Source: Niastella vici
GTDB lineage: Bacteria > Bacteroidota > Bacteroidia > Chitinophagales > Chitinophagaceae
Reading direction: 5' to 3'
NCBI RefSeq assembly: GCF_002077945.1
Contig: NZ_LVYD01000124.1
Coordinates: forward strand, 1-64,000
Length of the DNA stretch: 64,000 bases
The notes beneath the pieces are model-generated. The model worked only from the letters and a program-made list of their open reading frames with translations. It did not search any database and was not told where the DNA came from. The translations under genes were made by a program, and so were the position numbers. Below are positions 1 to 64,000 of this stretch, in pieces (the first letter of the stretch is position 1; each line of letters begins with the position of its first letter).

Positions 1-24
1 GCGCCTCTTACTTTTGAGACGCCT
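1..24 (-). terminator. Probable terminator stem after the metalloprotease gene
   Basis: Read on the minus strand, an A-rich run precedes GCGTCTC-AAAAGTAA-GAGGCGC, a 7-bp stem with one G-U pair. It lies about 35 bases past the metalloprotease stop codon. Any U-tract would fall outside the window, so only the stem is seen. Confidence 0.45.
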
Positions 25-58
25 TCTTTTTTCTTTTGATCCGGTTTCTATATTATCA

Positions 59-3000
59 TTATTGCTTAATGATCTTCGTCATATTCACTTCCTTTCCATC
101 ATTCTTTATCTTCATCATATAAATACCTGCAGGCAATGCTGAAATATCAAGCTGCGAGTTGGTTGTACTTACCTGGCGCTGCATGATCATGCGGCCGTTT
201 ACATCAAACAAACGGACATCCGATTTTCCGGTGAAACCTGTAAGGTTGATGTTCACAATATTGCTTGTTGGGTTCGGGAATACAGCCACTTTCTGCACAT
301 CGCTGGTAACAAGATCATTTCCACGGCTGGCCGTACCTAATTGTACTTTTAATGTATAACAGGTGGTAGCGCTATTGGCCCCATTCCAACCATACACCTG
401 TGCATAATAGGTACCGGCAGTATAGGTTCTGCTAATACTTTCACTGGTAGTGCCGCCTGCCTGTGAAATGGCAAGTTGTGTACCTGCGCTGTTCAGCACT
501 TTCAGGTCATAATCGCCAGGCAGTGTGGTTAAGGTAACAGTGGCAGTGCCGCCGGTAGTGATCACGAATTTATAATTATCAATATCGCCACTTGGGCTAA
601 TAAGGCCGGTAACATTGGTATTGAACGGAATGGTGGCTGCACCGGAAATTGTTCCGTTGGTTGAATTATCCAATGTACTTGCACAGGTAGTGCTGGCAGT
701 AGTGAACTGTGCAGTTGAATAGGTACTGCTGCCGCCTGAACAATTTGTTCTTACCCGCCAATCGTATAAGGTGGAAGCCGTTAATCCGCTTACACTAACA
801 GAAGTGGCAGTGGTGGCGGTGGCGGCATTGGTCCAGGTAGAAGTAGAATTTAATTTATAATCTGCATCATATGATACAGCGCCGCTTACAGCCGTCCAGC
901 TAACAGTAGCGCCGCTGCTTGTTACGGAACTGGTTAAACCGGAAGGCGCGGTACAGGTTACTGTTCCTGTGGTTGTGAACTGTGCCGCTGAATAAGCACT
1001 GCTGCCGCTGCTGCAATTGGTTCTTACCCTGTAATCATACGTAGTGCCCGTTGTAAGCCCTGTTAAGCCAACAGAAGTAGCGGTGGTTGCAGTTGCCGCA
1101 TTGATCCAGGTACTGGATGAAGTGGCTTTATAATCCACATCATAGGAGGAAGCGCCGCTTACAGCCGTCCAGCCCACGGTAGCCGATGTAGTGGTTATAG
1201 CAGAAGCCGTTAACCCTGCAGGTGATGAACAACCTGAACCGGCGGTAATAGTGAAGTTGGTATTGGAAATATCAAAGAAAATATTTCCTACCGCTTCAAT
1301 TTTTATTCTGGCGGTGGTAGTGGGCGTATTGGGAATGGTCACCGCTTCGCTGCCGTCATTAGCCGTGCTGGCCACCAGGGTGCTGAATGTAGTGCCACCA
1401 TCGGTAGAGATGGAGATCTTTACGTTGGCGCAACTAACCGGTGATGCGGTTGTACTTGCTACATTCCAGGTAATGGTTTGTGACGAATTGCCGGCCCATG
1501 ATACCGCCGTATTAGGCGATGTTACGGCAAAAGGCCCCGAAGCATTGGAGACGGTCACCGTCATATCAGCAAAATTGGTTTGTGCAATGGTCACCGGTGC
1601 CGTAGAGCTGTACGGTACATTATCCCTTACCGTTAACCGGAAGTGCAGGGTCCTTGCAACAGAACTCAACGCTTCAGTATTGGCTCCGGCATCGCCACCT
1701 GTAAGCGGGCCGCTCACTAAACCGCCAGCCAGGATAGTGGCCATTTTGGGGAAATATCTTATGGGTGAAGTAGAAGGCGAAAATGAGATCCAGTTGGGGC
1801 CGCTTGCTTTGGTAGCGCTGGCCACGCTGGCTGTCCCTGTTTGAGAAGAGGAGGCATTATCATTTTGCTCCCAGCAATACGTGAGCACATCACCGGTATT
1901 GGCATCAGTGGCAGAACCGGTCAATGCAAACGGGGTGCTGATAGGAATGGTATAATTGCTGCCGGCATTGGCAACCGGTGTGGCGTTATTGGCGCTTACA
2001 CTGGTAGTTACGGGACAGGTCTTACTCGATAAATTAGACTGGATCTGCGCAATGGAAGCGGCATGGTAAATATCAATGGAATGCGGCGCAAGGTCCTGGC
2101 TGGTAATACCGGCATAGCCCATAATAGTAATACCTGAACCGGGTTCCACATTAACGCCTGTGCCTTCATTGCTCATGGAGAAAGTATGGTTGGCGCCCAA
2201 CTGGTGCCCTACTTCATGTACCACATAATCGATATCGAAATTATCGCCCTGCGGAATACCATCGGCAGGTGATGTAAAGCCGCTTCCTTTTGAATTGTCG
2301 ACACAAATGCAACCGATACAACCGGCATTACCGCCGCCGCCCGATGCACCGAACAGGTGCCCGATATCATAATTCGCGGCACCGATCACCGAGGTCAATG
2401 TGTTTTGCAGCTGGCTGTTCCAGGTTCCGCCGGCGCCTGTGCTGGCATCGTCATATGGATCTGTTGAAGCATTGTAATAGATCACATTGGTAGAGGCAGC
2501 CACCAGGTTAAGATGGATGGCCAGGTCCTTTTCATAAACCCCATTACAACGGGTGAGCGTGGCATTTATAGCCGCCAGCACCAATGACACCTGTGAAGAA
2601 CTGGTGGCCCCAAAATAATTGGAGTATTCGGCGGTAACTGACTGGGCCAGCCGCAATGTTTTTACATCGCCGGTTGACCTTGCATTCGCGTTGGTGATCT
2701 GGCCTCCTATACTGGTGGCCATTTGCTGCTCGGGCGTAGTACACTTCCAGGGCAAAGCCTGCGCCCGTTTTTTAAACACCGTATAAACAGTGTGGTCGGC
2801 TGAATAGGGTTCAATAAACTCCGTTTCTTTTTCGGGACGGAATACCGTTGTTTGTAATCCCTGCGGAGAAAGGCTCAGCTTTACCGTAGCATACTTATCG
2901 GTAATGCCTTTTCCTGAAAAGGCCCTTATTTCAGGAAACTGGGCCTGCAACGCCGGTTCAAAATTGGAAGCTTCAATAATTTCGAACTGTTCAATTTGTC

Positions 3001-3244
3001 CGTTAGCATTTGGCAGGGAGATAACAGTGGAATGCTTTGACGCATTGCCAACAGTTTTGAATGCTTCATTCCTTAACGGCGTAAAATTCAGATCAAACAA
3101 TTTGAAGTCGGTTGGAAAGGCAAGCCGGGCCACGGCTTTGTCGGTTTCAATTCTGGCGCCATCGGTGTGTGGCCGCCAGTAATCCTGGGCAAGCATCGCT
3201 GTAGTGCACAACAATGCTGTTGCGAAGAGTAAGACTTTTCTCAT
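59..3244 (-). CDS. Secreted zinc metalloprotease (reprolysin-like) with FN3, PPC and T9SS sorting domains
   Basis: Predicted extracellular metallopeptidase of 1061 residues. It begins with a signal peptide ending near AMLAQ (residue 20). The zinc site HEVGHQLGANH (HExxHxxGxxH) lies near residues 340-352, with a Met-turn IMGYAG near 375, the metzincin pattern. After the catalytic domain come a region with AVTSPNTAVSW and TITWNV (approximately 550-660), two very similar fibronectin type III domains (approximately 670-845), a bacterial pre-peptidase C-terminal-like beta domain (approximately 860-960), and a C-terminal sorting domain starting VFPNPTSN. Family knowledge says the latter directs export by the type IX system and is cleaved. 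The start ATG immediately precedes the signal peptide. It is a single gene with a likely terminator at the window edge; its substrate cannot be inferred. Confidence 0.9.
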   Translation of the reverse strand: MRKVLLFATALLCTTAMLAQDYWRPHTDGARIETDKAVARLAFPTDFKLFDLNFTPLRNEAFKTVGNASKHSTVISLPNANGQIEQFEIIEASNFEPALQAQFPEIRAFSGKGITDKYATVKLSLSPQGLQTTVFRPEKETEFIEPYSADHTVYTVFKKRAQALPWKCTTPEQQMATSIGGQITNANARSTGDVKTLRLAQSVTAEYSNYFGATSSSQVSLVLAAINATLTRCNGVYEKDLAIHLNLVAASTNVIYYNASTDPYDDASTGAGGTWNSQLQNTLTSVIGAANYDIGHLFGASGGGGNAGCIGCICVDNSKGSGFTSPADGIPQGDNFDIDYVVHEVGHQLGANHTFSMSNEGTGVNVEPGSGITIMGYAGITSQDLAPHSIDIYHAASIAQIQSNLSSKTCPVTTSVSANNATPVANAGSNYTIPISTPFALTGSATDANTGDVLTYCWEQNDNASSSQTGTASVASATKASGPNWISFSPSTSPIRYFPKMATILAGGLVSGPLTGGDAGANTEALSSVARTLHFRLTVRDNVPYSSTAPVTIAQTNFADMTVTVSNASGPFAVTSPNTAVSWAGNSSQTITWNVASTTASPVSCANVKISISTDGGTTFSTLVASTANDGSEAVTIPNTPTTTARIKIEAVGNIFFDISNTNFTITAGSGCSSPAGLTASAITTTSATVGWTAVSGASSYDVDYKATSSSTWINAATATTATSVGLTGLTTGTTYDYRVRTNCSSGSSAYSAAQFTTTGTVTCTAPSGLTSSVTSSGATVSWTAVSGAVSYDADYKLNSTSTWTNAATATTATSVSVSGLTASTLYDWRVRTNCSGGSSTYSTAQFTTASTTCASTLDNSTNGTISGAATIPFNTNVTGLISPSGDIDNYKFVITTGGTATVTLTTLPGDYDLKVLNSAGTQLAISQAGGTTSESISRTYTAGTYYAQVYGWNGANSATTCYTLKVQLGTASRGNDLVTSDVQKVAVFPNPTSNIVNINLTGFTGKSDVRLFDVNGRMIMQRQVSTTNSQLDISALPAGIYMMKIKNDGKEVNMTKIIKQ

Positions 3245-3659
3245 GTGACTGTAGTTTTAATGGAAAAAATGGTATCTGGATAAATTTAACTTAATTTTCA
3301 ATACTAACAACTGTACCTACCCGTAATACCCACATACCATGAGCTATAAAAAATTTGACTTATAGCTTACTGAATTAGATGATTTAATAAGAAGACAGAG
3401 GAAGAAATAAATAAATATGAGCCCAAACATCGATATGATCAACAGGAAGGATTTCATGTTGTTTGGATGAATGCCGTTTCCATATTATCATAGATCCCGC
3501 AGGCTATCACCGAACCGGTTTCCCAACACAAAACCTATAAGTATTTCCTGTGATCCATGCTTCCAGCCTATTGTGGGATTTATAAGTGGAATGCTTTACG
3601 TAAATCGAAGATTACCATTATTTTAAACACCCGGCATCTTATTATGATTTTAATTATAT
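3245..3659. other. Intergenic stretch without a convincing gene
   Basis: The region upstream of the methyltransferase and the divergent metalloprotease holds only short frames. One minor open frame at 3557-3745 has no coding character and overlaps the promoter. A few codon-like runs around 3390-3490 are interrupted by stops; they could be relics but resemble nothing recognised. Confidence 0.4.
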
Positions 3660-3683
3660 GTTTTCAGCCTGCTGTTTGTTTAT

Positions 3684-3691
3684 TATATTTG
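3684..3691 (+). promoter_or_regulatory. Bacteroidota -7 box (TATATTTG) for the methyltransferase
   Basis: TATATTTG matches the Bacteroidota primary sigma -7 consensus TAnnTTTG exactly, about 90 bases before the methyltransferase ATG. The expected -33 TTTG is weak (TTTTC near 3661). Confidence 0.5.
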
Positions 3692-3782
3692 CGCCTATTT
3701 TACACTTATATTAAGAATAAAACGGTTATTCAAAGAATAGCCTGAAAAATAAACCGAATTCATATCCATAACAAAAGGGGTC

Positions 3783-4571
3783 ATGTTTGAGTTTCACTTT
3801 GACAGGAAAAGATATTTCGACATCCAGGTACTGAATACAGAGCAGTATGTCATTCCTTTTATTGAAGAAAGCTTCACCATACAAAAAGGAATGCGCGTGC
3901 TCGAAATAGGCTGTGGTGAAGGGGGCGTTTTAAAAGCTTTTATCAACAAAGGTTGTACAGGAGTAGGCGTTGAATTATACGAAGAAAGAGTTGAGAACGG
4001 AAAACAATGGCTGCAGGAAGATCTGGCCAACGGAAACATCCGCTTTGTAACTAAAGATATATATAAATGCGATGTAGAAAACGACCTGGGTGGCGCCTTT
4101 GATATAATTGTATTGAAAGATGTTATCGAACATATACATGATCAGGCTAAGTTAATAGGCTGGATGAAAACCTTTCTGAAACAGGGAGGCACTATTTTCT
4201 TTGGTTTCCCGCCCTGGCAAATGCCATTTGGCGGGCACCAGCAAATGTGCGCGAATAAATGGATGGCTAAACTACCCTGGTATCACCTGTTGCCACGCTT
4301 TCTGTACAAAGCTTTACTACAACGCTTCTCCAGGGATGCGGTAGAAAATTTGCTGGAAGTAAAAGAAACAGGTATTTCCATTGAACGCTTTGAACGCATT
4401 GTAAAAAAGCAGGGCTACCGTATACCCCATAAAACATTTTACTTATTGAATCCCATTTATAAATGGAAATTTGGCTGGGAGGCTAAAAAGCAAATACCCC
4501 TGCTAAGCCACCTGCCTTTTGTAAGAAACTTCTATACAACCTGCGTTTATTACCTGATAGCAGCCAGATAA
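3783..4571 (+). CDS. Class I SAM-dependent methyltransferase
   Basis: 262-residue soluble protein. The SAM-binding motif I is VLEIGCGEGG (approximately residues 39-48); the acidic end of strand 2 is VGVELYEE, and the post-motif DIIVLKDVIEHIHD (approximately 108-121) fits motif II of Rossmann-fold methyltransferases of the Methyltransf_11/25 type. The C-terminal third, rich in aromatic and basic residues, resembles families that methylate lipids or glycans at the membrane, but the substrate is unknown. The gene stands alone between its promoter at 3684 and a strong hairpin terminator at 4582. The ATG lies six bases after an AAAAGGGG run that may act as a weak ribosome site. Confidence 0.8.
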   Translation: MFEFHFDRKRYFDIQVLNTEQYVIPFIEESFTIQKGMRVLEIGCGEGGVLKAFINKGCTGVGVELYEERVENGKQWLQEDLANGNIRFVTKDIYKCDVENDLGGAFDIIVLKDVIEHIHDQAKLIGWMKTFLKQGGTIFFGFPPWQMPFGGHQQMCANKWMAKLPWYHLLPRFLYKALLQRFSRDAVENLLEVKETGISIERFERIVKKQGYRIPHKTFYLLNPIYKWKFGWEAKKQIPLLSHLPFVRNFYTTCVYYLIAAR

Positions 4572-4581
4572 TGATTATTGA

Positions 4582-4612
4582 AGCCTTCAGGTCGCTACAC
4601 CTGAAGGCTTTT
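4582..4612 (+). terminator. Rho-independent terminator (11-bp stem)
   Basis: AGCCTTCAGGT-CGCTAC-ACCTGAAGGCT is a perfect 11-bp inverted repeat followed by TTTTG, ten bases after the methyltransferase stop. The same sequence family of hairpin recurs at 19746 and 41723. It may also serve the convergent phosphatase gene. Confidence 0.85.
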
Positions 4613-4626
4613 GTGCTAAGAAAAAC

Positions 4627-5853
4627 TTATTTGACCAATACCCACCTGTTCAAAAAATTATTGGGCGTTTCGATCACTATTTTATAAAATGAAGATCTAC
4701 GATCTTCTACATTAATAACTGCATGCTGCGCCTGCAGTGGTACTGTAGTCATTAGCGTATAATCATCCTGACCTCCTTCTTTAAAATTATTGGTAGTAGC
4801 TAACCATATCCTGGCATCTCCTTTACCGGTTGCCTTCCAGCTAACGTTCAACTTTCCATTTTCCAATGTTGCCTGGGGTGAGGAGGCTGATAGTGGTCCG
4901 GTTAAAGGTATACCATCAATTTCCATGAGCTGTGGTCGGGGTATACGTATATCAAGAAACCTTGCTATAGATGGCATAATATCTACTATACCCGGGTTCC
5001 CCGTTTTAAAATAATCATTCAATCCTTTTGCGTTGGTCACAATCCAGGTGCTTCTTTCCCTGTTCGACTGCCCGCCATGTCCTTTGCCGGTACTGGAGTC
5101 CCTGCCATGATCTGTAGTAATATATATCACCCAGTTTTCATTAAATTTTTTCCGGCGATATTGTATCGCATCCCATAAACGTCCCATTTGCTTATCCATG
5201 AGGTCAACTGCCCTGTAAAATTCCGGACTATCGCCATACTTATGCCCCATATCATCTGTATACTCGAGGTAAACCCACGACAGATCGGGCGCTTCCTTCT
5301 TTATATTTGCAACAGCCTTTTCTACAACAGCTTCATCTATGCGGTGCATAAAGTCGCTGTTCTTATCATGCGGGTAATTAATGGTATCCAATTCCAGTCC
5401 GTCAAAATGAAAATCCAGCTTTAAATTACCGGTTGCCGGCAGGTTTTCACCTACTAATTTTGTACGATTATCTTGCCAGCTCGAAAATACCGCTGCTTTC
5501 TTTTGGGGATATTGTTCTTTAAAGAAACGGAATATAGTGTAGTAATTATAATTGGGCGCTTTGATATCATTATCCCAAACATTGTGTTTATTCACCCATG
5601 TGCCGGTAAGCAAACAATTATAGCCTACTGCCGAAATGGTAGGCGTTTGCGAATAGCTGTCTCTTTCGCCACCCACATGAGCTTTTGTATAGCCACCCTG
5701 TTTGGCAATCGCATCTAAAAAAGGAGTAGGCTGCTTTTCTATAACATCGGCGGCAATTCCGTCTACTATTACGAATACTGCTTTTTGAGCCGGCTGAGCG
5801 TAGCCGCAAATGGTTATATTGACCATTAATAAAAATGCCAGGTGTTTTTTCAT
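4627..5853 (-). CDS. Secreted alkaline phosphatase/nucleotide pyrophosphatase-family hydrolase
   Basis: Roughly 408-residue exported hydrolase of the type I phosphodiesterase/alkaline phosphatase superfamily. Visible metal and catalytic signatures in order: VFVIVDGI near the N-terminus (first metal Asp), TPTISAVGYNCLLTG (nucleophile region, Thr/Ser), TDDMGHKYGD (Asp-His pair of the family DxxGHxxG), and TTDHGRD followed by GHGG (remaining metal ligands). An N-terminal signal peptide ends at CGYAQ. The longest open frame begins with TTG at 5859; the ATG two codons later at 5853 is preferred because it directly precedes KKHLAFLL. It is convergent with the methyltransferase. The upstream region holds two inverted repeats that may be operators. 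Substrate unknown; a phosphodiester or phosphomonoester is expected. Confidence 0.85.
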   Translation of the reverse strand: MKKHLAFLLMVNITICGYAQPAQKAVFVIVDGIAADVIEKQPTPFLDAIAKQGGYTKAHVGGERDSYSQTPTISAVGYNCLLTGTWVNKHNVWDNDIKAPNYNYYTIFRFFKEQYPQKKAAVFSSWQDNRTKLVGENLPATGNLKLDFHFDGLELDTINYPHDKNSDFMHRIDEAVVEKAVANIKKEAPDLSWVYLEYTDDMGHKYGDSPEFYRAVDLMDKQMGRLWDAIQYRRKKFNENWVIYITTDHGRDSSTGKGHGGQSNRERSTWIVTNAKGLNDYFKTGNPGIVDIMPSIARFLDIRIPRPQLMEIDGIPLTGPLSASSPQATLENGKLNVSWKATGKGDARIWLATTNNFKEGGQDDYTLMTTVPLQAQHAVINVEDRRSSFYKIVIETPNNFLNRWVLVK

Positions 5854-5900
5854 ACTCAAATATTAATTATGGTTACTGAAGCAGCCATATAACGCCATTT

Positions 5901-5926
5901 ATAAATTGACTGACTATTCAGTTTAT
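5901..5926. promoter_or_regulatory. Imperfect inverted repeat, possible TetR-type operator
   Basis: ATAAATTGACTGA followed by CTATTCAGTTTAT is palindromic with mismatches. It shares the TTGA...TTCA core and flanking AT-rich arms with the perfect repeat at 5962. No TetR gene is in the neighbourhood. Confidence 0.35.
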
Positions 5927-5961
5927 TTTATCAAATATGAACAAAAAAACATAACCGGCAA

Positions 5962-5991
5962 AAATAAATTGAATGCACGTTCAATTTATTT
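5962..5991. promoter_or_regulatory. Perfect 12-bp inverted repeat, possible operator
   Basis: AAATAAATTGAA-TGCACG-TTCAATTTATTT has perfect 12-bp arms around a 6-bp spacer, located between the divergent phosphatase and YfhO-like genes. The TGAATG..CGTTCA core resembles TetR-family operators. The absence of a U-tract and the position upstream of two starts argue against a terminator. Confidence 0.45.
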
Positions 5992-6143
5992 ATTATTTGC
6001 TAAGAATAAGGAAAAAGCCCCCATCCAACCCAGCAACGCTGTTAATAAAAAATAAAACAGAGCCCCAATATGCCTTTTGCGAAATTTTCTTTTTATTTGT
6101 CAAAGCTGAAATTCGAACGAATTGCCCCGGCATAAACTGATAT

Positions 6144-8618
6144 ATGAAAAAAGAATTGTTAAGCAGGCTTTTTCCTCATTTTGTTGCAGTAATTACCTTC
6201 CTGATTGTTGCTACCATTTATTGCAGACCTGTTTTAGATAACCAGGTATTAGCGCAACCCGACATTATCCATTGGAAGGGAATGGCGCAGGGATCGTTTG
6301 AGTTTAAAGAAAAATATGGCCGGTTTCCATTATGGACAAACAACTTATTCAGCGGAATGCCTGCTTATCACATTGCAATGGAATCTGATATTATTGTTTC
6401 GCCCGGTTGGTTTAACAGTATTTTTACGTTGTTCCTGCCCAAACCCATCAGTTTCTTTTTTTTAGCCAGTATCTGTTTTTATTTTCTAACCCAGATTTTA
6501 CGGATCAATCCTTATATAGGGCTGGTAGGCGGCCTTGCCTACGCTTACACCACTTATAACCCAATAATAGTTTCAGTGGGGCACGATACAAAAATGATGT
6601 CCATAGCGTTGCTGCCTGCTTTTATAGCCTCGCTGATGCTCATTTATAATAAAAAATACCTTTGGGGAGCAGCGCTCACGGCAATAATGACGGCGCTGTT
6701 AGTGGGTTATAATCATGTTCAGGTTATTTATTATCTGCTTATCATCGCCACTATAATGACCATTGGCTATGCCGTAAAATGGATCAGGGAAAAGGACCTC
6801 AAACACCTGTTTTTGGCGGTGAGTATAGCTGTTTGTAGCGGCATATTGGGAACGTTAAGCAACGCGGTTACCCTGCTTACCACCTATGAGTCTTCCAAAA
6901 CTACCATCAGAGGGGGATCAGAACTGGCAAACAAAAATGCAGCTACTGCCGGCGGGCTGTCAAAAGAATACGCATTTTCTTACAGCATGTATCCCGGTGA
7001 AGCATTTGTCATGTTGGTGCCCAAAATTTATGGTGGCAGTGGCGGGCCCGAGGTTGATGAAGCGCATTCAAAAGCTATAGAAGAACTACGTCAAATGCCA
7101 CCGGCATTGGGTCAGCAACTGCAACAATACCTGAAATTTTATTGGGGTGGTATTGGCGATACTGCAGGCCCGCCTTACGTAGGCGCTATCATTTGCTTTT
7201 TGGCCCTGTTTGGTTTCTTATTACCAAAGAATGAGCATAAATGGTGGATACTGGCAGCGAGCGGTTTGACCATCCTTATGAGTTGGGGTGGTTATTTTGC
7301 AGGCTTTAATGGCTTTTTATATGATCATTTGCCACTGTACAATAAATTCAGAGCGCCAAGCATGATCATTATTGTGCCCACCTTTCTTTTTTGCCTTATG
7401 GCAGTATTGGCCCTGCAAACCATCTTATTTACAAACGACAAAACAGCGCTGTGGAACAACTATAAGAAAACCATCCTGTTCTCAGGCAGCATATTGTTGC
7501 TGCTGCTCCTGTTTTATTTTAATACAGATTACACTTCTGCAGATGATAAATATCTTTTAAGCAATGCAAAAGCGGCTCCTGATTCCGTCAAAAGCTATAT
7601 CATGAACTTTTTAACTGCGTTAAAAACAGATAGAAAAGCTCTTTTTGGCGCAAGCCTGCTTCGTTCGTTTTTATTTATCTCGGCAGCTGCTGTTTTAACA
7701 GGCCTGTTTTTAAAAGATAAAATAAAAGCAGGAATAGCACTTGCCGGTATTGGCTGCCTGGCATTTATTGATGTAATGGCCATTGATTGGCAATATCTGA
7801 ATAAGGATAATTACCAGGATGAAGCTGATTACCAGCAAACCTACTTTACACCCTCCCCGGCCGACCGAACCATTATGCAGGACAAGAGTTATTACCGGGT
7901 TTTTGATATTCGTGACGGCGTGCACAGCGCTTTTAATGCAAGTGCCCTGAGCGGATACTTTCATCATTCAATTGGCGGCTATCACCCCGCAAAATTGAGC
8001 ATTTACCAGGACCTTATTGAGCACCAGTTATATAACTACCCCCATTGTGCGGCCGCCATCAATATGCTGAACACCAAATACATTATTGACAAAGACTCAA
8101 CAGGAAGGGATACTGTTATTACCAATAAAGCGGCATTGGGTGCTGCCTGGTTTGTTAACTCGGTGCGTTTTGCCAATGACCCCGAAAGCGTTATGAATGC
8201 CTTAAGTTCATTAAATCCCAGGGAAACCGCCATTGTTTTTGAAAAGGATAAAAACTTAATTCATTATGATCCTTCCCAAAACAGTTCCGACAGCATTACA
8301 TTAATAGAAAATAAAAATGACGAGATCGTATATGCATCAAATGCAACAGCACCCCGTTTTGCCATATTCAGCGAAATATTTTACGGGAAGGGCTGGAAAG
8401 CATATGTTGACAATACAGAAGTTGAGATCATAAGAACAAATTATGTTTTACGGGGCTTATGTGTACCAGCGGGGCAACACCGGATCCGGTTTGAGTTTCG
8501 CCCGGCTTCTTTTTATAATGGAAAGGCCATTGCGCAGGTTGCAGGCATTATAAGCCTGTTATTGGTTTTGACGGCCTGCTTAGTTACTTATGTACAGGCC
8601 CGTCAACGAACTTCATGA
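6144..8618 (+). CDS. YfhO-family polytopic membrane protein
   Basis: 824-residue inner-membrane protein. The N-terminus (residues approximately 8-30) is a transmembrane helix followed by a periplasmic loop with QPDIIHWKGMAQGSFEF and LFSGMPAYH, typical of Bacteroidota YfhO-like proteins. At least eleven further hydrophobic segments run to about residue 570, then a large soluble C-terminal domain (approximately 575-790), then a last helix near 795-820. Members of this GT-C-like superfamily are proposed to transfer or flip sugars or lipid-linked glycans, but the exact substrate is not known. The start ATG gives MKKELL before the first helix. It is divergent from the phosphatase, sharing a 290-base regulatory region with two inverted repeats. 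Confidence 0.8.
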   Translation: MKKELLSRLFPHFVAVITFLIVATIYCRPVLDNQVLAQPDIIHWKGMAQGSFEFKEKYGRFPLWTNNLFSGMPAYHIAMESDIIVSPGWFNSIFTLFLPKPISFFFLASICFYFLTQILRINPYIGLVGGLAYAYTTYNPIIVSVGHDTKMMSIALLPAFIASLMLIYNKKYLWGAALTAIMTALLVGYNHVQVIYYLLIIATIMTIGYAVKWIREKDLKHLFLAVSIAVCSGILGTLSNAVTLLTTYESSKTTIRGGSELANKNAATAGGLSKEYAFSYSMYPGEAFVMLVPKIYGGSGGPEVDEAHSKAIEELRQMPPALGQQLQQYLKFYWGGIGDTAGPPYVGAIICFLALFGFLLPKNEHKWWILAASGLTILMSWGGYFAGFNGFLYDHLPLYNKFRAPSMIIIVPTFLFCLMAVLALQTILFTNDKTALWNNYKKTILFSGSILLLLLLFYFNTDYTSADDKYLLSNAKAAPDSVKSYIMNFLTALKTDRKALFGASLLRSFLFISAAAVLTGLFLKDKIKAGIALAGIGCLAFIDVMAIDWQYLNKDNYQDEADYQQTYFTPSPADRTIMQDKSYYRVFDIRDGVHSAFNASALSGYFHHSIGGYHPAKLSIYQDLIEHQLYNYPHCAAAINMLNTKYIIDKDSTGRDTVITNKAALGAAWFVNSVRFANDPESVMNALSSLNPRETAIVFEKDKNLIHYDPSQNSSDSITLIENKNDEIVYASNATAPRFAIFSEIFYGKGWKAYVDNTEVEIIRTNYVLRGLCVPAGQHRIRFEFRPASFYNGKAIAQVAGIISLLLVLTACLVTYVQARQRTS

Positions 8619-8684
8619 CCAAATAAGCCGGCAGCAATAGCTAAAGTACATTTTAACAGGTATTAAATGTGGGCCATTAAAAGA

Positions 8685-8717
8685 AAAAGCCTTCCGCCAG
8701 TTGGGGAAGACTTTTTT
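8685..8717 (-). terminator. Terminator for the beta-helix lipoprotein gene
   Basis: On the minus strand AAAAAAGTCTTCC...GGAAGGCTTTTTCT forms a 7-bp stem (one G-U pair) with a short loop and a U-rich tail, 25 bases past the stop at 8742. On the plus strand it is weaker but could also serve the YfhO-like gene. Confidence 0.65.
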
Positions 8718-8741
8718 CATTATGCACATTTTGATGGCTGA

Positions 8742-10298
8742 CTATTGTTGCTCGTAAGCGCCCATATCAACGGCACCATTGACTACCCGTGGCTTACCAT
8801 CGAGGTCTTTTTCAGTGGCATCAGTGATCCAGGCGGCATTGCCCGTTTTTAAAGCGGGGCTGCCTGTTTTCAGATGCAGGTCGGGCGTTGTAAGACTCGT
8901 GAAAAGCGGATCCTGGAAAACAGAATGCGCATCCATGCCTGTTTTGGTTTTATAGGTAGAAAAGGACGAATAACTTGTACTACGCCAGTTGATGTTGATG
9001 TTGGAAGCGTTTCCTGACTGCGTATACCAGTCATTGTAGTCAAAGCTATTGCCGGTTTGCGGCGAAATATTCTCCAGGGTGAAAAGGGTGTTCTGACTAT
9101 TAGTATAAAACACATTATTCCCGATGGTGCAATTGGAGGCTTTGGTCATATATATTTCTCCGGAACCATCATTGTTGGTATTGTTCTTAAGAAAACTGTT
9201 ATTTCTGATAATACAATTTGTTACCTGCCCCGAATTGCCCGAGTCATAGCCGCCAATGGCAATGCCCGCAACCTCGTTCAGGTAAATAACATTATTGGTG
9301 ACAGTGATATTGCTAGCGGTACCATTTTCCTCATTACCTATTTCAATTCCATAACCATTTTGATAAGTTATGTTCTGGTCAATTTTAATATTCCCGCCGC
9401 CATCAACATAAATGCCGCCGCTTGTTGCATAACCAGCTTTGTTGTTGTAGCAGATATTTCCCCTGATCAACCCATTACGGCTCTGGTCTAATGTTGAATT
9501 GCTGCTTGTGCCGTAGTGGCCTATCGCGGCAATGCCAATGTTCGAATTATCGTGCACTTTGTTGTTGGTGATAGTGAACCCATCGATATTTCCATCTAAA
9601 GACAATGATTCGCTGTAACCGGTAATATTGCCGGTGAATTCACAACTATCAATGACCAGGTTCGTAATGGCATTTGCCTGAGCGGTCCCATAGCCAAATG
9701 CAATGAATGGTTGTGCATTCTGACTGCTATTCGGTGTGGTAGACGCACTGCTTGTCCATTTAATATTTTTGAACACCACATTGCGGAAAGTTATATTACT
9801 GGCCGCACCGCTTTTACTTGCTGAAAGCAGCACACCTGTGGCATTGTTCTTTGTCATATTTTGGATCGTGAGATTGCTGAAAACGAGATTGCTTTTATCG
9901 GCGATGGTAACAATGGTAGTACCTGAATTCTTTGACCCGTCAATGATCACCTGTTCGCCATTGTAATTCGTAAATGTAACCGGGCTGCCCGCAGTACCGC
10001 TAACCTTTACGGTCAGTTGCTCATAGTAAGTGCCGCCTTTGATCAGCACCAGTCCGCCCGCCACAGCCGTATTAAAGGATTTCTGGATCGTTTTCCAGGC
10101 GGTGGCAAGGGAGAGACCATCATTCGAGTCGTTGCCCGAAGTTCCATCAACATAATAAGTCTTCACCGCGGTGGCATTAACAGGATTATCCTTGTTGTCA
10201 GGATTTACGGAAGAATCTTTTTTACAGGAAAAGCAAAATAACAGCACAGATAGCACAAAAACGTTGCGCATTACCATAAGGTTTGATTGCATTAACAT
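8742..10298 (-). CDS. Right-handed beta-helix lipoprotein (pectate-lyase-like fold)
   Basis: About 518 residues. A lipoprotein signal (VLLFCFSC-KK) is followed by YYVDGTSGNDSNDGLSLATAWKTI, shortened here to its hallmark YVDGTSGNDSNDG, typical of DUF1565-type surface proteins. Many Asn-rich rungs follow (NNKVHDNSN, GNICYNNKAGY, NNVIYLNEVAG), giving the parallel beta-helix pattern to approximately residue 440, and the C-terminus carries DLDGKPRVVNGAVDMGAYE, common in outer-membrane glycan-binding or lyase-like proteins. A lyase function is possible but no catalytic residues can be assigned. Start choice is open: ATG codons at 10298, 10292, 10277 and 10271 are in frame. The lipobox fits best with 10271 (MRNVFVLS). 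The upstream ones lie in a 21-bp tandem duplication. Confidence 0.85.
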   Translation of the reverse strand: MLMQSNLMVMRNVFVLSVLLFCFSCKKDSSVNPDNKDNPVNATAVKTYYVDGTSGNDSNDGLSLATAWKTIQKSFNTAVAGGLVLIKGGTYYEQLTVKVSGTAGSPVTFTNYNGEQVIIDGSKNSGTTIVTIADKSNLVFSNLTIQNMTKNNATGVLLSASKSGAASNITFRNVVFKNIKWTSSASTTPNSSQNAQPFIAFGYGTAQANAITNLVIDSCEFTGNITGYSESLSLDGNIDGFTITNNKVHDNSNIGIAAIGHYGTSSNSTLDQSRNGLIRGNICYNNKAGYATSGGIYVDGGGNIKIDQNITYQNGYGIEIGNEENGTASNITVTNNVIYLNEVAGIAIGGYDSGNSGQVTNCIIRNNSFLKNNTNNDGSGEIYMTKASNCTIGNNVFYTNSQNTLFTLENISPQTGNSFDYNDWYTQSGNASNININWRSTSYSSFSTYKTKTGMDAHSVFQDPLFTSLTTPDLHLKTGSPALKTGNAAWITDATEKDLDGKPRVVNGAVDMGAYEQQ

Positions 10299-10316
10299 AA
10301 GGTTTGATTATTAAGC
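10275..10316. repeat. 21-bp partial tandem duplication across a start codon region
   Basis: CATAAGGTTTGATT occurs at 10275-10288 and again at 10296-10309, spaced 21 bp. On the minus strand each copy supplies an ATG with identical upstream bases (AATCAAACCTTATG), so two in-frame starts have the same context. Confidence 0.7.
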
Positions 10317-10432
10317 AGATCATACAGAAAAAATAATGCCGTTTTGCATCTAACGCATAAACCTTTACGGTAATACGAAGATCAGGGCCGGGTTTGCCTG
10401 GTTTAAAGAAAATATGCTAATATTTTTTTGCA

Positions 10433-11593
10433 TCACTTACCACCAAATTGCTCCATAAAAAATTGCAGGTTGTCTGCTTCATGAAAGCCTGCTGTAAAAT
10501 GTAAAGTCATTTCCGTGATCGCTCCTGCACGGGTACACATTTTTTCTTCATACGCTGCAATGGCCTGCCCTATCGTTTCAAATGTGTCGCCACACAACGC
10601 CTCATACAGGTCCAGCGCATCGGCCAGCGCCTGGTTAGCGCCCTCGCCCGCATACGCCGGCATGCGATGGGCTGCGTCGCCCATTATAGTGAGGTTGCTC
10701 AGCGGCTTCCAACGCTGATCGGTTGGAAAATGATACCAGGGACGGGGAACAATGGTAAGGGTGTCAGCCGCCAATAGTTCATTCCATTCCGGATGCCAGG
10801 AAGCAAACTCCTGTTTAAACCATGCCGCCAGTGAAGCCCGGTTGGTAATATCAATGCCCAAATTCGCCAGCCAGGATTCCGCAACTTTCAACCCAATTAA
10901 GAACGCAAGCGTGCCATCGCCTTTAGTAATGAAAAGAATGGTTCTGCCGTTTTCCAGCGCAAACAGGCTTCCGCCTTTTGCCAGCTGCCAGAATTTTGGC
11001 GCGTTGACTACTGCGTTCTGAATATTCCCTTCAATGGCCGTTACGCCTGAATAAACCGGTGGAATATCAGTAATATATTTTCTAAGCTTTGAGTTAGCGC
11101 CATCGGCAGCGATCACCAGGTCGGCATAGACGCTGGTACCGTTTTCAAATTGAATGTTCCAGCCCGTGCCATCCGGGGTCATTGCGCTGAACCTGGCATT
11201 CCAAACAATATTGTCTTCCTTAAGGGAGGCGATCAGCATATCACGCAAAGCGCCGCGGTCTATCTCGGGCCTAAAATGCTCGTCGCCAAAGTTCTTTTCG
11301 TTTTTGTCGTCATGTTCATCGAGTAAGACCTCCAGCTGACTGTTTACAACCACTACCCTATCTGCCCCCGGCCGGTACTGCTTTTTAAATTCATCCAACA
11401 ATCCTGCGGCTGTAATGGCTTTCAAACCGGTATCAGTATGCATGTCGAGGGTAGAACCCTGCTGACGCACATACCGGTCTTTATCGCGTTCATACACTTT
11501 TACGTTTACTCCCTGCTGCTGTAAAAGCCTGCCAAGCGTTAAACCGCCCGGGCCGCCACCGATGATGGCCACTTGTTTATTTGCTAACAACAT
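10433..11593 (-). CDS. FAD-dependent monooxygenase, TetX-like
   Basis: About 386 residues from the ATG at 11593. Flavoprotein aromatic hydroxylase family: GxGxxG dinucleotide motif IIGGGPGGLTLGRLL immediately at the N-terminus with the acidic VYERD at the end of strand 2; an arginine-rich RPEIDRGALRDML; the DG motif region VIAADGANSKLRKYI; and the GD motif TIMGDAAHRMPAYAGEGANQALADA that contacts FAD. The closest recognisable group is TetX-like oxidoreductases that hydroxylate aromatic or tetracycline-type compounds; resistance activity cannot be assumed. The open frame extends to 11671, only two bases from the divergent AraC start; the 11593 start puts the FAD motif at the usual position and leaves an 80-base shared promoter region. 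AraC divergence suggests inducible control. Confidence 0.85.
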   Translation of the reverse strand: MLLANKQVAIIGGGPGGLTLGRLLQQQGVNVKVYERDKDRYVRQQGSTLDMHTDTGLKAITAAGLLDEFKKQYRPGADRVVVVNSQLEVLLDEHDDKNEKNFGDEHFRPEIDRGALRDMLIASLKEDNIVWNARFSAMTPDGTGWNIQFENGTSVYADLVIAADGANSKLRKYITDIPPVYSGVTAIEGNIQNAVVNAPKFWQLAKGGSLFALENGRTILFITKGDGTLAFLIGLKVAESWLANLGIDITNRASLAAWFKQEFASWHPEWNELLAADTLTIVPRPWYHFPTDQRWKPLSNLTIMGDAAHRMPAYAGEGANQALADALDLYEALCGDTFETIGQAIAAYEEKMCTRAGAITEMTLHFTAGFHEADNLQFFMEQFGGK

Positions 11594-11673
11594 ATGTTTT
11601 TGTGTTTTGTGCCACAAAATTCTATTTAGCTTTGCGATTAAAATAGCCGCATTCCTTAATAAAATAGTCATAA

Positions 11674-12636
11674 ATGAAAATATCCGTCAATGGTTCGGGC
11701 ATTATGGCCGACTTTGCCCGGGCCATCGGCGCCACCGTACGTGGGCGTTTTGTGCACATTCCGGAAAGCAGGGGCGCGGGTTACATCACCGGTTTCAGGT
11801 GGGGAAGCGATCTGCGAATGATGATCCGGAATTACTATCTGAAAGAAGATATTTCTATAGAATGGACGAATGAGTCGATTGAAGAAAATGAAACGGTTGT
11901 CTTTATGCTGAGTGGTATTTTTCCTTCATTGATACAGCCCGGAAAGCAATTATTGCCCGAACAGGCGAATGTATTTATTTGTCAGCAGGCGGTTTCTACT
12001 GTCATCAGCATGCCTTCCAATACGATCTTCGGAAGTGTAGTCATTGCGGTTTCCAGGCATTATCTGTACCAGCTTTTTGGGCAAATAGAACATCCGGTAG
12101 TGATAAGCGTTTTAAAGGCCGCGGATAACTTTGTGTTGGAAGCCGGCCTGTCGCCCCAAATAATCAATGCCGCCAGCGAACTGCTGAATGAGCCTGTTCC
12201 GGAAATAATGGAAAGCTATTTCTACAAACTGAAATGTGAAGAGCTGCTGTGCTATATTGTCGCCATCCTGATGCAACGGGAGGCAGTACCGCCGAGCGCT
12301 ATGCATATCGATGATATCAAAGCCATTTATGCCATTAAATCACAGCTGCAATCGCATATGGATGAACCGCCCAATATCGCTGCGCTGGCGAGGAACGCCG
12401 GCATGAGTGAACCCAAACTGCGGAAACTCTTCAGGCAAACTTTTGGGAAAGGGGTCTTTGAATATTACCAGCGCACCCGAATGCAGAAAGCCGCCCAGTT
12501 ACTACGCGAAAAACGGCTCACCGTTTCCGAAGCCGGGTATCAGTTGGGATTTACCAATTTGAGCCATTTCTCCCGGGTTTTTTCAGAACATATGGGCATG
12601 AAACCAAAGAAGTATTCAGCCTTATACGCAAATTAA
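11674..12636 (+). CDS. AraC-family transcriptional regulator
   Basis: 320 residues. The C-terminal approximately 100 residues carry the two helix-turn-helix motifs of the family: NIAALARNAGMSEPKLRKLFRQ, split here as ALARNAGMSEPKLRKLFRQ, and LTVSEAGYQLGFTNLSHFSR, ending in GMKPKKYSALY. The N-terminal part (MKISVNGSG...) resembles the cytosolic sensor region of AraC proteins seen widely in Bacteroidota and shows no cupin histidines. It is divergently transcribed from the flavin monooxygenase with about 80 bases between starts, so it probably regulates that gene and itself. The inducer is unknown. Confidence 0.9.
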   Translation: MKISVNGSGIMADFARAIGATVRGRFVHIPESRGAGYITGFRWGSDLRMMIRNYYLKEDISIEWTNESIEENETVVFMLSGIFPSLIQPGKQLLPEQANVFICQQAVSTVISMPSNTIFGSVVIAVSRHYLYQLFGQIEHPVVISVLKAADNFVLEAGLSPQIINAASELLNEPVPEIMESYFYKLKCEELLCYIVAILMQREAVPPSAMHIDDIKAIYAIKSQLQSHMDEPPNIAALARNAGMSEPKLRKLFRQTFGKGVFEYYQRTRMQKAAQLLREKRLTVSEAGYQLGFTNLSHFSRVFSEHMGMKPKKYSALYAN

Positions 12637-12755
12637 TACACCAGGTTACCACCCATTATGCCGGGCATAACCTATTGATTTTGATTTGCTATAAATTGCT
12701 TCAGCGTTGTGCTTTTTAATTTTATATTGCGAAGAACATAATACATAGATATAGC

Positions 12756-13328
12756 GTGAAACTTGCCACCCAGGAGATATTGATGTTGCAGGAAAAAATG
12801 GCTTATTTACAGGATGAAGACGCTTACAGGAAATTATTCTATCATTTTTATCCTGTTTTATTAAGTTTTTGCACTACTATTCTCAATAATAATGAGGATG
12901 CAGAAGAGGTTGTGTCGGAAGTGATGCTCAAGATCTGGACCATGGGCTCAGCCCTGAAACAGGTCGACAACCTAACCGTTTATTTGTTCACCGCCGCCCG
13001 CAACAAAGCATATGATGTGCTGAGAAAGAAAAAACGCGCCCTCCATACCGTCTCCATCTCTTCTACTATCCAGGAAGCAATAATTGACAAAAACTCCCCT
13101 GAAACGGTATATACCCGCGACGAGCTGGAACAATTTATCGGCAAAACGATCCACGCATTGCCTACCCAATCCCAATTGGTATTCAGGTTGATCAAGGAAC
13201 AGGGCCTGCCTTATAAACAGGTGACCGAAGTGTTGGGTATCTCACTCAATACAGCGGAAACTCATATGCGCAATGCGCTGAAAAAGATCCGCACGGCCCT
13301 GAATGTGTACCTGACCGAAAAAAAATAA
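12756..13328 (+). CDS. RNA polymerase ECF sigma factor (FecI-type)
   Basis: 190-residue extracytoplasmic-function sigma factor. Region 2 spans the DAYRKLFYHFYPVL to EEVVSEVMLKIW segment; region 4 holds LPTQSQLVFRLIKEQG and the helix-turn-helix YKQVTEVLGISLNTAETHM. The length is normal for the SusC-linked ECF group. The frame opens with GTG at 12756. ATG at 12783 has a better ribosome-site-like AGGAG eight bases upstream, but the residues between (ATQEILML) align with the usual helix start, so the longer form is kept. It directly precedes the FecR gene (56-base gap) and the SusC/SusD pair, implying a surface-signalling regulon. A TATATTG box at 12723 may be its promoter. Confidence 0.9.
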   Translation: MKLATQEILMLQEKMAYLQDEDAYRKLFYHFYPVLLSFCTTILNNNEDAEEVVSEVMLKIWTMGSALKQVDNLTVYLFTAARNKAYDVLRKKKRALHTVSISSTIQEAIIDKNSPETVYTRDELEQFIGKTIHALPTQSQLVFRLIKEQGLPYKQVTEVLGISLNTAETHMRNALKKIRTALNVYLTEKK

Positions 13329-13384
13329 TTTTCTGCCATTCACGGCAGCCTCCTTTTTATACGTCTATCCAAATATAACACTGT

Positions 13385-14455
13385 ATGCATCCATCTGTAG
13401 AAAATAGGTTTTATGATCTGCTCGGCCGTAAACTCACCGGGGAAATTCAGGCGCCAGAACTGGAAGAACTGGAATCTATACTTCAGCAAAACCCGGAGCT
13501 GCAATTTTTTTATAACGAGCTATTAGCGCATTCAACCGAAGTATCGGACCTGCCGGATATTGAAACTGCCTGGTTAAAGCACCGGTCTAAAATGTTTCAC
13601 CCCTCATTATCGGCCGTTGAAACAGCAGAAGTAATTACACTACCCGGCCGGTATTTTTGGGTTAAACGCACTCTGGCCTGGGCGCTGGTGGCCGCTTCTG
13701 CTATTTTAATAGTGGGCGTAACCTGGCAATTCTTTAAAAGGAATAAGCCGGCCGGTAACAGGCAAACCATTGTAACCACAGATTCCCATAAAGGCTCAAG
13801 GTCGACCATGACCCTGCCCGATGGTTCTATAGTTCGGTTGAACGCAAAAAGTAAGGTTAGTTATGGGGAAGGATTTGGCAAAACAACCAGAGAGGTCTTC
13901 CTGACCGGAGAAGCTTATTTTGAAGTAACCCATAATGCCGCCATTCCTTTTATAGTTCATACCGATGAGGCGGATATTAAAGTACTGGGCACCAAATTCA
14001 ATGTACGTAACTATTCAAATGAACACCGCATGGAAGCCGCGCTACTGACCGGCAGCATTGAATTAACGCTGCATGCCAGTACGCAACGTAAGATCCTGCT
14101 GAAACCATCCGATAAAATTATTGTAAAGCAGGCCGCAGCCGGCGATGAAGTTGTAATACCTGCCGCGGGGGATAAAAAAGTTGAACTAACAAGCATAAAG
14201 GTGCAGGATAGTGTTATAGTTGAAACCTCGTGGCTGAACGACAAGATGGCCTTTGTTGATAAACCATTTTCAGAAATAGCCCTGGACCTGGAGCGGCAGT
14301 TTGATGTAAATATCGAGTTTAAAAATAATGCAGTGAGCAGCTATAAGTACACGGGGGTTTATGATGAAGAGAATGCAGAAGACATTTTGAAAATATTACA
14401 AATGATCAAACCATTTCAATATACCCTTAACAACAAACAAATCACTATTTACTAA
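13385..14455 (+). CDS. FecR-family anti-sigma factor
   Basis: 356 residues with a cytoplasmic N-terminal helix bundle (ENRFYDLLGRKLTGEIQ, typical for sigma binding), one transmembrane helix (TLAWALVAASAILIVGVTW, approximately residues 97-115), and a periplasmic FecR domain (TLPDGSIVRLNAKSKVSY, LTGEAYFEVTHN, VLGTKFNVRNY). It ends with a DUF4974-like domain (PFSEIALDLERQFDVNIEF...). It is the expected partner of the preceding ECF sigma factor and of the STN domain in the following SusC protein: ligand binding at the outer membrane relays through FecR to free the sigma factor. Confidence 0.92.
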   Translation: MHPSVENRFYDLLGRKLTGEIQAPELEELESILQQNPELQFFYNELLAHSTEVSDLPDIETAWLKHRSKMFHPSLSAVETAEVITLPGRYFWVKRTLAWALVAASAILIVGVTWQFFKRNKPAGNRQTIVTTDSHKGSRSTMTLPDGSIVRLNAKSKVSYGEGFGKTTREVFLTGEAYFEVTHNAAIPFIVHTDEADIKVLGTKFNVRNYSNEHRMEAALLTGSIELTLHASTQRKILLKPSDKIIVKQAAAGDEVVIPAAGDKKVELTSIKVQDSVIVETSWLNDKMAFVDKPFSEIALDLERQFDVNIEFKNNAVSSYKYTGVYDEENAEDILKILQMIKPFQYTLNNKQITIY

Positions 14456-14506
14456 AACAAACCCATGCGTTTATGATGTAACAAGCTTTACATGCCATAA
14501 AAGAAA

Positions 14507-14532
14507 GTGAGGAATGTCGCCACATCCCCCAC
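14507..14532 (+). other. Hairpin in the FecR-SusC gap
   Basis: GTGAGGAATGT-CGCC-ACATCCCCCAC forms an 11-bp stem with two A-C mismatches in the 122-base leader of the SusC gene. No U-tract follows. It could be a processing or mRNA-stability element that raises susC expression over the regulator genes. Confidence 0.4.
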
Positions 14533-14577
14533 TCTAGTTTCAAACGAAATCTTAGTCTTTTAAAACCAACCAAAATT

Positions 14578-17500
14578 ATGAAAATTAGCGATTGCTTTTT
14601 TTCTGTAAGGGCCTTTTTATGCTTACGGAAAATTAAACTCCTTATGAGATTATCCACCGTATTTCTTTTTATCGGGTTACAGGTATCGGCTAAAAACCAT
14701 GCGCAGGAGACTATTAACCTGAAGGTTGACAATGCAAGTATTCAGGAGATCTTTAAGAAAATTGAAGGTCAAACCAAATACCGTTTTTTTTATAGCAGCG
14801 ATGACCTGCCGGCCAATCAACGTTTTTCAATTGATCTTGCCAATGCCGGGATCAATCAAACGCTTTCTGCCTTGTTTAATGGCACCCATCTTAACTGGAA
14901 ATTGATCCCCAGTCACCGGGTTGTTATCACCCTTTCGAATCAACCATTTATTGCCAACGCAAAGTATAAAAGAGTTACCGGTATGGTGCGTGCCGAAACC
15001 GGTATTGCCATTCCCGGGGCTTCCATAAAGGTAAAAAATACCACCAGGGGTACCAGCACTGACAACGAAGGCAATTTCAGCATTGAGGTGGCCGAAGGCG
15101 AAGTGCTCGAAATTTCCGCCATTAATTATGAACCGGCGGAGATCACGATAGGTAGTCAATCCCAGCTTGCAGTAACCCTGAAGTTGAGTGACGCTATTTT
15201 AGGCGATGTGGTAGTGGTAGGTTACGGCACCAGAAAACGACAGGATGTTACCGGCGCCGTTGTAAAGGCCAATTTACAGGTGCAGAAGCAATCGCCCAAC
15301 TCGAATGTGATGTCGGCTTTAAGAGGAACCGTGCCGGGCCTTACTGTGGGACAAACAACCACAGCCGGCAGCGACCCTACCCTGATGGTGCGTGGCCGCA
15401 ACTCCATTTCGGGCACTACGTCGCCCCTGATCGTGCTCGACGGGCTTATTTACCGGGGATCGATCACCAGCATTAACCCCGCCGACATCTTAAGCATCGA
15501 CCTGCTCAAGGATGCCAGCGCCGCTGCCGTTTATGGTTCCCAGGCATCAAATGGCGTTGTACTCATTACCACAAAAAGTGGCGCCAGCGGTATGGACAAA
15601 GTAACGGTTGACTATACCGGTTCTTATTCCATTCAGGAAATGACAAAAAAAGAAATGAAGCCCATGACGGGCCCACAGTACATACAAAAATTGGGCGATT
15701 GGTATTTGAGTGAAAGCAGGGACCCCAGCGACCCCACCAAAATGAACCCTAACTGGGACCCCAGTACTAAACTGGCCGCCGTGGAAGCCAGCAATTACAA
15801 GAATGGCTATACGGCCGACTGGTGGAGCCTGATGACCAACAGCAGCCCCCGCATACAAAATCATTCTATTGGCGTAAGTGGCCGGTCAAAAAAGACCAAG
15901 TTCTATTTTGGCTACGGGTACTTCGATCAAAAGAACCTGATCATGAATGATAATTACAGAAGGCACAGCCTGCGCATGAACCTCGACACAAAAGTGCTGG
16001 ACTGGCTTACTGTAGGTGCGCAAACGGGTTTATCCATCAACGATTACAGTGGCGTATCGCCCACTTTTTCAGATATCATGTACCTGAAACCGTACACCCT
16101 GCCCTTTGACCCCACCACTGGCCAAATGCTCACCTATTATCAAAACACCACCACGCCTACGGCGCTGGAAATATTGAGAAGGTCGCAGGATAAGGACAGG
16201 AACCTCAACTTCATCGGTAATGTATACGCCAGTGTTGACATTCCGCATGTAAAAGGATTGAACTACCGGGTGAACTTCGGGAACAATTTTATATACTATA
16301 ATAGATTTAATTACAACCAACCTACTGTTGAAGCCACGGCCTATAGAACAAACATGACCGATTATTTTCTCACTATAGATAATATCCTTACCTATAAAAG
16401 GGAATTTGGCTTACATGGCATAGATGTTACCCTGCTCTATGGCGCTGAGGTAAACCGGCATGACGGCTCCAAAGATTCTGCGGCAGGCATCCTCAACGGT
16501 GCGTTATCTTTCAACAGGCTCGATGTGGGCGATGCTTCACGGCTTACCGTATCAAACGATCTTTCCGTACTGCCCTGGAAAGAACAGGCGCTTTATCAAA
16601 TGGCGCGCGCTTCCTACTCCTATGACGGAAAATATATTCTCACCGGTACAGTAAGAAGAGACGGCTTCTCCGGTTTTTCGAGTAAGAACAAAACCGCCAC
16701 CTTCCCTTCTATTGCTTTTGCCTGGCGGGTGAGCAAAGAAGATTTTGTACAATCCTTCTCCTGGTTAAACGATCTTAAATTGCGGGTATCGTACGGCTCA
16801 ACCGGTAACAGAACAGTGGGCAGGTATCAGACCCTGTCTCAAATGAGTGTTGGCCTGGGTAACGGCTATTTATATGGTTCATCAGGCGGCGCACAGTTGG
16901 GATCGTACCTGTCGCAGCAACCCAATACGAATTTAAAATGGGAAACTACCAATTCAACCAATACCGGTTTAGACTTTTCACTGTTCAATAACCGGCTTTC
17001 GGGATCGTTGGATATCTATTTCTCCCAATCAAAGAACCTGTTGAACGCCCGGGCTACGCCAACTATTACCGGCTTTACTTCTTACCTCATCAACATCGGT
17101 AAAATTCAAAACCGGGGCCAGGAGGTGAATATCACGGCTGTCCCGGTCGCAACAAAAAATTTCAAATGGGATGTAACCCTTAACTTTTTCAGGAACAGGA
17201 ATAAGATCGTTGATATTGATGGAACCGGTAAAGACCTGATCAATGGATCAGATCCAATCCTGAGTTTCTTCATCGGTCAGCCTTACGGAGTAGTGTATGA
17301 TTACAAGATCACCGGCATGTATCAACTGGGCGATAATATTCCTACAGGTTTAGCCAACCAGGGCTTTAAGGCCGGACAATACAAGATCGATGATGTTGGA
17401 AAAGACGGCATCATTACGCCCGACGACAAACAGATCATAGGAAAGCTGGACCCTTCCTACAGCTTTGGCATCTCAAACAGTGTTACTTACAAAAACCTGA

Positions 17501-17979
17501 ATTTAAAATTCTTTATCAATTCTATTCAGGGTGGTAAGAACGGCTACCTGGGTAAGCCCGGCGCCATGTTGCAAAACCCTGATAATATCAGGAATAACAA
17601 TGGCTTTGTATTCGACTACTGGACACCCAATAACCCGGGCGCGCGCTACAGAAGCATAGCTGCTTATGTGGCTACCATGGGCGAGAATTTCTGGCCGTAC
17701 CAGTCAAGAAGTTTTGTTCGCCTGCAGGATGTAACGCTTACTTATAGTGTGCCCGATGGTTTTCTTCGGCGGATAAAAGGCATAAAAGCATTTAATGTTT
17801 ATGTGAACGCGACCAACCTGTTCACCATTACCAAATGGGATGGCTGGGACCCGGAAGCCAATCCATCTGCCAGTCAAAGGACCTCGCTTGGACAAAGAAT
17901 TCCGGGAGGTTTGGGCTTAGACCCCAATGGCTATCCGGTTATGAAGAACTATTCTTTGGGAGTAAACTTATCATTTTAA
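14578..17979 (+). CDS. SusC/RagA-family TonB-linked outer-membrane transporter with STN domain
   Basis: 1133 residues. Order: a long N-terminal signal region; a secretin/TonB short N-terminal (STN) domain (ETINLKVDNASIQEIFKKI onward, approximately residues 43-120); a carboxypeptidase-regulatory-like beta sandwich (VTGMVRAETGIAIPGASIKV, approximately 131-205); the SusC signature VVVVGYGTRKRQDVTGAV; a TonB plug with LIVLDGLIYRG and DASAAAVYGSQASNGVVLI; and a 22-stranded-type barrel ending in a terminal aromatic (NLSF). It imports glycans or other oligomers with the SusD protein downstream (25-base gap). The STN domain links it to FecR and the upstream sigma factor. No hydrolase lies in the operon, so the ligand is not evident. 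Confidence 0.95.
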   Translation: MKISDCFFSVRAFLCLRKIKLLMRLSTVFLFIGLQVSAKNHAQETINLKVDNASIQEIFKKIEGQTKYRFFYSSDDLPANQRFSIDLANAGINQTLSALFNGTHLNWKLIPSHRVVITLSNQPFIANAKYKRVTGMVRAETGIAIPGASIKVKNTTRGTSTDNEGNFSIEVAEGEVLEISAINYEPAEITIGSQSQLAVTLKLSDAILGDVVVVGYGTRKRQDVTGAVVKANLQVQKQSPNSNVMSALRGTVPGLTVGQTTTAGSDPTLMVRGRNSISGTTSPLIVLDGLIYRGSITSINPADILSIDLLKDASAAAVYGSQASNGVVLITTKSGASGMDKVTVDYTGSYSIQEMTKKEMKPMTGPQYIQKLGDWYLSESRDPSDPTKMNPNWDPSTKLAAVEASNYKNGYTADWWSLMTNSSPRIQNHSIGVSGRSKKTKFYFGYGYFDQKNLIMNDNYRRHSLRMNLDTKVLDWLTVGAQTGLSINDYSGVSPTFSDIMYLKPYTLPFDPTTGQMLTYYQNTTTPTALEILRRSQDKDRNLNFIGNVYASVDIPHVKGLNYRVNFGNNFIYYNRFNYNQPTVEATAYRTNMTDYFLTIDNILTYKREFGLHGIDVTLLYGAEVNRHDGSKDSAAGILNGALSFNRLDVGDASRLTVSNDLSVLPWKEQALYQMARASYSYDGKYILTGTVRRDGFSGFSSKNKTATFPSIAFAWRVSKEDFVQSFSWLNDLKLRVSYGSTGNRTVGRYQTLSQMSVGLGNGYLYGSSGGAQLGSYLSQQPNTNLKWETTNSTNTGLDFSLFNNRLSGSLDIYFSQSKNLLNARATPTITGFTSYLINIGKIQNRGQEVNITAVPVATKNFKWDVTLNFFRNRNKIVDIDGTGKDLINGSDPILSFFIGQPYGVVYDYKITGMYQLGDNIPTGLANQGFKAGQYKIDDVGKDGIITPDDKQIIGKLDPSYSFGISNSVTYKNLNLKFFINSIQGGKNGYLGKPGAMLQNPDNIRNNNGFVFDYWTPNNPGARYRSIAAYVATMGENFWPYQSRSFVRLQDVTLTYSVPDGFLRRIKGIKAFNVYVNATNLFTITKWDGWDPEANPSASQRTSLGQRIPGGLGLDPNGYPVMKNYSLGVNLSF

Positions 17980-18004
17980 GGGTTGAACAATTAAACTGTA
18001 CGAC

Positions 18005-19714
18005 ATGAAAAAAGTAATAATCAGCATATTCGTTCTTAGCATGGGAACAGCTTTGTTCTCCTGCAAGAAAAGCTTTTTGGACGAAGAGCCACTGTCGATA
18101 TACACGCCGGATAATTCGCTGCAAACATCTGCACAATTTCAGCAGGCTATTAATAATGTGTACAATGGCATCAGGAATATTTACATGGGAAATATTAACC
18201 TCGATACCTATTTTGGCTTGTATTATGCCACTGATTTTGCCTTCAACGCTACAGACTACGATCCTGCAGCAAAATTGAATGCGTATAAAGCCACCATGGT
18301 GCCCAGCTATTTTATTCCGCAAAATATCTGGACTGCGTATTACAAGATCATCACCAACGCCAACCTCATTATTGCCCGGGTACCCGAAGCCAGTCAGCTT
18401 TCAGATGCTGACAAGAACAGTTTCCTGGGGCAGGCGCTGTTTTTCAGAGCGTATTCATACAATATACTGGCGAACTTATTTGGCGGGGTACCGCTTGAGC
18501 TGAACGAGCTCACAGAGCCCCGGTACGATTATGTGCGGGCTTCGCGCGATGAAGTATATCAGCAATGCAAGAAGGACCTGCAGCAGGCAGCAGCGTTATT
18601 AAAGAACATCAATGAAGTAAGCGACGGCGTGGTAAACAAACAGATCGCGAACCACGTACTCACCGAAGTGTTGATTTCCTTAAAAGATTATGATGGCGCC
18701 ATTGCCAGCGCCACCAGTGTGATCAGTTATTCAGGCGTATCGTTGATGACAAGCCGCTTTGGAAGAAGGGCCACTACACCGGGCGATGTATACCGGGATC
18801 TATTTGAGTACAACAACCAAAATTACAGTACAGGTAACCATGAAGGATTGCTGGTAATTCAAACCGCCCTGAATAACCTTGCTTCCGTGGGTGATCAAAC
18901 AGCCTGGGCAATAGTGCCCGGTTTTAACAGCTTACGATATGTGGAAACAGGCACCAGTACCAAGAAGAATGTAATGTATAACGGGAACTTCGTAGATAGC
19001 ATATCCTCCAATGGTATTGGCTGGATACGGCCAACCAACCATTTTAACTATGAAATATGGACACCTGGTGATATTCGTAACTCCTCCTACAATATTGTAA
19101 GGGATATCCGTATTTCCGGCGTTGCGTCCACTTCGCCCGATTATGGCAAATGGTATGTAAAAGATGGTTATAAGGCTAAAACCTTACCGGCCGATTTCAG
19201 GGACACCATCCGCAACTTTTACCCCATTATCAGGAAGACATCACCCTCGGCAGGCGACTTTGTTTCAGCAGCCGGTCCGGCTATGTTAACCAACACAACC
19301 AATCCGTTTGGCGGCATCCTGCTTAATGGCGCTACCAGATTGTTTATGCAAAAATACATGGCCCGCCTGGCAGAAACTTACTTACTGCGGGCTGAGGCTT
19401 ATTTGGGAAAATCCCAAACACAAAAAGCAGCTGATGATATAAACGTACTGCGAACAAGGGCTAACGCCACACCCGCTACGGCTGCAGACATGAATATGGA
19501 TTATATTCTCGACGAGCGCCTGCGGGAGCTGTACCTGGAAGAATTCAGGGCAGTTACGCTAACCCGTTTGGGATTATTGTACGATCGCGACAAACGGTTC
19601 AACCCCAAATCGGGACTCACCATTGAAACCTATCACAATTTGTGGCCCATACCTACCACCGAAATAACCCAGAATACCGGGGCGGTGTTGAAGCAGAATG
19701 ACGGGTATCAGTAG
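18005..19714 (+). CDS. SusD/RagB-family nutrient-binding lipoprotein
   Basis: 569 residues. The lipoprotein signal ends ALFSC-KKSFLDEEP, the standard SusD N-terminus, so the protein should sit on the outside of the outer membrane as the lid of the SusC barrel. TPR-like helices follow (QALFFRAYSYNILANLFGGVPL is the conserved family block, here cited as FFRAYSYNILANLFGGVP), and the C-terminal block YLLRAEAYLG...DINVLRTRA...ILDERLRELYLE is characteristic. It pairs with the preceding SusC gene, and a strong hairpin ends the operon 31 bases later. The substrate is not inferable. Confidence 0.95.
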   Translation: MKKVIISIFVLSMGTALFSCKKSFLDEEPLSIYTPDNSLQTSAQFQQAINNVYNGIRNIYMGNINLDTYFGLYYATDFAFNATDYDPAAKLNAYKATMVPSYFIPQNIWTAYYKIITNANLIIARVPEASQLSDADKNSFLGQALFFRAYSYNILANLFGGVPLELNELTEPRYDYVRASRDEVYQQCKKDLQQAAALLKNINEVSDGVVNKQIANHVLTEVLISLKDYDGAIASATSVISYSGVSLMTSRFGRRATTPGDVYRDLFEYNNQNYSTGNHEGLLVIQTALNNLASVGDQTAWAIVPGFNSLRYVETGTSTKKNVMYNGNFVDSISSNGIGWIRPTNHFNYEIWTPGDIRNSSYNIVRDIRISGVASTSPDYGKWYVKDGYKAKTLPADFRDTIRNFYPIIRKTSPSAGDFVSAAGPAMLTNTTNPFGGILLNGATRLFMQKYMARLAETYLLRAEAYLGKSQTQKAADDINVLRTRANATPATAADMNMDYILDERLRELYLEEFRAVTLTRLGLLYDRDKRFNPKSGLTIETYHNLWPIPTTEITQNTGAVLKQNDGYQ

Positions 19715-19745
19715 AGCAGCAGCTTGCTTCATCAACATTAAAGAG

Positions 19746-19779
19746 AGCCTTCAGATCGGTAGATCTGGAGGCTACTTTT
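19746..19779 (+). terminator. Rho-independent terminator of the SusC/SusD operon
   Basis: AGCCTTCAGATC-GGTA-GATCTGGAGGCT is a 12-bp stem with one G-U pair, followed by ACTTTTA. It starts 31 bases after the SusD stop and belongs to the same sequence family as hairpins at 4582 and 41723. Confidence 0.85.
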
Positions 19780-19854
19780 AGCAAAAAAACAATGGAACCT
19801 GTAAAAACAAAGGTTTACTTACGAAACCGATTGTAGTATTTAATAGCTGTCATA

Positions 19855-20547
19855 TTACTTACCAACTATCTCAATCTCTTTTTCAATACTTGCAAAGTCG
19901 CCTGTGTGTGCATGTTTTTTTATTACCTGCAGGAATGCGGCTTCGTTAATTTCGCCGCTCTCAGGTTTCAAATATTCAATATGGCTGATTGGCATTACAG
20001 GTTTACTTATTTTTTTATCAAGATATGAAAGCAAAAGTGATTGATTTCTTGTCTTGATAGCAGCATATATTAAAAGCTCATAATTGTTGTTTAGGTCAAA
20101 CTCCTGGGCCTCTATTTCCATTCGTCGCTCAATTATTTTTTCGTATGAATTATAACTTTGAAAATATTCTTCAACTTCCGCTTTTATTCTTGTCGCCAGG
20201 AAAAAAGCAAGGTCGTTCCATTCCTGGGTTAGCGGATAGAATGTCCTTCGATAATTATTCATTATATCGCCCAGCGGTACAATATTGAGCATTGTAAATA
20301 TGTGTCGCCTGTAAAAGTCAAGCGGTTTAATACTGGTCCTAACCTGGAGTTCATATGAACCCCGGCTTTTCCCGATAAAAACAGCCTGTTCAAGCTGATT
20401 GACCTGGCGTGATATTTTGATCATAGAACTCGTCTGGTCAATTATATAACCGTCAAGATGTGACAACAACGCCTTCCCGAACTTTTTAAATGTTGGGTTA
20501 ATGTCTTTTTTATCCAGTTGCTTGTATACTTTCAATTCTTCCCACAT
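19855..20547 (-). CDS. Hypothetical protein, no recognised domain
   Basis: 230 residues, soluble, without signal peptide or membrane segment, rich in Glu, Lys, Ile and Asn, and AT-richer than the SusC/SusD operon. Visible segments include an N-terminal mixed region (FKKFGKALLSHLDGYIIDQ), a middle helix-rich part (RTFYPLTQEWNDLAFFLATR), and a C-terminal tail that may be a small helical repeat (NNNYELLIYAAIKTRNQSLL). The composition and the central DFYRRHIF motif suggest a conserved cytosolic protein, but I do not recognise the family. Its start ATG follows a degenerate 21-nt-period array, which separates it from the lipoprotein gene on the same strand. Confidence 0.65.
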   Translation of the reverse strand: MWEELKVYKQLDKKDINPTFKKFGKALLSHLDGYIIDQTSSMIKISRQVNQLEQAVFIGKSRGSYELQVRTSIKPLDFYRRHIFTMLNIVPLGDIMNNYRRTFYPLTQEWNDLAFFLATRIKAEVEEYFQSYNSYEKIIERRMEIEAQEFDLNNNYELLIYAAIKTRNQSLLLSYLDKKISKPVMPISHIEYLKPESGEINEAAFLQVIKKHAHTGDFASIEKEIEIVGK

Positions 20548-20640
20548 GCAAATTGCATTGAATACCGAATAAAGTATTTCTGCTATTATACGCCAGATTT
20601 AACAGTAAACAAAATATTCAATTTCCCTGTAGCCCTTATC

Positions 20641-21018
20641 AGTGCAAAACTTGCTCAAAATGCTGCATTTACCTGTAACTATATGGCGTCCGTGAATCAA
20701 AATGTAATATCCAGATCTCAAGATGCCGTATTTTGATCTAACTTTTTTGTATCCAGGTTCAACTATAGTGCTTCGCTGCTCAACTTTGAGTCATAAATGC
20801 TTAAAGATGGAATGTCAGTGGCTATTTTTAATTTATAAATCGCAAACTTATAATCCAAAGTTACGCAGGGAAAGTGCATAGTTTTGCACTGACGCGATAT
20901 AGTTGGTTACTGACATTCCATAATGAGATCTGGATACAAAAGCTTGCGTACTGGATTTACTATAACGATACCTGGCTACAGCATACTTAGCTTCGGATAA
21001 TCCATAGTTAACTCTGGA
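20641..21018. repeat. Degenerate 21-nt-period array 1
   Basis: Eighteen consecutive units each exactly 21 nt can be laid out without a gap; the phase may continue left to about 20578. Units are poorly conserved but repeat at matching columns, for example GCATACTTAGCTTCGGA, CCATAGTTAACTCTGGA and CCATAATGAGATCTGGA. The last six units match those ending array 2 (26231-26356) at up to 19 of 21 positions. Stops interrupt both strands, so no intact protein is encoded. Confidence 0.75.
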
Positions 21019-21053
21019 TGGGGAGGGATGAATGGCGCAGGGGGCATAACCTT

Positions 21054-21671
21054 TTATCTTATGCTACAAAACACATCAAAACTACCCTCAACCTGCGATG
21101 TTTTTCCTGCAATGTAATAATCATAACCGCCTGGCTGTTGTTCTACATTTGCCAGGATACCACTAAATTGTCCTTTAATCCTTTTAGTTTTAAATGGATT
21201 ACCAGCCTGTTGCTCGTCAGTTACTGAAGTGATAACCAGCGTTAACGGTTTAAGTCCAAGTTTAGGCGCATAATAGGCTACCCGAAACAGGTTTGTTGGT
21301 GGCATTGGGTCTTTAGGATATGGGCCATAAAATGCTGATTGGTTATTGTCGGGTACATTCTCATTACATTCTGAGGCAGACTTACAATCGTATACCTGGT
21401 AAGTTCCTGTTTTTAGATCCTGCGCATATGCAGCAATGGTAAACTGAAGATCATCTTTATCACTTAGATAACCTAACATAAAGTGAGCTCCTGCGTAACC
21501 GGCGGTAATAATAGGTGCCGGATCAAGTGATCTTTTATTTCCATCGATCATCAATTCTATCTTTTGTCCTGCGTCATCTCCTGACCGGTTTTCTTCTGAT
21601 GCCGGTCCTTTGCAACTTAATAATGACAAGGCCAATAACAAAGAGAGCGGTTTGTAGAATGCTTTTATCAT
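21054..21671 (-). CDS. Small secreted lipoprotein, function unknown
   Basis: 205 residues. A lipoprotein signal peptide ends LLSLLSC-KG (approximately residue 20), predicting attachment to the outer or inner membrane. The mature part is a compact beta-rich domain with motifs such as LMIDGNKRSLD, DLQFTIAAYA, TGTYQVYD and GQFSGILANVE, reminiscent of Bacteroidota lipoproteins with a DUF6252-like beta sandwich; I cannot name it with confidence. No catalytic signature is seen. It lies alone: array 1 begins just beyond its 3' end, and 380 bases separate it from the divergent response regulator. Confidence 0.7.
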   Translation of the reverse strand: MIKAFYKPLSLLLALSLLSCKGPASEENRSGDDAGQKIELMIDGNKRSLDPAPIITAGYAGAHFMLGYLSDKDDLQFTIAAYAQDLKTGTYQVYDCKSASECNENVPDNNQSAFYGPYPKDPMPPTNLFRVAYYAPKLGLKPLTLVITSVTDEQQAGNPFKTKRIKGQFSGILANVEQQPGGYDYYIAGKTSQVEGSFDVFCSIR

Positions 21672-22054
21672 TTAGTCAATATTACCAGCTAAAATAGAAA
21701 ATCAATTGTATTCATGCTGTCATTTTTTGTTAAAAGCCGGTAATATGTATTTCCCTATTATTTCATCCGAGGGTGACTGGGTATTGTAGTTGCCACCCGT
21801 AATTACGGTTACCATAATTTGCTCTTCCCCGATATATATTTTTTGTCCGCCGTTAACTTGAGCGGCCTTTCCATAATATTAAAGAACTATTGGTCAAACG
21901 GTTACAACAACTGCATCTTTTTACATTGTTCGCTTTTTGATACAAGATATGTCCGGTGGCAAACAGTCTGGTCATCGGGTTCGCTGAGTTTCTCGATTAT
22001 TGTTTACCTTTAAAAAACAGCTTTTTACGCACTAATCAAACCAATATAAATGCT
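21672..22054. other. Divergent intergenic region before the LytTR regulator
   Basis: About 380 bases separate the lipoprotein start from the regulator's preferred ATG. Short open frames are present, but none has coding character. No exact TAnnTTTG promoter box was found. Confidence 0.35.
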
Positions 22055-22768
22055 ATGGATCTCCTGAACTGTGTGATTATTGAAGATAATCCCGTTGACA
22101 GGTTGTTGCTCGAAGAATATCTTGCAAAATATTCCTTTATTAATATTACAGGCACCTTCGTTAATCCTGTTGAAAGCCTGGAACATTTAAAAACGAATCT
22201 CATCAATATTTTATTCCTTGATGTGGATATGCCAGTTATTAATGGCATCGATTTTTTAAAATCTTTAGCTGATCCCCCACCCTGCATTATGGTAACGGCT
22301 CACCCCGAATATGCCATAGACGCTTTTGATGTTCAGGCCATAGATTATCTGTTAAAACCTGTAAAACCCGAGCGTCTCGATAAAGCCATTCAACGCACCC
22401 TCGAATTGCAGGAAATAAAGTCGAAAGCGGTTCAATACAGCATGCACTTTGAAAATGATTTCCTGATGATCAAAGAAGGCACCGTTTTAAACAAAGTGCA
22501 TATCGCAGATATTCTTTACCTGGAGGCCCTGACCAATTATACAAAAGTGGTCACTGTTCAAAAAAAATACATTACCCTGAACAACCTGAAAAGCTTTCTG
22601 GATTATTTACCGCCAAAAAGGTTCTTACGCATCCATCGCAGTTATGCGGTAGCGGTAGATAAGATCCAGGGAGTTTACAAAAATGAACTGTTGATAAGTG
22701 AGCAGCGGCTGCCGTTAGGAAAAACATACCGCCAGGAAGTAAAAAAACACTTTACCGAAAGTAACTGA
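22055..22768 (+). CDS. LytTR-family response regulator
   Basis: 237 residues from the ATG at 22055. Receiver domain: acidic pair in VIIEDNPVDRLLLEEYL, phosphoacceptor Asp in ILFLDVDMPVINGIDFL, and conserved Lys in YLLKPVKPERLDKAI. A LytTR DNA-binding domain follows from about residue 135 (FLMIKEGTVLNKV, ILYLEALTNYTKV, FLRIHRSYAVAVDKI). The open frame reaches back to 21956, but those 33 residues do not fit the receiver fold. It is followed 19 bases later by a TPR-histidine kinase, almost certainly its partner. LytTR proteins bind direct repeats, which were not located here. Confidence 0.9.
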   Translation: MDLLNCVIIEDNPVDRLLLEEYLAKYSFINITGTFVNPVESLEHLKTNLINILFLDVDMPVINGIDFLKSLADPPPCIMVTAHPEYAIDAFDVQAIDYLLKPVKPERLDKAIQRTLELQEIKSKAVQYSMHFENDFLMIKEGTVLNKVHIADILYLEALTNYTKVVTVQKKYITLNNLKSFLDYLPPKRFLRIHRSYAVAVDKIQGVYKNELLISEQRLPLGKTYRQEVKKHFTESN

Positions 22769-22787
22769 CCATTTGCCATTGCATTGC

Positions 22788-24638
22788 ATGAGAGTAGTTT
22801 TCGTAAGCATAATCCTTATTGTTGTAGCTTTATTGCCGGCCGCCAGGGCGCAACCCGTCAATCCTGACTCGCTCTTCACCCTGGCCGGTAAATACCGCAC
22901 AGATGGCGATTTTAACCGGTCCATCGCTGTCTGCCGCCAATGTTTGTCCATTGCACAAAAAAATAAAGATTCGTTAAGGATCGGTAATGCATTGATCGGT
23001 ATTGGAATTGCCAACGATAAGAAAGGGAAATATGAGGAGGCCCTGGAGTATTATTTTAAGGCCCTGAAAGTTTATGGTAACATTGGTAACCAGGTAAAAG
23101 TTGGTGGAACGCTTAAAAACATCGGTAATACCTACCGGGTGCTGCAACGGTACAACAGCGCATCCAGCTTTTTGCTACAGGCGCTTGCCGTACAACAAAA
23201 AGAAAAAGATTCAACCCGGATAGCCAATATTTTAAATGATATAGGGTCGGTATATTACGACCAGGATAGTTGCGCCAAAGCATTGAGTTATTTCAAAAGG
23301 ACCATTACAGCGTTTAATGCGCATGTTACCGATGAAATAAGAGCCAATGTGCTTAACAATATAGGGTTAACCTATGCAAAACTGAAATTATACGGGGAGG
23401 CGCTCAGGTATTATCAGCCGGGACTTGCATTGATGCAAAAAAGGAACGACCAGTATGGTATTGCGTTGGTGCTGGGCAATACGGGTGATCTATACTACAA
23501 TATGAATAATTTTTCAAAAGCGCTGGAATACCATTTGCAGAATCTGGCCATTGTACAAAAGATCAATTCAAACGAACTGTTGCAGCAATCCTATAATAAC
23601 CTGAAAAGAACGTATTTGGCGTTGGGAAATTATAAAAAAGCATATGAATACCAGCAAGGCGAAATGGCCATTAAGGATACCATCTACAAAAAGCAAAGCA
23701 TCCTGAATTATGAAGAAATGCAGGCTAAATACCAGGCAGAGAAAAGCCAGCAGGAGATCATGCTCTTACAGCGCGACAATCAAATTGCTACTATTGAGCT
23801 AACAAACCAACGTCGTACCAAATATTTCCTGTTAACCGGTATTGCCTTAACGCTTATCCTTGCTGTTTCATTATACAGAAGCTATATCAATAAAAAAAGA
23901 GTAAACCAGGAACTTAACCACCTCAATAATAAACTGGCTGAAGCCAATAATTCAAAAGTTAAACTCCTAAGCATCATCACACACGATCTCAGGAGTCCGG
24001 TAAGCAGCCTTTTCAATTTTCTGCAATTGCAAAAAATAAATTCCGGTAAGCTCAATAAAGAGGAAAGGGAGAAAGTTGACCGCAATATTAGTCAATCGGC
24101 TGAAAACCTGCTGGAGGCCATGGAAGATATCCTCATCTGGTCAAAAAGCCAGATGGAACATTTTACGCCGGTGCGGGAGTTTTGTGATGTGGATGAATTG
24201 CTCGACGAAATAATCCATTTAAATTCGCCATTTGCCGCAAGCAAAAACATAATGCTGAAAAAAGAAGTGGCCAGCGGGTTCTCTTTTTATACAGACCCAA
24301 ATTTTATCAAGATCATCTTACGTAACCTGGTGAGTAATGCCATAAAGTTTACCCCACCAGCGGGTATGGTTATCCTCGCATCTGTACAACATAACCAGGT
24401 TATTGACTTCAGCGTAAAAGATACTGGCCAGGGCATTGAGCCAGCCGACCTGAAAAATATTTTTGAATGGAACAGCATTCGCAGTGATTCTTCAGGGTTG
24501 GGATTAAAGCTCGCCCGGGAGTTTACCGAAAAACTGGGGGGAACCATATCGGTTACTTCACAAAAAGAACAGGGCACTGAATTCATTGTGTCAATTCCAC
24601 GCCAAAAAAACGAACAGGATAGCCGTACCATCCAATAG
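22788..24638 (+). CDS. TPR-containing sensor histidine kinase
   Basis: 616 residues from the ATG at 22788. Signal peptide (LLPAARAQ), then a periplasmic array of tetratricopeptide repeats (GNALIGIGIANDKKGKYEEAL, shown by GKYEEALEYYFKAL; RIANILNDIGSVYYDQ; NVLNNIGLTYAKLKLYGEAL) to about residue 310; a coiled segment; one transmembrane helix (YFLLTGIALTLILAVSLYRS); the His-box LLSIITHDLRSPVSS; and a HATPase with NLVSNAIKFTPP, DTGQGI and GLGLKLAREF. It is thus a classical kinase, unlike the LytS type usually paired with LytTR regulators. The frame opens with TTG at 22773, but the ATG fits the signal peptide. It is co-transcribed with the regulator upstream. Confidence 0.92.
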   Translation: MRVVFVSIILIVVALLPAARAQPVNPDSLFTLAGKYRTDGDFNRSIAVCRQCLSIAQKNKDSLRIGNALIGIGIANDKKGKYEEALEYYFKALKVYGNIGNQVKVGGTLKNIGNTYRVLQRYNSASSFLLQALAVQQKEKDSTRIANILNDIGSVYYDQDSCAKALSYFKRTITAFNAHVTDEIRANVLNNIGLTYAKLKLYGEALRYYQPGLALMQKRNDQYGIALVLGNTGDLYYNMNNFSKALEYHLQNLAIVQKINSNELLQQSYNNLKRTYLALGNYKKAYEYQQGEMAIKDTIYKKQSILNYEEMQAKYQAEKSQQEIMLLQRDNQIATIELTNQRRTKYFLLTGIALTLILAVSLYRSYINKKRVNQELNHLNNKLAEANNSKVKLLSIITHDLRSPVSSLFNFLQLQKINSGKLNKEEREKVDRNISQSAENLLEAMEDILIWSKSQMEHFTPVREFCDVDELLDEIIHLNSPFAASKNIMLKKEVASGFSFYTDPNFIKIILRNLVSNAIKFTPPAGMVILASVQHNQVIDFSVKDTGQGIEPADLKNIFEWNSIRSDSSGLGLKLAREFTEKLGGTISVTSQKEQGTEFIVSIPRQKNEQDSRTIQ

Positions 24639-24700
24639 CCGTTCCTGTATTTTTTCAACCCACTGCTACATTGACCGGGAAGCAAGAACCGTATTAAAGC

Positions 24701-24708
24701 TAATTTTG
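24701..24708 (+). promoter_or_regulatory. -7 box TAATTTTG before the small secreted protein
   Basis: TAATTTTG fits TAnnTTTG exactly, about 93 bases before the ATG at 24801 and 27 before an in-frame ATG at 24735. A -33 element is not evident. Confidence 0.45.
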
Positions 24709-24800
24709 CTGCCTTCCGATATTGATCCGTAACTATGAAAGGTTTATATCCCCGCCTGAAAACCGCTCGAAACCATCTTCAGAACCTTAAAACACACATC

Positions 24801-25172
24801 ATGTTCAACAAAAAAAGAACAACCGGTTTTATACTGGTGTTTTCAATTCTTTTCTTATGCCGGTCATCCTCCTATGCCCAGCCCGGATCGGTAAGAGACA
24901 CAACGTACGAAGTTATATCCTGTTGTGTTGGTTCAGTACCCGACACAGCTTATGCGGCGGAGATAATGTCTGACAATAGCTCTAAACAACCAGCACGCAT
25001 CACATTCTACAGGATCTATTGCAAAACCTGTTGTTTCATATTGCCTTCCGGCCAAAAGACCCTGCCGAAGAAAGACAAGGTAACAAACCCGGAATTGATC
25101 AAAAAACTGCGTGAAGTATTGAAAAAACAATTGGAGCATAACCTGAAAGTGGTGAACACCACAAAGTATTAG
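24801..25172 (+). CDS. Small secreted cysteine-containing protein, unknown function
   Basis: 123 residues from ATG 24801; an in-frame ATG at 24735 would add 22 residues. The signal peptide (FILVFSILFLCRSSSYAQ) ends with an Ala-Gln cleavage site. The mature part has four cysteines in two CC pairs (VISCCVG and CKTCCF), suggesting disulfides or metal binding, and a basic helical C-terminus (LIKKLREVLKKQLEHNL). No family was recognised. It follows the kinase gene but has its own promoter-like box, and a hairpin terminator follows at 25201. Confidence 0.6.
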   Translation: MFNKKRTTGFILVFSILFLCRSSSYAQPGSVRDTTYEVISCCVGSVPDTAYAAEIMSDNSSKQPARITFYRIYCKTCCFILPSGQKTLPKKDKVTNPELIKKLREVLKKQLEHNLKVVNTTKY

Positions 25173-25200
25173 CTGGTAACTGTAAAAGATAGTTTGTAAA

Positions 25201-25230
25201 AGTGTTCCGCCGCAGCGGGGCACTTTTTTT
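25201..25230 (+). terminator. Rho-independent terminator
   Basis: AGTGTTCCGC-CGCA-GCGGGGCACT is a 10-bp stem with two G-U pairs followed by seven T, 28 bases after the small secreted protein's stop codon. Confidence 0.85.
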
Positions 25231-25415
25231 AATGCCCGGCCATGCCCTCCCTTCGTGTATTATTTCCCGCCCCTTATACACTATAATTTACATCCGTTCT
25301 TTACTGTAATAAATTTATTGGCTAAAGTCATACCTGTTACCCCTCCGGAAAATAATTATCCCCTCCTTTGAGAAAAGCCAACCTGTCATTTTCTAATTAT
25401 TAAACTTTTTAATCT

Positions 25416-25799
25416 ATGAGCCCAAGGGTGATAGACGTTTATAAAAGGATCTGGATAGTTTCTGGAACTGTTATGGAAGCAAACACTTTCACCCCATTGA
25501 AAGGCATGTCGGTGGTTGCTTTCGACTGTGATGGCTTACTGGGTACCGACTGCCTGGGAAAAGCGATTACAGATGATGAAGGCCGGTATTGCATCATTTT
25601 TACCTGGGATAATTATAAACACCTGCTTGTATTTCAACCGGATGTATATGTTAAGGTGTACGATGAAAATAAAAAACTGCTAAAGGATACCCGTAAAGAG
25701 GTAGTACGTACTATGTCATTCCGCAAAACGATCAACATTGAGGTAGACGAGCATGCCTTGTTTTTAACCATCGACGACCTGATGGAAATGATCAGCTAA
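25416..25799 (+). CDS. Transthyretin-like/carboxypeptidase-regulatory-like single-domain protein
   Basis: 127 residues with no signal peptide. The sequence WIVSGTVMEANTFTPLKGM...TDDEGRYCIIF is the beta-sandwich pattern of transthyretin-like or carboxypeptidase-regulatory domains: a strand, a pro-rich turn, then DDEGRY. The remainder has VYVKVYDENKKLLKDTRKE. Such domains normally occur attached to secreted enzymes or receptors; here it is a free cytosolic protein, whose role is unknown. It is transcribed alone, with array 2 beginning about 140 bases after the stop. Domain recognition is by pattern only. Confidence 0.65.
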   Translation: MSPRVIDVYKRIWIVSGTVMEANTFTPLKGMSVVAFDCDGLLGTDCLGKAITDDEGRYCIIFTWDNYKHLLVFQPDVYVKVYDENKKLLKDTRKEVVRTMSFRKTINIEVDEHALFLTIDDLMEMIS

Positions 25800-25936
25800 G
25801 CGGCGTCCGAAACACACATTTTAAAAGCATTTCGTGCAGATAACAAAAGAAGCCCTCAACACAGTGAATTTGGATGGGTCAACCTCCGGCAATAGCGTCT
25901 TCCACTCCCTAATCATTGTGAGATTTTAGCCTGATA

Positions 25937-26398
25937 ACGGCTTACCAGGCTAAGATTTCAGCATACCGGACTAAGTTTTCGGCTTACCAGACTCAAAATG
26001 TCACATTTTAACTTAAAGATGCCGCATTTTGATTCAACATTTCGTCTTACCAGAACAACTTCAGCGCATTGCAGCCCCGGGTTGGGTCATACCTGAATGG
26101 AATTTCATCATACCAGACTCGATTTTCATCATACCCGAATGGATTTTCATCATCCCAGGCAAAGATTGGGCTATACCTCCCTTTGGTATGGCCCAATCTT
26201 AGGCCGGAACGGCGAATTCTTAACCAATGATACCACAATGTTGCTCACTGACGCTCCATAATGAAATCTGGATACAATATTTTGAGATCGGGATTTAGTA
26301 TAGTTATACCTGAATACTGCATACTTAGCTTGGGATAATGTATAGTTAACGCTGGATACACTATTTTGAAGGAGGAATAGCAAATTCAACTACAACAT
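25937..26398. repeat. Degenerate 21-nt-period array 2
   Basis: Twenty-two consecutive units, all exactly 21 nt, with no phase break. The best-conserved neighbours share TTTTCATCATACC (around 26100-26150). Columns 5-10 are typically C(A/T)TACC in the left half; the right half ends in GGA. In the plus frame the left half reads as heptads such as SAYRTKF, SAYQTQN, SSYQTRF and SSYPNGF, broken by stops. It shares blocks with array 1 but contains two more units between the shared anchors. Confidence 0.8.
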
Positions 26399-26465
26399 TT
26401 ACCAATCCAACTACTTTTTGCCGGGCCGGATGCTGGAATTTTGCAGTTATACAAACATCATCATC

Positions 26466-27206
26466 ATGTATAATCAACTTGAAGGTAAAGTAGTGGCCAT
26501 TACCGGAGCAAGCAGCGGCATCGGGAAAGCAATTGCCCGGAACTTGTCAAAATCTGGCGCCAGACTTGTTTTGGGCGCCCGAAGAATGGAACAATTGGAA
26601 AAGATCGCAGAAGAGATTAAAGGCTCAGGAGGCGAATGTGCATACATTATAATGGACGTCAGGCATAAAGTCGACCTGGAACATCTGGTGAATACAGCTG
26701 TTAAAAAATATGGCCGACTCGATGTGATCATCAACAACGCCGGCGTTGCCCAGGTTAGCAGGATCGATGAATTGGATATCGATGGCTGGGAAGAAATGAT
26801 CGACATAAACCTGAAGGGTGTCCTCTATGGGATGGCGGCAGCCATACCCGTATTCAGGCAACAGCAATCCGGGCATATCGTCAATATCATTTCCACTGCA
26901 GGAATAAAGATTGTGCCTACACAGGGCGTGTACGCTGGTACGAAGAATGCCGTTCGTACTATAACGGAAGCCTTCCGGCAGGAATCTGATGGCACTATAC
27001 GGATCACAGGCATTTCCCCGGGAATGGTAAAAACGGATTTTGCCAATAATATGAAGGATCATGCAACACGGGCAGCCATATCAGAAAAGATGGAACAACT
27101 GGCCATTGAACCGGAAGCTATTGCTGATGCCGTGCTCTATGCCATCAGCCAGCCTGCAGACGTTGAAGTGGGCGATATTGTTATCCGCCCCGCACGGCAG
27201 AATTAG
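26466..27206 (+). CDS. Short-chain dehydrogenase/reductase (SDR)
   Basis: 246-residue classical SDR oxidoreductase using NAD(P)H. Signatures: nucleotide-binding TGASSGIG (approximately residues 13-20), ARRMEQL at the end of strand 2 (Arg favours NADP), VIINNAG, and the active-site YAGTK (Tyr-x-x-x-Lys, approximately 156-160) with an upstream Ser in IISTAG. The C-terminal ISPGMVKTDF motif supports the call. The open frame starts at a TTG (26418), but MYNQLEGKVVAITG at 26466 is the family N-terminus. An AraC gene follows after 30 bases with its own promoter-like box. The substrate (probably a small alcohol, ketone or aldehyde) is unknown. Confidence 0.92.
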   Translation: MYNQLEGKVVAITGASSGIGKAIARNLSKSGARLVLGARRMEQLEKIAEEIKGSGGECAYIIMDVRHKVDLEHLVNTAVKKYGRLDVIINNAGVAQVSRIDELDIDGWEEMIDINLKGVLYGMAAAIPVFRQQQSGHIVNIISTAGIKIVPTQGVYAGTKNAVRTITEAFRQESDGTIRITGISPGMVKTDFANNMKDHATRAAISEKMEQLAIEPEAIADAVLYAISQPADVEVGDIVIRPARQN

Positions 27207-27209
27207 TAA

Positions 27210-27217
27210 TAACTTTG
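27210..27217 (+). promoter_or_regulatory. -7 box TAACTTTG before the AraC gene
   Basis: TAACTTTG matches TAnnTTTG exactly, starting just after the SDR stop and 20 bases before the AraC ATG. The AraC gene may therefore also be transcribed from its own start, with a very short leader. Confidence 0.5.
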
Positions 27218-27236
27218 CATATCCCAAAGCGCTAAT

Positions 27237-28154
27237 ATGAAACCATCAATGCCAGGCACATACACAATCGGAAGCATTTCAGAACTGATGCGCTACCTGC
27301 AACAGCCAGAACCTTTGCATCCGCTGATTGCCCTGGTGAACTATAACCAGGTACAACCGTATGGCTTTGAAAAGGGAAAGAAGATCTGCCTCGACCTGTA
27401 CAAAGTGTCGTTCAAAACAAAATTCAGGGGACAGGTAAAATACGGACAGGGATATTATGATTTTGAGGAAGGCGGGCTGGCTTTTATAAAGCCCAGGCAA
27501 ATCGTTATCTCTTCAACTGACGAACAAAGCTATGAGGGCTATGCCCTGTTCTTTCACCCCGATCTTATCAGGAACTATCCGCTTAACAACGTGATAAACA
27601 ACTACGGCTTTTTTTCATATTCTGTATCAGAGGCGCTCTTTCTTTCAGCCAAAGAAAAAGCTGTTATCAACCATTTGTTCAGCAGCATTGCAGCAGAATT
27701 GGAGAATAATATAGATCAATACAGTCAGAATATACTTGTGTCACAAATAGAGCAGTTGTTGAATTACAGCGACCGGTTTTACAACCGGCAGTTCATTACC
27801 CGCAAAGCCATAAACAATGAGATCATCACATCATTGGATAAACTGCTTATTTCTTATTTCAATGAAAACAAAGGACTCGAAAACGGTCTACCTTCCGTGC
27901 GATATGTCAGCAGCCGGCTGCAATTATCATCACGCTACCTCAGCGATCTGCTACGATCCCTCACCGGTCAAAATGCCCAACAGTATATTCAACATAAAGT
28001 CATCGAATATTCGAAAGACATGCTTGGCTCAACCGGCCTCTCCGTAGCCGAAATAGCCTATCAACTTGGGTTCGAACATCCGCAATCTTTCAGCAAACTA
28101 TTCAAGGCAAAAACCAATCTCTCGCCAACGGAATACAGGCAGTCGTTTAATTGA
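27237..28154 (+). CDS. AraC-family transcriptional regulator
   Basis: 305 residues. An N-terminal cupin-like sensor half (PLIALVNYNQVQP, VKYGQGYYDFEEGGLAFIKP) is followed by a C-terminal AraC DNA-binding domain: VRYVSSRLQLSSRYLSDLLR (first HTH) and LSVAEIAYQLGFEHPQSFSK (second HTH), ending LSPTEYRQS. It sits directly downstream of the SDR gene in the same direction, the usual arrangement for a regulator controlling its neighbour in response to a small molecule. A short hairpin GCTTTC-GA-GAAAGC lies after the stop (28171-28184) without a U-tract. Confidence 0.9.
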   Translation: MKPSMPGTYTIGSISELMRYLQQPEPLHPLIALVNYNQVQPYGFEKGKKICLDLYKVSFKTKFRGQVKYGQGYYDFEEGGLAFIKPRQIVISSTDEQSYEGYALFFHPDLIRNYPLNNVINNYGFFSYSVSEALFLSAKEKAVINHLFSSIAAELENNIDQYSQNILVSQIEQLLNYSDRFYNRQFITRKAINNEIITSLDKLLISYFNENKGLENGLPSVRYVSSRLQLSSRYLSDLLRSLTGQNAQQYIQHKVIEYSKDMLGSTGLSVAEIAYQLGFEHPQSFSKLFKAKTNLSPTEYRQSFN

Positions 28155-28222
28155 ACTTATTAGGAGACATGCTTTCGAGAAAGCCTTAAAATGTTCAAAT
28201 TTGTGAGTTAAAGAATTGGATT

Positions 28223-30205
28223 TTAATATTTTCTTTTGGTTTTCTCAAAGTATTCCTGTAATAAATTTATCATTTCACTCTGATGGTTTAATGCCAGCTT
28301 ATCATTCCATATTGGATACTGGTAAATGATATCAGATTTAAGAGAGTCAAAAGTCCCTTTTGATTTTTTGTCTTCAAATTTTGCCTTTTTAACTCCATAG
28401 GGAAAATCACTGTATTCAGAGTTTATGCTTCGTGTCACCAACGCCAGGTTGCCAAAATTATGAAGTTGAGTATCGCATAATTTATCTTTTGAGTTTCGAG
28501 GTGATTGTGGAGAAATATGTTCCACGGAGTTTTTTGCTGTTATCCTGTACTCTTTCCATTCTTCGCTCTTGTTGAACTTAACTCTTTCATGCCATAAAAC
28601 AAATTCAAGTTTGTAAAACCAATAGTGGGGAAAACTTGTCCCCAAAGCTTCTGTCAAAACTTTAGTAGTTGGTTCAATATCTGGATAACCATCCATGCAT
28701 TCCTTGGTTCGGTCAATAAGCTCCCTGCCTTCTTGCATACTTGAAAAAAGTATGTTGTCAAGAACTTTTAGCCATGCAAAAGCATCATCAAATGAAGGGA
28801 ACTCAAGCAACCAATTCAAAAATGGCGTAAGCCAATATTGCGTGGTGTTTTGCTGAGAATGATAAAGAATGCTTTGTAACATCGCAAAACCGTCTAACTC
28901 TTGTGTTTTTTGCCTGCGTAAGTAATAAAACCATCCTTTTTTCTTTTGATTTTGCTTATAAACTTTTTTTATCAAATGTATTTCGGTCATATCATTTACT
29001 TCAACCCACTTGATAATGTATTTATCAAAAGCCTCTCGCATTTTAAATAGCAGGTCCATGAAAGCAATACTTTCTGTTTCGTCCTCCTCTCTCCTGCTTT
29101 CATAATCATTTTGATTTTTTAGAAAAAAATATTCCGAATAAATATGTAATAATTCCTTTTCATTGATCCTCTGAATGTCTATCCGTTGATTACGATGTAA
29201 GTAAACTCTAAGTGTGTGTAGTAATAGTTGAGGAAAGGTAAGAATACTTCTAACTGGTTCTAATTCATCATCTGTTGCATTTGGATGCATTTCTTCAAAA
29301 TCAGGTTCTTCATCTCCGTAAACTGCTTCATCCCAGTTTTTCCTTTTACCAATGATATCTTGCAATGTAAGTTTTTCTGCTTTTGCCTTTTCATCTATTA
29401 GAATATTTTCAATTTGCTTCCAATCATGAACCCACTGATCATATGTATTTGCCACACCTCTTGCATATCCTGTTTCATAGGTTAAACTTCTTTCAATGTA
29501 GTTATTCATATCACTGCATGCATTCCAGAGAATGCCATACCTGTATCTCTTTTTGCTGTTTCCTATTTTTGAAAGAAAGTGTGTTTTCAATATTTCATGC
29601 TGCGCTAATTGAATGCCCCTGTTGTTTAGTGTTTCGAAAAGTTTATTTAGGTCAGTAGATGGCGGAACTTCTGTAATAACCATCTTGACCTTTTGTAATA
29701 AAAAATAAATATATTTATTTTTTAGTTCTTTTGATTGCAGGTTCTCGGTAATAAGCGCCCCAATGATTTTTCGCGCCTTGCTCAATCTCACTAAGTCATC
29801 AAACTCTGTGTCATTCTCTATCGATTCCGAGCCAGACAAAAGTTGATTAAAATACATTTCTACATTTTTCCTTATTGAAAAGTTTAGTCGTAAGCCATTT
29901 ACTGTACGTGTAAAATCTTTAATCGACTCCCCTAACTCGTTTGCCAAAAGCCATAATGTGGTGAATCGTTGTTGCCCATCAACAAGATCAAAGCAGTTTT
30001 CAATTTTTTGATACTTAACAGTAATTATTCCTCCAATATAATAAATGTCCTTATTCGCCTTGCATGCGATCAATATATCATGGAAAAGGGTGTTTACCTG
30101 CTCTTCTTTCCAAACATATAAGCGCTGATACCGGGGTATATTATAACGAAAATCTTTTTGAATTATGGACTTGATGTCGTATAACTCTGAATTCACTATA
30201 TCCAT
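28223..30205 (-). CDS. DUF262/DUF1524 (GmrSD-like) protein, probable phage-defence nuclease
   Basis: 660 residues. N-terminal DUF262 (ParB-like) domain: IPRYQRLYVWKEEQVNTLF and the nucleotide-binding signature DLVDGQQRFTTLWLL (approximately residues 73-87). C-terminal DUF1524 HNH nuclease: NSVEHISPQSPRN with LHNFGNLALVTRSINSEYSD (approximately 559-605), matching the His and Asn positions of that family. This is the fused arrangement of GmrSD-type (type IV) restriction enzymes that cut modified phage DNA. It overlaps the upstream DUF262 gene by 10 bases. It is AT-richer than most neighbours, fitting an accessory gene. Target modification is unknown. Confidence 0.85.
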   Translation of the reverse strand: MDIVNSELYDIKSIIQKDFRYNIPRYQRLYVWKEEQVNTLFHDILIACKANKDIYYIGGIITVKYQKIENCFDLVDGQQRFTTLWLLANELGESIKDFTRTVNGLRLNFSIRKNVEMYFNQLLSGSESIENDTEFDDLVRLSKARKIIGALITENLQSKELKNKYIYFLLQKVKMVITEVPPSTDLNKLFETLNNRGIQLAQHEILKTHFLSKIGNSKKRYRYGILWNACSDMNNYIERSLTYETGYARGVANTYDQWVHDWKQIENILIDEKAKAEKLTLQDIIGKRKNWDEAVYGDEEPDFEEMHPNATDDELEPVRSILTFPQLLLHTLRVYLHRNQRIDIQRINEKELLHIYSEYFFLKNQNDYESRREEDETESIAFMDLLFKMREAFDKYIIKWVEVNDMTEIHLIKKVYKQNQKKKGWFYYLRRQKTQELDGFAMLQSILYHSQQNTTQYWLTPFLNWLLEFPSFDDAFAWLKVLDNILFSSMQEGRELIDRTKECMDGYPDIEPTTKVLTEALGTSFPHYWFYKLEFVLWHERVKFNKSEEWKEYRITAKNSVEHISPQSPRNSKDKLCDTQLHNFGNLALVTRSINSEYSDFPYGVKKAKFEDKKSKGTFDSLKSDIIYQYPIWNDKLALNHQSEMINLLQEYFEKTKRKY

Positions 30206-31608
30206 TGTAATCTATCTTTTAATGTTCCTTCGTTTTGCTTAAAATATGATAACACTCTTTGTTTGTAGGCATTTCTAACTCCATAGTCTTGACTATCCAA
30301 ATCTTCGTTCTCATAAATTGTCTGAAGATTTCTTTGTGATTGAATAAAATCAAAAACCTCCTGTGGCATATAAGCATTTGCAATTACATCCAGCAAATTA
30401 TTGCTATTATCAATCAGGCTGTTTTTTACGGCTTCCTTTTTTACATAATACTTTTCAATCCGAATGCTCCCAATATAATAATCAAAATACTTTACAGCTT
30501 CTTCAATTTTTACAATTCCAAAAGTGTCGTAATACATAACCATACAAAGTTGCATGAAGTTTCGCAAGTAAACAGACATATTCTCTGTATAAATTGAGTG
30601 ATAATATTTCCTTGCTTCAATTACGGAATTTTCCGCAATATTTTCTGAAAACAAGTATTCGTGAATCCCATGATACTTCTGAGTGAACCTGAAAAAATTG
30701 TGTCCTTTAAAAATAGGCTGGCGAATAGCAAAAGGTAAATCAAGTGACGATTCGTTTACATTATTATTAGCATGTAATATATACGTATTATCAGCATTTA
30801 ATGAAATAGATTTATACCGTTGATTTACTCTTCCGGGAAACAATTCATAGCCATCTTTAATGGAGCTTTTGTGAGTTTGTTTTTGAAAAGTTTGTAGCAA
30901 TATATCTTTGTCTTCCGGAATTAGTTGAGATTGCCCTCTCCACATCCTTGCTCTATAAAGGATTTTATAAAACAAATGCTGTAAACCAGATTCGGATTTT
31001 TTTTCCTTTTGGGATTGGAAGACAGCTCTTTCCCACTCTTGTGCAAGACGTTCCTGCAAATCTTCCGAATAAATTTCTCTTAGGTGATATGCCTTTAGAA
31101 AATCGTCTGCACCAAGTGTTACACCTCTATTATTTTGCGAGTCAAAAAAAGCAAAAGCATTATCCTCATTATCACTTATGATAAGTGTAAACCGTAGTCG
31201 GATATAGAAGTTGAAATGATTCAGTTTCTCAAGCAGCGACTTTTTTCCTTCAAGGTAAGTAAGATTTTTTTTAATGTTGTAGAATGAAATATGGTTGTTG
31301 TAAGCTAAATTTTGACTTTCCGATAGCTCTCCAGTAAGAATATATTGAATCAGGGTAAGTGTTGTTAATCTTTGCTGTCCGTCAATTATCTGAAACCTCC
31401 TTTCCGTATCTTGATAAAAAACTATCCCACCCATATAATATTCAAGATTGGGATTTGGTCTCAAAATAAAGAACTCTTCAAGATCACTTAAAAGTTCATC
31501 AATTTTTTCCGTTGTCCACCTGTATGGTCGCTGATATTCAGGGATGAGAATATTTCTGTATTGTTTAAAAATTTCATTGTATGTATGAGTGTAAACCTTT
31601 ACCATCAT
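30196..31608 (-). CDS. DUF262-domain protein without recognised HNH
   Basis: 470 residues with the DUF262 N-terminal domain: IPEYQRPYRWTTEKIDELLSDL, cited as IPEYQRPYRWTTEKI, YMGGIVFYQ, and FQIIDGQQRLTTLTLIQY (approximately residues 71-88), plus FDSQNNRGVTLGADDFLKAY near residue 155 that parallels FETLNNRGIQLAQHEILK of the neighbour. The DUF1524 HNH region found in the downstream partner is not visible; the C-terminal part (approximately 350-470) is helical. The 10-base overlap with the next gene suggests coupled translation. It is best read as a two-protein defence unit in which one subunit senses (NTP binding) and the other cuts. ATG at 31608 or 31605. Confidence 0.8.
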   Translation of the reverse strand: MMVKVYTHTYNEIFKQYRNILIPEYQRPYRWTTEKIDELLSDLEEFFILRPNPNLEYYMGGIVFYQDTERRFQIIDGQQRLTTLTLIQYILTGELSESQNLAYNNHISFYNIKKNLTYLEGKKSLLEKLNHFNFYIRLRFTLIISDNEDNAFAFFDSQNNRGVTLGADDFLKAYHLREIYSEDLQERLAQEWERAVFQSQKEKKSESGLQHLFYKILYRARMWRGQSQLIPEDKDILLQTFQKQTHKSSIKDGYELFPGRVNQRYKSISLNADNTYILHANNNVNESSLDLPFAIRQPIFKGHNFFRFTQKYHGIHEYLFSENIAENSVIEARKYYHSIYTENMSVYLRNFMQLCMVMYYDTFGIVKIEEAVKYFDYYIGSIRIEKYYVKKEAVKNSLIDNSNNLLDVIANAYMPQEVFDFIQSQRNLQTIYENEDLDSQDYGVRNAYKQRVLSYFKQNEGTLKDRLQWI

Positions 31609-31877
31609 CTTTACTGTTTTGTAATCTTTAACTCCTATTATTAGCCATGAATTGTCATTAATATTAATCAGGCTTAACTAACGCTTATGTGGAGCTATAA
31701 TACACTATTTTTGATCAAAAAGCAATTTCCTGTATTATACTTTTAGAATGTATGGGGTAAACATGTAGCATTTAAAGCGAACTGATATTACGTTCTGAAC
31801 TGAACTGAGGTCTGGAATCAACTGGCCTGAAAAAAATAAGCAAATAAAAAACGTGAAAAATACCTGTTTTAAAAGGC
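31609..31877. other. Intergenic, AT-rich, no gene recognised
   Basis: The sequence upstream of the DUF262 pair and before the small ORFs is AT-rich without long frames. A minus-strand frame at 31735-31923 has no coding character. Confidence 0.35.
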
Positions 31878-31994
31878 ATGTATGTTTTGGTAAGTAGAGC
31901 TTATAAAAAACCGATCGGAACAACTTATTCGACCAACATACTAGTGCCCGAAGATTTTAAATCATGGTTACAATCCATTAAAGATGAAATATAA
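31878..31994 (+). CDS. Small ORF, 38 residues, unknown
   Basis: ATG to TAA, peptide starting MYVLVSRAYKKPIGTTYSTN and ending WLQSIKDEI. It looks protein-like (amphipathic, charged C-terminus) but is too short to place. It precedes another small ORF by 29 bases, and a clear terminator follows both at 32211, implying that this strand is transcribed. It could equally be the remnant of a larger gene. Confidence 0.35.
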   Translation: MYVLVSRAYKKPIGTTYSTNILVPEDFKSWLQSIKDEI

Positions 31995-32023
31995 GATATA
32001 AAATTAAAATACTGCTAGTATAT

Positions 32024-32194
32024 ATGAAATATTTCAATGGGGCCAATTGTGATGGCATCCCATTTTTCTACAATAGCAATGGCGAGCGATTAAATTTACT
32101 GCAGGAAGTTAATTTTGATAAATTCCTGGCAGAAAGCACTTTTATAGAACTCGTATGGTCATGTGCACAAACAAACCCTCCTAAAGAATATTAA
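32024..32194 (+). CDS. Small ORF, 56 residues, unknown
   Basis: ATG to TAA peptide beginning MKYFNGANCDGIPFFY, with a central NSNGERLNLLQEVNFDKFL and the end TNPPKEY. It has two cysteines and several aromatic residues, no signal peptide or membrane helix. Composition is protein-like, and a strong hairpin terminator starts 17 bases past the stop. With the preceding 38-residue frame it may be a small operon, a toxin/immunity-type pair, or a relic; none is proven. No family was recognised. Confidence 0.45.
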   Translation: MKYFNGANCDGIPFFYNSNGERLNLLQEVNFDKFLAESTFIELVWSCAQTNPPKEY

Positions 32195-32210
32195 ATATAT
32201 ATATAAATAG

Positions 32211-32247
32211 AGAGGTTGTACCGCCAGTTGGCTGACAGCCTCTTTTC
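32211..32247 (+). terminator. Rho-independent terminator after the small ORFs
   Basis: AGAGGTTGT ... ACAGCCTCT gives a 9-bp stem with one G-U pair around a loop containing a further CAG/CTG pairing, followed by TTTTC. It lies 17 bases after the 56-residue ORF. Confidence 0.8.
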
Positions 32248-32334
32248 GTTATGGTTCCTGTTTTATAATTCAAACAAAAAGGCGTATAATAGCGAAACAA
32301 ATAATAACGGTCATTACAACAGCATTTACCCCTA

Positions 32335-32865
32335 ATGAAAAAAAAGATATTTCGTGATCGCCTTTATAATTTCATTCTTCCTTTGGTCTTTTTAGAATGG
32401 TGGTATGTTATGCTTGCTTTAATTTTCGTAGTGCTGATTGAAACTTATATTGTAAAACTATTTATAAAAGAAAAATTCAAGCGGCTGTTAGCGCTTCTTA
32501 TTAAGGCAAACATAATTACCACTTTAATGGGTTTCCTGTTCCAGGGGATCATCAGGGTGGTTCTTGGAATAATAATTTATTCTACAACTGACCAGGATTT
32601 TGTAAATAATCCGGTAATTTTGGGGATATTCGGAAATGTAGGTATTGGCTCTAAGTTTGATAGCGCTGCCATTTCGGATATCATCACAAGTATGATAATA
32701 TGCCTCGTTGTATCAGTAATTATTGAGGGAAATATGATAAAAAAGGACTTACAGAATACCCATAATAGTACCGTAATATCGAAAAGCGTTTTGATTGCAA
32801 ATATTATTTCCTATCTTCTTCTAACGCCATGGGTGTTTTATAATTTTTACCGGGCAAGTAAATAA
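32335..32865 (+). CDS. Small polytopic membrane protein, unknown function
   Basis: 176 residues with a basic N-terminus (MKKKIFRDRLYNF) and about four or five hydrophobic segments: FILPLVFLEWWYVMLALIFV, LLALLIKANIITTLMGFLF, VLGIIIYST, IITSMIICLVVSVIIEG, and ANIISYLLLTPWVFYNF. No transporter or enzyme signature is visible. The first segment FLEWWYVMLALIFVVLIETY pattern, of the FEWWYV type, is seen in small Bacteroidota membrane proteins without known role. It ends eight bases before the convergent radical SAM gene. Confidence 0.65.
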   Translation: MKKKIFRDRLYNFILPLVFLEWWYVMLALIFVVLIETYIVKLFIKEKFKRLLALLIKANIITTLMGFLFQGIIRVVLGIIIYSTTDQDFVNNPVILGIFGNVGIGSKFDSAAISDIITSMIICLVVSVIIEGNMIKKDLQNTHNSTVISKSVLIANIISYLLLTPWVFYNFYRASK

Positions 32866-32873
32866 CTATGCGG

Positions 32874-35078
32874 TTACAACCTTAGTAACCCAACTTTATG
32901 CAAGGTATTCACCGGCTTATTATCCCAGAACAGTTCAAAATCTTCCAGTCCGGCGGCATGGTAACTGTCCATAACGTCCTGTAGCGTTAGCAGCTTAGGA
33001 TTATTGATCGACAATTCCTTCAGCATGCCGGCCAGCCAGTCGCCCTGTTCGCGGCTAACACTGATGCTGAATTGCATTCGTTTGTCCTGAAATGTTAAGG
33101 AAGTCATTTCCCAGCTATTGCCTTTTTTACTTTTGGTGATGTGCTCTACAATGGGTGGCCTGCCCAGGTATACGATCCTGGCAGTAGGTTTGGCAGCTAT
33201 ATAAAGATCCTGTTCCAGCACTTTTTGAATATAGTCAGGCGCTACTTTTGTTTTGGGCACTTTAAACTCGAACCATTTTTGTAACGGTTCATTAAGTCCA
33301 ATGCCATGCATATAGTTGAACAGGGATTTCTTCAGGCCAAACGAAAACTCTTCATGCTCGGCGCCCGTTTCATCGATGTGCACAAGGTCGTTATTCGCAA
33401 AGGCGCCCATCAGCGCCGACTCTCTTTTTACCTTGAATTTTTCGGGTTGCATTCCTATGGGGCTATGCACCGTCATGGTAAACAAATGCCAGAAGGCCGA
33501 CTGCAGTATACCGGCAGCGAATAGCTGCCGTACCATTTCCAGCGAATCGATGGTTTCCTGTTCGGTTTGAGTGGGAAAACCATACATCAGGTAAGCATGC
33601 ACCATTATATCGGCCTCGGTAAAGTGTTTGTTCACCTGGGCTACCTGCGCTACGGTAATTCCTTTCTGAATAAGCTCAAGCAGGCGGTCGCTGGCCACTT
33701 CCAACCCACCTGAAACAGCAATACAACCGGAGCGTTTCAATAACAGGCAGAGATCGCGGGTAAAGCTTTTTTCAAAACGCACATTGGCCCACCAGCTCAA
33801 AGTTAATTTGCGCCTGATGATCTCCAGCGCCAGTGCCCGCATCATGGCCGGCGGTGCGGCCTCATCAACGAAATGAAAACCGTTCTGCCCCGTCTGTTTC
33901 ATCATCTCTTCCATGCGGTCGACCAACAGAGCGGCGGCAATGGGTTCATACAGTTTGATATAATCGAGTGAAATATCGCAGAACGTGCATTTACCCCAAT
34001 AGCAGCCATGCGCCATGGTGAGCTTGTTCCAACGGCCATCGCTCCACATGCGGTGCATGGGGTTTACTACTTCAATAGCAGAAATGTATTTATCGAGCAG
34101 AAAATCGCTGTAATCGGGTGTGCCCACCTGCGCCTGTTTGTAATCGCTGCAACTTTTGTTATCGATGTAATGCACGCTCCCATTCTGCAGGGTAAAAGTT
34201 CTTTTCAGGTCTTCGGCTGAACGATGGCCTTCTACCAGTTGCACCAGTTGTTCAAGCGGCGCCTCGCCATCATCGAGGGTAATATAATCGTAGAACTCGA
34301 ATACCCGCGGGTCGGTAAGCGAACGCAATTCGGTATTGGCAAAGCCACCACCCATGGCCACTTTTACTTCGGGATAATGCTGTTTGATGTACTGCCCGCA
34401 ACGCAGCGAGGTATACAGGTTGCCGGGAAAAGGAACAGAAATGGCTACCAGTTTCGGTTCCAACCTTTCCATATGTGTTTTAAGCAGCCTGATCAGCAAT
34501 TCATCAACAAAGGTATATTCATTTTGCAGGGCCTTGTACAATTCGTCGAAGCTGTTGGCGGAACGGCCCAGCTTTTCGGCGTAGCGGCTGAACCCAAAAT
34601 GCTCGTCCACACATTCGCTAATGAGGTCACTCAGGTCTTCGAGGTACATGGTGGCAAAATGCTTGCCTTTGTCCTGCGTGCCCATGGAGCCGAATGCCCA
34701 GTCCAGGTCTTCCAGTTGAGCAAAACGGCTGGCTTCGGGCAAAAAATCCCTTTTACAGATGCGGTGCGCCATGGTAGGGTTATGGCCCTGTAAAAAGAGC
34801 ACCACGTCGTTGATGGTATGAATATAATCTTCCTGTAGGGCCACCATGCGGGCGGCATTGTCGCTCAGGGGCTTTTCGAGGCGGTTTATGCGGTTGAACA
34901 ATTCCTGCAGCCCTTCCTGGCAAAACAGGGCCAGGGTTACCTCAATACCCAAATCGCTCTGGAAGGAACGGATATTTTTGGTATTCAGAAAGCCCTTCAG
35001 ATATGCCGTTGCCGGATACGGCGTATTAAGCTGCGTAAACGGCGGAGTGATCAAAAACACAGGAACGCTCAAAATCAA
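32874..35078 (-). CDS. B12-binding-domain radical SAM protein
   Basis: 734 residues. An N-terminal portion (LITPPFTQLNTPYPA) leads to a cobalamin-binding-like Rossmann domain (KLVAISVPFPGNLYTSLRCG, VKVAMGGGFANTE, approximately residues 215-275). The radical SAM core begins near 350 with HGCYWGKCTFCDIS: the cluster cysteines are spaced CX4CX2C, one residue longer than the canonical CX3CX2C. Later blocks are HFVDEAAPP, SWWANVRFEKSF and GLEVASDRLLELIQKGI, family features of the TIM barrel. Such proteins methylate unactivated carbons or modify peptides; the substrate is unknown. The start is TTG (35078); an upstream in-frame stop excludes an earlier ATG. Next to two paralogues of an unknown family, it might modify their products, an inference only. 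Confidence 0.85.
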   Translation of the reverse strand: MILSVPVFLITPPFTQLNTPYPATAYLKGFLNTKNIRSFQSDLGIEVTLALFCQEGLQELFNRINRLEKPLSDNAARMVALQEDYIHTINDVVLFLQGHNPTMAHRICKRDFLPEASRFAQLEDLDWAFGSMGTQDKGKHFATMYLEDLSDLISECVDEHFGFSRYAEKLGRSANSFDELYKALQNEYTFVDELLIRLLKTHMERLEPKLVAISVPFPGNLYTSLRCGQYIKQHYPEVKVAMGGGFANTELRSLTDPRVFEFYDYITLDDGEAPLEQLVQLVEGHRSAEDLKRTFTLQNGSVHYIDNKSCSDYKQAQVGTPDYSDFLLDKYISAIEVVNPMHRMWSDGRWNKLTMAHGCYWGKCTFCDISLDYIKLYEPIAAALLVDRMEEMMKQTGQNGFHFVDEAAPPAMMRALALEIIRRKLTLSWWANVRFEKSFTRDLCLLLKRSGCIAVSGGLEVASDRLLELIQKGITVAQVAQVNKHFTEADIMVHAYLMYGFPTQTEQETIDSLEMVRQLFAAGILQSAFWHLFTMTVHSPIGMQPEKFKVKRESALMGAFANNDLVHIDETGAEHEEFSFGLKKSLFNYMHGIGLNEPLQKWFEFKVPKTKVAPDYIQKVLEQDLYIAAKPTARIVYLGRPPIVEHITKSKKGNSWEMTSLTFQDKRMQFSISVSREQGDWLAGMLKELSINNPKLLTLQDVMDSYHAAGLEDFELFWDNKPVNTLHKVGLLRL

Positions 35079-35100
35079 ATAATTTGGGGCAAAATTAGGC

Positions 35101-35120
35101 TAAAAACCCGGTTTTTGGCG
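35101..35120 (-). terminator. Probable terminator after the 35125 gene
   Basis: On the minus strand CCAAAAACC-GGG-TTTTTAGC pairs AAAAACC with GGTTTTT and is followed by a U-containing stretch, a few bases past the stop at 35125. It overlaps the radical SAM leader. Confidence 0.45.
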
Positions 35121-35124
35121 GCGT

Positions 35125-36249
35125 TTAACTTCCCCCTAAATACTGGTTTATTTTAAAAACATTGTTCCCTATTAAAACAGGATTTCCCGCAACAGTATGG
35201 CAGGAAATTGTCATTTTGCCCCGTTCAAATGAAAGCTCGTTTTTTATAGCCCTTATTTTTTGCTGACAATACAACGGCCAGTACCCCATTTCAACGAAAG
35301 ATGTGATCACTGCCTGTTCTTCGCTGGTGAAATCAGCATCGGCCGTAAGCGTAAGCGAGATCCCATCTACAGCCAAAACAGATCCGATAGCAAAATTCAA
35401 CGTTCCACCCAGGCTAAAATATTTCTCCCATCCGGCGCTGGAACTCCATGGGGGAACCGATTTGGAAGCCAATGCGAGATGAAGCAGGCCTGAATTATAC
35501 CAGGCGCCCGGAGTAACGGTTACTACAGCATAATGTTCAAACCTTATGGAAAGAGTGACGGCGCTTTGTGCAAATTTTTTATTGAGCAGGAACCCACACC
35601 AGCTTCCCGTCCATAATCCAAAGAAAGCAGGATCAATACCAGGCACCCAGGAATTTGATACATCCGGATTGCCATTCATTGAGGTAAATAAAAGATCAGC
35701 CGGTGGAGCGGCCTGAAGCGTGGTAATTAAGTCTGAAAATAATGGTGAAAACTCAGGTGCTTTCGCATTGGGTCCCAGATAAGGCGCTAAAGCCGCCAAT
35801 CCACTTTTTATAAGCACCCGGCAGGCAAGGCCGGTGCGGCCGGTATTTGCGACCGAAGGCGCATTGAGCATAGCCCATTGAAACCAAACGGTAGGTAAGG
35901 TATTTTCAGGTGGCGGTTGGGGTAAGCTATTCAGATAAGCGGTCCATTTTGCATAGGTAGCCTTACCAATATCATTTTCAAATGAGCTTTCCGGAAATTG
36001 CAATTGTTGTACTATCGCTGCATACTGGCTGAAAAAAGTTGGCTGATCGTAATACCAATAATTATATTTTAATGTTGCCGGCGGCACCAAATTAAAATAC
36101 GCCCAAAGACTTTCGTTATTACCAGGCATTCCTGCAGGCAGCGTCAATTGAAAATTATTGACCGGCAATTTCAGGCTATCACATAACAGATTGTACCAGG
36201 CATCTGTAATTCCTGTAATACTTTCACAGGAAAGATCTTTATTGTTCAT
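35125..36249 (-). CDS. Unrecognised protein, paralogue of the adjacent upstream gene
   Basis: About 374 residues from ATG 36249. No signal peptide or membrane helix. Aligned by eye with the next gene it shares WYNLLCDSLKLPVNNFQL, a WAYFNLVPP block, FFGLWTGSWCG, a PGAWYNSGLLHLALA stretch, and DADFTSEEQAVITS...GYWPLY. The longest frame begins at 36348, but the first 33 residues have no counterpart in the paralogue and overlap a hairpin with U-tract (36261-36301) that would terminate the upstream gene, so the shorter start is preferred. The family resembles large Trp/Tyr-rich proteins of secondary-metabolite regions, yet no function can be assigned. Confidence 0.7.
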   Translation of the reverse strand: MNNKDLSCESITGITDAWYNLLCDSLKLPVNNFQLTLPAGMPGNNESLWAYFNLVPPATLKYNYWYYDQPTFFSQYAAIVQQLQFPESSFENDIGKATYAKWTAYLNSLPQPPPENTLPTVWFQWAMLNAPSVANTGRTGLACRVLIKSGLAALAPYLGPNAKAPEFSPLFSDLITTLQAAPPADLLFTSMNGNPDVSNSWVPGIDPAFFGLWTGSWCGFLLNKKFAQSAVTLSIRFEHYAVVTVTPGAWYNSGLLHLALASKSVPPWSSSAGWEKYFSLGGTLNFAIGSVLAVDGISLTLTADADFTSEEQAVITSFVEMGYWPLYCQQKIRAIKNELSFERGKMTISCHTVAGNPVLIGNNVFKINQYLGGS

Positions 36250-36260
36250 AATAACTGAAT

Positions 36261-36301
36261 ATGAAAAAGAAGAGGCATCTTCCTGTTTCAGGCGAGCCTC
36301 T
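36261..36301 (-). terminator. Terminator-like hairpin between the two paralogues
   Basis: On the minus strand AGAGGC-TCG-CCTG-AAA-CAGG-AAGAT-GCCTCT pairs with two nested stems and is followed by TCTTTTTC. It lies 67 to 107 bases beyond the first paralogue's stop and just before the second's preferred ATG. Confidence 0.65.
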
Positions 36302-36367
36302 CCTTTTTTAACAATCGAAGAAGATAGTGCGCTATTAAACGCACGCATACTTCTTCCCCCTTACCCT

Positions 36368-37582
36368 TTATGCATATTTCTCAAATTCCTTCTCAGGTTT
36401 GAAGCTTTTCGCAGCAGCATACAGCGAAGTACCCATAGCTGCGGAGTGCCCTACAAATTGTGCAACAGGCAGTACATTTACGCCAAGCACAACAGGTACA
36501 CCTTTCAAACTTGTTGTAGTAATGGTCATTTGCCCCTGTTCATTAAAAGTGGCGGTATTGGTTGATGAGCTGCCGCTTGAACCGGAGTAGAAAGGCCAGA
36601 ACCCTGATGACCCACTGGAAGTAATGGTTTGTTGATCCAATGTTGAATAAGATGCATCGGAGGTTACTTTAACAGTCATGCCCGATGCAATGATCAGGTT
36701 AGCTGCAAAGAGTTGCATATTACCGTTACTTCCAAATGTATTATTCCAGTTGATGGAGGACTGGGCACTCCATGGGTTTCCTGTTTTGTTGGCAAAGGCC
36801 AGCCCCATGGCAGATGAATAATACCATAAACCTGGAGTATTGGCAAATACTAAAACATTATCAAACGATGCAGTTACGGTTACATGGCTGGCAGCGAACT
36901 GCTGGCTGATCGAAGAACTGGTAGTGCTTCCGCCCCAAAGGCCGAAGAAGCCGGAATTTGAACCTTTCGTCCAGGAAGTACTTACATTGGAATTCATGGT
37001 TTGGCTATCGAAGCTGAATTGCCTGCTGGGGCTGGCAATCAATTGCCCTACCATATCCATGTAGCTGAGCGTCCAGTTAAAACTTTTTGGAAGCCCGTTT
37101 ATATCCGTGTAGATCAATGTCAATTCATTTTGAGCGGTGGCAATGGGATCTAATAAGATCGCCGCATAGTCAGAAGACCCGATATTGGCCACGTTGGGCG
37201 CAAAGATCATTGCCCAGTTCCTGAATAAAGTAGGTAGCTGGTTCATAGAAGGCGGTGTCGCCAAACCCAAAATATAATTTTGCCATTTTGTATAGTTGGC
37301 AGCGCCAATATCGGCCTGAACATCTATAGTCCTTGAAGGAACCAGGGCCGACATCAATGCTCTGTAATTGTTATAAAACTGGTTACCACCGCTCGGTGTA
37401 AACTGTTGCGTAAGGGAAAATGGCGGAAGGTTATTGTAATAAGCCCAGAACATGGAATCTGCAGCTGTGCCGCTTGCGATAGGAGGCGCCGGCTGAATGA
37501 TCTGGAATGAATTCGCGCTTTGTCCCATTCCCTGGAGGAAGCCATTATACCATCCATTTTGTAAATCTAAAAACGTACTCAT
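36368..37582 (-). CDS. Unrecognised protein, paralogue of the downstream gene
   Basis: 404 residues, starting MSTFLDLQNGWYNGFLQGMGQ, with no signal peptide. Ser/Thr-, Asn- and aromatic-rich; motifs shared with the neighbouring paralogue include FWAYYNNLPPF, FRNWAMIFAPNVAN, FFGLWGGSTTSSS, NTPGLWYYSSAMGLAFAN, and SSGFWPFY. The C-terminus adds a tail (SLYAAAKSFKPEKEFEKYA) absent in the other. The ATG is well placed, without an exact promoter box upstream. The tandem pair evidently arose by duplication and has diverged strongly. A structural or carbohydrate-binding role is conceivable but unproven. Confidence 0.75.
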   Translation of the reverse strand: MSTFLDLQNGWYNGFLQGMGQSANSFQIIQPAPPIASGTAADSMFWAYYNNLPPFSLTQQFTPSGGNQFYNNYRALMSALVPSRTIDVQADIGAANYTKWQNYILGLATPPSMNQLPTLFRNWAMIFAPNVANIGSSDYAAILLDPIATAQNELTLIYTDINGLPKSFNWTLSYMDMVGQLIASPSRQFSFDSQTMNSNVSTSWTKGSNSGFFGLWGGSTTSSSISQQFAASHVTVTASFDNVLVFANTPGLWYYSSAMGLAFANKTGNPWSAQSSINWNNTFGSNGNMQLFAANLIIASGMTVKVTSDASYSTLDQQTITSSGSSGFWPFYSGSSGSSSTNTATFNEQGQMTITTTSLKGVPVVLGVNVLPVAQFVGHSAAMGTSLYAAAKSFKPEKEFEKYA

Positions 37583-38137
37583 TTGAATTGTTTTATATAA
37601 TTTACCCCTACTCGTTAGGCTTTTCGGGATTTGCCCCCGCTGAAGATCTCTGCAACAGGACAGATCGTTTTTTTAAGTGGTATCAGAACTCCACCTTCCA
37701 AAAGCTTATAATATCTTATTACTAATTCATTAACCTTACCGGAAAAGCATACGATTGATGGCTTGTATTCTTTCCAAATACAAACTGATAAAAACAAACA
37801 GATGTGATAAAGAATTGAAGCTCAAATCAGGATGGAACTAAAAATCAGGCAGGAGAAATTGATACTATCAATGGTGTAAAATTTCTTAGGAGCAACAAGG
37901 TAGTAATAAAAATCATATGTTAGATACCGTTAAACGATAATATCGCCCCCGTAAGAAAAAAAAGGTGTTTTCACCTATTTTATAAGCGCCTGACCGTTTG
38001 GGTGTTATTTTGTTCGGTTACCCATCCTATCGGTAAAATAAACAGCATACAAGCGCCGCCGGTAGATCAAAAAATTCTCCACATCCTGATAAGTTGATCT
38101 TGCTAAACACATAACTTTCCTTCTAAACTTAAATCCT
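37583..38137. other. Divergent intergenic region upstream of the GH78 gene
   Basis: 555 bases, AT-rich, containing a short hairpin AGGTG-TTTT-CACCT near 37960 and no long reading frame with coding character. A TAACTTTC sequence about 20 bases before the GH78 ATG is one mismatch from the -7 consensus. Confidence 0.4.
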
Positions 38138-41100
38138 ATGTTTAAATCCTTTCCTACGGCAAAGGCAGCTATGCTATTGCTGTTGCTGACTTTGTTCATT
38201 GCACCGTCAATGACCCATGCGCAGGATATCACCGACCTGGGTGGCACCATCAGCGCTCAATACCAGACAGGCTCTCCTCCCGGTGAAGAATACACCAATC
38301 TCACCGACAACAATGCTTCTACCAAGTACCTCACATTTAATGCTTCGGCCTGGATCCAGTACCGGACAAATTCAGGTTATATTGTAACAGGTTACGCCAT
38401 TACCTCGGCCAATGATGCCGCCGAACGTGATCCGCTAAACTGGACCTTGCAGGGATCGAACGACGGCGTCAACTGGAGCACGATCGACACCCGAACGAAC
38501 GAAGACTTCCCCGACCGGTTCCAGAAACGGTCTTTCGCCTTCAGTAACAGCGCAGGCTACACGTACTACCGCTTTAACCTGACCAATAACAGCGGAACGA
38601 TATTGCAGCTGGCAGAGATCGAATTATTTGGCACACCAGCCTCAGGTAACTGGACCGCCAACTGGATCTGGGCGGCCGATCAGGGACCCAATAACACCTG
38701 GTTATCGTTTAGAAAGAAGGTAACCCTTAGCGCCCAGCCTTCAAAAGCCATTACAAGGATCGCGGCGGAGAACAAGTACTGGCTGTACGTAAACGATAGC
38801 CTCGTAGTGCGCGATGGTGGGCTCGACATCCGGCCCGATCTCAACAACACCTATTATGATGAAATAGATCTCGCGCCTTATTTGAAGAGCGGGGAAAATA
38901 CCATTGCGGCACTGGTATGGTATAAAGGTGGCGCCGACGGTTATTCGCAGCGAACCGTAGACAATGGCGGCTTTTTATTTGAGGCTGCTGTCACAGGCGC
39001 CAGCCCTGCTTCCATAGTATCAGACAACAGCTGGAAGGTGAAGCTCAACCCGGCATTTAACCGCGGCACTTTCAACTTTAAATATGCAGTGAGCGGTACT
39101 ATCACGTTTAATAACGCCACCTTTCTCGATCCCATCCCCAATGTAGTTAAGGCAGGTTATTACAGAATCACCGGCAGTGGTAATCCATGGACGAAATGCG
39201 CCGATGAAAGCGGGTCCTACACCCTGCCCGGCGTATGCGATGTAGCCTATGGGTCGGAAAACAACCAGCTGAAGCCGGCTGGTGATTATAAATGGGTTGA
39301 ATGGCCGGTAAGTTACGATGCCATGAACACCATGCAGGGCTGGCAAACAGCCAGCTACAACGACGCCAGCTGGGGCAATGCCACAGCAAAAGGCGCACCG
39401 CCCGTTGCCCCCTGGAATACCCTGGTGCCCAGAACAATTCCATTCTGGAAAGACTATGGACTAACGGCTTATAATAACGCATTTCCTTCAACAATCAATA
39501 GCAACACTATTATTACAGAAAACCTGGACATTAACATCCAGGGAACACCTTACCTGAAGGTGGATGCCCCCGCCGGGGTGCGCATAAAGATCATCCTGAA
39601 TGATTTTTACTGGCAGGAGTATATTACCCGGGCAGGTGTACAGGAATTCGAATGTTTTGCCTGGCAGAACTCGAGCAGCCACAACGTGAAATACGATTTC
39701 TCCAATGTAACGGGCACTGTTACCATCCTTGATATGAAGTTCAGGCAAACAAGTTACAACACCGCCATTCGCGGGGTGTTTTTAGGTGACGACGTGCGCC
39801 TAAACTCCCTTTGGAACAAGAGCAAAAATACTTCCCGCGTATGCATGCGCGACATATTCTATGATTGCCCCAACCGCGAGCGCGGCCAGTGGTGGGGTGA
39901 TGTTTCGGAACAGATCCTTTACTCGTTCTACCTGTATGATCAAAATGCCAACCTGCTGGCCAAAAAGGCTTTCAGGGAACTGATGCACACGCAAAAAGCA
40001 GATGGTTCGTTGTATACCACCGCACCAGGAATTGCCTTTCATCTTCCTGATCAAAATATGGCTGCCGTGGCCATGCTGTGGAAATACTACCAGTATACAG
40101 GCGATGCAGACCTCATAAGAGAGGTTTATCCGCAAGCAAAAAAATTCATTGATTACTGCGCCAGTACTGCCAACAGTGACGGCATGCTGATACTGCAACC
40201 CAACGTGTGGAATTGGATTGACTGGGGCAGCAACATGGATATTGTGACAGGAAGCGCCAATACAGTATGCAATGCCTTATACATTACTTTGCTCGACGCC
40301 ATGATCAACATGGCTGATCTTACAGGCGCCAGTTCCGACAAAACCTATTACCAAACATTGCAGAACAGGGTAAAATCCCAATTCAATAACTACTTCTGGA
40401 ACCCTGCGGCCAATGCGTATGTTTTCCACAGAAACAACGGCGTACAATCATCGGTCATTGACGACAGAAGCAATGCCTGGGCGGTGCTGGCCGGCATGGT
40501 AGATGATTCACGGAAGGCCGGCGTATTAGCAGTACTGAAGAACCAGTACAATGCAGGCCCTTACCAGGAAATGTATATTGAAATGGCCCTGTCGATGCTC
40601 AACGCCAATGATGCCCTTACGCGGATGCGAAGCCGGTATGCCGTTATGATCGATAACTGGTCTTCGACCCTATGGGAAGAATTTCCGGCGAGCAACAGCA
40701 GCAGCAATCATGCCTGGAGTGCCGGGCCACTTTACCAGTTAAGCGCTTATACATTAGGCGTGCGGCCTACCCTGCCCGCCTATAATGAATTTATTTTTCA
40801 GCCACAGGTAACCAACCTTAACACTATGTTGGCCTCGATCCCTTCGCCCAAAGGCGATATTATTGTTTCCTATATCCGGGACGCGAACGTGTTCACACAA
40901 ACATTGATCAATCCGCTTAATACAGTTGCTATTGTGGCAATTCCCAAAGGCATGCTTGCTGCCGGCGTGAAAGAGATCGATGCCAATAAGGTAGCTATCT
41001 GGAAAAATGGTTCGTTTATAGCCGGCGTATCAGGTATAAGCTACGTGGGAGAAGATACTGACTACATCCGGTTCAGGGTGCAACCCGGTACATGGAAGTT

Positions 41101-41692
41101 CACCGCCTTTTCACAGGCAACAACAGCCGATGGGCCGGTGGTGCTTTACATCGATTGCAATTATGGTGGAAAGGCAGTTAGCCTGCCTGTAGGCAGTTAC
41201 AATCTTTCCGATTTAATAGCCAGGGGTATGCCCAATGATTCAGTATCATCGATCAGGGTACTGAACGGATACCGGGCCGTCTTGTACTGGGATGCCAATT
41301 TCAGTGGTAATACGCTGACGAAAACGGCCGACACCTCGTGCCTTGCAGATGAGGGCTGGAACGATGTACTAAGCTCAATTATTATACAACCCATCACTGC
41401 GCGGAAGGAAACAACCGCTACTGATAAACTACAACCTGCCGGTGATGATAAAACCGGGGTACAATTGTATCCCAATCCTGCCAGCAATGTGCTTACCGTA
41501 TACCTGGGGAATGTCGGTTACAGGTACCTGAACATTATTGATATGAACGGGCGCACCGCAATAACGAAAACCCTCCCATCAGAAGCATCTTCTGTAACTA
41601 TAGATGTAAGCCACCTGAAAAAAGGTATTTACTCGGTTGTTTTGAAAGGCGGCAGGAACGGGAACTTATTGAAAAAGGTGGTGGTGGAGTAG
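38138..41692 (+). CDS. Secreted GH78-like alpha-L-rhamnosidase with discoidin, beta/gamma-crystallin and T9SS domains
   Basis: 1184 residues. Signal peptide ends SMTHAQ. A discoidin (F5/8 type C) domain covers approximately residues 35-165 (YLTFNASAWIQYRTNSGY, WTLQGSNDGVNW, EIELFG). A beta-sandwich N-terminal rhamnosidase part (WTANWIWAADQGP) leads to the (alpha/alpha)6 catalytic domain with DCPNRERGQWWGDVSEQ near 575-590, matching the acid-rich DxxxxRExxGWxGD motif of GH78, and NVWNWIDWGSN. Then come a beta/gamma-crystallin-like domain (approximately 1000-1085; VVLYIDCNYGGKAVSL, AVLYWDANFSGNTLTK) and a sorting domain (LYPNPASNVL ... KKGIYSVVLK). It likely removes L-rhamnose from a plant or microbial polysaccharide outside the cell. 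A terminator follows. Confidence 0.88.
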   Translation: MFKSFPTAKAAMLLLLLTLFIAPSMTHAQDITDLGGTISAQYQTGSPPGEEYTNLTDNNASTKYLTFNASAWIQYRTNSGYIVTGYAITSANDAAERDPLNWTLQGSNDGVNWSTIDTRTNEDFPDRFQKRSFAFSNSAGYTYYRFNLTNNSGTILQLAEIELFGTPASGNWTANWIWAADQGPNNTWLSFRKKVTLSAQPSKAITRIAAENKYWLYVNDSLVVRDGGLDIRPDLNNTYYDEIDLAPYLKSGENTIAALVWYKGGADGYSQRTVDNGGFLFEAAVTGASPASIVSDNSWKVKLNPAFNRGTFNFKYAVSGTITFNNATFLDPIPNVVKAGYYRITGSGNPWTKCADESGSYTLPGVCDVAYGSENNQLKPAGDYKWVEWPVSYDAMNTMQGWQTASYNDASWGNATAKGAPPVAPWNTLVPRTIPFWKDYGLTAYNNAFPSTINSNTIITENLDINIQGTPYLKVDAPAGVRIKIILNDFYWQEYITRAGVQEFECFAWQNSSSHNVKYDFSNVTGTVTILDMKFRQTSYNTAIRGVFLGDDVRLNSLWNKSKNTSRVCMRDIFYDCPNRERGQWWGDVSEQILYSFYLYDQNANLLAKKAFRELMHTQKADGSLYTTAPGIAFHLPDQNMAAVAMLWKYYQYTGDADLIREVYPQAKKFIDYCASTANSDGMLILQPNVWNWIDWGSNMDIVTGSANTVCNALYITLLDAMINMADLTGASSDKTYYQTLQNRVKSQFNNYFWNPAANAYVFHRNNGVQSSVIDDRSNAWAVLAGMVDDSRKAGVLAVLKNQYNAGPYQEMYIEMALSMLNANDALTRMRSRYAVMIDNWSSTLWEEFPASNSSSNHAWSAGPLYQLSAYTLGVRPTLPAYNEFIFQPQVTNLNTMLASIPSPKGDIIVSYIRDANVFTQTLINPLNTVAIVAIPKGMLAAGVKEIDANKVAIWKNGSFIAGVSGISYVGEDTDYIRFRVQPGTWKFTAFSQATTADGPVVLYIDCNYGGKAVSLPVGSYNLSDLIARGMPNDSVSSIRVLNGYRAVLYWDANFSGNTLTKTADTSCLADEGWNDVLSSIIIQPITARKETTATDKLQPAGDDKTGVQLYPNPASNVLTVYLGNVGYRYLNIIDMNGRTAITKTLPSEASSVTIDVSHLKKGIYSVVLKGGRNGNLLKKVVVE

Positions 41693-41722
41693 TGATGATC
41701 TGATCAAGTACTTTTTTAGAGC

Positions 41723-41764
41723 AACAAAGCCTTCAAGTCGTAGGATCTGGAGGCTTTGTTATTG
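41723..41764 (+). terminator. Rho-independent terminator of the GH78 gene
   Basis: AACAAAGCCTTCAAGTC-GTAG-GATCTGGAGGCTTTGTT is an 17-bp stem with G-U pairs, 31 bases after the stop. Same family as hairpins at 4582 and 19746. Confidence 0.85.
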
Positions 41765-41944
41765 TTATAAATTATTTTTTTGCGTGTTAAGTAAGTAATT
41801 ATCTTTTATAACTGCTTTTTCCTCTTCTACAAGTACTTTTTCCCGGAAATAGATTAAAATGGATGCGACATAACTACCTTTTTTCATTTATAAGTTAGAA
41901 TCGACAACAATTATATTTTTTTTCAGAAAAAATAATTAGTTCCA

Positions 41945-42370
41945 GTAAAAAAAGTGTGGTGCCGGCAAAATGATGTTACAATTCCCGAAATAAAACTAAT
42001 TCTGAGGAAAAAGAATGAAGTTGTGAAGAAATAAATTTAGTTGTAAGCATATTGAGTTAATTCTGATAAAAAAGTAACTATTTCCCAGGAAAAGTAGTTA
42101 TCTCATATAAAACAATAAGCAATAGCTGAAAAACTGAATTATCTTTCATGAAAAAGTAGCTAACACCGTCAGAAAAACAATTATCAGCTACCAGGAAGTA
42201 ACTATCGTCCACCAAAAAATAAATATCGCCCACCAAAAAGTAAATATCGGGCACCTAAAAGTAAATATCGGGCACCTAAAAGTAATTATCTCCCCAAAAC
42301 AGTAATTATAGTCCACAGTTTTTTAATTTATCTACGAAAAAAGGAGCTAATTGTGGTGAAAAAGAATTTA
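41945..42370. repeat. Degenerate approximately 21-nt-period array 3
   Basis: Some twenty units of 19-22 nt, each containing an A-tract (AAAAA) followed by GTAANTATC. The four best units around 42200-42290 are exactly 21 nt apart and read CACCAAAAAGTAAATATC or CACCTAAAAGTAAATATC. In one plus frame they give heptads HQKINIA, HQKVNIG and HLKVNIG, ending at a stop. The last unit carries the stop codon of the ADP-ribosylglycohydrolase gene. The sequence is unlike arrays 1 and 2 but the period is shared. Confidence 0.7.
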
Positions 42371-43888
42371 TTGCCCCTTCAACATCACCGATAATCTGTT
42401 TGCTGTTTCGAGGATGCAGGCACTTTCTTTTATTTGGGCAAACACATTTGTTATCGTGCTGGAAAAATTTGACAAACCAATAAATGCACCCATTATTTGT
42501 GCGGCAAGTGATGCATTGGTATCTGTATCACCGCCACAAAGTATAATTTCGGAAAGTATAGCTTCAAAATTGCTTTCCCTGATCTTATTAGCTGCAAAAA
42601 TTGAAAAAGGCACCGATTCAATAACATGGCCAGATGTGCCTACTAAGGTTGCTGCTTCGCGAATGCTCATTGAGGTATCAGCTAATATTAAAAGATTATC
42701 CCGCACCGCGCTGTCGGGCAGTTGGGGTAATAATAATTCCCCCAGACTAATTCCCCACTTCCACCTGTCAGTTATAATGTAATGCAGGGAATAGAGGATT
42801 GCCAGGCACCCAACATAGGCTTCATCATTTTTGTGGGTAATATTACATACATCCCGAATAAGCGTTCTATCTGTTTCGGGGTTGATAAAAAAAGCAAGTG
42901 GAGCAATACGCATAGCAGCTCCATTGCCGGCTGCTTAATCCCCCGACCGGCCTGAAAGGGCCCAGTGAGCGCCGGCCTGCAGATCGCGCAACGCTTTCAA
43001 TGTACTGGCGCCAAGACCGGTTAATTTTCCCTTATTATACCACGTTAGCATATGCTGTGCGATGCTGGCGGCTGATACCTGCCCGGTATCGAGAATAGAT
43101 TCGCAGGTTGCCATGGTAAGTTGCGTATCGTCAGTTATGCCATTGACCACCTCTAAACTGATCATTTCTACATTCGACCGGCCTTCGTAATAGCTACCAA
43201 TGGCATCACCGATGGCGCCGCCGGCCAGGCAACCGCTTAGCCTGTCACTTGTAGTTATAGTCGGTCTGGGATTGTCTTTAGCCATATGTTCCTGAACAAG
43301 CTCAAAATCCCCGAAATAGTTTTCAGTTGGAATTACCTCTTCTATTGCTGCATTTTGCCTGGGCTTTAAATTAGCTATTACAAAAGAGCCCTCATTGACG
43401 CCATGAACTGCAAACAACACCTCATTGCTCAAGCAGTGTTTTGCCAATGTTGAAAAGGTAACGTTTGTGTCGCCAATTACACGGAGTAATTCATCTTCCA
43501 GGTCAATCTTTTGATCAATAGTTACCTGCTGCCAGGGTGCGATCACAAACGGTTTGTTGCTTTCAAAATAATCTTCGTAAACGTGGTAATGAACACCGGC
43601 CACATGAAGTTCGATTTGTTCATCGGGAAAATGGGCAGAGTCAAGAATTTCAACTCCACCAATAGGGAGTAAAAAATAGCCATTCTCGAGTTGTATATTA
43701 AATCTGAATGAGTACCACTTTTCGTAATCCTTCTTCCCCTCATCACAGAATTCCTGAACCTCCTTTTTTATTAATTGATATGCCTCAGCAGGTATAAATT
43801 CACCCCAAATATGTCCCATGCCACCGAAAACCTGATGAAATTGGGTTGTTCCGATCAAAACTTTATGAGAATAGATATAACCTTTCAT
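42368..43888 (-). pseudogene. ADP-ribosylglycohydrolase interrupted by an in-frame stop, with an extra N-terminal domain
   Basis: One continuous frame from ATG 43888 to 42368 broken by a TAA at 42935-42937. Upstream the frame ends ALSGRSGD; after the stop it continues AAGNGAAMRIAPLAFF, the conserved run of ADP-ribosylglycohydrolases (DraG family), where a Tyr normally occupies the stop position, so TAT/TAC to TAA is the simplest event. Other hallmarks: LSGCLAGGAIGDAIGSYYEG and NGITDDTQLTMAT (first metal Asp pair), and GGDTDTNASLAAQIMGA (second). About 200 N-terminal residues (YSHKVLIGTTQFHQVFGGMG..., shortened HKVLIGTTQFHQVFGG) belong to an unrecognised domain. It would remove ADP-ribose from proteins. 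The 43951 TTG start is not preferred. Confidence 0.85.
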
Positions 43889-43981
43889 GACAGGATCATT
43901 GAAATAACAGGTATTTATACGAAAATAATCAGAATCGGCAGATTTCCCCAACCCATAGGGTAAAACTATGCCTGGCGGCCC

Positions 43982-44581
43982 TTATTCGTCGCTGAGTTTA
44001 AAATGGATCTTCCAATACTTACCGTAGTTGTCTTCTGCCAAAAAGGAGTTGCGATTGACGCAAGTAACGAATTCTATAATGGTGTTGGCTATAGCGTCCA
44101 AATAAACTCTTGTTTTAACGCGACCATCAATCATTTCACAAACCTGTATTTGTTGTTTTTCGTCTGTACCGGGATTGTTTACACAAACAAAGTTTTTCAT
44201 ATTTTGAGCAAAAACAGGCTGCCCGATCAATGTATCAATAGTGCCTGTTAACCGATTAAGAAGATAAAATTCTTCATCGTTGTATTCAATCCGCTGTACG
44301 AGTGAAAGCTTTGTTCCTTTTACATCGCCTAAATATTTGAACTCATGAAAGTCTCTATCAGAACTGTCGTCTTTGAAAACTTTTGCAGCTTTGGCCACAA
44401 TTGGGATACGCAGGCTCCCTGACTTTTTCCTTATTTGAGCATTTGCAACGAGATAAGATACCTTACCACATTTATCAAACTGGTCTTTATTGATTTTTGT
44501 GGTATAAAATGAAATTCGTCGCTGGGCAGTTGTTGAAAACGACAGTACCAGTAAAAAAATTATGGATAAGAGGTGCTTCAT
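43982..44581 (-). CDS. Small secreted protein, unknown function
   Basis: 199 residues from ATG 44581 (a longer frame to 44638 lacks a proper signal peptide start). Signal peptide MKHLLSIIFLLVLSFSTTAQ, ending with Ala-Gln. The mature part is beta-rich with basic patches (RRISFYTTKINKDQFDKCGK, KVFKDDSSDRDF, LNRLTGTIDTLIGQP) and two cysteines late (NFVCVNN, QVCEMIDG). No family was recognised. It lies downstream of two small membrane-protein genes on the same strand, with 115 bases to the nearest, and before the broken glycohydrolase. Confidence 0.65.
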   Translation of the reverse strand: MKHLLSIIFLLVLSFSTTAQRRISFYTTKINKDQFDKCGKVSYLVANAQIRKKSGSLRIPIVAKAAKVFKDDSSDRDFHEFKYLGDVKGTKLSLVQRIEYNDEEFYLLNRLTGTIDTLIGQPVFAQNMKNFVCVNNPGTDEKQQIQVCEMIDGRVKTRVYLDAIANTIIEFVTCVNRNSFLAEDNYGKYWKIHFKLSDE

Positions 44582-44696
44582 GGTGGTTCTATTATTTGTT
44601 TCGCTTTCTAATAACTGGAGCCGGCCCCAATGTGACAAAAGGTAAAAACGATAGTAAAATAATAAGTATCCGTAGTGTCATGTGTAGTATTATCAT

Positions 44697-45176
44697 TTAA
44701 ACCTCACTATCAAACAATATGATTTTTGGGGGTTGTTTTCTGATGTTTGCGATCAACAGCAATTCACTTATTATCAATATAAGGGCCACAAGGATAAATG
44801 CTTTGGTCATACTTCCAAAAATATCCGATAATTTAAAGCCACCGTTGACATAGTCCAAATATCGTCGTGGCATTGGATCTATAAATTTATACAGTAGCCA
44901 GGGTAAAACAAACACGGTTATAAATGTAATGTGCAGATGCAACAAGATCAATTTGAATGAATAGATCTTTTTCCTGAATATCCGGTACGACAACCATATC
45001 AGAAGAATTAATAATGTCACACTGAAAGAATAATTAAATGACTCATCATCAAAAAACCCGTTGTCTTTTTTATGTATGTCAAGAGTAGATCTTTCATTCA
45101 ATAGATAAAAGGCCAGCATATTAAGCATGGCCAAAGCCAAAAACAGATGATAAAGTTGTGAAGTTTTAGGGGACAT
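44697..45176 (-). CDS. Small membrane protein, unknown function
   Basis: 159 residues with about four hydrophobic segments: LYHLFLALAMLNMLAFYLL, YSFSVTLLILLIWLSYRIF, LILLHLHITFITVFVLPWLL, and AFILVALILIISELLLIANI. The loop between segments 1 and 2 is polar (NERSTLDIHKKDNGFFDDE). No known signature. It is preceded by another membrane-protein gene after 12 bases, so the two are probably cotranscribed. Confidence 0.65.
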   Translation of the reverse strand: MSPKTSQLYHLFLALAMLNMLAFYLLNERSTLDIHKKDNGFFDDESFNYSFSVTLLILLIWLSYRIFRKKIYSFKLILLHLHITFITVFVLPWLLYKFIDPMPRRYLDYVNGGFKLSDIFGSMTKAFILVALILIISELLLIANIRKQPPKIILFDSEV

Positions 45177-45188
45177 AAATAATTGCAG

Positions 45189-45638
45189 TTAACCGGTTAT
45201 TTTTCTATTATTCACCCTGCCAACCAAAGCCCCAACATACGTAACCACACAACTTCCCACCCAAAGCCAGTAACCCGTGGTAACGTTCTTAATGATGCCC
45301 ATATTTCCTGCTTCATCTTCCATGATGGTATGGCAAAATAAAAAAGATAAACTAAACAGAGATGCCAGCAGCGCCAGGATCATTCCCCCCTTTTTATTCA
45401 TCCCCAATAAGATCCACGAAACGATCAGCAATGGGTTGGCCAGCCAGGCAAAATTCCCTTCAAACATTTCAGCCCATCCTAACACAAGTGCATCGATGGA
45501 TGGCCGGCAACCTTTATCAGTACAAAAGCAATTAAAAAAAAGGGATAATATAAAAAGCCCTGCCCCGGTGATCAAAACAATAGTGGTAAATCCTGGCCTT
45601 TTCTGAATCAATGCGGGGGCGTTGTTTGTTAAGGGCAT
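45189..45638 (-). CDS. Small membrane protein, unknown function
   Basis: 149 residues from ATG 45638; a GTG at 45653 is also in frame. A -7 box (TATATTTG, minus strand) at 45667-45674 would place the transcription start near 45660, which suits the ATG. Four hydrophobic segments: VLITGAGLFILSLFFNCF, ANPLLIVSWILLGM, GGMILALLASLFSLSFLF and WLWVGSCVVTYVGALVG. A cysteine pair occurs in NCFCTDKGC. It shares a regulatory region with divergent pirin and is followed by a second membrane protein. Confidence 0.65.
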   Translation of the reverse strand: MPLTNNAPALIQKRPGFTTIVLITGAGLFILSLFFNCFCTDKGCRPSIDALVLGWAEMFEGNFAWLANPLLIVSWILLGMNKKGGMILALLASLFSLSFLFCHTIMEDEAGNMGIIKNVTTGYWLWVGSCVVTYVGALVGRVNNRKITG

Positions 45639-45666
45639 AAGGGTAGTTTTCACTTTTACAGACCTC

Positions 45667-45674
45667 CAAATATA
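45667..45674 (-). promoter_or_regulatory. Minus-strand -7 box TATATTTG
   Basis: CAAATATA on the plus strand is TATATTTG on the minus strand, an exact TAnnTTTG box, about 30 bases before the preferred start of the 45189 gene. Confidence 0.5.
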
Positions 45675-45698
45675 ATCAATTGATTCACTATAACGAAC

Positions 45699-45730
45699 TA
45701 TAGTACTATACCCCAGTATAGCGCTATACT
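45699..45730. promoter_or_regulatory. Two perfect palindromes, probable operator pair before pirin
   Basis: TATAGTACTATA (45699-45710) is a perfect 12-bp palindrome, and AGTATAGCGCTATACT (45715-45730) is a perfect 16-bp one, with centres 18 bases apart. They sit directly upstream of the pirin -7 box at 45749, as expected for a dimeric repressor site; the pirin neighbourhood lacks an obvious regulator gene. Confidence 0.6.
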
Positions 45731-45748
45731 TTTTATAGCAACCTGCCG

Positions 45749-45756
45749 TAACTTTG
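45749..45756 (+). promoter_or_regulatory. -7 box TAACTTTG for pirin
   Basis: TAACTTTG fits TAnnTTTG, with TTTTT at 45730-45734 in -33 position, 20 bases before the ATG. It implies a leader of little more than ten bases. Confidence 0.6.
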
Positions 45757-45775
45757 TGCTGTTAAATTATTTCAT

Positions 45776-46648
45776 ATGTCAATAAAAAGAAAACTTGTCA
45801 ATATATATACACCGACCGGACAACCCGGTTTTCTCGGCCGTGGCCATATTGCCCGCCCGGTGATTCAGGTAGACTATACCGATAGCGATCCATTTATCAT
45901 GCTGATGGATGATATTCTCGATAAAAAAGATGAGACACCCGTTGGCGGCCCCCATCCGCATGCCGGGTTTGAAACGGTTTCGTTATTACTGGAAGGCGAA
46001 ATGGGCGATGAGGCGCATAAAATGAAAGGTGGCGATCTGCAAATGATGACAGCCGGCAGCGGCATTATTCATACCGAGACCATCGAAAAAAAAGCCAAAA
46101 TGCGGTTGTTACAATTATGGCTGACCCTTCCTAAAAAACAAAGATGGACATTACCCCGGGTACAGGATATTCCGCTGGAACACGTGCCCCAACGTTCAGC
46201 TAATGGGCTGAACGTAAAAGTATACAGCGGTTCTTTCGCCGGTCTCTCCTCCCCTGTTCAGAACTATGCGCCGGTGATCATCGCAGACGTTAAAATGCAA
46301 CCCGGCATCACCACCGTTCAGCGAATCCCCGCTTCATACAGCACTTTTATATATGTGCTGGAAGGAAGTATACAGGTGGGTGAAGATAAAAAAGGGTTGC
46401 AGCACGACCAGGTAGGCTGGCTCGACCGTTTTTCGGTTACAGCTGAAAGTGAATTGATAATAACTGCCGAAGCAGCAGGCGCCCGTTTTGTGCTGTATGC
46501 CGGTGAGCCACAGGGCGATCCCATTGTTTCGCATGGCCCGTTCATTGGCGATACTTCAGATGATATCAGGCGGTTGTATCACGAATACAACCAGGGCAAA
46601 ATGCAACATATTTCTACCGTATCGCAAGCGCAGCGGTTCCTGTGGTAG
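45776..46648 (+). CDS. Pirin-family protein (bicupin, possible quercetinase)
   Basis: 290 residues with the pirin N-terminal cupin signature: HPHAGFETVSLLLEGEMGDE (two metal histidines) and AGSGIIHTE (His and Glu ligands), approximately residues 60-105. A C-terminal cupin contains YSTFIYVLEGSIQVGE and ends near PIVSHGPFIG. Family members bind iron and can oxidise flavonols such as quercetin, or act in redox sensing. The palindrome pair upstream suggests tight repression; this would fit induction by oxidative or phenolic stress, which is inference. Its stop is four bases from the convergent beta-helix gene. Confidence 0.9.
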   Translation: MSIKRKLVNIYTPTGQPGFLGRGHIARPVIQVDYTDSDPFIMLMDDILDKKDETPVGGPHPHAGFETVSLLLEGEMGDEAHKMKGGDLQMMTAGSGIIHTETIEKKAKMRLLQLWLTLPKKQRWTLPRVQDIPLEHVPQRSANGLNVKVYSGSFAGLSSPVQNYAPVIIADVKMQPGITTVQRIPASYSTFIYVLEGSIQVGEDKKGLQHDQVGWLDRFSVTAESELIITAEAAGARFVLYAGEPQGDPIVSHGPFIGDTSDDIRRLYHEYNQGKMQHISTVSQAQRFLW

Positions 46649-46652
46649 CTAA

Positions 46653-48194
46653 TTAGTATCCTATTTGCTGAACCGCCTTTTTTCCTAACCGTTCGGCTAA
46701 TTGTGCCAGGTACAGGCTACCAGGATCAACAGGAGTATTATGTGCGTCGTAAATACCTTCGGGCAGCAAGGGTCCCGCATCAAAGGGAATAGCTTTTTTT
46801 TGAGATTCGCCTTTGCAACCGATCACCCAGTTGGCCGATCCGGGTGGTAACTGGTTCAAATAAGAGCGCGCCGTACAGTTCCAGGCAACGGCCCAGCCAA
46901 TTGCCCAACCATGCCCCGATCCCATGGCGCCCCGGTTCATAAAGTCAATACCACCGCCGGGTACCTGGCATCCGTCAACCAGTAAACCGGTGGCCCAGCG
47001 CTGATGCGGTTGTATCCAGCCGTTACCCTTAAAAACGCAGTTCAATAAAACAACAGGTCCCGATACTTTGGGGCCGGTAGCAAAGAAAAAAAGATTATCG
47101 CCGGTAATTTGGCATTGATCAAAGAGCAGTTGTGCACCGCTCCCATTCAGGTCGGCCGGTTTGGCAGCGCCTTTTGTGGGCACCTCATGCCCGATGTTTA
47201 CATGATCAACCGTTACCCGGTTCGCCGTAATGCTGATACTATTGACCGTATTCATAATTTCCAGGTTACGAACCCAGCTATCCCTTACGCCACTCATGGT
47301 TAACGCCCGGTGATGCCCTTCATTGATGGTTACCGATTGTGCCGGTGCAATAATCCGCAGGTGCTCTACACCAGTTTGTGACAGGGAACCGCTGGTAGTG
47401 ATCTTTGTTACTGATACCCCGTCTGTTCCCAAATAATTCATGTCGTAGGAGTCGGTGAGCGGGAAATCGACCATGACCGTATTCTTATTGATCTTCGTAA
47501 TTACCCTTTCCGTTGTTATATCCCCGGTTACCCAGGTTTGTTTTTTGCCGTCACGCACCAGTTTATCCATTCCCATCAGTTGCACCCAGGCATCGGTTAC
47601 CGGCCTTGCAATCCGAATGATATCACCTGGTGCAAAGCCTTTTGCATTGCGTAATTGAAAACTGATACTACCTGAAGGAACATACTGGTTGGCGATCGTA
47701 GTAGTTGTATTGGTGGCTTTAATTGTGACGTTGCCTTTTACTACAATACAGGCATGCGGCGTGCCGGTCATATTAATGATGGAACCGTTTTCGCCGCAGC
47801 CGCTTCCCTGCAATACCACACCACTCGCACTAATTGTTATTGGCCGTTCGCAATTATACATACCCGGTTTCAGCAACACGGCTCCCCGTACACCATTCAC
47901 GAGGGCCTTGGAACTTACCTGGTCAATAGCCTGCTGAATCATGCTGGTATTATCACCTTCCGACGGACTAACAACAATTTTTGCGGGTACTGCTGGTATA
48001 GCAACCCCGCCGCCCATATAGCCGGCATAGGAAAAATCCATTATTTTGTCGCCCCGTTCTGTTGTTTTATATTCCAGTTTGTTAGCGGCATTCAAATACA
48101 CCCACTGGCTTTTAGCAGCGTTTGTTTGTGCAAATACATTGGAATGAAAAATGATACCAAACAGTAATATTTTGGGAAATGAAGACAATTTCAT
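46653..48194 (-). CDS. Secreted right-handed beta-helix protein (pectate-lyase superfamily-like)
   Basis: 513 residues. Signal peptide FGIIFHSNVFAQ. Domain opening EGDNTSMIQQAIDQVSSKA and GAVLLKPGMYNCERPI is the pectate_lyase_3-type start, in which a polysaccharide-degrading beta-helix begins. Successive rungs follow (VVLQGSGCGENG, RNLEIMNTVNSISITANRVT, LLFDQCQITGDNL). It ends with C-terminal CTARSYLNQLPPGSANWVIG and a short tail without a T9SS sorting domain. Glycan-related lyase or hydrolase activity is likely; the substrate and catalytic residues are not assigned. It stands between pirin and the outer-membrane receptor. Confidence 0.8.
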   Translation of the reverse strand: MKLSSFPKILLFGIIFHSNVFAQTNAAKSQWVYLNAANKLEYKTTERGDKIMDFSYAGYMGGGVAIPAVPAKIVVSPSEGDNTSMIQQAIDQVSSKALVNGVRGAVLLKPGMYNCERPITISASGVVLQGSGCGENGSIINMTGTPHACIVVKGNVTIKATNTTTTIANQYVPSGSISFQLRNAKGFAPGDIIRIARPVTDAWVQLMGMDKLVRDGKKQTWVTGDITTERVITKINKNTVMVDFPLTDSYDMNYLGTDGVSVTKITTSGSLSQTGVEHLRIIAPAQSVTINEGHHRALTMSGVRDSWVRNLEIMNTVNSISITANRVTVDHVNIGHEVPTKGAAKPADLNGSGAQLLFDQCQITGDNLFFFATGPKVSGPVVLLNCVFKGNGWIQPHQRWATGLLVDGCQVPGGGIDFMNRGAMGSGHGWAIGWAVAWNCTARSYLNQLPPGSANWVIGCKGESQKKAIPFDAGPLLPEGIYDAHNTPVDPGSLYLAQLAERLGKKAVQQIGY

Positions 48195-48273
48195 GGCTAT
48201 ACTTTACCATGCAAATAATTACAATATTAACAGTAATAAATAAACAGCTTTAACCAGGTAGTAAGCTGGATTA

Positions 48274-50658
48274 TCACAGATTCAACCGCCCCTTCGCATC
48301 CTCATTACCGCCCCGGCTATTTGGTGAGGCCGTTTTTCCAAACTTATACGATACGGCCAGTACAAACTGCCGGCTATCGGTGTATTGATGACCGGTTAAA
48401 TGAATGCTGCCCGTACCTGAACTAAGGTGGTAACCGCCATTATGAAAGATATCGTTCACCGCAAGCTTCGCATTTAGTTTCCTTTCAAAAAATGCTCGCG
48501 ACAACCCAACATTGATCATCGAGCTGCCCGAAATTTGATACAATCCATCGATATAAGCAGAATTATAAATCGCCGTGAGGTCGGCCTTTAAATTCAGAGG
48601 CAGGGAGAACGTATTGATGGAATTGATGGTACAGCTGAATTTCCCCTGGTCGTAATCCGCCCCTCCTACCTTACCCGATTTGTCGGCAAAAGAACTGTAA
48701 AAACCCTGCAGCGTATTGTCGGTAGTGAACCAGCGGGCGATGGTCACAGGTAACACCAGGGTGCCATCAACATTTTCCCTGCGCGAAAAATTGCCCTTGG
48801 TAAAGGTCCAAATCCGGGTTTGCGGGTCCTGTTCAATAAAATCGGCAATGGCATCACGGGTATGCGTATAAGCAAGCGTAAAGATCATTTTACCGATCGA
48901 ATTTACCAGCTCAAAACTATTCGTATACTCGGGTTTTAGTCCGGGGTTGCCTTTTTCCTGCGAATACCGGTCAATCGGTATAACAAATGGGATCAATGCT
49001 TTGTAGGCGGGCCGGTTAATACGGCAGGTATAACTCAATGTGACCTGGTATTTATCTGTAATTTTTTTACTCACCAGCGCACTGGGAAACCAGTCGAGAT
49101 AACTGCTATGCAAACCCGTACTGCTCAGCCAGGCATTGGTATGTTCAGCCCTTAGCCCCGCCTGCACGCGTACCGTTTTCAATTGCCGGGTCAGTACCAG
49201 GTAGCCCGCAAAAATGTTCTCTTTATACGAGGTTTCGTTTTGCGCCGGTTCGGGGTTCAACCCATTTTCCTGCTCATTGGCTGACCGGTTGGCCGAACGC
49301 GTGAATACATCTTTACAACCGGTTCCCAATGAAAAACCTGGCTTTATGGTGAGCGAATAATCGGCCTGAGCATTCGTAATATCAATAATGGCCCTGGTGC
49401 TGTTAAATGACGAAGCATATCTGTCGGGCGTACCGCCTTTCACATCAACGATCGTGGTATTCACGATTTGCCGGGTATCGCTGTTGAAATGCGTTTGATT
49501 AAGGTCCAGCGCTAGCTGGTCGCCCCTGGCATTCAATTTACTTTTAAAATACAGATCGTAATTAGTGTAATTGGTATTGTTAGCCGGCCGGCTTTTTGAT
49601 GTAAGGATGGAATCAGCGTCGTTGGTATCGTTTTTAAAGGAAGATACCGCAATGGCGTTATTGTTTGACCGGGAAAAAATACCATCCACACTTAAGCCAA
49701 TGGTGTTGGAAGGATTCAGGGTATAGTCGACCCCCAGTTTGCCCGTTGTAGCCCTGGCATTTCTAAAAAGTTCGGTTGGCATTTCCAGTGTCTGCAGCAG
49801 GCCATTGCCTGCATTGAGCGCACGGGTGATCTCTTCGTTCTTATAAGCTTTGCCATCGCGCCCGTTAACAGTGCTGTAGACATTTATCTTTTCTCTACGG
49901 TAATTGAGCGAAATACCGCCATTGTATTTGCCATAGCGGCTTTCCACAGCCGATGCATTGACTAGCCCATTGAGGCCGCGGCCCGTGCCTTTCTTCGTAA
50001 TGATGTTTATGATACCACCGGTGGCCGAGGCATCGCTGCTGGCAGAAGGCGTTGTGACCAACTCTATCTTCGAGATCTGCTCCGGTGACATACTTTGCAA
50101 AACATCGGCCAGGGTTTCGCCCGGAACAATTTTTCCGTCGAGCATCACCAACACATTATCTTTTCCTTTCAGGCGAATGCTGTTGTTGGCACTCACCATC
50201 ACCATTGGGGTCATTTTCAACAGCTCCAGGGCATCGTTACCGGCGGCTACAATACTGTTCTCAATATTAAAAACAAGTTTGTCGGGCCGGTGCTCCACCA
50301 AAGGTTTGGAAGCCCTGACCGTGACGACGACCAATTGTTTGGTTTCGGCTGTGAGGCGTATATTGATGGTAGTGTCGGTTGTGGCGAGTTCAACAGGTAT
50401 CAACTGCCGGGCATAGCCCATCATTTGGGCAGCAAGCAGGTAATTCCCCGGTTTCAGGTGATCCAACAAATAGCTGCCATTCTCAGCAGCCAGCGTGCCT
50501 TTGACGAGGCTGGTGGTATCAGTAGCCTTTAGCACACTAATGGTAACCCAGGCCAGCGGCTGACGGGTTGCGGCATCCGAAACAACGCCCCCGATGCGCT
50601 GGGCAAAAAGCGGGCAGCTAATGGTGATGAGCGCAAACAGGACAGGTAATTTTCTCAT
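48274..50658 (-). CDS. Outer-membrane receptor (TonB-dependent-receptor-like, carboxypeptidase-regulatory N-terminus)
   Basis: 794 residues from ATG 50658; a TTG at 50688 would add ten residues. Signal peptide LFALITISCPLFAQ. A carboxypeptidase-regulatory-like sandwich (GVVSDAATRQPLAWVTISVL, LLDHLKPGNYLLAAQMMGYA) precedes a plug-like region with RPDKLVFNIENSIVAAGNDALELLKMTP, cited in part as LVFNIENSIVAAGNDALELL, and GKDNVLVMLDGKIVPGETLADVLQ, then GGIINIITKKG. The remaining approximately 500 residues form an outer-membrane barrel of the OMP_b-brl_3 type. These receptors often lack a TonB box and are linked to LytTR systems. Here the divergent LytS/LytTR pair starts about 230 bases away and may control it. 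Confidence 0.88.
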   Translation of the reverse strand: MRKLPVLFALITISCPLFAQRIGGVVSDAATRQPLAWVTISVLKATDTTSLVKGTLAAENGSYLLDHLKPGNYLLAAQMMGYARQLIPVELATTDTTINIRLTAETKQLVVVTVRASKPLVEHRPDKLVFNIENSIVAAGNDALELLKMTPMVMVSANNSIRLKGKDNVLVMLDGKIVPGETLADVLQSMSPEQISKIELVTTPSASSDASATGGIINIITKKGTGRGLNGLVNASAVESRYGKYNGGISLNYRREKINVYSTVNGRDGKAYKNEEITRALNAGNGLLQTLEMPTELFRNARATTGKLGVDYTLNPSNTIGLSVDGIFSRSNNNAIAVSSFKNDTNDADSILTSKSRPANNTNYTNYDLYFKSKLNARGDQLALDLNQTHFNSDTRQIVNTTIVDVKGGTPDRYASSFNSTRAIIDITNAQADYSLTIKPGFSLGTGCKDVFTRSANRSANEQENGLNPEPAQNETSYKENIFAGYLVLTRQLKTVRVQAGLRAEHTNAWLSSTGLHSSYLDWFPSALVSKKITDKYQVTLSYTCRINRPAYKALIPFVIPIDRYSQEKGNPGLKPEYTNSFELVNSIGKMIFTLAYTHTRDAIADFIEQDPQTRIWTFTKGNFSRRENVDGTLVLPVTIARWFTTDNTLQGFYSSFADKSGKVGGADYDQGKFSCTINSINTFSLPLNLKADLTAIYNSAYIDGLYQISGSSMINVGLSRAFFERKLNAKLAVNDIFHNGGYHLSSGTGSIHLTGHQYTDSRQFVLAVSYKFGKTASPNSRGGNEDAKGRLNL

Positions 50659-50888
50659 GTGATGGTTTGACTTGAATTTTCTAACCAAAACAACAGGCTA
50701 CCTTCCTGTTTGCAGAAAAGATTTGACCAACTGACCCTAACGAATGTTAAAGTAATTATAGCACCTGACAACAGGCATGCGCGTTAGTGCCTGTACTGCT
50801 TGTCGGTATTGGCGCTTCATTGGTACTGGTAAATCCTTCGTTTGTCAGTAATTTTAGGTTATTTCGTCATTTCTTTTCATATTGGCTT

Positions 50889-51974
50889 ATGGAACTGCTT
50901 ACCAGGTGGAAACAATCAGGCAAATTCCCGGCTACGCGTATCTATTTGCATGCCCTGTTCATACTTCTCATTATGACCTTTGAGGCATTGTTCAAGAGTA
51001 TATATGTTAAAAGCTATCAGTTCTCGTTTGCCTATGCATACAGTCCCATCGCGCTGGGCTTTTACCTCTTTTATTTAAGTTTTGTTTATGCCACCGCTTT
51101 TATTGTGTTGCCATTTGCGCAGCGATTACCCCGGTTTTTTCGCATTCCTTACCGCATTTTGTCGCTGGCGGGCATTTTCTTTTTATTTACGCCGCTGCGA
51201 TACGGGGTAGAACAAATACTGGTGTACCGCTTACTGGGAGAATCAAACTATCCGCAGTCGACCACCTGGAAATATTACTTCCACGACAACCTGGGCATCT
51301 CTTTTTCGGTATTGCTGGCGGGCGCATTTGTAAAATTTATGGATGACTGGTTTGTCACCGACAGGCTAAAGTCGACGCTTGAGCGGCAGAATCTACGGCT
51401 GGAACTCGATTTTCTGAAATCACAATTAAACCCCCATTTTTTATTCAATACCCTGAACAATATACAGTCCTTTATAGTGCAGGATGAAAAGGCAAGATCG
51501 ATAGAACTGATTGGCCGGCTGTCTGAATTCATGCGGTTTGCCTTATACGAATGTAATGAGGAATATATTGAACTGGATAAAGAGATCAGTATTTTGCAGG
51601 ATTATGTAGAGCTGGAAAAAGTACGTTGCGACGACCGGGTACAAATTGATTTCACCACCGGGGGTAACTTTGCCGGCTACCGCATACCGCCCCTGTTGCT
51701 GATGCCCTTTGTAGAAAACGCTTTTAAACACGGCGCAGATGCTCAGCTGGGGCATTCATGGATCAGGGTATCAATCCGTCAGCAAAACGGACGTTTAGAC
51801 CTGACCGTCGAAAATGATCTTACGTTGCCCGGGACAAGGGAAAATAAAAATGGCGGTATCGGGTTGCAGAACGTTCAACGAAGATTACAGTATTATTTTA
51901 ACAACAGCCACCGGCTTGTCATGGATGCCGGGAACAGGGTTTACAAAGTAAATTTAACGTTGGAGCTGGAATGA
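50889..51974 (+). CDS. LytS-type sensor histidine kinase
   Basis: 361 residues from ATG 50889. The open frame reaches to a GTG at 50787, but the added N-terminal residues are less typical. Four transmembrane helices in the first 130 residues (YLHALFILLIMTFEALF, YSPIALGFYLFYLSF, ATAFIVLPFAQ, ILSLAGIFFLFTPL) are followed by the His_kinase domain with LKSQLNPHFLFNTLNNIQSFI, cited as QLNPHFLFNTLNNIQSF, and a HATPase with PPLLLMPFVENAFKHG and NKNGGIGLQNVQRRL. No sensor domain outside the membrane is obvious. Its stop overlaps the LytTR gene by four bases. Confidence 0.92.
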   Translation: MELLTRWKQSGKFPATRIYLHALFILLIMTFEALFKSIYVKSYQFSFAYAYSPIALGFYLFYLSFVYATAFIVLPFAQRLPRFFRIPYRILSLAGIFFLFTPLRYGVEQILVYRLLGESNYPQSTTWKYYFHDNLGISFSVLLAGAFVKFMDDWFVTDRLKSTLERQNLRLELDFLKSQLNPHFLFNTLNNIQSFIVQDEKARSIELIGRLSEFMRFALYECNEEYIELDKEISILQDYVELEKVRCDDRVQIDFTTGGNFAGYRIPPLLLMPFVENAFKHGADAQLGHSWIRVSIRQQNGRLDLTVENDLTLPGTRENKNGGIGLQNVQRRLQYYFNNSHRLVMDAGNRVYKVNLTLELE

Positions 51975-52675
51975 AACCAATTACCTGCATCATTGTGGAT
52001 GATGAACCACAGGCGCGCAAATTAATGGAAGCCTATGTGTCGCAGCTTCCGGGCTGGAAGATACAACAGCTTTGCAGCAACGCCATTGAGGCGTTTGAGG
52101 CGCTGCAAACCTATGCAGTCGATGTGTTGTTCCTCGATATCAGGATGCCCATTATTACCGGTATTGATTTTCTAAAGTCGTTAAAAACGCCACCGCTGGT
52201 GATCTTTACCACTGCGTATAACAAATATGCGATGGACGGGTATGAACTCAATGCCGTCGATTATTTGTTAAAACCCATTTCCCTGCAACGGCTAATGCTG
52301 GCGGCGCAAAAAGTTACGGAGAGATTGCAGGCCCGGTTAATCGGTTCCAACCAGGCGCCCCAACCGGTGGTCAATTATTTTTTCGTACGGCATGATAACA
52401 AACTGGTAAAGATCGATTTTGCCGACATTCTGTTTGTAGAAGGCATGCAGAATTTTGTGAAGATCCATACCACCGCAAAAACCTATGTAGTTACCTATAC
52501 TATGAAGTCAATGTCAGCGCTGCTGCCATCAGCCGATTTTATACGGGTGCATAAATCTTATATCGTAGCGCTGGCGGCCATAAATACTGTATTTGGTAAT
52601 ACTATTGAGATCGGGCAAACACAAATACCTATTGGCACCAATTACCGGCTGGCTTTTATGGGTAGGATCTCGTGA
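51971..52675 (+). CDS. LytTR-family response regulator
   Basis: 234 residues. Receiver: IIVDDEPQARKLMEAYV, phosphoacceptor in VLFLDIRMPIITGIDFL, Lys in YLLKPISLQRLMLAA. The LytTR DNA-binding half holds FVRHDNKLVKIDFADILFVEG, cited as DNKLVKIDFADILFVEG, and IRVHKSYIVALAAINTVFG. It overlaps the kinase gene by ATGA, so the pair is translationally coupled. Targets may include the divergent outer-membrane receptor, an inference from position. Confidence 0.95.
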   Translation: MKPITCIIVDDEPQARKLMEAYVSQLPGWKIQQLCSNAIEAFEALQTYAVDVLFLDIRMPIITGIDFLKSLKTPPLVIFTTAYNKYAMDGYELNAVDYLLKPISLQRLMLAAQKVTERLQARLIGSNQAPQPVVNYFFVRHDNKLVKIDFADILFVEGMQNFVKIHTTAKTYVVTYTMKSMSALLPSADFIRVHKSYIVALAAINTVFGNTIEIGQTQIPIGTNYRLAFMGRIS

Positions 52676-52816
52676 AATGGATAATATCGTTTGCTTCATC
52701 ATCACTATTTTAAAATATAGTGTGAATGATGTAACTTTTATATTTAATTATGTAACACTTATCACTAAAATAAGGGCCACCTTTACACAATAGTTTCATT
52801 AAAAAGCTATTTTAAA

Positions 52817-53005
52817 ATGACTATAAAGACACCATCCAGTAAAAACTGGAATGAGCAGAAAGCAACCCTTAAAAAGAAATTTCCTGCACTTACAGATAAT
52901 GATCTGGTTTACGAGTTTGGCAAGAAAAACGAGATGTTGGAAAAACTACAGGTCAAACTGGGGCAAAGTAAAGAAGAGTGGGAAAAGATCCTGGAAACGC
53001 TTTAA
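52817..53005 (+). CDS. CsbD-family stress-response protein
   Basis: 62 residues. The pattern SKNWNEQKATLKKKFPALTDNDL followed by FGKKNEMLEKLQVKLG is a Bacteroidota variant of the CsbD-like fold, in which a small helical protein of unknown biochemical role is induced by general stress. WNEQK near residue 11 and LTDNDL near 26 are the recognisable anchors. It stands alone and is closed by a strong terminator at 53027. Its 5' region has no exact -7 box but is AT-rich. Confidence 0.8.
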   Translation: MTIKTPSSKNWNEQKATLKKKFPALTDNDLVYEFGKKNEMLEKLQVKLGQSKEEWEKILETL

Positions 53006-53026
53006 CCTTTCAAACGCTTGATAGAC

Positions 53027-53061
53027 CACCGCCTGTTTTCATTTACAGGCGGTGTTTTTTT
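53027..53061 (+). terminator. Rho-independent terminator after the CsbD-like gene
   Basis: CACCGCCTGT-TTTCATTT-ACAGGCGGTG is a perfect 10-bp stem followed by TTTTTTT, 22 bases after the stop. Confidence 0.95.
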
Positions 53062-53120
53062 ATATTGCTTTTATTGCCATTTTACCAAGCCTGCCCGGGA
53101 AAAAAAGCGCTGTAGAGGAG

Positions 53121-53453
53121 CTACACATATTTTTCAGCCATTTTCCCTTTTATATAAGTTTCCAGTTGCTGTTTAAAAACAGGATTGTTATAGCAGCTCT
53201 CAAATAATAATTCAATATTGCCGGAAGACAGGGATTTTGATTTCACCAGTGCAACAAACTCCGGATTTGCTTTTTCCCAATCACCGGGAAGACAATGATC
53301 TTTCAGGAAATATACAATGAACTCAGCTTTATAGTCGCAGACAATATGCTGGATCTCTTCCTTTATCAAATCAACATCATTGCCTACAAATGAAAAAAAT
53401 TCAGGATCAAACTGGTCTGTATTTTTAACCAGGTATTTTTTGTAATGGAGCAT
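53121..53453 (-). CDS. Conserved-looking hypothetical protein
   Basis: 110 residues, acidic and helical, with no signal peptide or membrane helix. Features: LHYKKYLVKNTDQFDPEFF near the start, a central IQHIVCDYKAEFIVYFLKDH with two of three cysteines, and a basic tail YIKGKMAEKYV. It does not match a family I recognise. The region lies between a CsbD-like stress gene and an RRM gene on the same strand, 45 bases downstream of the latter, so a shared transcript is plausible. Confidence 0.6.
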   Translation of the reverse strand: MLHYKKYLVKNTDQFDPEFFSFVGNDVDLIKEEIQHIVCDYKAEFIVYFLKDHCLPGDWEKANPEFVALVKSKSLSSGNIELLFESCYNNPVFKQQLETYIKGKMAEKYV

Positions 53454-53498
53454 ATAATTCGGTTTATGAACATCTATAAAGAGGTATACTGCTTTATT

Positions 53499-53747
53499 TT
53501 ATTCATCTCTTCGCCTTGCTTCCTTGACCTTGATCGCCTGATTATCGATCGTAATGCCGTTTAATTCGCGGATAGCTTTCTCCGCTGCCCTTGTATCATT
53601 CATTTTAACAAAACCGAATCCACGGCTGCGGTTGGTAACTTTATCCATAATAATGTTAATGGAAGAAACCTCTCCGTATTGCGAAAAATGTTTTTTTAGA
53701 TCTTCACCCTGTACATTGAAACTTAAATTAGAAACGTAAATGTCCAT
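53499..53747 (-). CDS. RRM-domain RNA-binding protein
   Basis: 82 residues from ATG 53747 (a TTG three codons earlier is not preferred). A single RNA recognition motif: RNP2 IYVSNLSFNV at the start, RNP1 SRGFGFVKM near residue 42, and the final strand AIKVKEARR. Bacterial RRM proteins of this size occur in cyanobacteria and Bacteroidota and bind RNA, probably mRNA leaders or tails. It belongs to a set of four RRM-fold genes within 7 kb; neighbours include a hypothetical protein and a stress gene. Confidence 0.9.
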   Translation of the reverse strand: MDIYVSNLSFNVQGEDLKKHFSQYGEVSSINIIMDKVTNRSRGFGFVKMNDTRAAEKAIRELNGITIDNQAIKVKEARRRDE

Positions 53748-54112
53748 TTTATACAATTGAAAAATGAATAATGATCTGAGGAAAAAAGCAGGAGGTAATG
53801 AAAGGTAGAAGGATCATTCAATTACAAAGTGCTAATAAACTCAAACTGTTGTCTCTTAAAGATACAATCTTTTATTTGTGTTTATTATATTATCTTAAGA
53901 TTACCACATGGAATAATATAATAGTTACTACCAAATAAATAGGTTACCTTCAATCGCTTTATTGAAGATAATCCCGCCAATCCTTCATTACGTTGCGTTC
54001 ACTCCGGTTTGTAAGCCATAATTGATTTTCTGAAGTTCCTGGATTCAAGGTTATATCGTATTGCATTGACCGAACTATTACTGCACTTTTTAATTACTAA
54101 ACAAACACCTGC
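53748..54112. other. Intergenic region, no gene recognised
   Basis: 365 bases separate the RRM gene start and the glycosyltransferase. AT-rich, without a long frame, exact -7 box or hairpin that I can support. Confidence 0.35.
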
Positions 54113-55318
54113 ATGACAACATCTGGTTCACCATCAAAAATTCTTTTTATTAGTACTTATCCGCCGGTAAAATGTGGAATAGCCAGTTTTACACAGGACC
54201 TTACTAAATCAATCGCTCCTGAGATAAATGGAAATTATTTAATCAATATTTGCGCCCTTGACAAAAAAGAAAATGCAGGGTTATATAATTTCATGGTGAG
54301 TATGACCATGGATGGCCATAACCTGGACTCCTGTATTGAAACAGCTAATACTATTAACCGCGACCGGAATATTGACCTCGTTTGTATTGAACATGAATTT
54401 GGCTTGTATGGTGGCGACATGGGTTCATTCTTACTGGGATTTCTGGCAATGCTTGAAAAACCTTTCATCATCCGGTTCCACACAGTACTACCATCGCCGG
54501 ATCCACAAAGGCTTAAAATGGTTCAAACAATAGGATTACTGGCCGAAAAAGTAATTGTAATGACTTTGAACTCTGCCAGGTTATTGAAAGAGGATTATCA
54601 GTTGGATACCGAAAAACTTATCATTATCCCACATGGTACCCATGCAAACAGTAAAATAAGCCCTGATGATCTGAAATTAAGATACGACCTTAAAAATAAC
54701 CTGGTGCTTACCACCTTCGGTTTATTAAGCCCTAACAAAGGGATAGAAAAGGGCATATTGGCCATGAAAGAAATAAGTATAGAATTTCCACATGCTATAT
54801 ACATAGTCCTGGGTCTTACGCATCCTAATCTCCTGCAGCAGGAAGGCGAAAAATACCGTAACTATCTTCAACAATTAATTGAGGAAAACAACCTGCAAAA
54901 TAATGTACGGTTAGTGAATGAGTATGTTCCCACAAAAAAACTGATGGAATACCTGGCGTTAACAGACATTTACCTGTTTACATCCAAAGACCCCGATCAG
55001 GCTGTAAGCGGCACTTTCTTATATGCGATGAGTGCAGGTTGTGCTATTATCTCTAATTCGTTTGTTTTAGCAAAAGAGATGCTGGATGAAACTACCGGTA
55101 TTATCATTGGACCCGGCCAGGAACATGAATTGGCAGAGAATGCGATCTACCTGTTACAAAACAAGCACGCAAGAAAACTGATGGGAAATGCTGCTTCTTT
55201 AAAAACAAGAGATACCCTCTGGAAAAAAGTCGCCGGAAAGCATCTGGAATTGTTTGATAAGATCCTGCAAAAACCAATGCGCAAAATTGAACTGCCTGAT
55301 CAATTAATATCTAAATAA
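54113..55318 (+). CDS. Glycosyltransferase family 4-like protein
   Basis: 401 residues with a GT-B fold. The N-terminal domain starts ILFISTYPPVKCGIASFTQDL with the glycine-rich loop GIASF; acceptor-side IEHEFGLYGGDMGSF. The C-terminal donor-binding domain begins TTFGLLSPNKGIEKGI, and has TDIYLFTSKDPDQAVSGTF and AMSAGCAIISN, matching the E(x7)E region of GT4 enzymes, here with Asp-Gln instead of the first Glu. Sugar and acceptor are unknown. It is 17 bases ahead of an (alpha/alpha)6-barrel gene, with a convergent GH130 gene after, a set seen in mannoside metabolism. Confidence 0.85.
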   Translation: MTTSGSPSKILFISTYPPVKCGIASFTQDLTKSIAPEINGNYLINICALDKKENAGLYNFMVSMTMDGHNLDSCIETANTINRDRNIDLVCIEHEFGLYGGDMGSFLLGFLAMLEKPFIIRFHTVLPSPDPQRLKMVQTIGLLAEKVIVMTLNSARLLKEDYQLDTEKLIIIPHGTHANSKISPDDLKLRYDLKNNLVLTTFGLLSPNKGIEKGILAMKEISIEFPHAIYIVLGLTHPNLLQQEGEKYRNYLQQLIEENNLQNNVRLVNEYVPTKKLMEYLALTDIYLFTSKDPDQAVSGTFLYAMSAGCAIISNSFVLAKEMLDETTGIIIGPGQEHELAENAIYLLQNKHARKLMGNAASLKTRDTLWKKVAGKHLELFDKILQKPMRKIELPDQLISK

Positions 55319-55335
55319 TAAATACAGCATATTTT

Positions 55336-56424
55336 ATGGAACTAGAAGATACTTTACTACTCACTAAACCAACTTTGTTTACAGTGGCGCAAATGCCGGA
55401 TATAAACTTTAAGCATATTAGTGATTTAACTGATCTTACCGGCATTATTCAGCACGCCTTATTTGCCACTCCTAACAGAAAAGAAGGCTATTGTATCGAT
55501 GATAATGCACGCGCGTTGTTATGGGCAGTATGGGCTTGTAAGCATATTAAAAAAGATCAGGTTGCCATATACCACCTTCCGGTTTACCTGAGTTTTATTC
55601 ATTATATGCAAAGGGAAGATGGATATTTTCGAAATTTTTTGAGTTATACAAAGACAAGTACAGAAGACCGGGGTTCAGAAGATTCATTCGGAAGAACTAT
55701 GATGGCATTGGGTTTTTTGATCAATGAAGGTCCCACTCATCTGTCGATCAGAACAGCGCAGGAAATTTTTTCAAAAGCATTCCCACATGTTAATAAACTT
55801 ACCTCACTGCGAGGTATTGCCAATACAATTATTGGCATCTGCCAGTTTATTAAATATCATTACCCTGACGACAAAAAAAGAGACATGGTAATTAATCTAT
55901 CCAATAAAATGGTTAGCATGTATAACGATAACAAAAGCACTAACTGGCTTTGGTTTGAGCCCGTTCTTACCTACGACAATGCCATGCTGCCATTGGCTTT
56001 ATTGAATGCGTTTGAGATTACGCAAAATGAAGAATATCTGACAATCGCTTTTGAATCCATGCATTTCCTGGAATCAAAAGTGTTTGTTAATGATACGCTC
56101 AGGCCAATAGGCAATGATGGGTGGCATAAAAAAGGCGGGTCGGTAGCTCAATTTGATCAACAGGGCATTGATGTAATGGCAATGGTACTTTTTTATCAAC
56201 AGGCTTTCAGGATCACCCGCGAACAAACATACCTGGCCCGCATGTATAAAAGCTACCAATGGTTCCTGGGTGATAATGATATGGGACTTTCGTTGTACGA
56301 TTTTTCAACCGGGGGATGTGCAGATGGCATACATTCAGAAGGAATAAATCTGAACCAGGGCGCTGAAAGTACCCTGGCATACTGGATATCGCATCTGGTG
56401 GTAGTTTCAACTTTCCAGGAATGA
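55336..56424 (+). CDS. (alpha/alpha)6-barrel protein linked to glycosyltransferase
   Basis: 362 residues. No signal peptide. The first half has the segments GIIQHALFATPNRKEGYCID, cited as HALFATPNRKEGYCID, DNARALLWAVWA, YMQREDGYFRNFLSY, DSFGRTMMALGFLI; later come LTSLRGIANTIIGICQF, WLWFEPVLTYDNAMLPLALL and GQQGID-like QQGIDVMAMVLFY. Repeated helical hairpins and acidic pairs indicate an (alpha/alpha)6 toroid, a fold of glycosidases that often appears fused to or next to GT4 transferases. Possibly it trims or binds the glycan. The gene ends 18 bases inside the convergent GH130 gene. Confidence 0.75.
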   Translation: MELEDTLLLTKPTLFTVAQMPDINFKHISDLTDLTGIIQHALFATPNRKEGYCIDDNARALLWAVWACKHIKKDQVAIYHLPVYLSFIHYMQREDGYFRNFLSYTKTSTEDRGSEDSFGRTMMALGFLINEGPTHLSIRTAQEIFSKAFPHVNKLTSLRGIANTIIGICQFIKYHYPDDKKRDMVINLSNKMVSMYNDNKSTNWLWFEPVLTYDNAMLPLALLNAFEITQNEEYLTIAFESMHFLESKVFVNDTLRPIGNDGWHKKGGSVAQFDQQGIDVMAMVLFYQQAFRITREQTYLARMYKSYQWFLGDNDMGLSLYDFSTGGCADGIHSEGINLNQGAESTLAYWISHLVVVSTFQE

Positions 56425-57885
56425 AGAACCGGTATTACTAATTGCATCTAATAATGCGTTCAATGGCACGGCAGCAAACGATGTAGCATAATCAGAAACC
56501 GCATAGGGGATAAATAAATTTTCCTGATGAATGATGGTGCCGCAAGAATAAACTACATTAGGCACATAACCGTGCCATTCATCTTCATCAGGCATTAATA
56601 ACGGTTCTTTTAACCGCCCCAGTTCTTTGGAGGGATCGTTGAGATCAAACAAACTTGCTCCCAGGCAATATTTACGCATAGGCCCTACTCCATGGGTGAT
56701 CACCAGCCATCCCCTTTCCGTTTCTATGGGTGAACCGGCATTCCCGATCTGCACAAATTCCCATGGATACACTGGTTGCTGCAATAAAGTAGCAGTTTCC
56801 CACAGATACAGATCATCAGAGAACATGATGTAATTATTAACGCCATCGATACGGGATATCATGGCATATTGCCCATTGATCTTCCTGGGAAATAAAGCGA
56901 GGTTTTTGTTAATAGCCGCCTTTCCATGAAGCGGAGACATTTTAAAATGTAAAAAATCTTTTGTTTCAATTAAATGCGGTAAAATAAAAGAACCGTCGTA
57001 GGCGGTATAAGTAGCCATATATGTGCCGGAACCATCTTCAGCTGTAAATTTCATAAACCTGGCATCTTCAATTCCATTTTTTTCGGTAAAAGTTACGGGA
57101 AAAATAACCCGTTCCGACAACAAAGATTCCGGCAAAAAGTGCACTTCATAACCGGTATTTACCATGCTGAGGATCTCATATTTTATCTTGTTTTTGGCCA
57201 TTCCGGTTTGCACTTGCTGCAAGGCAGTTTTTAAGATCGATTCAATTTCTTTATAAGAAAAGGTATCAGGTAACTGGCTTAATATGCCTGCACGAATTTC
57301 GGCTGGTAATATTGAATGAGAAAGCAATTCTTCAAAAGCCTTTTTGTTGTTCCGTTTCTGTTGAGTTATCCTTCCCTGGCTCATATATTTCCCGGAAGGC
57401 TCAAAATGAATATTGGAATTTTTGTCAAGCTTCGCCCGTTTAAATACCAGGGATGAGATATGACCTTCACCGGTAGCTCTGAAACTTACGATCACATTTT
57501 TTTCTCCGGCGGCCGTACCCGATTGATCCGGATCTTCCACTATAGAAGGATTGAACAGGGCTGCATGTTCCAGTGAATATTCCATTGTAAAATACGACCC
57601 TATCAGTAATTTTTTATCGTTAGGCAATGTAAGGCGTTCCTTATCCGGCAACAGGTGCTTTACCAGCTCGAAATGTTTTTCAAATACAACCCGGATATTA
57701 TTATAACGTTTACGAAATTCGGTGAGAACCTGTAGTAATAATTCACTCACCTGTTTATCGGGCAATAACATTATCCTGTTGATCAGCGCCCGTGCACGTT
57801 CATCTCCGGTATTAAAAAATCTTGGAATTACTTTCCTGACATCAGGATTCAATCGCACACTGATCCTTTTAACGGGTGGTTTCAT
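56407..57885 (-). CDS. GH130-family mannoside phosphorylase or mannosidase
   Basis: 492 residues, cytosolic. The first approximately 90 residues are a helical N-terminal extension (RISVRLNPDVRKVIPRFF) found in a subset of GH130 enzymes. The five-bladed beta-propeller contains NPSIVEDP, ARFMKFT (IEDARFMKF), NLALFPRKINGQYAMISRID, NAGSPIETERGWLVITHGVG and NVVYSCGTIIH. GH130 includes beta-mannoside phosphorylases and beta-1,2-mannosidases; without a structural check the reaction cannot be chosen, but the N-terminal extension is reported for hydrolytic members. Convergent with the barrel gene, overlapping by 18 bases, so the two transcripts share an antisense end. Confidence 0.85.
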   Translation of the reverse strand: MKPPVKRISVRLNPDVRKVIPRFFNTGDERARALINRIMLLPDKQVSELLLQVLTEFRKRYNNIRVVFEKHFELVKHLLPDKERLTLPNDKKLLIGSYFTMEYSLEHAALFNPSIVEDPDQSGTAAGEKNVIVSFRATGEGHISSLVFKRAKLDKNSNIHFEPSGKYMSQGRITQQKRNNKKAFEELLSHSILPAEIRAGILSQLPDTFSYKEIESILKTALQQVQTGMAKNKIKYEILSMVNTGYEVHFLPESLLSERVIFPVTFTEKNGIEDARFMKFTAEDGSGTYMATYTAYDGSFILPHLIETKDFLHFKMSPLHGKAAINKNLALFPRKINGQYAMISRIDGVNNYIMFSDDLYLWETATLLQQPVYPWEFVQIGNAGSPIETERGWLVITHGVGPMRKYCLGASLFDLNDPSKELGRLKEPLLMPDEDEWHGYVPNVVYSCGTIIHQENLFIPYAVSDYATSFAAVPLNALLDAISNTGSSFLES

Positions 57886-57911
57886 ATATGAAATAAGTCA
57901 AATGATAATAA

Positions 57912-57961
57912 TTATTGAAGTTAGTTCAATAAATCAATAATTGACCAGAAGAATATTCTGG
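57912..57961. promoter_or_regulatory. Two inverted repeats in the GH130/YdeI divergent region
   Basis: TTATTGAA-GTTAG-TTCAATAA (57912-57932) and CCAGAA-GAATA-TTCTGG (57945-57961) are perfect 8-bp and 6-bp inverted repeats, close to both starts and so plausible repressor sites. Confidence 0.4.
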
Positions 57962-58016
57962 AAATGTTCCCGATGTGATTGAGTTAAGTAAATTTGCCGG
58001 TTTAACGACTTTTTTT

Positions 58017-58610
58017 ATGAAAGACAAGGAAATGACACCGATCTTTTTTGCCAAACAATCCGATTTCAGAAAGTGGTTACAGAAAAATCATAAAAAGGAA
58101 ACTGAGTTACTGGTAGGCTTTTATAAAGTTGGCAGTGGAAAACCCAGCATGTCCTGGTCTCAATCAGTTGACGAAGCGCTATGTTTTGGATGGATTGACG
58201 GCGTTAGAAAATCTATAGACAAAGACAGTTATCAAATTCGCTTTACACAACGAAAATCAACGAGTATATGGAGTGCGGTTAATATCAAAAAAATTGAGAA
58301 ATTAACAAAGGAAGGACTTATGCAACCAGCCGGAGTAGCGAGTTTTGAAAAAAGAATAGAAAGTAAGTCTAAGATATATTCCCACGAAAAAGACGAAGTG
58401 GAATTAACTCAGCCTTATAAAAAACTATTTAAAGCAAACAAAAAGGCCTGGGACTACTTTCAATTACTGGCACCATCATATAGAAAAGTATCAACACATT
58501 GGGTAATGAGTGCGAAGCAGGAAACGACTCGGATAAAAAGACTAAATCAACTTATTGCCGACAGTGCGGCAGGAACGAACCAGTGGAAAGACAACAAGTA
58601 CAAGAAATGA
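58017..58610 (+). CDS. YdeI/OmpD-associated-family protein
   Basis: 197 residues from ATG 58017 (GTG at 57975 gives a longer, less likely form). Pattern: PIFFAKQSDFRKWLQKNHKK, cited as FFAKQSDFRKWLQKN, LLVGFYKVGSGKPSMSW, DEALCFGWIDGVRKSID and IRFTQRKSTSIWSAVNI, the YdeI-type small domain of unknown mechanism; the C-terminus contains AWDYFQLLAPSYRKV with an OmdA-like basic helix and WKDNKYKK. Members in other bacteria are linked with bacteriocin or antimicrobial-peptide tolerance, but evidence is thin. It is transcribed alone. Confidence 0.8.
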   Translation: MKDKEMTPIFFAKQSDFRKWLQKNHKKETELLVGFYKVGSGKPSMSWSQSVDEALCFGWIDGVRKSIDKDSYQIRFTQRKSTSIWSAVNIKKIEKLTKEGLMQPAGVASFEKRIESKSKIYSHEKDEVELTQPYKKLFKANKKAWDYFQLLAPSYRKVSTHWVMSAKQETTRIKRLNQLIADSAAGTNQWKDNKYKK

Positions 58611-58701
58611 TAGGTACTAAACTACAGACAATGAGCCACCCTGATGATCGAAGCATATAATCCTAACATCATCAAAGCAAGGAACAGGCAACAAAGTATC
58701 A

Positions 58702-58953
58702 TTACCATTTAGGTTTTGCATGAAGTGCGGTGACCGAGATCTTCTTGCCATCCAACATTGTTTGATGAAGCGATTCAATCGCCAGCAGGGCTTCTCTTTC
58801 AATAGGCATTTCAACCATTGCGTTGCATTTTGAGCGGCCATTCAATTTATCTCTAATGACTTCTGCTGATGCAACAATACCAAAAGCAGAAAATAATTTT
58901 CGCAAGTCGCGATCCGCGGTATTCAGACTAAGATTAAAAACCTGTATGTTCAT
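58702..58953 (-). CDS. RRM-fold RNA-binding protein (diverged)
   Basis: 83 residues. RNP2-like IQVFNLSLN at the start, helix DRDLRKLFSAFGIV, and an altered RNP1 (GRSKCNAMVEM instead of the aromatic GFGFV), then KISVTALHAKPKW. RNA binding may be weaker since the RNP1 aromatics are replaced. It sits among other RRM genes, on the minus strand, before a hypothetical protein and the even more diverged RRM. Confidence 0.8.
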   Translation of the reverse strand: MNIQVFNLSLNTADRDLRKLFSAFGIVASAEVIRDKLNGRSKCNAMVEMPIEREALLAIESLHQTMLDGKKISVTALHAKPKW

Positions 58954-59003
58954 ACATTTTTTATTTGTTAAATTCTTTATACCCGTTTATGCTGTCATCC
59001 GGC

Positions 59004-59294
59004 TCAATTACTATAATACAAGTAAACCCCGCGCAACCAGTTAAAAACGGATAATTCACTTTTTACTTCCTTTGGCAATTGAGCAGAAATAAGCTCTTCC
59101 ATTTTGAGTCCGTCGGTGACGGTCAGTTTGCCAAGTGATTTACCGAAATGATTAATAATGAATAGAACCTGAAAGCCGTTAAAGCGGTCAAAAACCCTTC
59201 GGTCGGGCTCATTGTTCCCTGAGGAATGATTCAGGCCAATTGCCCAATTATAATGGCTTTTGCGTAAATGTTCTTTTAAAAATATCATTGTCAT
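59004..59294 (-). CDS. Hypothetical small protein in the RRM cluster
   Basis: 96 residues, soluble, no signal. FLKEHLRKSHYNWAIGLNHS, VFDRFNGFQVLFIINHFGKS and LTVTDGLKMEELISAQLP are the visible parts; a short C-terminal VFNWLRGVYLYYSN. I cannot assign it to a family. It is placed between two diverged RRM genes on the same strand, with gaps of 50 and 55 bases, so a small operon of RNA-binding-associated proteins is possible. Confidence 0.6.
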   Translation of the reverse strand: MTMIFLKEHLRKSHYNWAIGLNHSSGNNEPDRRVFDRFNGFQVLFIINHFGKSLGKLTVTDGLKMEELISAQLPKEVKSELSVFNWLRGVYLYYSN

Positions 59295-59349
59295 CTTTTA
59301 GAGGATTGGCCTACATGTGCAATAGAGGAATAATTACTAAACCCCAGCC

Positions 59350-59595
59350 TTAATTAATAGTGGTAACCGTTTCTTCCACACTGATGTAGTAATTCATAAA
59401 CCGGCTGTTATTGAGCTCACTGATCACCATTTGACCTGCTTTAAATTCCATTTCGACCACCGCTATACCTTCCGAATAGCCGCTTTTCACATTCATCATG
59501 ATCACAGCTGACGATACCAGGCCAAAAGGACCCAGAAGAGCTACTACCTGTGAAGTGGTGGTAAACCTGTTTAAATTGCTGATCAATAATCGCAT
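59350..59595 (-). CDS. RRM-like diverged RNA-binding protein
   Basis: 81 residues from ATG 59595. The pattern LLISNLNRFTTTSQVVALLG followed by FGLVSSAVIMM, GIAVVEMEF and the final strand YYISVEETV corresponds to the beta-alpha-beta of an RRM, but RNP2 lacks the aromatic and RNP1 is GIAVVEM. Classical RNA contacts are therefore mostly missing; it may be a protein-binding or degenerate RRM. Expressed in the same direction as the two upstream neighbours. Confidence 0.7.
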   Translation of the reverse strand: MRLLISNLNRFTTTSQVVALLGPFGLVSSAVIMMNVKSGYSEGIAVVEMEFKAGQMVISELNNSRFMNYYISVEETVTTIN

Positions 59596-59743
59596 ACTAT
59601 TCAAATTTATTTAATTTGAGAATTGACCAGGTATAGTGTATAAGGAGACCAATATAGGAGGGAATTACACAATAGAAAGTCAGTTACTAAAATTAAGCTT
59701 ATTATCGCCAATAATCTAATTTATTATTTATAGCAACTAATGC

Positions 59744-59786
59744 ACTGGCCTGCCACGGTTTATAAGGCCGGCCGGGGCAGGCCGGT
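59744..59786. promoter_or_regulatory. Long GC-rich hairpin between divergent RRM genes
   Basis: ACTGGCCTGCC (59744-59754) pairs with GGCAGGCCGGT (59776-59786): 11 bp, one G-U. The loop holds another GGCCGGCC motif. There is no U-tract. It is 160 bases upstream of the RRM gene at 59947 in an AT-rich region, so it is a strong structural outlier. Confidence 0.55.
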
Positions 59787-59946
59787 TAATATCATTTATT
59801 GAAATGTAAAAAATAAGTGGTACCTTCATTTTGTTAATTTGAGCCTCGCATTAGTATTCATTAATTACATTGCCTAGTTATCTGCATTATAGTTAGTCTC
59901 TTACTTCTTGCCTTCCTCGAAATTATTCATCAATTAATTTTTTCAA

Positions 59947-60249
59947 ATGAACATTTATGTTTCAAATTTAAGCTTCGATGTGCACGATGAAGACTTAAAG
60001 AATTTTTTCGCTCCTTATGGAGAAGTTACTTCAGCTAAAGTCATTACAGACAGAGAAACCGGCAGATCAAGAGGTTTCGGATTTGTTGAAATGGCAGATG
60101 AAGCTGCATCAAAAAAAGCAATTGCTGAACTTGATGGATCTACTGTAGAAAACAGAACGATCAGCGTTTCTGTTGCAAAGCCGAAAGAAGACAGACCTTC
60201 CAGAGGTGGTTTCAATAGCTCGAATAGTTATAATAAAAATAGATACTAA
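59947..60249 (+). CDS. RRM-domain RNA-binding protein with Gly/Ser/Asn tail
   Basis: 100 residues. RNP2 IYVSNLSFDV, RNP1 RGFGFVEM (approximately residues 42-49), and complete RRM topology through TISVSVAKP. The C-terminal tail (RPSRGGFNSSNSYNKNRY) is Arg/Gly/Asn-rich, as in cyanobacterial Rbp proteins, and may aid RNA binding. It is the most canonical of the four RRM genes. A GC-rich hairpin lies far upstream, and a rho-independent terminator follows at 60270. Confidence 0.93.
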   Translation: MNIYVSNLSFDVHDEDLKNFFAPYGEVTSAKVITDRETGRSRGFGFVEMADEAASKKAIAELDGSTVENRTISVSVAKPKEDRPSRGGFNSSNSYNKNRY

Positions 60250-60269
60250 AGTTATTTTGACTGCAGATA

Positions 60270-60292
60270 AAGCCCGAAAGGGCTTTTTTTTT
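60270..60292 (+). terminator. Rho-independent terminator of the RRM gene
   Basis: AAGCCC-GAAA-GGGCTT with a GNRA-type loop, followed by nine T, 21 bases after the stop. Confidence 0.95.
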
Positions 60293-60512
60293 GCCCTGGT
60301 CCGAGTATTACCTTGTCAGGGTTGTAATAATTGGCCATTATGGCCTGCCCCCTATTTCCCGGATAATTTCGGACTTTCACTTGCAGTGCAGCCTCACCCG
60401 TTGAATATCAACATCATACAGCACAAATTAAAACACGCCTGGTTGAACTAATGTATTTTATGCAGTAGTTGACTTTCTTTCACTTTACTGATGCCGATCA
60501 CTATTGGGGATA

Positions 60513-60543
60513 TAATTATACTGATGGATTGTCAGTAAATTTG
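60513..60543 (+). promoter_or_regulatory. Promoter of the cyclase-TPR gene
   Basis: TTG at 60513-60516 and TAAATTTG at 60536-60543 give the Bacteroidota -33/-7 pair, spaced 20 bases; the ATG at 60567 follows about 24 bases later. Confidence 0.6.
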
Positions 60544-60566
60544 GATGTATTTTTTCCCTAACTTTT

Positions 60567-62570
60567 ATGCCCCAACACCGTCAGCTTGCAGCCATCCTGT
60601 TCACCGACATTGAAGGATACACTGCTATTATGCAGCAGAGTGAGCAAAAAGCATTGATCATAAAAGACCGGCACCGCGAAATCCTGCAATTAGAACACCA
60701 GCAATTTAATGGCCGCATAATTCAATATTATGGAGATGGCACGCTTAGTATTTTCCCAAGCGTTGTTGAAGCAGTGCAATGTGCGCTATCCATGCAACAG
60801 AAATTCCTTCAATTGCCACAGGTTCCTGTGCGAATGGGATTACACATCGGCGATATCATCTCTGACGAAGACTTTATATTTGGCGACGGAGTTAATCTCG
60901 CATCCCGCATTGAATCCCTGGGAGTAGCCGGCAGTGTATTGATCTCCGATACAGCAAATGACGAATTGCACAATCATCCTGAACTTAAAACAGTATCGGC
61001 CGGTGTGTATCAATTAAAAAATGTAAAGCGGCCGGTAGAAGTGTTTGCACTTGATCATGAATACCTGGTAAAACCGCCACGCAATTCACTAAAAGGAAAG
61101 ACCGAAGAAGAAAAAGTTCCCGAATATGAAACACGCAAAAGATCAGATACTAAAAGTATTCCTTTAAAAAGTATTGCTGTATTACCATTCGTGAACATGA
61201 GCAATGACCCTGATCAGGAATATTTCAGTGATGGCATTGCTGAAGAGATCATTAACTCTTTAACCCATTTAAAAGATCTAAATGTAGCGGGGCGCACCTC
61301 CTCTTTTCAATTCAAGGGAAAAAATATCGACCTGCATGAATTGGGTGAAAAACTGAGTGTACATACCGTACTGGTAGGCAGTGTGCGTAAGCAGGGCAAC
61401 CGGCTTCGCATAACAACCCAGTTGATCAATATAGAAAATGGGTATCAGCTGTGGTCTGAAAAATATGACCGGGAAATGGATGATGTGTTTGCGATCCAGG
61501 ACGATATCGCTCTTTCCATTACCAAAAAACTAAAGCTGACATTACTGAAGAAAGATCGTGACCTGATGACTAAAAGCTATACACAAAATACCGAAGCCTA
61601 TGAGCTCTATTTAAAAGGAAGGTTTTATTTAGCCAGGCGTGGCGCTTCGGTAATAACCAGTATACAATGTTTTCAAAAAGCAATTGCTATTGATCCCGGG
61701 TTTGCCCTGGCCCATGCAGGATATGCAGATGCCAATTTATTAATTGCCTCCTACGGATTATTGCCACCCAGGCAGGCAATGGCTCAGGCAAAGCTATCTG
61801 CAGAAAGAGCATTGGAATTGGATCCTTCTTTATGCGAACCCTATTGTTCACTTGGATATTATTATACCTGTTTTGAATGGAACTGGCCAGAGGCCAGGAA
61901 AAATTTCCTTAGGTCCATTGAAATTAATCCACGGTATGCAGAAGGTCATTACCGGTATGGCTGGAACTACCTTACCTGTGTGGAAGGAAAATTCGAGGAA
62001 GCTGAAAAGCATGGAAAAACAGGGATAACGCTGGAACCACTCAATTCAATTTGTTATGCCAGCTATGCCCTGATCCTTCATTGCGCCGGCAAGTTCAAAG
62101 AAGCACTGGCTGTTTGCAAAAAGGGAATTGAACTCGACGCCAATTCATTTTTATGCCATGTAACGGCAGGTAAAACACAAATAGCCCTGCAAAAATATGA
62201 GGAAGCAATTTCTTCCTTCGAGTCTGCCATGAAGCTTTCGAACAGGCATTCATTTACAGTTCATGGTTTTATCTGGACATATTGCATCACCGGGCGTACC
62301 GACAAGGCCCGTGTATTGATGAACGAATTAAAAGAAAGATCACAAAGTGAATATGTTGCCAACACGCTCACTGCAATATCGGCAGCCTACCTGAATGACC
62401 TGGATGAAGCTTTTGATTACCTTGAAAAAGCGTACGATGACCGCGACCCCATTTTAGTTATGCTCAAATATGAACAATGGGTTCCTGCCACACTCAGAGC
62501 TGATCCGCGTTTTCAACTTTTTTTAGATAGAATTGGTTTCACTAACAACGCTGATAACGAAATCTACTAA
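60567..62570 (+). CDS. Class III adenylate/guanylate cyclase-domain protein with TolB-like domain and TPRs
   Basis: 667 residues, cytosolic. Cyclase homology domain first (approximately 1-170): metal Asp in ILFTDIEGYTAIM, a second Asp in YYGDGTLSIFPS, and the transition-state Asn/Arg pair in GDGVNLASRIES; all needed for activity appear present. Then a FlgO/TolB-like domain (SIAVLPFVNMSNDPDQEYFSDG, cited as SIAVLPFVNMSNDPDQEYF; approximately 195-330) and TPR-like helices to the end (PGFALAHAGYADANLL, WPEARKNFLRSIEINPRYAE, KYEEAISSFESAM). This cyclase-TolB-TPR arrangement is widespread in rhizobia and other bacteria and occurs in Bacteroidota; the signal input is unknown. Confidence 0.85.
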   Translation: MPQHRQLAAILFTDIEGYTAIMQQSEQKALIIKDRHREILQLEHQQFNGRIIQYYGDGTLSIFPSVVEAVQCALSMQQKFLQLPQVPVRMGLHIGDIISDEDFIFGDGVNLASRIESLGVAGSVLISDTANDELHNHPELKTVSAGVYQLKNVKRPVEVFALDHEYLVKPPRNSLKGKTEEEKVPEYETRKRSDTKSIPLKSIAVLPFVNMSNDPDQEYFSDGIAEEIINSLTHLKDLNVAGRTSSFQFKGKNIDLHELGEKLSVHTVLVGSVRKQGNRLRITTQLINIENGYQLWSEKYDREMDDVFAIQDDIALSITKKLKLTLLKKDRDLMTKSYTQNTEAYELYLKGRFYLARRGASVITSIQCFQKAIAIDPGFALAHAGYADANLLIASYGLLPPRQAMAQAKLSAERALELDPSLCEPYCSLGYYYTCFEWNWPEARKNFLRSIEINPRYAEGHYRYGWNYLTCVEGKFEEAEKHGKTGITLEPLNSICYASYALILHCAGKFKEALAVCKKGIELDANSFLCHVTAGKTQIALQKYEEAISSFESAMKLSNRHSFTVHGFIWTYCITGRTDKARVLMNELKERSQSEYVANTLTAISAAYLNDLDEAFDYLEKAYDDRDPILVMLKYEQWVPATLRADPRFQLFLDRIGFTNNADNEIY

Positions 62571-62612
62571 TCCTTTAACAGCTATAACCACTGTTAGTAG
62601 CATACATTTTCT

Positions 62613-62740
62613 TCAATTATTATACTCTTCATCAGTAACAGGTTGCAGCCACACTGTTGGCCCGTTTTGCGTATTCGTTATGGCAATTTGAACCAATCCT
62701 TCATCCTTACCTGCACCATGCCAGTGTGAAACATTAGACC
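62613..62740 (-). pseudogene. Truncated cupin gene, C-terminal remnant
   Basis: Minus-strand frame ending at TGA 62613-62615. It reads SNVSHWHGAGKDEGLVQIAI and ends VWLQPVTDEEYNN, the C-terminus of a small cupin protein (HWHGA carries a metal His pair). The N-terminal half, including its start, is absent. The fragment ends at the junction with the AraC remnant near 62740. Confidence 0.75.
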
Positions 62741-62742
62741 AG

Positions 62743-62859
62743 GGCAAATCGGTTAGCCAGTTAGCCTATAAATTAGGATTTAAGTATCCCCAGCATTTTG
62801 CCCGTTTGTTTAAACAACGGGTGGGATACTCACCAAATGAATACCGGTCGCTCAATTAA
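62743..62859 (+). pseudogene. Truncated AraC regulator, C-terminal HTH remnant
   Basis: 39 codons from GGC 62743 to TAA 62857-62859. It reads SVSQLAYKLGFKYPQHFARL followed by FKQRVGYSPNEYRSLN, the second helix-turn-helix and C-terminus of an AraC protein. All upstream domains are lost. Confidence 0.8.
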
Positions 62860-63039
62860 GTATATAGAATGCGCACACCATCCTGTTTCATAAGGGAATT
62901 ATAAAACGACCGCTGGTGATACAGCCTTTTTTTATTTTCTTCGTAAAATAACAGACCCGCTCATCGTATTTACCCTATACGTTAGTGTTTAGCCACCCAA
63001 TTTTCTTTATTAAATATTTTAATTCATCAGGATGTTTAT

Positions 63040-63047
63040 TAAATTTG
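63040..63047 (+). promoter_or_regulatory. -7 box TAAATTTG before the partial lipoprotein
   Basis: TAAATTTG matches TAnnTTTG, 54 bases before the ATG at 63102, followed by GCGCC as also found after the promoter at 3684. Confidence 0.5.
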
Positions 63048-63101
63048 CGCCCGCCAGAAAAGAAAGGGAATAGGGAATCGGACGTAATTAAAAATATTTT
63101 A

Positions 63102-64000
63102 TGAAAAGATCATTGATTCCCATTCTGTCCTTGTTATTTATTATTTCGCTTGATTCGTGTAAAAAGGATTCTGACAATCAACCTGAAGAACAACAGTTAG
63201 GAGACACTACGCGGGTGGTAAAAACCAACTATAACCACAGCACCAGCTCAACAACCGAAACTACTTTTTTTGAGTATGATAAGTCGGGAAGGATCATTTC
63301 GCTTAAGGATTCTGCCGATCCTACCTATTACATTACTATCAGTTATGTTGGCGATGAAGCTATCTTCCAGGAAGCACCGGCCGATCCGGGAAATTTTAAT
63401 TATTCGGCACGCTATAAACTGAACAGCAATCGCCTGCCCATTCAGCGTATTACTGCCGAGAACATGGATGGTATGTCTACAGCTAATCCCCGTTTTCAAA
63501 TACACGCCGATACGTGCAAATTTGAATATGATGCTGCCGGTTTATTGGTTAAAGCCACTGGTACCGGCTACGACACCAGCTGGTCAAAATATAGCCAAGC
63601 GGTTTATTATAGTTCTAACAGAAAGGCATATACCATAAACTATACCAACCAGGACGGAAAGTTAATGGCTGTTAAGATCACCGGAGTAGAAGAGTCGAGC
63701 AATACGCAGGTAGGAGCTAACACCTATAAAAGTACTTCGAACACCGAGGAAAACTACTCGTTTGAATACACTAAAAACTACGGCAATAAAGCTGATAGCA
63801 TAAATGCATGGGTGTTTGCCGAATTGGGAACGTTGTACGGTGACAAATTCCCGGCGATTAAATATGCCAATTTGCCTGATAAAATGAACCACTCTACAAA
63901 ACGCACAGATGTGGCAACCGGTGTTGTGAACACTTACACAGATGACCCACAAACGAGGGAGTTGGAATATTTACCATCAGGTTATATTTCTTCTATTACT
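63102..64000 (+). CDS. Lipoprotein, truncated by the window end
   Basis: ATG at 63102, open for 299 codons to the window edge; the stop is not seen. The signal peptide (SLIPILSLLFIISLDSC-KKD) has a lipobox, with KKDSDNQPEEQQ as the linker. The mature part has beta-type repeats: TTFFEYDKSGRIISLKD, FEYDAAGLLVKATGTG, LEYLPSGYISSIT, in which Y/F-D-x-x-G-x-I recalls RHS/YD-like repeats of Bacteroidota lipoproteins of the DUF4595 or similar type. Function unknown. The promoter-like TAAATTTG at 63040 suits the start. Confidence 0.75.

Follow-up and report, generated by a model that had tools for sequence, protein, structure and literature searches.

Two related 21-nt arrays of Niastella vici are probably copies of a dispersed, non-coding foldback element

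The window, a 64,000-nt stretch of the Niastella vici genome, carries strong 21-nt periodicity at 20588–21057 (array 1) and at 25873–26440 (array 2), which raises the question of what these two arrays are and how they came to lie 5 kb apart. Coding sequence could be ruled out, as no ORF of at least 80 aa was present within either array. A CRISPR array was likewise rejected owing to the absence of spacers, the low identity among units, and the absence of a Cas-type protein nearby; of the 10 proteins examined from 14578 to 28154, six could be assigned to Pfam families, all of them other than Cas types, and four to no family.

The similarity of the two arrays described in the first-pass annotation was confirmed by direct comparison. 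The anchor pair at 20704–20745 matched 26000–26041 at 29 of 42 positions (12/21 and 17/21 per unit), and the six final units agreed at 13, 18, 14, 15, 19, and 18 of 21 positions, including the three at 18–19 that had been claimed. An ungapped match of 118 bp with approximately 80% identity could be observed between 20902–21019 and 26240–26357. Counted from the start of the pair, 9 units in array 1 and 11 in array 2 precede the last six, giving the annotated difference of 42 nt; with the pair excluded, the counts are 7 and 9. In the alignment of nine genomic copies, this difference appeared as a single gap corresponding to two extra units of array 2 (26110–26151, forward strand; columns 174–215 of alignment A2), which are absent from array 1 and from two copies elsewhere in the genome (C58 and C102), while a third copy (C54) lacks one of them. 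The alignment score of array 1 against array 2 was 103.3, compared to a mean of 39.3 and a maximum of 69.4 in 1000 shuffles of unit order, and a maximum of 32.4 in 1000 column shuffles. The conserved unit order and the 42-nt gap thus bear out descent of both arrays from a common ancestor with whole-unit copy change.

Nine clear copies could be detected on eight contigs of the 10.06-Mb genome, namely array 1 (W1), array 2 (W2), C58, C113, C2, C42, C54, C102, and C76. BLAST matches between them were confined to approximately 350–550 bp even though 1–1.5 kb of flank was compared, and the copies are therefore dispersed. Their outer flanks were unrelated, with C54, C102, and C113 sharing an extra 57–108 bp on the left, and their right ends varied. 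A phylogenetic tree of the nine copies, rooted for drawing only, split W1 and C58 from the other seven with a support of 100/100 and grouped W2 with C113 and C2 (86/94). Array 2 was 88% identical to C113 over 370 bp and to C2 over 341 bp, whereas only 118 bp could be aligned with array 1 by BLAST. The annotated duplication of one array at two loci 5 kb apart was thus not supported. If one of the two arrays had been copied from the other inside the 5-kb interval, their proximity would be accounted for, since random placement of nine copies in 10.06 Mb would yield only about 0.04 pairs this close; however, the tree refutes such a local origin unless gene conversion overwrote the signal, the extents of homology also speak against it, and we regard it as hardly credible.

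Within each array, the orientation of the 21-nt unit is reversed between the left and the right half, a feature that the first-pass annotation had missed. In array 1, the left arm (20660–20848, forward strand) consists of 21-nt units that correspond to the right-arm unit type once reverse-complemented, and the right arm (20852–21019, forward strand) contains the 118-bp match to array 2. An nhmmer search with a nine-copy model matched 20660–21035 on the plus strand and again 20651–20878 on the minus strand (E 9e-9). A right-arm model, R1, matched the left arm on the minus strand at 20653–20725 (E 0.002) and 20736–20847 (E 0.004), and the right arm on the plus strand at 20852–20996 (E 1e-29, the copy itself being in the model). 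In array 2, the left arm (25937–26184, forward strand) had copies 86–91% identical on C42, C113, and C2 and a minus-strand self match of the nine-copy model (E 2e-10). The right arm (26189–26377, forward strand) was matched by R1 (E 1e-34, this copy also being in the model), and its first 147 nt aligned without indels in all nine copies (alignment A1). A central palindrome at 26162–26200 consists of 16-nt arms, complementary at 15 of 16 positions, around a 7-nt loop; it was longer by eye in C113, which matched array 2 on the minus strand over 48 bp at 94%. Over 21 elements, the mean inverted arm score was 19.2 compared to 11.1 for shuffled and 12.5 for direct arms. Long inverted arms of tandem subrepeats, the layout of a foldback element, could thus be observed, though the dyad was weak in C2 (z = 0.9), C102 (z = 1.9), and C76 (z = 2.4), where the centre was picked as the best over positions and the z-scores are consequently inflated. 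Unit profiles were fitted to the right arms of four species and, independently, to their left arms after reverse complementation; the correlation between sets was 0.41–0.79 in the same sense and 0.29–0.52 after reverse complementation, each value being the best of 21 rotations with no null computed.

Relatives were found within the genus. R1 detected the family in the host genome and in four of nine other Niastella genomes, with rough E-values and a weak match in G008 (best E 0.007); the remaining five of the ten gave no match. Among 20 distinct loci outside the host genome, 12 had R1 matches on both strands, always minus on the left and plus on the right, two had matches on the same strand (L132 and L148), and six had a single match; G001:C16 is a further same-strand pair. 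The inverted arrangement is thus present in several species. G002, G004, and G001 each carried their own set of copies, those of G002 being up to 97.5% identical over 357 bp (17 × 21) on different contigs. By eye, the order of unit types was similar in G002 and G004, and CGCATTTATG / CGTATTTATG could be seen at the ends of the G002 copies. BLAST with one N. vici copy gave no match in 38 relatives, nine of them of the same genus, four of which were later matched by R1. A family-wide R1 search with stricter filters detected only the host genome among 79, a sample with one other Niastella (G007). A search for the exact right-arm core, a pattern that divergent Niastella copies are not expected to match, gave no hit across 84,980 species represented by one genome each, among which the host's own or very near records were possibly left out. 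A phage or plasmid origin was rejected, as distant blastn with array 2 gave no match to phages (50,697 records) or plasmids (72,556 records).

The first-pass annotation had also proposed to test whether gap lengths cluster at multiples of 21. This was true of most large gaps in the multiple alignments, at 21, 42, and 21 nt among the N. vici copies and 21 and 24 nt in G004. It did not extend to small gaps, as ten gaps of 1–2 nt were present in sets from three other species (trimmed by hand, with gap costs chosen by the analyst), nor to naive pairwise alignments, in which gaps of 21 or 42 nt numbered 17 of 131 in N. vici, 0 of 79 in G002, 1 of 54 in G004, and 0 of 8 in G001. We regard the multiple alignments as the more trustworthy for gap lengths. 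Large changes are thus mostly of whole units, and the 21-nt step is preferred for them but not absolute; given the small indels that do not fit it, helical phasing is not strict. Whole-unit indels and the intergenic location would also suit inert minisatellites that expanded on site through replication slippage, as would the numerous further short tandem arrays that these genomes contain. Growth in place, however, explains none of three observations: the outer flanks of the homologous copies are unrelated, the order of units is kept well beyond what shuffling yields, and the right-arm model detects relatives in other species. It was already disfavoured and appears very unlikely.

The inverted arms might alternatively form a structured non-coding RNA or a REP/BIME-like 3' hairpin that is transcribed, folds, and acts in termination or mRNA stability. 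Single-copy folds with z = −4.8 (C113), −4.2 (C42), and −3.4 (array 1) are consistent with such a role, as are the palindrome at the centre of array 2 and of C113 and the position of three of the nine N. vici copies (C102, C2, and C42) between convergent genes, according to automatic gene calls. The other six copies, however, folded at z of −2.4 to 0.1, and the structures differed. The consensus energy was only −16.8 kcal/mol with a covariation term of −0.75 over 441 columns, beside which a two-sided change could be seen in 12 of 55 predicted pairs. Arms scored 404 with their own partners compared to 405.7 when partners were permuted within genomes, 5799 of 10000 permutations being as high, which reveals no locus-wise constraint on base pairing; permutation over all genomes gave 364.5, with 381 of 10000 as high. 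Rfam search of 20300–26900 produced one chance-level match (E 0.99) and none above the gathering score. Among 31 copies classified by flanking genes, nine were co-directional, five convergent, and four divergent, with 13 lacking an orientation call, so that no clear orientation bias was evident. As neither a consensus structure nor within-genome co-variation of the arms was found, the RNA explanation was rejected as unlikely. ORFs of at least 90 aa overlap C76, C113, C2, and C42 in part, at no common position.

The arrays could also be operators for a LytTR-family regulator. The binding sites of LytTR proteins are direct repeats of 9 bp, separated for the most part by 12 bp, which gives a period of 21 bp equal to that of the arrays (PMC6193735). 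A LytTR response-regulator gene lies between the arrays at 21956–22768 (Pfam LytTR at residues 180–266), and the unit consensus includes ATAnTTAG. Half-sites were counted against mononucleotide shuffles with a pattern taken from other phyla, which weakens the case. Full 9/9 matches exceeded the shuffles in the right arm (9 vs 3.1), left arm (7 vs 3.1), and reversed left arm (8 vs 3.6), whereas at 8/9 positions the enrichment depended on arm and strand (right 48 vs 47.4, right reversed 40 vs 45.5, left 58 vs 46.1, left reversed 81 vs 49.0). Moreover, by automatic gene calls the copies occur in all gene arrangements, with the nearest called gene in some cases hundreds of bases away, and the location is not promoter-specific. 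Given these mixed counts, we consider the operator explanation improbable.

Arrays 1 and 2 are best read, with somewhat better than even confidence, as copies of a dispersed, non-coding, intergenic, non-autonomous MITE-like foldback element of Niastella, the units of which are probably protein-binding sites. The element is approximately 350–480 bp long, with about 17–22 degenerate 21-nt units in two opposed arms and a conserved unit order. The copies may have spread by being moved in trans by a putative enzyme. Each 21-bp unit, two helical turns in length, would serve as a recognition site, so that a protein could bind repeatedly along the same face of the helix, and units may be gained or lost via slippage or unequal recombination. 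The C42 copy sits between convergent genes, and the matching sites in G001 and G005, where the gene matches end approximately 50 and 225 bp apart, had no element by eye and no R1 match. The element thus occupies, in one lineage, a site at which the genes of two relatives are separated by a short spacer. Visual inspection of three recent G002 copies revealed no target-site duplication, copy ends varied without sharp common ends, and no paired R1 matches around a gene were noticed in 10 genomes. The lack of a visible transposase or autonomous partner, for which no dedicated transposase search was made, was counted against the mobile-element reading.

A third array at 42064–42379, detected by TRF and periodicity, represents a separate dispersed family, the 21-nt units of which resemble AAAAGTAAATATCGGGCACCT, and had matches, some of them short, in G000, G002, G004, G005, and G008. 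Tentatively, arrays 1 and 2, array 3, and a family adjacent to C113 might form a bacterial foldback superfamily of Niastella sharing an architecture of 21-bp protein-binding units and mobilised in trans by a putative enzyme, the target of which would be the unit array itself and not fixed ends, a proposal we hold to be possible but doubtful. Numerous copies that differ in age and are spread across the genus would allow tests of unit gain and loss, of the mover, and of a two-turn, 21-bp binding platform.

Among known systems, REP/BIME, REPIN, and BOX-type elements are likewise intergenic, multi-copy, and modular, and are thought to be moved in trans. REPs, however, are palindromes of 20–40 bp, whereas the Niastella element consists of 350–480 bp of 21-nt units in which no conserved hairpin was found, in keeping with its weak consensus fold. 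TAACTGA heptamer direct repeats are described from Beggiatoaceae, cyanobacteria, and five Bacteroidetes, and lie mostly just upstream of start codons in one genome (PMC4679880). They resemble the present arrays in being short, tandem, intergenic, and found in some Bacteroidetes, but they are a fixed heptamer in direct orientation only and not a dispersed 400-bp element. The closest described systems are the BrickBuilt MITE and the foldback transposons of insects. Porphyromonas gingivalis, the host of BrickBuilt, belongs to the same phylum as Niastella. BrickBuilt is intergenic, present in 19 copies in one genome, limited in host range, and built of tandem 23-nt repeats with a leader and a tail, the terminal inverted repeats of which resemble those of ISPg1 and ISPg9 (PMC4596501). 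The two share an intergenic location, multiple copies, tandem units of similar size without spacers, and a limited host range; they differ in that the Niastella units are degenerate, 21 nt long, and arranged in two opposed arms with conserved order, and tandem 23-nt repeats with leader and tail were not found. Foldback transposons, including Drosophila FB, are dispersed and have long inverted arms of internal repeats, and those of eukaryotes are mostly larger than the Niastella element. Described cases are Galileo, with long inverted arms made of internal repeats (PMC3573991), Tetris (PMC4079207), and nematode Tm1 (PMC3169594), and such eukaryotic elements are placed in the P-element or Mutator groups (PMC3573991, PMC4079207, PMC3169594). 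The likeness to the dispersed Niastella element with its inverted arms is one of layout; the hosts are eukaryotic and the groups are those of P-element and Mutator. To our knowledge, inverted arms of tandem subrepeats are known mainly from animal and plant foldback transposons, and the nearest bacterial case found is the minisatellite MITE BrickBuilt.

Strong self-matching at a lag of 21 was detected in the window (C124:1-64000 of the 10.06-Mb, 134-contig N. vici genome) at 20588-21057 (array 1), 25873-26440 (array 2) and 42064-42379 (array 3). The first-pass annotation had derived arrays 1 and 2, about 5 kb apart, from one array through whole-unit copy change, and the measurements behind that proposal were reproduced: the anchor pair of units was identical at 29 of 42 positions, the last six units agreed at 13, 18, 14, 15, 19 and 18 of 21 positions, and the arrays differed in length by 42 nt. 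Their alignment scored 103.3, compared to a maximum of 69.4 among 1000 shuffles of unit order; the signal between the two arrays is carried by the order of the units. The unit identity matrix was block-shaped, left-half units resembling left-half units and right-half units resembling right-half units, while units of opposite halves read in the same sense mostly showed poor resemblance. A gene between the arrays has a 68% identical homologue encoded in Niastella soli MAH-29.

A search of the N. vici genome with two parts of array 2 revealed nine clear places, namely C124 (arrays 1 and 2), C54, C76, C113, C102, C2, C58 and C42. With 1-1.5 kb of flank added wherever the contig allowed (the C76 copy lies at a contig end), matches among the copies remained confined to the element, except for an extra 57-108 bp on the left common to C54, C102 and C113, and for the right ends of the matches, which were variable. 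Array 2 was 88% identical to the copies on C113 (over 370 bp) and C2 (over 341 bp), and array 1 was 79% identical to that on C58 (over 317 bp). The tree of these copies split array 1 and C58 from the other seven (support 100/100) and grouped array 2 with C113 and C2 (86/94). The nine-copy alignment contained gaps of 21 nt (C76 against the rest, and C54) and 42 nt (array 1, C58 and C102), a single-base gap in C54 and C102, and two small gaps close to the end (5 nt in C58 and 1 nt in C113). A right-arm block of 147 nt was free of indels in all nine copies, with a mean column identity of 83%.

Overall, the two arms of the element are inverted relative to each other. The nine-copy profile also matched the minus strand of array 1 (E 9e-9) and array 2 (E 2e-10). 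When the right arm alone was modelled (R1), matches at E up to 0.1 could be observed in five of the ten genus genomes, with 16 in N. vici, 13 in G001, 9 in G002, 6 in G004 and 3 in G008 (best E 0.007); none was found at this threshold in G003, G005, G006, G007 or G009. The detailed strand search covered 21 of 23 loci from the other genomes; L142, which coincides with L137, and the weak L154 were omitted, and as L144 and L152 are one place, 20 distinct loci were obtained. R1 matched both strands at 12 of them, in every case minus on the left and plus on the right; same-strand pairs occurred at two (L132 and L148) and a single match at six, and an additional same-strand pair was found on G001:C16. 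In four species, right arms and reverse-complemented left arms were each given a unit profile of their own, and these profiles yielded related units (e.g. CATAnTTAGTTACnGATGAnn in G001), with correlations between sets, computed without a null, of 0.41-0.79 in the same sense versus 0.29-0.52 after reverse complementation. With the centre picked as best, the dyad reached z 8.3 in array 1 and 8.4 in array 2, and was weak in C2, C102 and C76 (z 0.9-2.4).

Identities between copies within other species reached 97.5% over 357 bp on different contigs of G002, 91% across an ungapped 428 bp in G004, and 80% in G001. The order of unit types appeared similar by eye in G002 and G004. Four G002 copies carried an added module of 97-127 bp, on the left in three and reversed on the right in one, and at E up to 1e-5 the module was detected at these four places alone in that genome. 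One example is L130 509-635 (G002 C1:509-635), and two module copies were 100% identical.

The C42 copy sits between convergent genes that are adjacent in three relatives. Match ends at the equivalent site were approximately 225 bp apart in G005 and 50 bp apart in G001; judged by eye, both spacers consisted of terminator-like hairpins and lacked the element. In G002 they were approximately 920 bp apart, enclosing other sequence, array-3-like by eye. In G004 the two genes had best matches that lay far from each other, one gene was matched in each of G003 and G008, and neither was matched in G006, G007 and G009. For arrays 1 and 2, with one neighbour searched per side, a good homologue was found in a single relative each (G002 and G003), and the same gene beyond the array was not found there.

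Other 21-nt repeats were present. Lag 21 was the top self-match lag (lags 8-63) in non-coding DNA of N. vici (464 kb) and G004 (400 kb), second to 14 in G003 and in G079, from another genus of the family, and outside the top four in G013. Array 3 belongs to a separate dispersed family with matches in N. vici, G002, G004, G005 and G008 (69-89% identity, some just 35-60 bp long). A further family, with units like ACGATGGGGCACTTGTTGCAA, adjoins the array-2-type copy on C113 (L052 4127-4409) and occurs at eight more places in N. vici, with a start common to two sampled copies. Two 21-nt units at window 10268-10309 (95%), unlike arrays 1-3 by eye, lie across the start of the minus-strand ORF 8742-10298, and a 35-nt unit is repeated 18.7 times (95% match) at C124 373393-374046.

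Short tandem arrays commonly had an inverted partner within 150 bp, in 36 of 56 cases in N. vici and 35 of 85 in G004, compared to 11/140 and 14/225 control segments; a second run of the count gave 38/56 (control 22/200) and 32/85 (13/200). The corresponding counts were 24/76 in G003 (11/200), 2/5 in G013 (16/200) and 18/87 in G079 (10/200). Many intergenic inverted pairs with units of 7, 8, 14 and 16 nt, e.g. AGAAGTA / CTTCTTA and GGTAACC, were seen in C124 64001-464000 and G004 C1 1000001-1400000, and heptamer arrays with inverted partners also in G079 C1 1000001-1200000. Such pairs were rare between divergent genes (3/29 regions in N. vici, 3/25 in G004), divergent spacers making up 39/141 and 39/118 of the spacers that were at least 150 bp long.

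Pairing between the arms of a copy scored 404. Permuting partners inside each genome gave 405.7, with 5799 of 10000 permutations reaching the observed score, and permuting them across all genomes gave 364.5, with 381 of 10000 doing so; locus-wise arm pairing is not conserved. The consensus RNA structure was weak. Neighbouring genes, assigned with a simple gene caller that left 13 of 31 copies without assignment, were co-directional at nine copies, convergent at five and divergent at four, and the copies are not tied to a single gene orientation. Conservation extends to the unit, to its spacing of approximately 21 bp and to the arrangement in two arms. On these grounds we favour a non-autonomous, putatively mobile element bearing arrays of sites that a protein would occupy; the element may move and may affect neighbouring genes. 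Among the matches listed from the open-access literature, to which the search was confined, no Niastella repeat of this kind appeared; the closest described among them were BrickBuilt (PMC4596501) and the insect foldback elements.
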